Shown here: piece by piece, positions 1-34,693 of the stretch
How the letters are laid out: the number at the start of each line of letters is the position of its first letter
Position numbering within the stretch: position 1 is the stretch's first letter
Origin: a virus
Strand: one strand, 5' to 3'
DNA length: 34,693 bases
IMG/VR virus record: IMGVR_UViG_3300030104_005879
Span: 1-34,693 of that record
Translations under genes and position numbers: made by a program
The notes under the pieces: generated by a model
What the model saw: only the letters and a program-made list of their open reading frames with translations
Databases searched by the model: none
Told to the model about the DNA's origin: nothing

Positions 1-259
1 TGTAATAGTCAGTCTATCTTTAGGAGTTTATGCTTTATGGAGTGAATTAAAAAATGCTAAAAAAGAATTAGCTGATGAAAGGAAAGCAAGCAGAGAAGAA
101 TTGAAAGATATGAAAGATGCTCATGCACTTGAATTAAAAGAACTAAATACATATATTAGGGGCAGGGATTTAGATACACAAGATACATTAAATGATGTAG
201 TAGGTGCTGTAGAATCTATCCATCAAATAATTTCTGAAAAATTAAATAATATTAACTGA
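1..259 (+). CDS. Holin-like membrane protein, 5'-truncated by the window edge (copy A)
   Basis: The frame is open from base 2 to the TGA at 257-259 and encodes 85 residues matching the protein at 33933-34229 from its residue 14 onward. The visible part keeps the second half of one hydrophobic segment (VIVSLSLGVYALW) followed by a long charged helix rich in K, E and D. One membrane segment plus a charged coiled coil is typical of small phage holins of the BhlA/UviB kind, which permeabilise the inner membrane so that the muralytic enzyme can act. It sits next to an amidase, which supports a lysis role. The gene only lacks its start because the window begins inside it. The holin call is inferred from topology and context; no catalytic motif exists to confirm it. 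Confidence 0.6.
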   Translation, partial: VIVSLSLGVYALWSELKNAKKELADERKASREELKDMKDAHALELKELNTYIRGRDLDTQDTLNDVVGAVESIHQIISEKLNNIN

Positions 260-387
260 TGTCAGAACAAGAAATAAAAGACTGTAATGAAAAAATTCTT
301 TGTTTTGTTCAAAAGGCAAAATTAAGGATTAAAAAACTTAAGGAAAACTGTAACAAAAGAGACTGCAAAGATAAGAAAAGTGCTTAG
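259..387 (+). CDS. Small basic cysteine-containing protein, 42 aa (copy A)
   Basis: The ATG overlaps the stop of the holin-like gene (TGATG, 257-261), a translational-coupling arrangement. The product is lysine-rich with four cysteines, two of them in CNKRDC near the C-terminus. A second copy with the same length and the same overlap lies at 34229-34357. The proteins differ at only a few positions, and the DNA differences are mostly at third codon positions, so this tiny ORF is very likely a real gene. Its 3' end overlaps the end of the convergent amidase gene by four bases. The function is unknown. Its place between holin and amidase suggests a lysis accessory protein, but nothing in the sequence proves that. 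Confidence 0.6.
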   Translation: MSEQEIKDCNEKILCFVQKAKLRIKKLKENCNKRDCKDKKSA

Positions 388-1286
388 CTAGTCATTTTGT
401 TTTTAGTCCAAATTGCTGTCATTAGTGCAGCTTGTGTTCTTCCTTCTCTATTGTCAAGTATAAACTTGCAGTCAATATCTGATGTGTGAAAGCCAAACTC
501 TTCCAATATAACTCCAAAATTATCATATACATCTAAGTTTTTTAGTATATAAAAGTTTGCTTCATGGTCTTTTTGACCTTCTTTTCCTGGTCTCATTCTC
601 CATTCAGGAAAGAAAAATTTCACATTTTTATAATGATCTGCAGCAATTTCATCACTAAAGGTATTCCCTTTTGTTGTGAATATCATAAAACCTTGCGTTT
701 TGCTTAGTTTATCTGCTGAATGGGTTAATGGTATAGCATTACTATGAAAGGAGTGCAAATAGCCAAAATATCCACAATTAAGGTATGATTTGACTAATGC
801 TACACGTTCAGCTAATGGAGTATCTTTATAAGGGTGATATGTTCTTATAGTTTGTATTCCTTTTTGTGTACATTTATCTATAAACATTTCTGCAGCTATT
901 CTATTTTCATATCCTTCAAAATAATTTCCTCTACCATCATGTAAAGGTAGTTTAGGGTGATATGCTCTTTTCCCTTTGGTGGTATAAATACCATTAGGAT
1001 CAATTCCTCCATGACCTGCATCAACAAAAATTACAAACCTTTTCTTTTTAAAGTCCATCATTTTGCTTGTAGTCATTTGTGCTATATGATTTATTTTAGT
1101 CATTGTAACATTTCCTACTATTCCATCATTCTTAAGATTGTATTTTGATTGGAATATTTTTACAGCTTTTCTTGTATGATCTCCAAACTGACCATCTATT
1201 AAAATATTAGTATTTAAAATAGCATTTAATTTAGTTTGTAAATCTTTTACTTCTTCTCCTTTTGAGCCAAATGTCATTAAATACAT
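384..1286 (-). CDS. N-acetylmuramoyl-L-alanine amidase with N-terminal peptidoglycan-binding domain (endolysin)
   Basis: The 300-aa product has a PG_binding_1-like domain at about residues 6-65 (GSKGEEVKDLQ, DGQFG, AVKIFQ, DGIVG) and an Amidase_3-type zinc amidase domain at about 84-298. Likely zinc ligands are H92 in DAGHGG, E127 in GYENRIA and H181 in HSFHSNA; the catalytic glutamate is probably E262 or E263 in ILEEFGFHTSD. Amidase_3 enzymes cut the bond between N-acetylmuramic acid and L-alanine of peptidoglycan, so this is the probable endolysin. No signal peptide is seen, so export would need the holin. It is the only complete - strand gene in the window and faces the holin-like gene tail to tail. 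A second, diverged copy is cut by the right edge of the window. An alternative start lies three codons in. Confidence 0.9.
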   Translation of the reverse strand: MYLMTFGSKGEEVKDLQTKLNAILNTNILIDGQFGDHTRKAVKIFQSKYNLKNDGIVGNVTMTKINHIAQMTTSKMMDFKKKRFVIFVDAGHGGIDPNGIYTTKGKRAYHPKLPLHDGRGNYFEGYENRIAAEMFIDKCTQKGIQTIRTYHPYKDTPLAERVALVKSYLNCGYFGYLHSFHSNAIPLTHSADKLSKTQGFMIFTTKGNTFSDEIAADHYKNVKFFFPEWRMRPGKEGQKDHEANFYILKNLDVYDNFGVILEEFGFHTSDIDCKFILDNREGRTQAALMTAIWTKNKMTS

Positions 1287-1396
1287 AATTTTTTTTAAAA
1301 AAGTTATTGAAATAATAGGATATATAAAATAAATGTTTTATAATTGTGTATACTTAATAATTAAATATACAAATAACAATTAAAAAAATCAAAATT
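1287..1396. promoter_or_regulatory. Divergent intergenic region, probable promoters for amidase (-) and early genes (+)
   Basis: This 110-base, very AT-rich gap separates the amidase gene from the rightward early genes, so both must be started here unless transcription reads in from elsewhere. TATAATTG at 1339-1346 is a loose match to the Bacteroidetes -7 element TAnnTTTG, but the nearest TTG upstream (1307-1309) is 29 bases away, longer than usual. The stretch before the start at 1397 (AAAAAAATCAAA) resembles the A-rich leaders before other genes here. The position, rather than a clear consensus, supports the call. Confidence 0.4.
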
Positions 1397-1717
1397 ATGG
1401 CAACTGCAAAAAAAACTTATTGGACAATAGTATTAAAACCACAAATTGAAGCAACATTAAATAAAATGGATGCTCCTAAAGAATGGAAAAAAGGAATGCT
1501 TAAATTACAAAAAGGATTAAACACAGCAAGAAATATTGTAGCTTCAAAGGGATGGCAAGCAGGTATAGAATCAATGGATAAGTATTATAAATTATGTAGG
1601 TTTTTAGGAATGCCTGACGTGGTAATTGGCAAAAGTCCAAATGATAAATATTGGAGAAAATATGCAGAATTGGAAGGCTATGTGTATAGATGGAATATTG
1701 GTGATGCTTTATGTTAA
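1397..1717 (+). CDS. Hypothetical protein, 106 aa
   Basis: The product is not recognised. It is a basic, soluble protein with many lysines and tryptophans (KKTYWTIVLKP, EWKKGMLKLQKG, GWQAGIESMDKYYKL), predicted mainly helical and without a signal peptide or membrane segment. It is the first gene rightward from the divergent region beside the amidase and has a typical A-rich leader. Being first in the early block makes a host-takeover or DNA-binding role possible, but that is only inferred from position. Confidence 0.7.
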   Translation: MATAKKTYWTIVLKPQIEATLNKMDAPKEWKKGMLKLQKGLNTARNIVASKGWQAGIESMDKYYKLCRFLGMPDVVIGKSPNDKYWRKYAELEGYVYRWNIGDALC

Positions 1718-1753
1718 AACTCCTATTTTTTCAAACAACAAAAACAAATCAAA

Positions 1754-2083
1754 ATGAAATCTAAAGTATTTAAAATTGCACACGCAGTAAAAACTGAATT
1801 TAGCACATGGTCTGAAGCATTAAAATTTGCTTGGACTAAAGTCAAACTTCAAAGAAGTCTTAAGGAATTACCTGTTGATATAGAAAAACAAGAAGGAGGA
1901 TTATTCTTTATCTTTAAGAAAAAATCTACAGGAGAAAACAGATTAGCACAAGGAACATTGAACCTTGAAACAGAATATACTCCTTCAGCACCTAAAAAAA
2001 TCAACTATTTTATACAGAAGTTTTTTGACGTTAAAAAAAGAGCCTGGAGATCTTTGGATGTTAGAACACTAATTGAATATTAA
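1754..2083 (+). CDS. SH3-barrel (WYL_2/DUF2693-like) protein, 109 aa
   Basis: The N-terminal part (FKIAHAVKTEF.TWSEALKFAWTKVKL, about residues 6-33) matches a pattern I know from small Bacteroidetes and phage proteins, a histidine followed by S-x-ALK-x-AW-x-x-K. The C-terminal half (INYFIQKFFDVKKRAWRSLDVRTLIEY) resembles the Sm/SH3-like barrel of the WYL_2 (DUF2693) family. Such domains are thought to bind nucleic acids or ligands, but the role in phages is not settled. The start is preceded by the recurrent CAAACAAC leader, and a strong terminator follows 6 bases after the stop. The assignment is from memory of the family pattern and should be confirmed by profile search. Confidence 0.55.
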   Translation: MKSKVFKIAHAVKTEFSTWSEALKFAWTKVKLQRSLKELPVDIEKQEGGLFFIFKKKSTGENRLAQGTLNLETEYTPSAPKKINYFIQKFFDVKKRAWRSLDVRTLIEY

Positions 2084-2089
2084 TCATAA

Positions 2090-2137
2090 AAGGTTAGGAG
2101 CAATGTTTATATGCATAGCTTCTGACCTTATTTTTTT
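2090..2137 (+). terminator. Rho-independent terminator after the first early genes
   Basis: A 12-bp stem (AAGGTTAGGAGC at 2090-2101 with GCTTCTGACCTT at 2118-2129, two G-U pairs) is followed by a run of seven T at 2131-2137. The 16-base loop is long and may fold further. It closes the 1397-2083 transcription unit; genes beyond would need read-through or their own start. Confidence 0.75.
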
Positions 2138-2158
2138 AAGCACATAAATAATAAAAAA

Positions 2159-2410
2159 ATGAGTGAAAAAGTAACAGTTTATATAAGTGAATGGAGTGAT
2201 GAAAAACTAAAAAATGAATTAAAAATTGAATTAGATTATCAAAAAGATTTAAGCTATTTTTTTTCATTTATTGATAAAGCATTAAAAGATAAATTTAACA
2301 TTAGCTTTGAATATTTGATGGAACATGCTGATGCTAATGCTCAACATATTATAGCAATAGATGAAGAACTAAAATCAAGATCAAATTATTATCCAAACAA
2401 CTTAAATTAA
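2159..2410 (+). CDS. Hypothetical acidic protein, 83 aa
   Basis: This gene follows directly after the terminator at 2090-2137. The product is not recognised. It is soluble, predicted mostly helical, and contains KNELKIELDYQKDLSYFFSF and a C-terminal segment rich in A, D and E. The stop is 4 bases before the next start, so the two are likely co-translated. No motif indicates a function. Confidence 0.65.
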   Translation: MSEKVTVYISEWSDEKLKNELKIELDYQKDLSYFFSFIDKALKDKFNISFEYLMEHADANAQHIIAIDEELKSRSNYYPNNLN

Positions 2411-2414
2411 AATT

Positions 2415-2792
2415 ATGCCTATCAAAAAATTATTTTCAAAGGATCAAGAATTAAGAATTAATGCTTTAGCTAATGCTCAAAAAGAACAAGAAGCATTAGA
2501 AAAAGAAGTAGAAAAATTAAAACAACAAAACACTAATATGCAGTACAATATTGAAATTTACGTTGATGGTAAAAAAGCAAAATATGGACATTTTTTCAAT
2601 TTAGATATTGAAGAAGCAGCAGATGAACTTATACAATATGATTACTTTTCTGAAAAATATACATTGGAAGAATTGGAATTTCTTTTAGAAGTTGGTTTTA
2701 CTGATTGTTCACCATATTTATATTTAGGATGTTCATTGCTTAACTTTAAGGTTACAAGATGGAACAAAGAACTTTATAAAGATATGATATGA
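2415..2792 (+). CDS. Hypothetical protein with N-terminal coiled coil, 125 aa
   Basis: Residues of about 10-45 form a heptad-like coiled coil (LANAQKEQEALEKEVEKLKQQN), followed by a compact acidic domain containing a tyrosine-rich patch (CSPYLYLGCS). There is no signal peptide. It lies in a chain of short early genes with 4-base gaps or overlaps: the next ORF starts at 2789 inside its stop codon. The family is not recognised. Confidence 0.65.
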   Translation: MPIKKLFSKDQELRINALANAQKEQEALEKEVEKLKQQNTNMQYNIEIYVDGKKAKYGHFFNLDIEEAADELIQYDYFSEKYTLEELEFLLEVGFTDCSPYLYLGCSLLNFKVTRWNKELYKDMI

Positions 2793-2923
2793 AAAAGAAA
2801 AAATTTAAAGCAGGTGATACTATCACTTGGGAAGTAAAGTATAAAAAAATTTATATAACTAAAGCAATAGAAAAAAATGAAATCAAAAGAAATTTATATG
2901 TGCCAAGTGCAAATCAAAGATAG
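2789..2923 (+). CDS. Short basic hypothetical protein, 44 aa
   Basis: The ATG at 2789 overlaps the stop of the preceding gene (ATGA), the standard coupling pattern in this block. The frame encodes a lysine-rich peptide beginning MKKKKFKAGDTITWEVKYKK, reminiscent of a small beta-barrel, and ends in TAG at 2921-2923. It overlaps the following gene in another frame by up to 47 bases, which lowers confidence. If that gene starts at its next Met (2898), the overlap shrinks to 26 bases. Confidence 0.45.
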   Translation: MKKKKFKAGDTITWEVKYKKIYITKAIEKNEIKRNLYVPSANQR

Positions 2924-3083
2924 AGGAGTAACATTCCCTTTAAGTAAAGCCATAGAAGTGCATGAACCAGTTCAATTGAATGTACAAAAGTTTTTAAAAA
3001 ACAATTGTCATGCTATGGATTTAAGCAAATATTTTGAATTTGAAATATTAAATAAAAAATTAATAGGTTATGGCAATGTATAA
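2877..3083 (+). CDS. Hypothetical protein, 68 aa
   Basis: The product has no recognised family. It contains two cysteines and a short beta-rich stretch (YMCQVQIKDRGVTFPLSKAIEVHEPVQLNVQKFL). The start is uncertain: ATG at 2877 gives a 47-base overlap with the previous ORF, while ATG at 2898 (MCQVQIKDRG) gives a smaller one. It belongs to the dense early gene chain; the next small ORF starts inside its 3' end. Confidence 0.5.
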   Translation: MKSKEIYMCQVQIKDRGVTFPLSKAIEVHEPVQLNVQKFLKNNCHAMDLSKYFEFEILNKKLIGYGNV

Positions 3084-3171
3084 GAAATTTTGTAAAAGAT
3101 GGAATCTAAAACCTAATAGATATTCTTCATTAAAAACTTATAAAACATGGTTAAAATACTTAAAATATTGA
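3076..3171 (+). CDS. Possible 31-aa basic peptide
   Basis: This short ORF overlaps the end of the 2877-3083 gene and the first 25 bases of the glucosaminidase gene. The peptide is strongly basic and aromatic (MYKKFCKRWNLKPNRYSSLK). Such an ORF could arise by chance in AT-rich DNA. Its tight stop-start overlap matches the local gene style, which is the only support. Confidence 0.3.
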   Translation: MYKKFCKRWNLKPNRYSSLKTYKTWLKYLKY

Positions 3172-3857
3172 TAGTGCTTATAGGAGTTATTTTACTAAGC
3201 ACAAACAATATAAAACAAGAAGAAGTGATATATGCAGGAAGGTTTGAACCTGCTGCAGTAGAACAAAAGTATAATATGCTTGGATTACCTTCTAATAGAT
3301 TATGGATGTCACAATCAGAATGGAAAGGTGAGCAAATCACAAACAAGCTAATTAAATACAGATTTAAGGCTTGGAAAAAAATCCATATAGAAGAATGGGT
3401 TAACCATATGATCCAAGAAGCAAAGAAAGAATCTAAAGTATTTCCTGATATACCTTATCAGCTTTATGTGGCACAGGCTATTCTTGAATCTAATTATGGT
3501 TTGAGTAAATTGGCTAATGATGGTAATAATTTATATGGTCATAAATATAGAGGACAATCTGAAGGCTTTTTAGTGATGGCTGATGATAGTCCAACAGATA
3601 AATTTACTAAGTTTAAAAGCCAATGGTATTCTTTAAGGTCACATTCTTATCTGCTTATGAACAAATATAGGAAAAGGATTAAAGCAAAAAATCCTACTCT
3701 GCAGGATTGGTATAAAGCACTTTGTGGAGCAACCAATATTCAAGGAAGTAGAAGATGGGTAAGCAGGGGTAATTCTGTTTATGCAACTTCATGTTTCAAT
3801 GGCACTTGCTATATTGATAAATTGAAATCTATTATAAAAAAATATAAATTGAAATAA
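3147..3857 (+). CDS. Glucosaminidase-family peptidoglycan hydrolase with N-terminal membrane anchor or signal
   Basis: The 236-aa product begins with a short hydrophobic segment (residues 4-18, ILKILIVLIGVILLS), probably a signal peptide or signal anchor. The mature part carries the FlgJ/Glucosaminidase (PF01832) pattern: AQAILESNYGLSKLA with probable catalytic E114, then NNLYGHK at 128-133, and a later DWYKALCGATNIQGSRRWVS region. Enzymes of this family cut the glycan strand of peptidoglycan at N-acetylglucosamine. With its own export signal it can reach the cell wall without a holin, unlike the amidase. It lies among early genes, far from the lysis cassette, so it might act in lysis, in superinfection exclusion or as a virion-associated enzyme; context alone cannot decide. 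Confidence 0.85.
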   Translation: MVKILKILIVLIGVILLSTNNIKQEEVIYAGRFEPAAVEQKYNMLGLPSNRLWMSQSEWKGEQITNKLIKYRFKAWKKIHIEEWVNHMIQEAKKESKVFPDIPYQLYVAQAILESNYGLSKLANDGNNLYGHKYRGQSEGFLVMADDSPTDKFTKFKSQWYSLRSHSYLLMNKYRKRIKAKNPTLQDWYKALCGATNIQGSRRWVSRGNSVYATSCFNGTCYIDKLKSIIKKYKLK

Positions 3858-3858
3858 A

Positions 3859-4098
3859 ATGAATGGATTAGAAAAAAAACAGTTTGAATTTAGAATTAAA
3901 AAAAAGAATAAAGAATTAAAAGAATTTCAAGAGTTAATAAGATTTAGAAATTTAGAAATAAGATCATTAAAGCAACAGCTTAATTCTAGTAATTCTAAAT
4001 TAGAAACATGTAAAAATAAAATACAAACTTATAAAGATAAGATTGTAAATTTAGAAACTAATTATAAAAAATTGATACAATACAAAAGAAATAATTAA
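3859..4098 (+). CDS. Coiled-coil hypothetical protein, 79 aa
   Basis: Almost the whole product is one charged heptad-repeat helix (KKKNKELKEFQELI, LEIRSLKQQLNSSNSKLETC). It starts one base after the glucosaminidase stop codon, so the two are probably co-translated. There is no membrane segment. Its function is unknown. Confidence 0.6.
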   Translation: MNGLEKKQFEFRIKKKNKELKEFQELIRFRNLEIRSLKQQLNSSNSKLETCKNKIQTYKDKIVNLETNYKKLIQYKRNN

Positions 4099-4115
4099 TA
4101 TAAAAAACTAAAAAA

Positions 4116-4394
4116 ATGGACATTAATAACAGGCAAAAGATTAAAAATCTTATCTTAGAATATATTGAAAGGGAAAAGATCACTACTTACATCCTGCAAA
4201 AAGCAGAAGCAAATTTTAAAGTATATCCTTTAGGAGTATCTTTTATTACTATAAATAGGATTTTAAACAACAAAAAATATATTCCCAGTCCTAGAACATT
4301 GATTAAGATTTTTGATGTAATAGGAGTAGAATATACTTTTGATTATGGCATACTAAATTTTGAATATAAACTTGAAAACAACTATTCTTATTAA
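4116..4394 (+). CDS. Small helix-turn-helix DNA-binding protein, 92 aa
   Basis: Residues of about 20-70 resemble an XRE/Cro-type helix-turn-helix: helices ILEYIEREKITTYILQKA and GVSFITINRILNNKKYIPSPRTLIKIFDVIGV, the second carrying the recognition-helix pattern that ends in a ...P...TL..I...IGV segment. This fits a phage transcription regulator acting on early or replication promoters. It overlaps the next gene by 35 bases. There is no adjacent integrase or divergent repressor partner, so a lysogeny switch is not indicated. Confidence 0.6.
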   Translation: MDINNRQKIKNLILEYIEREKITTYILQKAEANFKVYPLGVSFITINRILNNKKYIPSPRTLIKIFDVIGVEYTFDYGILNFEYKLENNYSY

Positions 4395-4725
4395 AGGTAT
4401 TGTTCATGGAATGAATGGTAAGCATGGATTAATTAGGGAACACTTTAGAACAGCTAAAAGGAAGAAGGAATTGTATAAGGTGTTAATTAAAAGCCAAACA
4501 AAAAATGAGCACAAAGGCAAAGTTAAAATCAGATACATAGGTTATAAATCTATACTTATGGATTGGGATAACTTTGCTGCTTCATTTAAGCACTTAGGTG
4601 ATGCTCTAGTAAGCTGTAAGGTGATAGTTGATGATAAGCCTGCTATAGTCCAGGAGTTTATTCCTGAACAGATAAAATGCAAAAGAAAGGATCAAAGAGT
4701 AATAATTATTATTGAAGATTGTTAA
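4360..4725 (+). CDS. RusA-like Holliday junction resolvase, 121 aa
   Basis: The key segment is LMDWDNFAASFKHLGDALVSCKVIVDDKPAI: D68 and D70 with N71, K77, D81 and the pair D91-D92, the arrangement of metal-binding acidic residues in RusA endodeoxyribonucleases. The length (about 120 aa) is normal for the family. The N-terminal strand LKTTILIKGIVHGMNG fits the family's opening strand and glycine-rich turn, so the upstream ATG at 4360, overlapping the previous gene by 35 bases, is preferred over the Met at 4411. RusA dimers cut four-way junctions, resolving recombination and branched replication intermediates before packaging. It sits next to the ERF/exonuclease module, which suits this role. 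Confidence 0.7.
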   Translation: MNINLKTTILIKGIVHGMNGKHGLIREHFRTAKRKKELYKVLIKSQTKNEHKGKVKIRYIGYKSILMDWDNFAASFKHLGDALVSCKVIVDDKPAIVQEFIPEQIKCKRKDQRVIIIIEDC

Positions 4726-4792
4726 TTATTCAAAATAATTTCTTATATTGCAGATGATATAAGGCTAATCTATAAGGCATACTAAGTGTTTG

Positions 4793-4830
4793 AACCTTGT
4801 TAAGTTTTTTAACTTTTCAAGGTTTTTTTT
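4793..4830 (+). terminator. Rho-independent terminator ending the first early block
   Basis: AACCTTG at 4793-4799 pairs with CAAGGTT near 4818-4824, with GTTAA/TTAAC extending the stem inside, followed by eight T. The 257-base gap from 4726 to 4982 otherwise contains no gene that I can see, only this terminator, poly-A/T tracts and the likely promoter for the recombination operon. Confidence 0.75.
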
Positions 4831-4888
4831 ATGAAATTTTGTTAAAAAACAGAGAAATTTGCACTTTTTTTAAAAAAAAACAATAAAA

Positions 4889-4931
4889 TTTGCTTCAAAT
4901 GTTGTGTATATTAAAACTTTGTTTTATATTG
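4889..4931 (+). promoter_or_regulatory. Candidate promoter for the recombination operon
   Basis: TTTG at 4889-4892 and AAACTTTG at 4914-4921 (21 bases between them) approximate the Bacteroidetes -33 TTTG and -7 TAnnTTTG elements with one mismatch. A second overlapping option is TTG at 4902-4904 with TATATTGT at 4925-4932. Being downstream of a terminator and 50-90 bases before the start at 4983 makes a promoter necessary here; which option is used is uncertain. Confidence 0.4.
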
Positions 4932-4982
4932 TGATATCATTAGTTAATTACTTATTTAAACAAACAACAAAAAAATCAAATC

Positions 4983-5303
4983 ATGATTAAAGATATTAAA
5001 AATTCAATAGTAGTAAATATAGAGCATTGTGGAGATGGGTTAATATATGAATTGCAATTTTTAGAAAATGATACCTATCAGCAGTTCCATTTATTATATG
5101 ATGCTTTATGTAATTATTATCCTGAAGATTTTGATCTTTCTCTACTAGCTTATGAATCTTTTGATGATTTAAGCTATAAGATAGAAACTTTAATAGAAAA
5201 TGAAGAAATGGAGTTTTATCTCTTTGATGGTATAGATGTTTATCATATAGATGAATCTGATAAATTCAATAAAAATTGTTATACTAATCCTAAATTTATG
5301 TAG
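4983..5303 (+). CDS. Acidic hypothetical protein, 106 aa
   Basis: The product is strongly acidic (DALCNYYPEDFDLSLLAYESFDDLSYKIETLIENEEMEFYLFDG) and predicted soluble. Small, highly acidic early phage proteins are often DNA mimics or inhibitors of host nucleases or RNA polymerase, but nothing here beyond charge supports that. The start is preceded by the canonical ACAAACAACAA leader (4960-4970). It lies upstream of the ERF gene with 57 bases between. Confidence 0.65.
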   Translation: MIKDIKNSIVVNIEHCGDGLIYELQFLENDTYQQFHLLYDALCNYYPEDFDLSLLAYESFDDLSYKIETLIENEEMEFYLFDGIDVYHIDESDKFNKNCYTNPKFM

Positions 5304-5360
5304 ATGAAAAAAAGGTTATATTTATAAAAAATTCTTTAAATAATTTAAAACACAAACAAC

Positions 5361-5963
5361 ATGAATGTGATACACTTAAGTCCTCAAATGTGGCAAACTG
5401 AAGAAATTTCAGAACTGGCTAAAGCATTAATAAACTTTGGCAAAGACTTCCAAAAAGCATCACTTAAGAAAGATGCTCAAAACCAATATCTGAAGAACCA
5501 ATATATTACTTTAGATAACTTATTAAATACCTGCAGACCATTGCTTACAAAACATAATTTAATAGTAACACAGGAGTTAGCAGGTGAGTATATTGTTACT
5601 ACTCTTTACCATGAATCAGGTCAATTTAAAGGATCAGCTATGATCTTTAATCCAATGGCAGGTAATAAAAGCACTAACAACCTTCAAGCTATTGGAGGAG
5701 GAATTACATATGCTAAAAGGTATGCGTTAGGTGCTCTTTTATGTATTTCTACAGATGTAGATGATGATGGTAATTCTACTCCTGATACATCTTTTAAAAA
5801 ACAAAAAAAAAGTGATCTTCCTGTAGGCTTGTATGAACATGCTGCAAAAGCTTATATTAGAGATGGGAATCTGAATAGTGTAAAAAATAAATATACTGTA
5901 TCAAAATCTGCTGAAAAAGTAATTCTTAACAATGCTAATAACTTAGAAAAAATTAATGAGTAA
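5361..5963 (+). CDS. erf: ERF-family single-strand annealing protein
   Basis: The 200-aa product shows the ERF superfamily core: ELAKALINFGKDFQKASLKK near the N-terminus, the NQYITLDNLLNTCRPLLTKHNLIVTQ segment, and the signature QAIGGGITYAKRYALGALLCI (109-129) followed by the acidic VDDDGN. ERF proteins coat single strands and anneal complementary DNA, driving phage recombination and circularisation. The next gene, overlapping by 8 bases, encodes an exonuclease that would make the single strands, the usual annealing protein/exonuclease pair. The ATG is immediately preceded by ACACAAACAAC. Confidence 0.9.
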   Translation: MNVIHLSPQMWQTEEISELAKALINFGKDFQKASLKKDAQNQYLKNQYITLDNLLNTCRPLLTKHNLIVTQELAGEYIVTTLYHESGQFKGSAMIFNPMAGNKSTNNLQAIGGGITYAKRYALGALLCISTDVDDDGNSTPDTSFKKQKKSDLPVGLYEHAAKAYIRDGNLNSVKNKYTVSKSAEKVILNNANNLEKINE

Positions 5964-6609
5964 TTGGCTAAATATTGAACAAAATACACCTGAATGGCTT
6001 AATATACGTTCAGGTGTATTTACTTCTTCTAATATCTACAATTTGTTTGTAAGTGCTAAAAAAGGAGATGAGTTCAGCAAATCAGCACATACCTATATAA
6101 AGCAAAAAGCAATTGAAACTATTTACCCATTTGAGTTAGATAATTCTTTTTCAGGTAAAGCAATTCAATGGGGGAATGATTATGAGCAGGATGCTGTGAA
6201 AGTTTATGAAGTTACTACAGGAAGCAATGTGACAAATGGAGGGTTTTTTGTATTTGATGAATATACTGGTTCATCTCCTGATGGACTTGTAGATACAGAT
6301 GGACAAATAGAAATTAAATGTCCATATGTTAAGGTCAATCATTTAAACAATGTTTTATACTTAAATGATGATGTGGATTTATATAAAAAGTCTAAGCAGT
6401 ATTATTATCAGGTACATCATCAATTATATTGTAGTGGAAGGGATTATGTAGACTTTATGAGTTTTGACCCTAGACTTCTATCCTCTAAAAATTTTCTTCA
6501 TGTAATAAGAATAGAAAGAAATCAGGAACTGATGGAGCAAATGGCAGAAGTGATATATAAAGCAGGGAAGGAAAAAGATAAAATCATAGAGCAGTTTCTA
6601 AACAGATAA
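5956..6609 (+). CDS. YqaJ-type (lambda exonuclease family) recombination exonuclease
   Basis: The 217-aa product has the YqaJ fold markers: QNTPEWLNIRSGVFTSSNIYNLF at the N-terminus, GKAIQWGNDYEQDA with E77, GSSPDGLVDTDGQIEIKCP giving the PD-(D/E)XK core D109, E119 and K121, and the YYYQVHHQLYCSG segment near 149-160. Such enzymes digest one strand of duplex ends 5' to 3', leaving single-stranded DNA for the neighbouring ERF protein. The 8-base overlap with that gene suggests translational coupling. The stop codon runs straight into the bipartite repeat at 6609. Confidence 0.9.
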   Translation: MSNWLNIEQNTPEWLNIRSGVFTSSNIYNLFVSAKKGDEFSKSAHTYIKQKAIETIYPFELDNSFSGKAIQWGNDYEQDAVKVYEVTTGSNVTNGGFFVFDEYTGSSPDGLVDTDGQIEIKCPYVKVNHLNNVLYLNDDVDLYKKSKQYYYQVHHQLYCSGRDYVDFMSFDPRLLSSKNFLHVIRIERNQELMEQMAEVIYKAGKEKDKIIEQFLNR

Positions 6610-6652
6610 CTCTATATATTAAGCTGTTTCTATTGACATTTTTTGTCAAATT
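6609..6652 (+). promoter_or_regulatory. Bipartite repeat, copy 1 (upstream of methyltransferase)
   Basis: ACTCTATATA (6609-6618), 12 unrelated bases, then a 22-base block containing the inverted repeat TTGACATTTTTTGTCAA (6633-6649). The same two blocks with exactly the same 12-base spacing recur at 8221-8264, right after the methyltransferase gene. The palindrome (6-bp arms, T-rich centre) looks like a protein-binding site. Here no clear TAnnTTTG follows at the right distance, so this copy may be an operator or a divergent promoter type. The start at 6679 follows 26 bases later with an AACAACAAAAAAC leader. Confidence 0.6.
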
Positions 6653-6678
6653 ATATACAATAAAAAACAACAAAAAAC

Positions 6679-8220
6679 ATGAATGTATTAAGCCTTTTTG
6701 ATGGTATGAGCTGTGGTCAATTAGCATTGAATAGATTAGGAATTAAGGTAGATAACTACTTTGCTTCAGAGATAGATAAATATGCTATACAAGTTACCAA
6801 AGCAAATTATCCAAACACTAAACATATAGGAAGTGTAGTAGATGTTAAAGCTGCAGACCTTCCTAAAATTCATTTATTAATAGGTGGTAGTCCTTGCCAA
6901 TCATTTAGCTTTGCAGGTAAGCGCAAAGGAATGAGTACAAAGTGCAATCAGGAAATACTTACTTTGGAGCATTATTTACAACTTAAAACTGATGGCTTTG
7001 AGTTTGAAGGTCAATCTTATTTATTTTGGGAATATATGAGATTGCTAAAGGAAACTAAACCTAAATACTTTTTATTGGAAAATGTTATGATGGGAGATAA
7101 ATGGCAAAAAGTACTATCTAAAACTATAGGCATTGATCCCATTATGATTAATTCATCTTTACTATCTGCCCAAAATAGAAAGAGATTGTACTGGACTAAT
7201 ATAGGCACTAATAAAAATAATCTATTTGGAATAGAGCAACCAGGAATAAAGCAACCAAAGGATAAAGGTATTTTGTTAAAGGATGTTTTGGAAAGTGATG
7301 TAGAGCAAAAGTATTTTTTAAGTGATAATGCTATTAAAACTGTTGCAAGAAGTAAACATGGTAAACAATGTTTGAATTTAAATAAAAAATCTATATGTTT
7401 AGTAGCAGTTTATTATAAACAAGGTAGAGATAAACAATATATAAATACCCAAAAAATTTTGGGGGCAGGTTGTAGAATGGATGATAATTATATAAATACA
7501 AGTTTACTTAAAAGTAAAAATATAAATTCTATCCCAAAAAACACAAAAAATTATTTAGAAGTAAAAAGGAAAGTAAAGGTCAGAAAAAATAAAGTAGATA
7601 TAAAAGCCTTACAAAAGCTATTAAAAAAACATAAAAAAAGTACTTACAAAAAAATTTCTGAAGATTTAAATGTTAATTTAACTATTGTAGAACATTGGTT
7701 CAGAACAGATAAGTATTTTTCTATTCCAGATCCTGATATATGGCTAAAATTAAAAGAATATTTAAACATAGATATAAATGATTTTGATAATAGCATAATG
7801 GAATTTATAGAAAAAGATGGTAATTTTGACCAATCAAACAGAGTATATACTACAGCAAATAAAAGTCCATGTTTAACTTCTGCAAAAAAAGATAATTGTA
7901 TTTTTGTTCCTGAAAACACTAAAAAAGGATTTGCAGAAATAGAAGATGGTCAATGCTTTGATGCTACACAACCTAACTATAAAACTAGGAGAGGCAGTAA
8001 GATGGATAAAAAAACTAACTGCTTAACTACTACTACACCTGAATTTTATTTATATAAAAATGCTAAAATAAGAAGATTAACACCTATAGAATGTGAAAGG
8101 CTTCAAACTGTACCTGATAACTATACTAATCATGTTTCAGATTCTCAAAGATATAAAATGTTAGGTAATGGATGGACTATAGATGTAATAGCTTATATAT
8201 TAAAGCATATGAATTTATAA
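6679..8220 (+). CDS. DNA cytosine-C5 methyltransferase
   Basis: All main C5-methylase motifs are visible in the 513-aa product: motif I FDGMSCG (7-13), motif IV GGSPCQSF with catalytic C73, motif VI LLENV (E135), motif VIII QNRKR (165-169), motif IX RRLTPIECERLQ (465-476) and motif X MLGNGWTIDVI (494-504). Between VIII and IX lies a long target-recognition region (about 190-460). It contains a helix-turn-helix-like insert (308-345, KKISEDLNVNLTIVEHWFRTD) and two similar blocks (NRVYTTANKSPCLT and KMDKKTNCLTTTTP). The enzyme transfers a methyl group from S-adenosylmethionine to cytosine, probably shielding phage DNA from host restriction. No restriction partner is nearby. It is framed by two copies of a 44-base bipartite repeat, which suggests separate regulation or later acquisition. 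Its recognition site cannot be read from sequence. Confidence 0.93.
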   Translation: MNVLSLFDGMSCGQLALNRLGIKVDNYFASEIDKYAIQVTKANYPNTKHIGSVVDVKAADLPKIHLLIGGSPCQSFSFAGKRKGMSTKCNQEILTLEHYLQLKTDGFEFEGQSYLFWEYMRLLKETKPKYFLLENVMMGDKWQKVLSKTIGIDPIMINSSLLSAQNRKRLYWTNIGTNKNNLFGIEQPGIKQPKDKGILLKDVLESDVEQKYFLSDNAIKTVARSKHGKQCLNLNKKSICLVAVYYKQGRDKQYINTQKILGAGCRMDDNYINTSLLKSKNINSIPKNTKNYLEVKRKVKVRKNKVDIKALQKLLKKHKKSTYKKISEDLNVNLTIVEHWFRTDKYFSIPDPDIWLKLKEYLNIDINDFDNSIMEFIEKDGNFDQSNRVYTTANKSPCLTSAKKDNCIFVPENTKKGFAEIEDGQCFDATQPNYKTRRGSKMDKKTNCLTTTTPEFYLYKNAKIRRLTPIECERLQTVPDNYTNHVSDSQRYKMLGNGWTIDVIAYILKHMNL

Positions 8221-8264
8221 ACTCTATATAGCAAGGTGGATTTATTGACATTTTTTGTCAAATT
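8221..8264 (+). promoter_or_regulatory. Bipartite repeat, copy 2 (upstream of replication operon)
   Basis: This is the same ACTCTATATA (8221-8230), 12-base spacer and TTGACATTTTTTGTCAA palindrome (8245-8261) as at 6609-6652. It starts immediately after the stop codon of the methyltransferase gene. The right arm of the palindrome overlaps the TTG of the predicted promoter at 8255, so a bound protein would be well placed to repress or activate the replication genes. Confidence 0.6.
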
Positions 8265-8286
8265 TACTATAAAATAATTATATTTG
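8255..8286 (+). promoter_or_regulatory. Bacteroidetes-type promoter for the replication operon
   Basis: TTG (8255-8257), 21 bases, then TATATTTG (8279-8286) exactly fits the flavobacterial/Bacteroidetes consensus TTG-N17-23-TAnnTTTG. Initiation would fall around 8293, giving a short leader that begins near the ACAAACAACA element before the ATG at 8311. This is the best promoter match in the window. Confidence 0.6.
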
Positions 8287-8310
8287 TAAGACAAACAACA
8301 AAACACTAAT

Positions 8311-9102
8311 ATGCAAAATCCTAACTATTATTCTATTATACCTGCTGAAGTAAGATATGATAAAAACTTAGTACCTAATGCTAAGCTATTATATGCTGAA
8401 ATTACAGCACTTCTCAATATCAATGGCCATTGCTTTGCTTCCAACAGATACTTTGCTAATTTATACAATAAAAGCACTATAACCATTTCAAGGTGGATAA
8501 GCCAATTAAAGAAATTAGGTTATATAGATACACATATACAATATAAAAAAGGCACAAAACAAATTGAAAGTAGAAGTATTACCCTATCAAAAAAAATGAT
8601 AATACCTATTAACAAAAATAATAATAGGGGTATTAACAAAAATGTTAAGGATAATATTAATAATACTAAAGTATTATATAATAATATTAATAAAAATAAT
8701 AAAAAAGGAAAAAAACAATTTGATATTCATCTTTGCACTTTTCCTGATATATTCCAAAAAAATGTTAAATTGAAAAAGGTGTTTTTTGAATTTGTAGAAA
8801 TGAGAAAAGAATTAAAAAAGCCTTTAAAAACTAAAAAAGGAGTAGAAACTAAATTAAGATCACTAGCAAGGGATTGTGAAAAATATGGAACTGATATAGT
8901 AATTGGTGCTATATACCAATCAATAGAAAATGAGTATAAAGGTATTTTTGTCAAGTCTTATGCTAAAAACAACAAACAACATGAACAATCAACTAATGAC
9001 AAAGGAAGCATCTATGAAAATTATGCAAAGATGCTCTATGCAGACACAATGCAGAACAAAGGAAATTCAGACCATTGTGCAGGGGAAGAATGCCAATTTT
9101 AG
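8311..9102 (+). CDS. Replication initiator with N-terminal winged helix (HTH_36-like)
   Basis: The 263-aa product begins with a HTH_36-type winged helix: YYSIIPAEVRYDKNLVPNAKLLYAEITALLN, then FASNRYFANLYNKSTITISRWISQLKKLGYI (about 5-75). A low-complexity linker rich in N, K and I (about 90-135) joins it to a C-terminal helical domain ending in SLARDCEKYGTDIVIGAIYQSIENEYKGIFVKSYAK, a pattern of DnaD/replisome-organiser-like proteins. The layout resembles lambda O-type initiators, which bind an origin inside their own gene and recruit the helicase. The linker-coding DNA here holds repeats and a palindrome. It follows the best promoter in the window and overlaps the next gene by 122 bases. Confidence 0.75.
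   Translation: MQNPNYYSIIPAEVRYDKNLVPNAKLLYAEITALLNINGHCFASNRYFANLYNKSTITISRWISQLKKLGYIDTHIQYKKGTKQIESRSITLSKKMIIPINKNNNRGINKNVKDNINNTKVLYNNINKNNKKGKKQFDIHLCTFPDIFQKNVKLKKVFFEFVEMRKELKKPLKTKKGVETKLRSLARDCEKYGTDIVIGAIYQSIENEYKGIFVKSYAKNNKQHEQSTNDKGSIYENYAKMLYADTMQNKGNSDHCAGEECQF
8607..8700 (+). other. Candidate replication origin inside the initiator gene
   Basis: The segment is nearly pure A/T and contains a 13-base direct repeat TATTAACAAAAAT at 8607-8619 and 8631-8643, a perfect hairpin ATAATACT-AA-AGTATTAT at 8660-8677, and the repeat ATAATATTAATAA flanking it at 8651-8663 and 8681-8693. Iterons plus an AT-rich unwinding region within the initiator's linker-coding region match the lambda O/ori layout. 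Low-complexity asparagine/lysine coding could produce some repetition by itself, so this is a candidate only. Confidence 0.5.
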
Positions 9103-9862
9103 AAGTGTATTAAAATCTAATAATGAGCAACAGATACAACAGCAATTCAATAAACTTTGTTTAAGTATTTTATTTTTAGCCAATACATACACAGGAGCAA
9201 AATTCCAAAATCCTCCAAGTGAAGATGATAAAAACACTTTAAGAAGTTGTGCTAAATTTATTATAGATATGTTTCCACAGCTTGGACAATGTGAACTGGA
9301 GTTAATCTTTCAATTAGCAGCAGCAGGGAAATTTAATATAAACCTAGAAACTTATTATGGGAAATTTTCAGTAAACTTTTTAGGGAAATTATTAACTAAC
9401 TATTTAACTTTTAGAAATAAAATTATTTTAACTTATGAAAAAGAGAAGGAGAAGGATCAAGCTAAAGAGCAACAGCAACAAGCTGAAGAAAAAAACCAAA
9501 GGACAAAAGAGCAAATTATTGAAAAATACAGGGTATTAAAGCAATCTTTTGAAGAATTAGGAGTATTACCTGAATTTGATGATGTGCAGTCTTTTTGGGC
9601 AAAAATTTTGATTGATGCTAATATTATACATTTTACTGAAAATGAAAAAAAATGTATATGGGAAGAAGCTAAAGCCAAAACTGAAAGGATCATAAAAAAT
9701 GAATATTGTAAAGCAAGTTTAACAGATAGAAACAAAAAAAATCTAAGAAATCTAATCAAGAAAATTTCTGAAGGAAAGCAGGACAATGATTTCAATTCAA
9801 AAGCTGTTATTGTTTATTCAAAAATGCTTATAATAAAATCCATATACAATGAAGATGATTAA
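8981..9862 (+). CDS. Probable replication accessory protein, 293 aa
   Basis: The start at 8981 is chosen because ACAAACAAC directly precedes it, as before other genes here; an in-frame ATG at 8930 lies deeper in the upstream gene and lacks this leader. The product has a helical N-terminal domain with ELELIFQLAAAGKFNINLETYYGKFSVNFLGKLLTNYLTFR (about 120-160), a charged coiled coil (EKEKEKDQAKEQQQQAEEKNQ, about 165-190) and a helical C-terminal domain. Similar ...AAAGK...Y..FS...... patterns occur in Bacteroidetes phage replication regions. By position it could be a helicase loader or primosome partner, but no Walker motif is visible. The first 122 bases overlap the initiator gene in another frame. 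Confidence 0.6.
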   Translation: MNNQLMTKEASMKIMQRCSMQTQCRTKEIQTIVQGKNANFRSVLKSNNEQQIQQQFNKLCLSILFLANTYTGAKFQNPPSEDDKNTLRSCAKFIIDMFPQLGQCELELIFQLAAAGKFNINLETYYGKFSVNFLGKLLTNYLTFRNKIILTYEKEKEKDQAKEQQQQAEEKNQRTKEQIIEKYRVLKQSFEELGVLPEFDDVQSFWAKILIDANIIHFTENEKKCIWEEAKAKTERIIKNEYCKASLTDRNKKNLRNLIKKISEGKQDNDFNSKAVIVYSKMLIIKSIYNEDD

Positions 9863-10190
9863 CTATGTATTAATTGCACAATCTACCCTTATTTTAATTC
9901 TTTTTGTTTGGTTGGTGTTATACCCTAAAAAAGAAAATGAAGTTAATTATGACAAAATAAGACAACAGAATGAGCAGATTATACAACAGCTTCAAAAACA
10001 ATTGGAGCAATTGCAAGAGCAAAGTAAAATAATAGCATTAAAATTAGATACTTTAAAAATCAAAATACCTAAAGAACAGATAAAGCTAAATGTGATAAAT
10101 GAAAAAATTAATTCTATCAAAAACAATATTCAGACTTACAATTATACTGATTCTTCTGACCAGTACCTTATCAGCAGATTGTCAAAGTAG
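9849..10190 (+). CDS. Single-pass membrane protein with coiled coil (spanin-like partner 1)
   Basis: The 113-aa product has one N-terminal membrane segment (about 6-24, VLIAQSTLILILFVWLVLY), then a positive PKK and a long glutamine-rich coiled coil (IIQQLQKQLEQLQEQSKIIALKLDTLKIK). This is the topology of inner-membrane Rz-type spanins. It overlaps both the previous gene (14 bases) and the next one (92 bases, different frame). The nested pair recalls Rz/Rz1, which link inner and outer membranes in the last step of lysis of Gram-negative cells. Its place in the replication module is unusual for a lysis gene, so the analogy is tentative. A role in anchoring the replication complex to the membrane is possible. 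Confidence 0.55.
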   Translation: MKMINYVLIAQSTLILILFVWLVLYPKKENEVNYDKIRQQNEQIIQQLQKQLEQLQEQSKIIALKLDTLKIKIPKEQIKLNVINEKINSIKNNIQTYNYTDSSDQYLISRLSK

Positions 10191-10551
10191 CACATTGTGT
10201 TTAGAAAGGTCTATACTTGAAAATGTAGCAACTAAATTAGATTCTTTTAGTGCTCTAAAAGAATTACAACCATTTTATAAAAGCAGATATAATACCTGCT
10301 TAAGTTTGAACAAAACACAAAGCCAAGTTATAGAGTATCAAAGCCAGTTATTAAAAAATAATAAAATACAAATAAGCAAATTTGAATCCATTGAAATAAA
10401 ATATCAAGAAACATTGAATTTTAATGATAAGCACCTTCAGGAGTTATTAAAGAAAAATAGAAAACAAAAAACTATTAATAGAATTACTCTAATAGGTGGA
10501 GGAGCATTAACAATAGCACTAACTACAGCACTTTTAATTTCTTTACTATAA
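10099..10551 (+). CDS. Secreted/membrane coiled-coil protein (spanin-like partner 2)
   Basis: The 150-aa product starts with a signal-peptide-like segment (residues 10-26, IFRLTIILILLTSTLSA) followed by a cysteine (DCQSS). The residue before the cysteine is Asp, so this is not a standard lipobox. The middle is a helical coiled coil with several cysteines (KSRYNTCLSLNKTQSQVIEYQSQLL), and the C-terminus has a second hydrophobic segment (about 133-150, ITLIGGGALTIALTTALLISLL). The mature part probably lies in the periplasm. Its first 92 bases lie within the preceding membrane protein gene. The C-terminal membrane segment differs from classical outer-membrane spanins, so it may instead be a unimolecular or novel type. 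Confidence 0.55.
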   Translation: MKKLILSKTIFRLTIILILLTSTLSADCQSSTLCLERSILENVATKLDSFSALKELQPFYKSRYNTCLSLNKTQSQVIEYQSQLLKNNKIQISKFESIEIKYQETLNFNDKHLQELLKKNRKQKTINRITLIGGGALTIALTTALLISLL

Positions 10552-10562
10552 AAACAAACAAC

Positions 10563-10940
10563 ATGAAACCAAATCAAGCTAATGAAGATTACATCAACAA
10601 GAAACTTATATACTGCTCTTTACTCCTGCAGGAATATGCATACATTCAACTTATAGATTCTCCTATTATTAGAGGAACTATAAAACACCAATTAAAAACC
10701 AAATTAAGATTTGTTAAAAATCAATTAGTGCAAATGGGAAATGATGCAAGGATTTCAAGAAAAGCCATACAACAAAGTGAAGATAGTGCTATAGAAAATG
10801 TAGCACTAATGGCTCAACTCCTTTCATCTTCTGCAATAATTCCACCATGTCAATGTGATTTTATAGAAGAAGAATTTCTTAAGATATGTAAAAGAGCAGT
10901 AGAAAATTTTCAAAATAAACAAGGGGAAAAGGTTATATAA
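10563..10940 (+). CDS. Helical hypothetical protein, 125 aa
   Basis: The product is soluble, predicted all-helical (LIYCSLLLQEYAYIQLIDSPIIRGTIKHQLKTKLRFVKNQLVQMG) with a PPCQC motif near residue 98. The ATG is directly preceded by AAAACAAACAAC. It lies between the membrane pair and the ssDNA-binding-like gene. The family is not recognised. Confidence 0.65.
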   Translation: MKPNQANEDYINKKLIYCSLLLQEYAYIQLIDSPIIRGTIKHQLKTKLRFVKNQLVQMGNDARISRKAIQQSEDSAIENVALMAQLLSSSAIIPPCQCDFIEEEFLKICKRAVENFQNKQGEKVI

Positions 10941-10986
10941 GCTACTTATTTTTATTATATTACAACTTTAAAAAAAGAATGAAAAA

Positions 10987-11322
10987 ATGGATGAACTAAA
11001 AATTAAAGGGAAAATTATCAAGAAATTTGATAAAAAAGTATTTGAATCAGGCTATCAGGTTTTAGAATTTGTAATAGAAACTGAAGATAAATATCCTCAA
11101 AAAGTTAAAATGCAAGTAACAAAAGATAAAGTTACTTTGATGGAAGAAATTCCAATAGGCACAAGCATGGTGTTTTCTTTTAATATACGTGGTAGGGAAT
11201 GGGTTAATGATAAAAAAGAAACTCATTACTTTGTTTCTCTTGATGTATGGAGAACAGAAAATTTAGAAGTGGATTTAGAGCCTTCTGATACCCATAGCAC
11301 AGAAGATTCACTTCCATTTTAA
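10987..11322 (+). CDS. DUF3127-like OB-fold protein, probable ssDNA-binding protein
   Basis: The 111-aa product matches the DUF3127 pattern: an opening strand LKIKGKIIKKFDKKVFESGYQVLEFVIET, then EDKYPQKVKMQVTKDKV, then the diagnostic FNIRGREWVND...YFVSLDVWRTE, and an acidic tail ending DSLPF. The DLPF/SLPF ending is typical of single-strand binding proteins and DUF3127 members and usually contacts partner proteins. The family is largely found in Bacteroidetes and its phages. It would cover single strands during replication and ERF-driven recombination. A terminator starts 12 bases after the stop. Confidence 0.8.
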   Translation: MDELKIKGKIIKKFDKKVFESGYQVLEFVIETEDKYPQKVKMQVTKDKVTLMEEIPIGTSMVFSFNIRGREWVNDKKETHYFVSLDVWRTENLEVDLEPSDTHSTEDSLPF

Positions 11323-11333
11323 AACCTTACTAC

Positions 11334-11363
11334 AGAAGGAGATTTTGTCTCCTTCTTTTTTTT
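11334..11363 (+). terminator. Rho-independent terminator after the replication operon
   Basis: AGAAGGAGA (11334-11342) pairs perfectly over nine bases with TCTCCTTCT (11348-11356) across a five-base loop and is followed by a run of eight T. It closes the 8311-11322 unit. Confidence 0.88.
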
Positions 11364-11366
11364 ATT

Positions 11367-11537
11367 ATGACAGATAAACAAAAAATAATAAGACTTCAAT
11401 TTGAAAATAAAGTTTTAAAACAGGCTTTAAAAGATATAAAAAAACAAATATCTAATGTTGAAGATTTGACAGCAACAAAAGCTGTTGTATATGCTAATAT
11501 TAAAAATCCTTATAGTGAAGGAAGAAACTATTATTAA
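11367..11537 (+). CDS. Short coiled-coil hypothetical protein, 56 aa
   Basis: The frame from ATG 11367 to TAA 11535-11537 encodes MTDKQKIIRLQFENKVLKQA followed by a short helix and a C-terminal NPYSEGRNYY. The heptad-like N-terminal half and the fit in an otherwise empty gap of 230 bases between two clear genes support it. It starts only 3 bases after the terminator T-run, so it must be read by transcripts passing the terminator, or be expressed weakly. Its function is unknown. Confidence 0.55.
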   Translation: MTDKQKIIRLQFENKVLKQALKDIKKQISNVEDLTATKAVVYANIKNPYSEGRNYY

Positions 11538-11552
11538 CTATGAAAAAAAACA

Positions 11553-11996
11553 ATGTTAATTTATATAAATTCACAGCAGAAGATTCCTGTAGGTGCAAAG
11601 ATAACAATTCCTCCAATGATGATTTTATTCCAGGAATTAATTCATGCAGTAGTGGACATTCAATTGGATAAAAAGCAAAAAAAGAAAAATATCACATACA
11701 TGGGGATTATTGATGAACCAATACATGATCCTTTAGTAGCTGAACAAATTTGTAATGTATATATACCTGACAAAAAAGAATTATATCCTTATCATAAAAC
11801 TGGAGGATTAACAGAACCTGATTTTATAGAAAAAATTACAGATATATATTCAAGCAAAGACATTTTTTTAACAGCAGACTTATTAGATCAAATAGAAAAT
11901 TTTGGTTTTAGTGGTGTATGGATTTTTGATGCTAAACAAAGACAGATAATAACACTAAAAGAGATAGATATATTAATAATAGGACAGCATAAATGA
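11553..11996 (+). CDS. Hypothetical protein, 147 aa
   Basis: The product is soluble and mixed alpha/beta, with MLIYINSQQKIPVGAKITIPPMMILFQELIHAVVDIQLDKKQKKKNITYMGIIDEP at the N-terminus. It has no signal peptide, cofactor motif or recognisable family. A shorter ORF in another frame begins at 11540 but gives an atypical 43-aa peptide. The end overlaps the next gene by four bases (ATGA type). Confidence 0.65.
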   Translation: MLIYINSQQKIPVGAKITIPPMMILFQELIHAVVDIQLDKKQKKKNITYMGIIDEPIHDPLVAEQICNVYIPDKKELYPYHKTGGLTEPDFIEKITDIYSSKDIFLTADLLDQIENFGFSGVWIFDAKQRQIITLKEIDILIIGQHK

Positions 11997-12340
11997 TGAA
12001 TAAAGACAAAAAAAGATTCTTTAAAAAAGCATATAAGTTAGCAAAAAAAGTAAAAAAAGTCTTAAATTGCAGATGGTATAAGAAAAAGACCAATAAGCAA
12101 ATAGCATTGCTTACAGATATTTTATTCATGGATGAAGCACTAATAGACTTTTTAATATTAGACTATTTTAAAACTGAACAACAATATATAAATAGTATTA
12201 ATGCTTTTTTTGATTTAGAGGCTAAAGCATTTAATTATAATGAACAATTAATATATCAAGCAGGAAGAATGCATTCATTAACTCAAAAGGTGTATCTTCA
12301 ACATGATTATATGGAGTTTAAACTAAAAATAGGAATATAA
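11993..12340 (+). CDS. Basic hypothetical protein, 115 aa
   Basis: The first 35 residues are very basic (NKDKKRFFKKAYKLAKKVKKVLNCRWYKKK), suggesting nucleic-acid binding; the rest is acidic and helical (DEALIDFLILDYFKTEQQYINSINAFFDLEAKAF). The start overlaps the previous stop, and a second Met follows immediately. The family is not recognised. Confidence 0.6.
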   Translation: MMNKDKKRFFKKAYKLAKKVKKVLNCRWYKKKTNKQIALLTDILFMDEALIDFLILDYFKTEQQYINSINAFFDLEAKAFNYNEQLIYQAGRMHSLTQKVYLQHDYMEFKLKIGI

Positions 12341-12379
12341 GAAAAAGGGGTGATTCCCTTTGTTGTTTGTATATATGAA

Positions 12380-12408
12380 GGGAGTAGGGCAACTTACTTC
12401 CTTTTTTT
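12380..12408 (+). terminator. Rho-independent terminator with GNRA-type loop
   Basis: GGGAGTAGG (12380-12388) pairs with CTTACTTCC (12393-12401), with two G-U pairs, across a GCAA tetraloop, followed by seven T. A second small hairpin, AAAGGG/CCCTTT, lies just upstream (12344-12361). The pair ends the 11553-12340 unit and shows that the open frame running through here from 12360 is not coding. Confidence 0.75.
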
Positions 12409-12419
12409 ATTATTTAAAT

Positions 12420-12572
12420 ATGGAATTGAAAATGAATTGCAACATGGAGGAGTATAAAAAACTTTTAACTTATATTTTACTAAAAGACTTAACAGAAGAA
12501 GAAAAAAAAGAAATTGAGAAATCTATAGATTATATTTTAAATACAAAACAACAAAAAAACACTAACAAATGA
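12420..12572 (+). CDS. Acidic hypothetical protein, 50 aa
   Basis: The start is set at ATG 12420 because the longer in-frame ATG at 12360 would place the terminator inside the coding region. The product is a short helical protein (MELKMNCNMEEYKKLLTYIL, then DLTEEEKKEIEKSIDYIL). The last codons overlap the next gene start (ATGA) and also form the A-rich leader ACAAAACAACAAAAAAAC for it. Its function is unknown. Confidence 0.5.
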   Translation: MELKMNCNMEEYKKLLTYILLKDLTEEEKKEIEKSIDYILNTKQQKNTNK

Positions 12573-13063
12573 CTTATAACTCTAGCTACAAGAAAAGAAA
12601 AAAATCAGGACAAAAAGCAGAAGATTTAGCTTTTGAATTTTATAATAATATGGAAGGGTGTCACATTATACCCTTTGGTATTGAATCTATATTAGGATCA
12701 AAAACTGCTATAATTACAGAATTATTCTATCATTGTGTGCCTAATAAATTAAAATCAATGCCTGACTTTATTTTATTTTGGCAAAAAAAAGGATATAAAA
12801 AAAAGATGTGGTTTATAGAAGTTAAACTATCATCCTTTGACTTTTTAAGATTGAAATTACTAGATATTGAAACTTATAAGTATTGGAATGAAACTTTTAA
12901 TGAATCAAAGTTATTGTTTTATATACAATATGCTAATAAAAATAATTTTAAACAGGTAACATTTGATAAGTTGTTAGAATTGATCACTGCTAATAATTAT
13001 GAAATAAAAAAATATCCTGATAATAATAAGCAGTACATTGAAATACCTTACAAAGATTTTTAA
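12569..13063 (+). CDS. PD-(D/E)XK family nuclease-like protein, 164 aa
   Basis: The N-terminus (KKSGQKAEDLAFEFYNN) has a conserved-looking glutamate E18, followed later by SMPDFILFWQKKGYKKKMWFIEVKLSS. This gives P65-D66 and E84-V-K86, the classical PD...EXK catalytic core on two adjacent strands. Such enzymes include restriction-like endonucleases, junction resolvases and packaging-associated nucleases. It is the last gene before the terminase region, where many phages carry an HNH or other nuclease that aids packaging. Alternatively it could degrade host DNA. The family within the superfamily is not determined. Confidence 0.6.
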   Translation: MTYNSSYKKRKKSGQKAEDLAFEFYNNMEGCHIIPFGIESILGSKTAIITELFYHCVPNKLKSMPDFILFWQKKGYKKKMWFIEVKLSSFDFLRLKLLDIETYKYWNETFNESKLLFYIQYANKNNFKQVTFDKLLELITANNYEIKKYPDNNKQYIEIPYKDF

Positions 13064-13065
13064 TT

Positions 13066-13095
13066 ATGGGAAGAAAAACAATAGACAAAAAATAG
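13066..13095 (+). pseudogene. Truncated terminase-small-subunit-like start (9 codons)
   Basis: Directly after the nuclease stop codon, ATGGGAAGAAAAACAATAGAC encodes MGRKTIDKK and stops at 13093-13095. The true small terminase gene 138 bases downstream begins with the same ATGGGAAGAAAAA (MGRKKVNIDWKK). The shared beginning and the early stop suggest a duplicated gene start, either a remnant or a leader peptide. It is too short to be proved as either. Confidence 0.4.
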
Positions 13096-13173
13096 GTTGC
13101 ACTACAGACTAAAGTACAACCTATGTAAACAAGCGTTTTGTAAACAACCACATTAAAGATATAGTATCTTTAA
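13092..13173 (+). promoter_or_regulatory. Structured non-coding region before the late (packaging) genes
   Basis: The 140-base gap before the terminase contains a hairpin ATAGGTTG (13092-13099) / CAACCTAT (13117-13124), extended inside by ACT/AGT after one mismatch, a tandem TGTAAACAA pair (13124-13148), and a perfect inverted repeat TTAAAGATA-TAG-TATCTTTAA (13153-13173). No T-run follows the first hairpin, so it is not a simple terminator. The region could hold a late promoter with operator, a small RNA or a packaging signal near the terminase genes. Confidence 0.5.
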
Positions 13174-13203
13174 ACAAAAACAAAATATTTTAAATATTAT
13201 TTT

Positions 13204-21914: not shown

Positions 21915-22503
21915 TTTACCTACAGCAACTGCAGCCATTGAAATAGATGCAGCAATTATTAGTATTAATTCTCTATTACAGGCTAATCTAATTTGGTTGA
22001 GTAATCCTTATGGTAGAGCATATAAGAACATTGATGCAAGTACAGGAAATACTCTATTTTTTCCTGAAGTGTATTTAGGAAAGCAAAACAATAGTCAAAG
22101 ATATATCAATGTAATGCCTGACAATGACAAAAGAGCTCAATGCTTTTTTTATGTCACTAAAGAAAATATTTTAAATTTTGAATCAGGTCAATATGGTTTT
22201 TTAAGTTATGATGTTGCTATAATTTTTACTGCTAATATGTATTTAGTTAAAAGAACATTATTAGAAACTGAAATTTTCCAACAGACATTAGTAGCACAGG
22301 TAAGAGATGTAATTACAAGAAAAGCATTAGCTGTATCATACAAAATTACTCTTAATTCTGTAGATTATCTTTTTGAGAATGTTTTTGCTGAATTTAATAT
22401 TCCTAAACCTGAACAATTAGAAAAAGCACCATTTACACATTTTAGAATGAATTGTAATATTATATTACCTGAACAATGTCCTTCACCTGAATTACCTTCA
22501 TAA
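21892..22503 (+). CDS. Putative minor tail-terminator-type protein, 203 aa
   Basis: The start overlaps the previous gene by 23 bases. The product has an N-terminal helix then beta-rich domain (NVMPDNDKRAQCFFYVTKENILNFESGQYGFLSYDVAIIFTANMYLVKRTLLETEIFQQTLVAQVRDVITRK), which suits a tail-terminator fold in which alpha and beta elements form a ring. Its place between the gp10-like gene and the chaperones is where a tail terminator usually lies. There is no clear family match. Confidence 0.5.
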   Translation: MILLQNPDLPTATAAIEIDAAIISINSLLQANLIWLSNPYGRAYKNIDASTGNTLFFPEVYLGKQNNSQRYINVMPDNDKRAQCFFYVTKENILNFESGQYGFLSYDVAIIFTANMYLVKRTLLETEIFQQTLVAQVRDVITRKALAVSYKITLNSVDYLFENVFAEFNIPKPEQLEKAPFTHFRMNCNIILPEQCPSPELPS

Positions 22504-22517
22504 ATAAAAATTATACT

Positions 22518-22766
22518 ATGGATTTTATAAAATTTTATCTTATTTTTTGGTGGATTATGTTGCTAATTTATAAACACGAATTGCACATAAAATTCTATAA
22601 TAAATTTAAATATAAATTTATTGATAAATTAACTTCTTGTGAGTATTGTATGGAAACTCATATAGCAACTATTTTAGGTCTGTTATATGCTTTTTTAATT
22701 ATGAATCCTTATGTTGCTATTTATGGAATAATGGCTTCAGCACTATCTAACATATTAAAGAAATGA
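22518..22766 (+). CDS. Small two-helix membrane protein with CEYCMETH motif, 82 aa
   Basis: Two hydrophobic segments (about 4-20, FIKFYLIFWWIMLLIY, and about 51-75, ATILGLLYAFLIMNPYVAIYGIMASAL) flank a basic loop containing CEYCMETH. A C-x2-C next to a membrane helix recalls DUF1360-type phage membrane proteins, whose role is unknown. It is unusual to find a membrane protein within the tail assembly genes, between the tail-terminator candidate and the chaperones. The stop overlaps the next start (ATGA), so it is translated with them. Confidence 0.65.
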   Translation: MDFIKFYLIFWWIMLLIYKHELHIKFYNKFKYKFIDKLTSCEYCMETHIATILGLLYAFLIMNPYVAIYGIMASALSNILKK

Positions 22767-23242
22767 TTAAATACAAAAAAAAGGAAAGGGAAGTAGTTTT
22801 TTTTGATAGCATTGAAGAAATGCCTCATAGAAGATACATGAAGTTTAACAAGGAAATGATGAGGGCTAATGATGTAGGCAATACTTCAGCAGATATAATT
22901 AAGAGGATCAATAAAGCTATAAGTTTTATCAATGCTAAACAACCTGACAAAGCAGTTAAAGAATTAGCTAATGCAAGAATGACTTATGCTTATGCTACTT
23001 CTGAATTAGCACCTAAAGGATTAGCACTTGCAGCAATGGTTAAAAGTATTAATGGAGTAAAATGTGATGATATTACAACTTCAGGACTACAAAATACGTT
23101 GAAAGTTTTAGAGGAGGTTGGATTAACAAAAAAGGAAATAGATGATACTACTGGAGATATAAAAAAAAAATTGAAAGAGAACTCAAAATATTTTTTCCTT
23201 TACAATTTACTGGGCAAAATATCATCTACAATCAGGCGTTAA
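22763..23242 (+). CDS. Tail assembly chaperone G-like protein, 159 aa (unshifted product)
   Basis: The gene sits immediately before the tape measure, where tailed phages carry the chaperone pair (lambda G/GT). The helical product (FDSIEEMPHRRYMKFNKEMMRANDVGNTSADIIKRINKAISFINAKQPDKAVKELANARMTY) reads to TAA at 23240-23242. A run of ten A near its 3' end (23161-23170) could cause ribosomes to slip into the -1 frame and make a longer protein. Chaperones bind and solubilise the tape measure until the tail tube forms around it. Confidence 0.75.
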   Translation: MIKYKKKEREVVFFDSIEEMPHRRYMKFNKEMMRANDVGNTSADIIKRINKAISFINAKQPDKAVKELANARMTYAYATSELAPKGLALAAMVKSINGVKCDDITTSGLQNTLKVLEEVGLTKKEIDDTTGDIKKKLKENSKYFFLYNLLGKISSTIRR

Positions 23243-23511
23243 TAGAAAAACTTAAAGCACAGGTTAATATCATATTAGGAGAAGAAGGTGCAGAAGAAAA
23301 AAACCAAAAAGCTGAAAATGAATTATTAAAATTAATTACTCCTAATCATTGGAATTTGAATATAGATGATAATGCAGAAAAGTCTTTAGAATTAGGTTTT
23401 GAAGAATTTATGCTATCAGTTAAGGAGCATACAAAAGAAGATTTAAAAAACATAACTACTTTTAGGTTTTATAGCCTATTGGATTATATAAAAAAGAAGC
23501 AAAATGGCTGA
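22763..23511 (+). CDS. Tail assembly chaperone GT-like frameshift product, about 249 aa
   Basis: After the A10 run the -1 frame is open from about 23160 to TGA 23509-23511 and encodes about 113 residues (IERELKIFFPLQFTGQ at its start, LITPNHWNLNIDD in the middle, NITTFRFYSLLDYIKKK at the end). This frame has no usable start codon upstream, as its only Met is deep inside, so it can only be expressed by frameshifting from the upstream gene. Predicted fusion length is about 136 plus 113 residues. The end overlaps the tape measure start by 8 bases, as expected for chaperone genes. It matches the conserved G/GT mechanism, except that here the slip site is a poly-A tract. Confidence 0.72.
23160..23170 (+). 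promoter_or_regulatory. Probable -1 ribosomal frameshift site (poly-A slippery run)
   Basis: The reading-frame context is ATA AAA AAA AAA TTG, containing the canonical slippery heptamer A AAA AAA. Shifting back one base enters the long open -1 frame of the T-like part. No strong downstream pseudoknot was identified by eye; a run of ten A may also cause mixed slippage by RNA polymerase. Confidence 0.65.
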
Positions 23512-26419
23512 TAGTGTAATTAAATATTCAGACTTAATAGGACAAGATGATACGTTTGATATTATCTTTCAAAACATAGAACAATTAAAAAAAGAACTTC
23601 AAGAATTAGCTACAATTCTCAAAGGAAAATTGGACATAGTTAACCCTAATGATGAAGCACAGATGCAAGGACTTGTAAAAGAAACTGAGAACCTTGCCAA
23701 TGCTATGAAAAAATTAGAAACTGAAGAAAAGAAAGCAAGAACATCTAAGAAGAAATTAAATGAATTAACCAATGAAGAATTAATTCAAAGAGAAAAGCAA
23801 AAAATTGCTAATAGAGAAAGGGTACAAAGAGCCAAACAGATGGCAATCCTTACTAATAAAGAATCAGGAGAAATAGAAAAGTTAAGAGCGAAATTATCAT
23901 TAACTACCTTAGAATGGAAAAAATTAAGTAAAGAAGAATTAAATAATACTAAGAAAGGAAAGCAGTTAATTAAAACAAAAAAACAATTAACAGACCAACT
24001 AAAAAAATTAGAAAAACAGACAGGAGATAATAGAAGGAATGTTGGTAATTATGCAGCAAGTTTAGGAAAATTAGGTAAGGTAGCTGCAGGCATTTTTGTT
24101 GGAAGAAATATAGCAGGAGCAGTAAGAAGAATAGGTGCAGCGTTTGGAAGATTATTAGAAGATAATAAAGAAACAAATGCATCAGCTAAATCTCTTTTTG
24201 ATACAGTAGAAAACTTAAAAGAAGGTTTTGTAGCATTAGGATTAAAAATAATAGAGTTTGTTGCAGAACCATTAAAAAATATAATTAGTGGGTTAAATTT
24301 TGTTACAGAAAATTTATTAGGATTTTCTATTACAGGTAAAAAAGCAAGTGAAACTGTACAAGATTTACAAATTGCTTTTAATTCTGAAATAGAAACATTA
24401 AAAAGAGGTAATTTATCCAATGAAGCAAGAAAGCAACTAATAGAAGATATAAACAAAAAATATAAGGATTATCTACCTAATTTATTAACTGAAAAATCAT
24501 CTCTTGATGAAATTACTAATGCACAAAATACTGCAAATAAAGCATTTGAAAGAAAAATTTTGTTATTTGCATCAGAGGAAATGATGGTAGATATAACAAA
24601 GCAAAGACTGAAATTATTAAGAGAACAAGTAGATTTAGAACAGGCAGCAAATAAGACTAATGCAGAAGCCATAAAAAAGAATAATCAATTAACTACTGCT
24701 ATAGATATGAAAGATAATAGACTTATAGATGGTGCAATAACACGTCAAAAAATAGCTGCTGAAAATAATAACACAGCACAGACAGCATTAAGATTAAATA
24801 AAGAGAAATTAGCACAATTAGATGAGGAACAAAAATCAATCAAAGATATATTAGCATTACAGGGATTAAGTGCAAAGGATTTCTTAGGAATAGAAAAAAA
24901 GAAAACAAAAGCAATAAAGAAAACAGAAAAAACTAAAGTTAAGGTATTTAAAGATAATATAGCAGAAAGGATTAAAGCAGTAGAATCTTTACAAGATAAA
25001 ATACAAAAATTAGAAGCATCAAATGAAGAAGATAAAACAGAAAGATTATTAGCTTTAGAAGAAGTAAGATTTAAGGCTTTACAAAAACAAAGAGAAAAAG
25101 ATTTTGATAAATATGTAGCATTGGTAGAAAAACAAGAAGAATTTTTAATTGATTTTTATGGTGAAAATTCAGATGAAGTAATAGCTTTTAGAACTCAAGC
25201 AGGAGAAGAATTATTAAGAGTTGAAACAATAATGCAGAAACTATCAGAAGAACAATTAAAAGCATCTGAAGATAAAAAAAATAAAATAATTGATGATTCT
25301 TTTAAAGCTCAAAGTGAAGCCACAATCAAGGCATATGATATTGAATTAGAAGAAATGGATGAACAAGACCAAAAGAAAGCAAAAAAAGAAACTGATGCAA
25401 TATTAAGGACAATAGGATGGAGGTCTGAAGAAGAAAAAAAAGAAATAGAATTTCAGAGGAAATTAACAGATATGGAATTAGATAATATTGAAGATGCTAA
25501 TGAGAAAAAAATAAAAATACAAAGAGAAGCCTTTAGAAGAGAAAGAGAAGATATTTTAGCCAATGAAAAATATACAAGAGAACAAAGAGATAAATTGATT
25601 GAGCAATTAGATGAAAAAAGCAGACAATATGAAGCAAGTCTAAGCAAAGAAAGAGCAAAAGAATTAGAAGAAACTATGAAACAAGTAACTGAAAAAGTTT
25701 CTCAAGTTGTTATAGATGTATTTGAAAAAGCAGCAGAAAATTTAACAAAATTAGTAGAAGAACAAGGAGATGCAGTAGAAGAACAAAAGGAAAGAGCAGA
25801 AAAAGGATTATCTAATACTTTGGCTTTTGAACAAAAACAATTGGCTGAAAGGGAAGCAGAACAAATAAGAGCAGAAAAACGTGCTAAAAATGCTGCAGAA
25901 GTTATGGCACTATACAACCTTGTTTCAGCTCACGCAATGAGTGGAGATAAGAATGCTTTAACAAGAGGTTTAATTGATTGGTCAATTCTTAAAGCATTAT
26001 CAGAAGCATTAGATACAGGTTTTGAAGAAGGAGGTTGGACAGGAGATTATGGTACTAAACAAGTTGCAGGTGTTGTTCATGGTAAGGAATATGTAGTAAC
26101 TGCATCAGATGTAGCTAAATATGGTTTAGCAGGTAAAAGTGGTGCTGAATTTGGGGAAGCAATGTCTGACTATTTTTATAGTCCATTACAACAGAATCTA
26201 TATCCATCACAAAATGCTAACTTTAAAAAAGGCTTAAACAATCAACAAAAAACTTATGCTAGTTTAGAGAATGAAGTTAAAGCAATGAGGAAGGCTTTTG
26301 AAGATAGCAAAAATAATGACTTTGATATATTGCAAATGACAGACTATTTTGTTGAGATTAGTAAAAGGGTAACTAACAACAGAATGACTAAAGTTAACAA
26401 GCAAAGAAAGAGATTATAA
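23504..26419 (+). CDS. Tape measure protein, 971 aa
   Basis: This is the longest gene. The product is mostly coiled coil (TENLANAMKKLETEEKKARTSKKKLNEL, LEASNEEDKTERLLALEEVRF, RREREDILANEKYTREQRDKLIEQLDEK), with a glycine/alanine-rich hydrophobic stretch near 190-280 (GKLGKVAAGIFVGRNIAGAVRRIGAAFG, NIISGLNFVTENLLGF). The C-terminal region EEGGWTGDYGTKQVAGVVHGKEYVVTASDVAKYG is a known tape-measure ending. Tape measures fix tail length and are carried inside the tail tube, probably entering the cell envelope during DNA ejection. About 970 residues suggests a tail roughly 145 nm long at the usual 0.15 nm per residue. It starts inside the T-like frame. Confidence 0.92.
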   Translation: MADSVIKYSDLIGQDDTFDIIFQNIEQLKKELQELATILKGKLDIVNPNDEAQMQGLVKETENLANAMKKLETEEKKARTSKKKLNELTNEELIQREKQKIANRERVQRAKQMAILTNKESGEIEKLRAKLSLTTLEWKKLSKEELNNTKKGKQLIKTKKQLTDQLKKLEKQTGDNRRNVGNYAASLGKLGKVAAGIFVGRNIAGAVRRIGAAFGRLLEDNKETNASAKSLFDTVENLKEGFVALGLKIIEFVAEPLKNIISGLNFVTENLLGFSITGKKASETVQDLQIAFNSEIETLKRGNLSNEARKQLIEDINKKYKDYLPNLLTEKSSLDEITNAQNTANKAFERKILLFASEEMMVDITKQRLKLLREQVDLEQAANKTNAEAIKKNNQLTTAIDMKDNRLIDGAITRQKIAAENNNTAQTALRLNKEKLAQLDEEQKSIKDILALQGLSAKDFLGIEKKKTKAIKKTEKTKVKVFKDNIAERIKAVESLQDKIQKLEASNEEDKTERLLALEEVRFKALQKQREKDFDKYVALVEKQEEFLIDFYGENSDEVIAFRTQAGEELLRVETIMQKLSEEQLKASEDKKNKIIDDSFKAQSEATIKAYDIELEEMDEQDQKKAKKETDAILRTIGWRSEEEKKEIEFQRKLTDMELDNIEDANEKKIKIQREAFRREREDILANEKYTREQRDKLIEQLDEKSRQYEASLSKERAKELEETMKQVTEKVSQVVIDVFEKAAENLTKLVEEQGDAVEEQKERAEKGLSNTLAFEQKQLAEREAEQIRAEKRAKNAAEVMALYNLVSAHAMSGDKNALTRGLIDWSILKALSEALDTGFEEGGWTGDYGTKQVAGVVHGKEYVVTASDVAKYGLAGKSGAEFGEAMSDYFYSPLQQNLYPSQNANFKKGLNNQQKTYASLENEVKAMRKAFEDSKNNDFDILQMTDYFVEISKRVTNNRMTKVNKQRKRL

Positions 26420-28212
26420 TGGCTGATATAAGGCACTACATGAATGGCACTTTAGTTAATCCTAGAGATTTTGATAAAGCCAAAATAACAATGGATTGGG
26501 AAGGTAAAAAGGAAGCTGCTAATATAACCATTAACAGCATCACTTTAGTAGCTGAAGAAGGCAAAATATTAAAGGATAGAATACTATCAGGGTTAACAGG
26601 TGGTGTAGGATTTTTTGAAGGTGAACCTTATACAATACAGGTAGGAGATTTATCTAATAGCCATACCTTTGAAGGCTATTTAGATTTTACTACAGGAGTA
26701 AGATTTATAGATAAATGTGAAGTAGAATGTAGTTTAAAAAGGGAGCAGGGTACAGATTGGCTTAATGATGTTGCTGATGGCTTTTCATTTAGGTACTTAG
26801 AAGATCAAAACATAATAACTTCTTCAGACTTTGTTGCAGTTCCTTATGTAATAAATTATGTTCCTGATGGTACACAACTTATAATGCTTTCAATATCTAC
26901 CTTTATGGTATCTAAGGAATTAGTAGAAAACATTCAAGCCTTAGCTGAAAGTATTTCAAGTGTAATAAATGGAGTTATTCCTGCTACTGGTGCTTCAGTT
27001 GGTGTAGGTGCAGGTGCTGTCACAACTTGGGATGCAGGAGATTGGGTTATGTATGCTTTAAATATTGCAGCAAGAATAGCTTATATTGTAGCTATTGTTA
27101 TCTCATTAGTAAAGTTGATTGAGCAAATTGTAGAACAGCTTATGCCTCCTAAAAGATATCATTTAGGAATGCCTGTAAGACTATTATTTCAAAGAGCATG
27201 TGAGCATTTAGGAATGAATTTACAAAGCACTTTATTAGATAGCATAGATACAGGTTCCAATAAGTGGGTAGTGATTCCAAGCAAAGGACATTGGGGAGGA
27301 AAAAAACCTACAGGAGCAGCAAACTCATGGAGGGAAACAGGGGTGCCTTCTGCTAATGATCCTATAGATACTTTTGGTGGTGTAATAAGAACATTTAAAG
27401 AATTGTTTAATGCTGACTTTCAAATTCAAAATGGTACTTTTATTTTTGAAAGAAGGGATTATTTCCAAAAAACTACAGGTTATGTAATTCCTGATACATT
27501 TATAGATCAGGAAAACATGTATGATGTTAACACTTTTAATAGTGATGAAATTAAAAGTACATACAATATTAATTGGTCTACAGATAGCTTAGATATGAAT
27601 ACCTTAGATAATCAAGAAGGTAGAATATTTCAAGCAAATTTATCTCCTAAAGTTACAAATGATATTAAGCTAAAAAGTTTAACAGGGTTAAAAGAAGTAG
27701 CAGTTCCTTTTTGTATGTCAGTTAGAAAAGATAAGCTAACTTTTGTTGAAGAAGTTGTGAAAGGTTTAGTGATGGCTGCAGACCAGTTAACAGGTCAGCT
27801 AGGTAATCCACAAAGTTTATCAGGTAAGATAGGTAGCAGAATAGGAGCATTATTAACTTCTTCTCATTATTCTTCTTTAGCAAGAATGGTAGTAATGGCA
27901 GGAAGCAGCTTGCAAAAGAATCAAAGAACTATATTAAGTGCTAAAAATTTATGGGATAATTATCATTATATAAACAGCTTTAAAGAAATAGATGGAAAGC
28001 ATAATCAATATTGGATATATCAAGAACAAAAAATTCCTTTTTGTTTTGAAGATTTTATAACTTTATTGGACAATAATCAAGTAGAAACACAATCAGGTGA
28101 ACCTGCAGAAATTATGTCCTTAGAGTGGGAAATATGGAATAATTATGCTACTATAAGCTATAAGATTAATAGATTATATGATGATAATTTTAACTTAACA
28201 ACATCAGGATGA
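26419..28212 (+). CDS. Tail hub / distal tail protein, 597 aa
   Basis: The gene follows the tape measure directly (ATAATG overlap of one base). The N-terminal part contains beta strands (ADIRHYMNGTLVNPRDFDKAKITMDWEGKKEAANITINSI), a hydrophobic middle segment (about 200-240, VMYALNIAARIAYIVAIVISLVKLIEQIVEQL) and a C-terminal beta domain (FEDFITLLDNNQVETQSGEPAEIMSLEWEIWNNYATISYKINRLYD). Tail hub proteins of siphophages sit at the tail tip and connect tube and fibres. The hydrophobic segment is unusual for a hub and may contact the host membrane. The assignment is by position and domain style. Confidence 0.65.
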   Translation: MADIRHYMNGTLVNPRDFDKAKITMDWEGKKEAANITINSITLVAEEGKILKDRILSGLTGGVGFFEGEPYTIQVGDLSNSHTFEGYLDFTTGVRFIDKCEVECSLKREQGTDWLNDVADGFSFRYLEDQNIITSSDFVAVPYVINYVPDGTQLIMLSISTFMVSKELVENIQALAESISSVINGVIPATGASVGVGAGAVTTWDAGDWVMYALNIAARIAYIVAIVISLVKLIEQIVEQLMPPKRYHLGMPVRLLFQRACEHLGMNLQSTLLDSIDTGSNKWVVIPSKGHWGGKKPTGAANSWRETGVPSANDPIDTFGGVIRTFKELFNADFQIQNGTFIFERRDYFQKTTGYVIPDTFIDQENMYDVNTFNSDEIKSTYNINWSTDSLDMNTLDNQEGRIFQANLSPKVTNDIKLKSLTGLKEVAVPFCMSVRKDKLTFVEEVVKGLVMAADQLTGQLGNPQSLSGKIGSRIGALLTSSHYSSLARMVVMAGSSLQKNQRTILSAKNLWDNYHYINSFKEIDGKHNQYWIYQEQKIPFCFEDFITLLDNNQVETQSGEPAEIMSLEWEIWNNYATISYKINRLYDDNFNLTTSG

Positions 28213-28466
28213 AATTAAGAGAAGAATTACAACTATTGAATAAGCAAGTACAACAGGCTAATGAGATGCTAAACAATGCTGATAAGGCTATAGATTTAGC
28301 AATAAATAACCTTATTAACAATGCTTCTGATATAGAAATGAAACAAATACAAAAACAAATAGTACAAATAAAAGAACTTGTTCATAAAGCAAAAAAGGGA
28401 GAAAATGTAGATGGGCAAATACAAAACATTGCTAAAAATATAAAAGATGGCAGTAAAGGTTCTTAA
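28209..28466 (+). CDS. Small coiled-coil tail-associated protein, 85 aa
   Basis: The product is a single long helix with heptad pattern (LREELQLLNKQVQQANEMLNNADKAIDLAINNLINNASDIEMKQIQKQIVQIKELVHKAKKGENVDGQ). It overlaps the preceding stop by four bases and the next start by 20 bases. It may bridge tail-tip proteins or act as an assembly chaperone. The family is not recognised. Confidence 0.6.
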   Translation: MKLREELQLLNKQVQQANEMLNNADKAIDLAINNLINNASDIEMKQIQKQIVQIKELVHKAKKGENVDGQIQNIAKNIKDGSKGS

Positions 28467-30966
28467 AAGAGAATATACAAGTCTTTTTGACCAAACAAAT
28501 CAAAATATAAATTGGCTTTTAGGCAATGTTGGAACATGGCAAAAATTGACTTTAGAAGTAGCATTTTCTACAGAAATAAAATTTTCTATCACAAATCCTT
28601 TATTTTTAGAAGATCCCAATGTTATGAAATTATCTGATGGGAGCACATGGTATGAACATGGCTTTTCTGAAGGGGATAATGTAACTATAAAATGGATACA
28701 TGAAAATACTCAATCTAACCCTGTTTCAAATACACAGAACACAATTACAGCTTATATAGATAGGATAGAAGATGAAAAGGCTTATCTTACTTCTTCTTAT
28801 CCATCAGGTGGAGCATTAACTACATTTGGACTTCAATATTCAAATATATTGCCTACACAGGGAGCAGATTTCAAGCTAAAAGATGTTAAGGTTTATGTAG
28901 CAAATAAAAAGCCACAAGGTATTAAATTTACTTATGGACACATACAAAATTCTAATTCTACAAGTAACAATCTAAGCAGTTTTATTGATGGAACACTAAC
29001 AGAATTTATATATGAAGATAGTGATTTATTAACTACTACTTCAGGAGTTGTAGATATGTTACCAATAGGCAATCAATCAGGGATGTCTATAGCTAGTTGT
29101 AAATTGAATTATTTAGGTAGTGCTAATTATGGAATAGACCAACAATATAAGATAGAATTGGTCTTTATGATTTCTAGCTTTTTTAATGATCTTACTAACT
29201 TTGAAGATAATGTTTCACCTTCAGAAACTTTTGATGCAGAATGCTTATCAGATAACTTTGAAGTAATAGGTTACCCTGTTTATAATAATCCAAATATAGA
29301 GCAAAAAAATGACCTATCTGATACAGATAAGCTAGGTAATACTGGATGGTTCAATGAAAACTATAATGGCTTAAGTAATGATTTCACTTTAACATCTATT
29401 ACTTATAAAAATGCTGCAGGAACAACAGTAAGTAAATTAGACCATGCTAATCCTATTACAGTAACAGCAGTAATAACATACACTTCACCTATGTCAGCAT
29501 TGTGGAGTTTGGCTTATGGCTTTGCTTGGATTCCTTTAGAAGAAGATGAATATAAAAACAAATTAACTCCATTTTATAAGAATTTGAAGATGAACACAGG
29601 AGGAAATGTATTAGGCTTTGCTGATTTTTTCACAGCATCTTCTATAACTCCTGGAATATATCCATCAACTAAATTAGGTTATTCTACAGACAATGCAAGA
29701 ATGGATGTTAAAGATGTTAGTTTTACTATTTCAGGAAGTACACTTACCTATGAAGCTACGTTTATGCCATCAGCAGACTTTACTACTTTGATGGAAACAA
29801 AAGATTTAACAGAAAGAAATTATTGCCTTTGGTTAAGTTTAGGAAATCCTTCAGAAGTAATCAATAAACAAAATAGGGTATCTATGTTGTTAGACTACAA
29901 CCAAATGGAAACTTATATTGAACCTGTAGGTGCTTATGATGGTATGGAAATTATGTATTTTGACCATTCACAGGATGAAAATTCTACTCCTGCACCTTGT
30001 AATGCTATAGATATGAGAATAGAGGATGGAATACTTGCAAGAGTGAGGTTTACAGTAGATACAGCAGTTAGTAGTACTATTCCAATTCCTACAGCTTTAA
30101 CTTATGGAATAATAATAGAACATTCTACTACAGGCTTAGTATATGAGTTAGATTCTTATAAAGTAGATTTAACACAATTCCCTAATCCTACACAATATAA
30201 TTTTAGTGCTTCTAAAGGCTTTAAATTAAAGGCAGGAAATAATAAAAACTTTATTAAAGTAGACCATTATGCACCACTTGATTCAGCACCAACAACTAAA
30301 GGTGTACAGGGCTTATATGCTTTTAAAATTAGATGGGAAGATTGGATTAAAAGGGTTAATGTACCTGCTAGTATAAAAACTGATTTTTATAATAATGCTG
30401 CTTTAAATGATGGCATTAATAATGATTGGTATCAATGGTTAACACAGAACACTGATTATTCAATGTATTTTGTAGTATATACTCATGCTACTTTAAATGG
30501 TAATTCAGTTATTTATAAAAACAAAAAACCTTTGGTATTTGTAGATTATGATGCTAATAGCATTATTAGTTCAGTAGTTAACTATTATAGAGCATCAGAT
30601 GGTACTTTACTAAATGGTGGTACTGATCCTGTTTATGGTGGAAATTTAGGGGTTATACTTAACAATGAAGATGTAAAAATAGAAATAGTTTATACAAGGT
30701 CATCAGGTTCCTGGACAAATATAAATGATGTATATGCAATTAATGAAATATCAGTAGATAATGGATCAGGTCAAATGGAGCAAAGGCAATTGTCTAGCAT
30801 TCATCTTCCTGAACCATCTAATCCATTAGTACCATTATCAGGATCAACATTATTAGACTTGCAGTTGGTAAGTCCTACAGTTATAAAAGCTACTTGTTTA
30901 GTAAATCCTTCTTTATTAATACAAGCTAATAGGTATAAGATTTCAGGTAGAGAAGGATGCAAATAA
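28447..30966 (+). CDS. Large tail-tip / baseplate-type protein, 839 aa
   Basis: The product is beta-rich throughout, low in charge and cysteine, with many T, S, N and Y residues (TWQKLTLEVAFSTEIKFSITNPLF near the start; VYVANKKPQGIKFTYGHIQNSNSTSNNLSSFIDGTLTEFIYEDS; TAVSSTIPIPTALTYGIIIEHSTTGLVYELDSYKVDL). It ends SGREGCK. The size and place after the hub gene suggest a tail-tip or fibre protein that contributes to host binding. No catalytic motif is visible, so depolymerase activity is not claimed. Confidence 0.6.
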   Translation: MAVKVLKREYTSLFDQTNQNINWLLGNVGTWQKLTLEVAFSTEIKFSITNPLFLEDPNVMKLSDGSTWYEHGFSEGDNVTIKWIHENTQSNPVSNTQNTITAYIDRIEDEKAYLTSSYPSGGALTTFGLQYSNILPTQGADFKLKDVKVYVANKKPQGIKFTYGHIQNSNSTSNNLSSFIDGTLTEFIYEDSDLLTTTSGVVDMLPIGNQSGMSIASCKLNYLGSANYGIDQQYKIELVFMISSFFNDLTNFEDNVSPSETFDAECLSDNFEVIGYPVYNNPNIEQKNDLSDTDKLGNTGWFNENYNGLSNDFTLTSITYKNAAGTTVSKLDHANPITVTAVITYTSPMSALWSLAYGFAWIPLEEDEYKNKLTPFYKNLKMNTGGNVLGFADFFTASSITPGIYPSTKLGYSTDNARMDVKDVSFTISGSTLTYEATFMPSADFTTLMETKDLTERNYCLWLSLGNPSEVINKQNRVSMLLDYNQMETYIEPVGAYDGMEIMYFDHSQDENSTPAPCNAIDMRIEDGILARVRFTVDTAVSSTIPIPTALTYGIIIEHSTTGLVYELDSYKVDLTQFPNPTQYNFSASKGFKLKAGNNKNFIKVDHYAPLDSAPTTKGVQGLYAFKIRWEDWIKRVNVPASIKTDFYNNAALNDGINNDWYQWLTQNTDYSMYFVVYTHATLNGNSVIYKNKKPLVFVDYDANSIISSVVNYYRASDGTLLNGGTDPVYGGNLGVILNNEDVKIEIVYTRSSGSWTNINDVYAINEISVDNGSGQMEQRQLSSIHLPEPSNPLVPLSGSTLLDLQLVSPTVIKATCLVNPSLLIQANRYKISGREGCK

Positions 30967-30975
30967 AATTAAAAA

Positions 30976-32283
30976 ATGGCAACAGAAAATTATAAATTAG
31001 TTTCATGTGATCCAACTGCTTATCCTACAATTTTAAATGTATGTTGGAAGGGGAGACATCCTTATGAAGGTTTAGTAGTTTATATTATAGATGGTTTAGT
31101 AGATACTACTAAAATATATACCTTAACTTATGTTGGTCAAGGTGTAGAAGTTTGTGATATGTATCTTCCTAGCTTAGAGCCTACAGTACAAAATTCTTGC
31201 AGTCCAAGTTATAATGAATATGAGTTAGAAAATTGTAACACAGGAGAAAAAGTATACTATGGTTTTGTAAATGCTGCACCAACAGGAAATGTAGTTAAGA
31301 TTAATTGTGAATGTTACAGAATTATAAAAGCTGCACCTGCTACTCAATTAATTACTACTTCTTATACTAACTATGATAAGTGTAGCACTTGTATAGGAAG
31401 TTTAGTTGCTTGTGATTCAGGAGAAAGACATAAATCCTATGCAATAAAAATAGACTTACCTGATTCTCCTCCTCCTAACAGGCTTTTCAGTAAGTGCTGT
31501 TATTCTAATGTAGTATTTGGAGATACATCAGATGCTGACCCTTACAAGAATGATTATACAGGATTTTGGTTTAAAAGACAGCTTCCTAATAGCACCTGCA
31601 CCTTTAAACTAAAAGATATTGATTCAAGTACCTTATATACTCTTAATAATAGCACATATGGAACTTTTCAAGACTTTGGTGGAGTACAAGCTGATCTTAC
31701 TTATTTCATTGTAGAATGGAGGAAAGTGCTTAGTTTATTAACAGGAACAAGATTCCAAATTATTAAAGAATTAAACATAGCAGGAATAAGTGTAGATGTT
31801 ACTTCTGACACATATATTCTTAAACCTTTTTCTATTTTATCTTCAGATAATACAGTTAGAATTGATTCTATAATGGATGGAATGCTAATAGAAAAAGATA
31901 CAGATTTTACCAATTCAGGCTATAAAACTTCTATGAGGTTAAGAGGGTTTTTTGGTAGGGCAGAATATAGTTTTGAGCAAGATAATATTTCTAAAAGAGA
32001 TTATTCATATATGCAAAACACTATGAGCAGCAAAAGGGAATATAAATTTCAAGGATTACAGATTCCTGAATGTATTAGTGATGAGTTATGGAATTTTATT
32101 CTATTTGGTAAAGAATTATTTATATCAGATTATAATGGCAATAACCACAGCTATAAATATGAAGTACTACCTGTTAAATTAGAAGGGAATACAGGCACAG
32201 AGTTTTTTGTTACAGATAGAGGAGTTAATATAAATCTTACTTTTTCAGATAGAACTGAAAACAACAGAAAAATAAATTGTTAA
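30976..32283 (+). CDS. Cysteine-rich tail/fibre protein, 435 aa
   Basis: The N-terminal half has many cysteines (VSCDPTAYPTILNVCWKGRHPYEG, SCSPSYNEYELENCNTGEKVYYGFV, INCECYRIIKAAPA, DKCSTCIGSLVACDSG, FSKCCYSN), which likely stabilise the virion outside the cell as disulphides, or bind metal through the CSTC unit. The C-terminal half is beta-rich and ordinary. It is part of the tail-tip gene cluster. Repeated ...Y..C..C.. blocks of this sort are known in tail proteins of Bacteroidetes phages, but I cannot give a family name. Confidence 0.6.
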   Translation: MATENYKLVSCDPTAYPTILNVCWKGRHPYEGLVVYIIDGLVDTTKIYTLTYVGQGVEVCDMYLPSLEPTVQNSCSPSYNEYELENCNTGEKVYYGFVNAAPTGNVVKINCECYRIIKAAPATQLITTSYTNYDKCSTCIGSLVACDSGERHKSYAIKIDLPDSPPPNRLFSKCCYSNVVFGDTSDADPYKNDYTGFWFKRQLPNSTCTFKLKDIDSSTLYTLNNSTYGTFQDFGGVQADLTYFIVEWRKVLSLLTGTRFQIIKELNIAGISVDVTSDTYILKPFSILSSDNTVRIDSIMDGMLIEKDTDFTNSGYKTSMRLRGFFGRAEYSFEQDNISKRDYSYMQNTMSSKREYKFQGLQIPECISDELWNFILFGKELFISDYNGNNHSYKYEVLPVKLEGNTGTEFFVTDRGVNINLTFSDRTENNRKINC

Positions 32284-32286
32284 GAT

Positions 32287-33915
32287 ATGTCAATGAAAGT
32301 ATACCTTAATGGGGATTTAGTAACTTTAGAAAAGAATGCTGAACCTACAATTACTATAAATCAATTATATTGCATTTTTTTAATTAAAAATGGAAATGTA
32401 TATATATATAATAAACAAAATACTTCAATATTAGCATATGATACAATAGAAGAAATTAAAGATGTTTCTAATGTTGCAATAGGTACACTAAGCCAAGTTA
32501 ATGACTATTTAAAAGGGTTTATAAGAATTGGAAGTGTACAAACAAAAGCAAATCCAATAGGTGAAACATTTGATAATATTAGAATTAATTTTAAGTTAGA
32601 TTCTACTGCTAATTCTATTTTATTTCAAAATACAGTAACTTCAAATATTTTAGATGTTCATAATGTTAATACTATTCAAGCAGTAGCAAATGGAACTGAT
32701 ATAAGAATACAATTAATAGGTGGGCATAAAATACTTATTGATAGATTAGATTTAGAAGGAGTTTTTATTAATAGTAGTTTAGTTACTCAAGTATTAGCTA
32801 CTGCAATTGTTGAACTTAATGCACTTTTTTCTGTTGCAGGTTTAGGAGTTGCTCCTGTAATAACAGCATCTACAACTATTTCCTTAACAACAGGGAACAG
32901 TTTAAACTGGGAAATGACTGCTACAAATGCTGTTGCATATCAATTTGAATATTTGCCTTCAGGAATTACAACTTTAGCAAGTACAGGTAAACCTAATGTA
33001 TTAATAGGAGGATCAAGTTTAGCAGCAGGAACATATACCTTTACAGGAAAAGCATTGTCTTATGGAGGAGAAGATAGCAAAACTTTTTCATTAGTAGTTG
33101 CTGCAAGTTTTACAAATACATATAGTTTTGAAACTGCATCAGGAACTACTTGCGTTTATAATGGAAGTGGAACAAATAATTCTGTACCTATGTATAGAGC
33201 AGCAGATGGAACTGGAAGCAGTGATGCTTGGAGCGTTCATTTTTGGTATAATATACCTAGTGCAGGAGCATGGACACAAAACTATTTTTTTTCATTTGGG
33301 TATATTTATGGTTCTTCAGGTGGTAATGGTGGAGGATGTCACATAAATCATTGGGGTAGTACTTTTAAATTTGTTTATGGTGATGCTTTTGGTAATTGCT
33401 TTCAATTATCTTTTTCAAGATCACATACTCTAAACACATGGCATTCAATGTTAATTTGTTACACAGGAAATAGCACAGGAACTTCTACTGCTAATGCAGC
33501 TGCTCAATTTACTATATATATAGATTCTGTTGCAATTACTCCAACTGTAACACAAATAACAGGGAGTAATGGATATACAGGTTCAATAGAAAAGTCCTTA
33601 AATGCTCATTCTGTAGATATGTGTATAGGTGGGATTTGTAGTACTGCAGGAGCTATTGACGCCTGTGGAACTTGTTATATTGATGAACTAGCATGTTGGA
33701 GTTCAGAACTTTCTTCAAGTGATGCAGTTTCATTATATAATTCAGGTACCCCTATAGACTTATCTACAGCTTTTACTCCATTATATAGTGATTGGTGGAG
33801 GATGGGTGATAATTCTGATGTAAGTACATTTCCAGTTCTTAATAATATGTCTTCAGGAAATGATCTTAATGTGGTAGGTGGTTCAGTAGCTTCTTATGTT
33901 TCTCTTGTTCCTTAA
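32287..33915 (+). CDS. Tail fibre / receptor-binding protein with Ig-like and LamG-type domains, 542 aa
   Basis: Three parts are visible: an N-terminal virion-attachment region (1-185), an Ig-like domain (about 190-272, APVITASTTISLTTGNSLNWEMTATNAVAYQFEYLP ending in GTYTFTGKALSYGGEDSKTFSLVV), and a concanavalin A/LamG-like jelly roll (about 277-510, with WSVHFWYNIP, FSFGYIYGSSGGNGGGCHINHWGSTFKFVYG, HTLNTWHSMLICYTG, YIDELACWSSELSSSDAVSLYNSG). The last pattern, YIDEL..W...LS..D...LYN.G, is typical of LamG-like carbohydrate-binding domains. Being the last tail gene before lysis, it probably binds surface glycans of the host and sets host range. Confidence 0.8.
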   Translation: MSMKVYLNGDLVTLEKNAEPTITINQLYCIFLIKNGNVYIYNKQNTSILAYDTIEEIKDVSNVAIGTLSQVNDYLKGFIRIGSVQTKANPIGETFDNIRINFKLDSTANSILFQNTVTSNILDVHNVNTIQAVANGTDIRIQLIGGHKILIDRLDLEGVFINSSLVTQVLATAIVELNALFSVAGLGVAPVITASTTISLTTGNSLNWEMTATNAVAYQFEYLPSGITTLASTGKPNVLIGGSSLAAGTYTFTGKALSYGGEDSKTFSLVVAASFTNTYSFETASGTTCVYNGSGTNNSVPMYRAADGTGSSDAWSVHFWYNIPSAGAWTQNYFFSFGYIYGSSGGNGGGCHINHWGSTFKFVYGDAFGNCFQLSFSRSHTLNTWHSMLICYTGNSTGTSTANAAAQFTIYIDSVAITPTVTQITGSNGYTGSIEKSLNAHSVDMCIGGICSTAGAIDACGTCYIDELACWSSELSSSDAVSLYNSGTPIDLSTAFTPLYSDWWRMGDNSDVSTFPVLNNMSSGNDLNVVGGSVASYVSLVP

Positions 33916-33932
33916 AATTAAAAAACAAAAAA

Positions 33933-34229
33933 ATGGATGCAATTCTTACAAAAATATTAGAGCAATCTCCTGTAATAGTCAGTCTATCTTTAGGAGTTTA
34001 TGCTTTATGGAGTGAATTAAAAAATGCTAAAAAAGAATTAGCCGATGAAAGGAAAGCAAGTAGAGAAGAATTAAAAGATATGAAAGATGCGCACGCACTT
34101 GAATTAAAAGAATTAAATGCTTACATTAGGGAAAGGGATTTAGATACACAAGACACTTTGAATGATGTAGTGGGTGCAGTTGAATCTATTCATCTAATAA
34201 TTTCTGAAAAATTAAACAATACCAACTAA
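33933..34229 (+). CDS. Holin-like membrane protein, 98 aa
   Basis: One N-terminal hydrophobic helix (about 11-26, SPVIVSLSLGVYALW) is followed by a long charged helix (SELKNAKKELADERKASREELKDMKDAHALELKELNAYIRERD) and a short C-terminal tail (VGAVESIHLIISEKLNN). The topology resembles BhlA/UviB-type small holins. It is located between the last tail gene and the amidase, where a holin is expected. The truncated copy at 1-259 has the same frame and only a few amino-acid differences. The start overlaps nothing; an A-rich leader (AAAAAACAAAAAA) precedes it. Confidence 0.65.
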   Translation: MDAILTKILEQSPVIVSLSLGVYALWSELKNAKKELADERKASREELKDMKDAHALELKELNAYIRERDLDTQDTLNDVVGAVESIHLIISEKLNNTN

Positions 34230-34357
34230 TGTCAGAAGAAGAAATAAAAGATTGTAATGAAAAAATCTTATGCTTTGTAAATAAAGCAAAAAAAAGAATT
34301 AAGAAAATAAAAGAAAACTGCAACAAAAGAGATTGCAAGGATAAGAAAAGTGCTTAA
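34229..34357 (+). CDS. Small basic cysteine-containing protein, 42 aa (copy B)
   Basis: This frame matches the one at 259-387 in length, stop-start overlap with the holin-like gene (TAATG) and sequence (MSEEEIKDCNEKILCFVNKA versus MSEQEIKDCNEKILCFVQKA at the start, the same NKRDCKDKKSA end). DNA changes are largely silent, which supports translation. The end overlaps the amidase stop region by four bases. Its function is unknown. Confidence 0.6.
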   Translation: MSEEEIKDCNEKILCFVNKAKKRIKKIKENCNKRDCKDKKSA

Positions 34358-34693
34358 TTAGTCATCTTTTCTTTAGTCCATATAGCAGTTTTTAATGCAG
34401 CATCTGTTCTTGCTTCTCTATTGTCAATTATAAATTGACAGTCAATATCTGATGTATGAAAACCAAATTCTTCTAAGATTGTTCCAAAGTTATCATATAT
34501 ATCAAGGTTTCTTAAAATATAAAAATTTGCTTCGTGGTCTTTCTGACCATCTTTCCCTGCTCTAATTCTCCAATCAGGTAGTAGATTTTTTATATTGTCA
34601 TATAGGTTTTCAGCAATTTCATCACTAAAAGAATTTCCCTTTGTAGTAAACACCATAAAACCCCTCGTTTGACGGAGTTTTTCTTCCGAGTGG
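34354..34693 (-). CDS. N-acetylmuramoyl-L-alanine amidase, N-terminal part beyond the window edge (copy B)
   Basis: The frame is open from the right edge of the window to TAA at 34354-34356, giving 112 C-terminal residues of an Amidase_3-type domain. It includes KDHEANFYIL and the catalytic ILEEFGFHTSDID. Over the last 100 residues it is about 76% identical to the amidase at 384-1286, with conservative differences. It is incomplete only because the window ends. A Met at 34654-34656 is internal, as shown by the upstream codons HSEEKLRQTRGF matching HSADKLSKTQGF of the other copy. Confidence 0.88.
   Translation of the reverse strand, partial: HSEEKLRQTRGFMVFTTKGNSFSDEIAENLYDNIKNLLPDWRIRAGKDGQKDHEANFYILRNLDIYDNFGTILEEFGFHTSDIDCQFIIDNREARTDAALKTAIWTKEKMTN

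Follow-up and report, generated by a model that had tools for sequence, protein, structure and literature searches.

Candidate orphan operators of an XRE controller class around a methyltransferase gene in a phage of likely Bacteroidota hosts

Introduction

What is a bipartite repeat doing on both sides of a DNA methyltransferase gene in a phage genome, and which protein could bind it? The question is raised by IMG/VR record IMGVR_UViG_3300030104_005879 (34693 bases, 29% G+C), the whole of which was analysed and is referred to below as the window. The host of the phage is likely a member of the Bacteroidota, since, when TerL is compared with phage records, most of the top matches come from phages of Bacteroides, Parabacteroides and Phocaeicola. 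In the region concerned, an ERF gene (5361-5963) and a YqaJ gene (5956-6609, stop codon TAA at 6607-6609) are followed on the plus strand by a C5 cytosine DNA methyltransferase gene (6679..8220; PF00145, 3e-46; NCBIfam dcm, 8.6e-49) and a replication initiation protein gene (8311..9102; HTH_36 and PHROG replication initiation families). The gene of an HTH_3 protein (4116..4394, plus strand; PF01381, 2.2e-05) lies upstream.

The reading that we lean towards, on sequence evidence, is that the repeat copies are candidate orphan operators of an XRE controller, bound in trans by a host protein. The components of this reading differ in strength: the repeat is very probably the operator of some regulator, there is a fair probability that this regulator is an XRE protein of the class described below, and the supply of the regulator by the host is put forward only tentatively.

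Results and Discussion

Layout and conservation of the repeat

The initial annotation had placed the repeat at 6609-6652 and 8221-8264, and both copies were confirmed there on the plus strand. Each has an upstream box, ACTCTATATA (6609..6618 in copy 1, 8221..8230 in copy 2), and an exact 22-nt block, TATTGACATTTTTTGTCAAATT (6631..6652 and 8243..8264), within which lies the palindrome TTGACATTTTTTGTCAA (6633-6649 and 8245-8261); common to the two copies are AACTCTATATA and the 22-nt block. A pattern search of the window found one palindrome of the form TTGACA-N5-TGTCAA per copy. As had been described, each copy starts at or right behind the stop codon of the upstream gene, copy 1 on the third base of the YqaJ TAA and copy 2 directly behind the methylase TAA at 8218-8220, and the window contains no third copy. 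The spacer, given earlier as 12 bases, needs a correction: the gap between box and palindrome is 14 nt, of which 12 nt contain all the differences between the copies and the last two (TA) are shared. From the end of the copy 1 palindrome to the methylase start there are 29 nt.

All six mismatches between the copies fall within the 12-nt spacer of a 45-nt block, whose remaining 11 + 22 nt are identical; the clustering has a P of about 0.002. Exact repeats of 20 or 22 nt were absent from all 60 dinucleotide shuffles of positions 751-33900, a region that itself holds two 22-nt repeat families, namely the block shared by copies 1 and 2 and a 23-nt repeat (2520-2542 = 8293-8315). When up to three mismatches are allowed, loose palindromes are at chance level in the window (29 against 30.2 expected). 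We read the copies as two conserved elements around a free spacer rather than as a fresh duplication, and such a pattern, with a diverged stretch between two conserved ones, speaks for selection on both copies. A role as terminator or hairpin was considered and rejected, the stem being weak (-5.5 kcal/mol for copy 1).

Promoters at the two copies

Bacteroidota promoters follow the consensus TTG-N17..23-TAnnTTTG. There are four matches to this consensus on the plus strand, and the sole intergenic one is at copy 2: TTG-N21-TATATTTG at 8255..8286, with the -33 TTG (8255-8257) inside the palindrome and the -7 element at 8279-8286. The first gene behind this promoter is the replication initiation gene. 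The earlier claim that copy 2 overlaps the best promoter of the window is upheld in part, by the Bacteroidota consensus but not by E. coli-type ranking, which puts copy 1 above copy 2 and finds hexamers at both; the E. coli-type scan of positions 1-14000 yielded 85 sites against a shuffle mean of 88.8, which is no excess. At copy 1, no TAnnTTTG element was present within one mismatch in a scan of 6601-6679, and in the alignment this copy lacks the 16 nt that carry the -7 element of copy 2. Without a -7 element, copy 1 does not resemble a promoter that a Bacteroidota polymerase would use; copy 2 alone does.

Relatives of the phage

Related loci were gathered for YqaJ (23), Rep (14), the methylase (80) and TerL (80). 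Among the seven close YqaJ loci (L003-L009; YqaJ identity 56-70%), none carries the repeat, the palindrome or the gene order of the window; the sequence after YqaJ differs from that of the window, and none of the seven has a methylase match. Neither the repeat nor the gene order occurs in the 21 TerL-related loci L170-L190, one of which has an unlike TTGAC-N8-GTCAA. The palindrome precedes the Rep gene in none of the 14 Rep loci, and the Rep protein itself was found in none of 22 relative records in a search run without a positive control.

Across viral contigs, the bipartite pattern had no matches. The bare 17-mer palindrome occurs in 50 viral contigs; in 13 of the 19 inspected, which were those with the match on the stored strand, it lies inside frames of at least 90 aa, and the context of the window was recognised by eye in none of the 19. 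The composite pattern of palindrome followed by a -7 element was found in 25 viral contigs, eight times outside frames of at least 90 aa, and in none of these eight cases is the pattern followed directly by an XRE gene on its own strand. Two composite-pattern contigs may be mentioned for their gene content, as judged by eye: in L252 a HigBA-like pair on the opposite strand is preceded by the palindrome at a distance of 51 nt, and in L258 the pattern is inside the open frame of an HTH-like gene.

An operator class in Bacteroidota hosts

Genome contigs were scanned with the palindrome of the phage plus a -7 element behind it as bait; this returned at least 117 stretches, 80 of which were listed and read as loci. 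Among the 80 loci listed, 37 lie outside open frames of at least 90 aa, and nine of these 37 have an XRE gene directly downstream. Seven of the nine genes code for products of roughly 348-362 aa, the exact length varying with the start codon that is assumed, and the two that were tested (L303 and L296) combine HTH_3 with Fic. The remaining two genes encode proteins of about 100 aa, and here the palindrome alone counts, as the -7 match falls inside the gene; one is directly before two Eco57I/N6 methylases (L286) and the other before genes that resemble adenine methylases by eye (L329).

To avoid the bias of a search that had started from the phage palindrome, loci were next chosen by protein similarity. 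At E <=1e-8, 44 of 296 Bacteroidota genomes contain relatives of the short controller, XRE-Fic proteins included, and at E <=1e-30 XRE-Fic relatives occur in 22 of 198 genomes, many of them matching the Fic part alone. The best matches gave 30 + 25 loci; 38 of the 55 hold an XRE part, which, minus three duplicates, left 35 upstream regions, with related genomes counted separately. The site TTGAC-N7-GTCAA was present with at most one mismatch in 21 of the 35 regions, compared to 4 of 836 control windows from the same loci, and without mismatch in 7 of 35 compared to 0 of 836. Without the ascertained locus L438, which coincides with L303, 20 of 34 regions carry the site with at most one mismatch. 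Ranked at N7 over these 34 regions, TTGAC is first of 1024 half-sites with 20, followed by TTTTT with 13; the other 59 letter permutations of the half-site reach at most 2 of 34 regions, and other spacings at most 5 of 34. As the site is carried by 20 of 34 regions chosen through their proteins, at the top of 1024 half-sites and with exact spacing, TTGAC-N7-GTCAA is likely the self-operator of a Bacteroidota XRE regulator family. A literature search, made without most subscription journals, found no paper on this operator class in Bacteroidota.

With a matrix built from 31 host sites, the phage copies rank first and second in the window (21.0 for copy 2 and 20.0 for copy 1, the next score being 12.4), where the best of 40 shuffles scored 18.8; the 31 sites had been chosen by up to two mismatches to the same pattern, so the scores lean that way. 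In 14 of 15 hand-picked host promoters the operator touches the TAnnTTTG -7 element and not the -33 element as in phage copy 2. Over the palindrome and the -7 element, copy 2 aligns with three host XRE-Fic promoters in which the operator is at -33 and the -7 element follows 17-18 nt later. This layout is rare: the composite pattern (palindrome, N14-20, -7 element) was found in 1 of 296 Bacteroidota genomes, namely the ascertained centre, and two control palindromes in the same pattern were found in 1 and 0 of 296, too few matches to compare. Of 47 host XRE genes, one has a match to the ACTCTATATA box nearby when up to one mismatch is allowed.

The genes behind the controllers point to defence. 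For short controllers of 90-120 aa that are followed within 100 nt by a frame of at least 80 aa, 21 in all, the next gene has a Pfam methylase match in 17 cases, comprising seven C5, eight N4/N6 or Eco57I/N6 and two HsdM methylases; the other four are one HsdR, one BrxA, one AAA ATPase and one gene with no match. Judged from these neighbourhoods, in which a methylase follows in 17 of 21, the short XRE family is one that heads defence operons. Among the seven loci with a C5 methylase behind the controller (L408, L409, L419, L420, L421, L428 and L433), the site is present with no more than one mismatch in just two, L408 and L409; the other five have two mismatches, three of them in the form TGGAC-N7-GTCCA.

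In viruses, XRE controllers were found in five contigs, with the exact TTGAC-N7-GTCAA in none, and in four phage records, one of which is by eye an XRE-methylase fusion (L469) with a near match, TTGCC-N7-GTCAA, upstream. The search for XRE-Fic in phages gave 32 records, none of which spans 80% of the protein.

A proposed mechanism

The idea that one regulator's site stands at both the methylase and the replication genes agrees with the match of the palindrome to the XRE operator class. Each copy would be a regulatory block in which the palindrome TTGACA-N5-TGTCAA serves as operator for a dimeric XRE regulator of the type that, in Bacteroidota, precedes restriction-modification genes or is fused to Fic. 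At copy 2, a dimer over the -33 element would shut the replication operon, as the operator covers that element of the replication promoter. Since copy 1 has no -7 element, a dimer bound there would chiefly hinder polymerases that run on from the recombination genes towards the methylase, in the manner of a roadblock. The regulator would arrive in trans, as a host defence controller, an XRE-Fic protein or the product of another element in the cell. Supply in trans appears most likely because the phage encodes no detectable XRE-family member: the family profile found none among window frames of at least 40 aa, the best score being 5.0 bits (E 0.28).

Alternative explanations

The main rival to a host or co-resident XRE source is a regulator encoded by the phage, most simply the HTH_3 protein at 4116-4394, which would set the timing of both the methylase and the replication operon. 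Phages usually encode the proteins that bind their operators, and no other stand-alone HTH regulator candidate was found among the ORFs scanned. However, its gene has no copy of the site upstream, and at 4.1 bits against the XRE-family profile the protein is not a member; its structure model is unusable (pLDDT 46.6). We regard this explanation as possible but somewhat doubtful.

It is unlikely, though not implausible, that the repeat is a by-product, left when the methylase came in as a cassette and the replication promoter was partly duplicated, with copy 1 being functionless. In this case the direct repeats would also allow loss of the gene by annealing, and the phage has recombination genes, ERF and YqaJ. 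The loss of 6609-8220 would leave YqaJ directly before an intact replication promoter, copy 1 aligns with copy 2 but for the 16 nt holding the -7 element, and a methylase match is missing from the close YqaJ loci, all of which fits an inserted gene. Neither a transposase nor terminal inverted repeats were seen in 6609-8264 by reading and in the ORF list. The confinement of the mismatches to the spacer (P about 0.002) is unlike plain decay and speaks against a functionless copy.

The initial annotation had also proposed that the methylase regulates its own gene, together with the replication operon, by binding the palindrome through a helical HTH-like insert (7570..7806, plus strand; residues about 298-376), in the manner of M.SsoII. 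The only two sites of the genome do bracket the methylase gene, and although the model of the methylase is poor (mean pLDDT 56.3), the segment of about residues 300-375 is its better predicted part, which appears helical in the model. The resemblance of the insert to XRE domains was judged by eye from the sequence and the order of helices, and the methylase scores 2.4 bits against the XRE-family profile. The insert is present in an alignment of 18 proteins, and 20 of 80 viral methylase relatives retain its EHWFR core; from this conservation we conclude that it is a feature of the enzyme family. We take it to lie between motifs VIII and IX, where C5 methylases hold target recognition. The conserved enzyme part starts at residue 4, so that the protein is without an N-terminal HTH extension. 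Upstream of the methylase gene, TTGAC-N4..10-GTCAA was found in none of the 80 viral loci, as far as these reach, be it the 20 relatives with the EHWFR core or the other 60; by eye, many of the relatives start close behind or inside the preceding gene. Because the insert belongs to the enzyme family and the relatives are without the site, autoregulation is very doubtful, even with the precedent of M.Ecl18kI, which is reported to bind an inverted repeat in its own promoter region (PMC3695355). A methylase homologue is present in 1 of 296 host genomes, as a partial match, and a fold search with the methylase model has DNMT3-type methylases among the 50 matches listed. Compared with solved structures, the insert matched only triosephosphate isomerases (best E 0.019), which was taken as chance.

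A site for a LexA-like or other host repressor of Bacteroidota, making replication inducible by DNA damage, is highly improbable: LexA-like dyads with a 5-nt gap are given in one report (CTAA-N5-TTAG, GGA-N5-TCC and TTAC-AAATT-GTAA; PMC8565304), but their half-sites are unlike TTGACA-N5-TGTCAA, whereas the XRE family fits the exact half-site and spacing.

Implications

Orphan XRE-controller operators would tie the methylase and replication switch of a phage to the regulator family of bacterial defence operons, which suggests that a host defence regulator could control a phage too. Should a host controller prove to act at the promoter of the phage, the regulation of restriction and the replication of the phage would be wired together. 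It is improbable that the phage keeps host-controller operators so that its methylase and its replication follow the restriction status of the host; if it were true, the replication operon would be held back in a cell with the controller and replication would start at once in a cell without it, so that the phage would heed, or be silenced by, the very protein that regulates the defence from which it has to escape. In addition, a defined operator of the XRE family could be used to find targets in phages, plasmids and hosts.

Comparison with known systems

The phage site resembles the C-boxes of restriction-modification controllers, both that of C.Csp231I and the GACT-AGTC class, in being an inverted repeat with a 5-nt gap, in its presumed recognition by an HTH dimer, and in its place at the promoter of, or upstream of, restriction-modification genes, here a C5 methylase. 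It differs from them in its location in a phage, in having no cognate controller gene in cis and in its half-site, TTGAC(A). Classic C-boxes hold two dimer sites, compared to one palindrome in each phage copy. C.Csp231I is reported to have the C-box CTAAG-N5-CTTAG and a length of 98 aa (PMC3115060), which is near the size of most Bacteroidota short controllers (97-107 aa). With the self-operators of the Bacteroidota short XRE and XRE-Fic genes, the phage shares both half-site and spacing, and copy 2 is like the three aligned XRE-Fic promoters in having the operator at -33 and then the -7 element; unlike in those self-operators, the gene behind the phage site is a methylase or replication gene and not the regulator.

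The promoter region of M.Ecl18kI, an enzyme almost identical to M.SsoII, is reported to contain a 15-mer inverted repeat with GGACA and TGTCC, to which the enzyme binds (PMC3695355). These enzymes and the phage methylase are alike in being C5 methylases with an HTH or HTH-like part and a GACA..TGTC palindrome at the promoter region; the HTH of M.SsoII is N-terminal, whereas the HTH-like part of the phage enzyme is internal (about 298-376) and its relatives are without the site.

Several other controllers offer partial parallels. RptR, which represses itself and is encoded first in its defence operon in Type I restriction-modification islands, is a different protein from the Bacteroidota XRE controllers and has a 6-bp site, TAGCTA (PMC12255303). 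For the candidate roadblock at copy 1, C.Kpn2I is a reported precedent of a controller that blocks elongation (PMC6237814). A precedent for a restriction-modification controller at a phage region is C.Csp231I, which binds the regulatory region of the Rac prophage and alters its expression; the report on it treats the case as adventitious cross-talk at a repressor region (PMC11014345), unlike the phage described here, in which two perfect sites are kept.

Results and Discussion

The short XRE regulators of the Bacteroidota, which are predicted to bind operators of the TTGAC-N7-GTCAA class upstream of their own genes, may also control BREX systems, since the member in L432 (a locus taken in by protein similarity) is followed directly on its 3' side by a BrxA gene. 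The site upstream of this controller has 2 mismatches to the operator. A methylase-like protein fused to an XRE domain was seen by eye in a phage-labelled faecal contig (L469, 2501-3841), and a sequence close to the operator lies upstream of the fusion. Palindromes of the TTGAC..GTCAA form were also noted by eye in viral contigs, several of them within one intergenic stretch of L256 (from 1231) and one in L252 (1977), placed 51 nt ahead of a HigBA-like pair encoded on the opposite strand.

Among viral loci carrying relatives of the methylase, L041, L089, L090 and L110 have in common, by eye, a stretch with TGTAGGAGCAA and CTCCTACTCGC, then GGTTTTTT, about 100 nt 5' of the methylase; this is perhaps a structured RNA or a terminator. 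In related viral loci with YqaJ, a hairpin-like stretch with a common TTTCATGTCGT, then a terminator-like stretch, lies 3' of that gene (L003, 2949; L004, 8108; L006, 2122). TTTCATGTCG was looked for in the window and was absent.

The two ends of the window (1-300 and 33971-34270) are 91% alike across 300 nt, and amidase-like sequence was seen by eye at both. This resembles a circularly permuted genome in which the two ends derive from two strains.

An exact 23-nt repeat (2520-2542 and 8293-8315) includes, in its second copy, the start codon of the replication initiation gene (8311-9102, plus strand) and the leader preceding it. Because the first copy holds an ATG at 2538, in frame inside the ORF at 2415-2792, a gene may start there. 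Within the replication gene, two copies of TATTAACAAAAAT spaced about 22 nt apart and then a very AT-rich tract were recognized by eye (8606-8715). This stretch is a candidate origin resembling the arrangement in lambda O.

Follow-up and report, generated by a model that had tools for sequence, protein, structure and literature searches.

The two ends of the window (the whole stretch of DNA that was analysed, 34,693 bases, which is the entire record of a metagenomic virus contig and belongs to the IMG/VR class 'linear') carry homologous, non-identical copies of one lysis cassette. The window very probably represents a map of ~33,970 bp that is circular or circularly permuted; the assembly would have overrun its own start and crossed at 72 shared bases into the cassette of a co-occurring relative. 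Such a map, with two alleles and a crossing point at the 72 bases, had been proposed in an earlier sequence-only reading, and it is supported by the gene order in 7/7 related contigs that cover the place.

Overlap of the two contig ends

Positions 1-723 and 33971-34693 align without a gap at a spacing of 33,970, with 605/723 bases identical (84%) and 118 mismatches, which are split by codon phase into 32, 24, and 62. The first 72 bases (1..72 = 33971-34042, plus strand) all match and the first mismatch is found at base 73, as the sequence-only reading had reported; divergence then climbs from an initial 0% to about 30% over the 723-base overlap. With the 118 mismatches scattered at random, a mismatch-free stretch over the first 72 bases would have a probability of 1.3e-6 (4e-4 when computed with the holin-like ORF only). 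An identical stretch of this length is too unlikely by chance; base 73 therefore marks a real boundary at which the relationship of the two copies changes, and the shared stretch is a possible allele crossing point. The only other long direct repeats in the window are a 58-bp promoter-like pair.

The genes at both contig ends form the same set in the same order and the same frame. Allele A, at the start, comprises a holin-like gene that lacks its first 13 codons as the contig start cuts it (2..259, plus strand), a 42-aa basic ORF (259..387, plus), and a complete endolysin of 300 aa with PG_binding_1 and Amidase_3-like parts (384..1286, minus). Allele B comprises a complete holin-like gene of 98 aa (33933..34229, plus), the first 38 bases of which are single-copy in the contig, a 42-aa basic ORF (34229..34357, plus), and the C-terminal 112 aa of an endolysin cut by the contig end (34354..34692, minus). 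A fibre-like gene (32287..33915, plus) lies immediately upstream of this cassette. The complete copy A endolysin matched PG_binding_1 (E 4e-15), PHROGs endolysin families, and Amidase_3 of Pfam (E 1.7e-5, just under the curated cut-off); the copy B endolysin matched PHROG endolysin 435 (E 3.4e-5). These ORFs and profile matches agree with the earlier assignment of a holin-like tail, a 42-aa ORF, and an amidase endolysin C-terminus to both ends. The holin-like gene gave no match in profile searches of Pfam and PHROGs, and its putative name is based on a short hydrophobic N-terminus and the gene position.

Besides the amidase endolysin, the window encodes a second, independent peptidoglycan hydrolase at 3147-3857, a protein with a Glucosaminidase domain (Pfam E 4.4e-17). 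Two overlapping ORFs at 9849-10551 match a pair located between the holin-like gene and the endolysin in the related contig G009, where one member of the pair has a hydrophobic N-terminus; in the window, where they lie about 8.5 kb away from the endolysin, the two ORFs may form a spanin-like pair.

The position of the copies at the two contig ends would also be expected if a linear genome carried a long direct terminal repeat of the T7 or T5 style whose copies had diverged. Such repeats are copied anew from a single template at the cutting of concatemers, which keeps them identical. The sequence-only reading had argued in the same way that an exact terminal repeat would be identical, and the ends are not: they differ by 16%, with near-saturated silent sites, where identity is expected. 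The same genes are also internal, not terminal, in the contigs of relatives. A diverged terminal repeat is thus scarcely credible.

Divergence of the two cassette copies

Synonymous and nonsynonymous changes between copies A and B were estimated by Nei-Gojobori counts, and reading frames are intact throughout both copies. The holin-like tails share 82/86 columns (stop counted), with dN 0.022, dS 0.46, and dN/dS 0.05. The 42-aa ORFs share 39/43 columns (dN 0.069, dS 1.76, dN/dS 0.04), and the endolysin C-termini share 84/113 (dN 0.153, dS 1.13, dN/dS 0.14); with genes this short and silent sites close to saturation, all these estimates are approximate. The differences had been described as mostly silent. 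This holds for the holin-like tail and the 42-aa ORF, where nearly all changes are silent, but not for the endolysin C-terminus, where 37.5 synonymous changes stand against 37.5 nonsynonymous ones.

Both copies are under purifying selection. Low dN/dS (0.04-0.14) together with high dS (from 0.46 to near saturation) indicates that both are working genes and that they come from separate lineages. A and B look like long-separated working alleles, not like a recent or decaying duplicate, and judged from these substitution patterns a long-parted pair of working genes is more easily understood as alleles of different phages than as a surplus copy within a single genome. A tree of endolysin C-termini places A and B as sisters (support 96/95), separate from every other relative found; B therefore comes from close kin of A's owner and not from an unrelated phage. 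A diversity-generating retroelement, which would confine mismatches to the adenines of one copy, was rejected: the changes include A>G 13, G>A 16, T>C 22, C>T 17, and others, and 62/118 fall in one phase.

Gene order in related virus contigs

Useful relatives were reached through the portal protein and an endolysin alignment. Portal matches among IMG/VR contigs are 67-80% identical, and more distant ones were found in phages of Flavobacterium, Bacteroides, and Croceibacter. Protein scans with a single endolysin or a single holin-like sequence as query, in a set that may lack the nearest records, gave no relatives, and no DNA match to 1-1400 was found in the phage collection. The cassette place lies within seven related virus contigs. 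In G012 (40,909 bp), G010 (37,450 bp), G002 (27,452 bp), L052, L053, and L058, tail/fibre genes are followed by a holin-like gene, an endolysin on the opposite strand, and early genes. G009 (32,143 bp) begins in the fibre gene and runs unbroken through the holin-like gene, endolysin, early, packaging, and tail genes, an order that would be the very join needed by the window; its holin-like gene is 62% identical to that of the window and its endolysin is of a diverged type (26% identical). The fibre-like gene of the window resembles by its N-terminus the gene following the tail genes in relatives, and by its C-terminus the gene preceding the holin-like gene in G009. All seven relatives carry one cassette per contig, internally, at the place where the two ends of the window would join, and the structural genes from terminase to tail are collinear with those of the window. 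The window is therefore best read as one turn of a closed map. No end overlap of their own was found in G012, G010, G002, and G009.

These relatives also bear on a tandem duplication, in which one phage would carry two diverged lysis cassettes in a row and the contig would break at the 72-base repeat. The sequence-only reading had named such a phage with two endolysins as its alternative. It would predict a contig start at the repeat and a gap-free alignment just as well, so the break at the 72-base stretch does not discriminate, and two-endolysin phages are reported in the literature. But tandem cassettes were found in 0/7 syntenic relatives, the 12/12 virus records that were searched whole and carry this endolysin have one copy, and no second homologue of it was found in any virus contig checked. 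The silent divergence, high to near saturation, is too deep for a recent duplication, so the event would have to be old, yet it is absent from kin. Were both cassettes on one molecule at equal depth, the contig should also reach the next holin-like gene, ~600 bases beyond its actual end, rather than stop inside the endolysin. We concluded that a tandem duplication is unlikely, and slightly more so its elaborate form, in which one lineage would stably hold two tandem cassettes under purifying selection on both, with amidase endolysins differing in specificity or timing.

The final 723 bases might instead belong to another phage that was falsely joined at random, in which case the map would not be circular. 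An exact shared stretch can unite two genomes in this way (PMC11443906). The fibre gene upstream, however, runs into the very holin-like gene and endolysin that are found there in relatives, so this end is the right place for a cassette of that kind, regardless of the strain that supplied it. We consider a random chimera improbable; it would differ from the circular map mainly in which strain owns the last bases.

Certain observations count against the circular map with two strains. Exact scans of viral contigs, in a set that may lack the nearest records, gave 0 matches to the shared 57-mer, an allele-B 48-mer, and the fibre-holin junction, and so showed no second contig of the same population. 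The shared length of 72 is not among the typical odd k-mer lengths of terminal repeats. The early region is also arranged differently from that of the relatives, and the genes after 1397 lack a one-to-one match there; on this side the join thus rests on the whole endolysin gene in copy A.

This early region (1397-10940) is almost wholly on the plus strand. The relatives carry their homologues of the YqaJ-like exonuclease, the ERF annealing protein, and the gene at 1754-2083 on the minus strand, adjoining the endolysin. By this comparison the early block has been inverted and reshuffled in the window, with the endolysin left as the only clear minus-strand gene. The 58-bp direct repeats (6608-6665 and 8220-8277, 79% alike) flank a C5 DNA methylase gene (6679-8220). 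In each, a -10-like box follows the dyad TTGACATTTTTTGTCAA; exact matches to the dyad number 2, where 0.06 would be expected if up to 2 mismatches are allowed. The pair looks like a duplicated promoter/operator.

Assembly of the contig and comparison with known systems

In the scheme that we infer, which includes the circularity of the phage, the co-occurrence of two strains in one sample, the linkage, and the behaviour of the assembler, the contig would cover a tailed-phage map of ~33,970 bp once and overrun it by 723 bases. Such a phage would have a single lysis cassette (holin-like gene, 42-aa ORF, and convergent endolysin) between fibre and early genes, and the sample would hold at least two related phages whose cassettes share the 72 bases within the holin-like gene and differ beyond. 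The assembly would start in the shared stretch with allele A, make a full turn, reach the shared stretch again at 33971, and from there take the allele B branch until support ends inside the endolysin gene; the contig end at 34,693 within that gene fits a low-depth branch. Where a conserved stretch is longer than k, k-mer (de Bruijn) assemblers have no means of matching the pieces before it to those after it (PMC11443906). According to the authors of CheckV, circular genomes or concatemers are often the source of terminal repeats in contigs, and chimeras formed between closely related viruses are among the artefacts (PMC8116208). The non-exact repeat at the ends would be missed by an end-repeat test, which may explain why the record was classed 'linear'. 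For curation, ends with a homologous but non-identical overlap can thus mark a complete genome that is nonetheless classed linear, and the A/B pair provides one natural gauge of lysis-cassette divergence between two closely related phages.

Among known systems, the cassettes of the six relatives other than G009 likewise pair a holin-like gene with a convergent PG_binding_1/Amidase_3-type endolysin after it, which over its length is 56-59% identical to that of the window; they differ in having a single cassette each, and tblastn gave no ORF in them that matches the 42-aa ORF. The bacterial genome of Aureispira sp. CCB-QB1 also has homologues of the window endolysin, about 48-50% identical, on at least four contigs (L071, L072, L076, and L077); next to the homologue in L072, two near-identical segments of 391 and 324 bp are repeated. 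The best portal match in a named phage is the distant Flavobacterium sp. phage 1/32, deposited as circular and complete (42,252 bp). This phage and related Flavobacterium/Bacteroides phages share the portal family (best matches 34-36% identity over 93-97%) and a structural gene order similar to that of the window; phage 1/32 is larger, however, and has no annotated amidase at the cassette position, and the window cassette is closer to the uncultured relatives. The closest parallel for the ends themselves is the strain-crossing chimeric end in metagenomic assemblies of circular or circularly permuted viral genomes (compare PMC11443906 and PMC8116208), in which the ends likewise overlap one genome length apart, with an exact stretch followed by strain-specific sequence. 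The window is unlike the usual case in its long overrun of 651 bases beyond the shared stretch, 18% diverged there. The difference between the ends is most likely a commonplace result of assembling a circular phage map in which strains vary.
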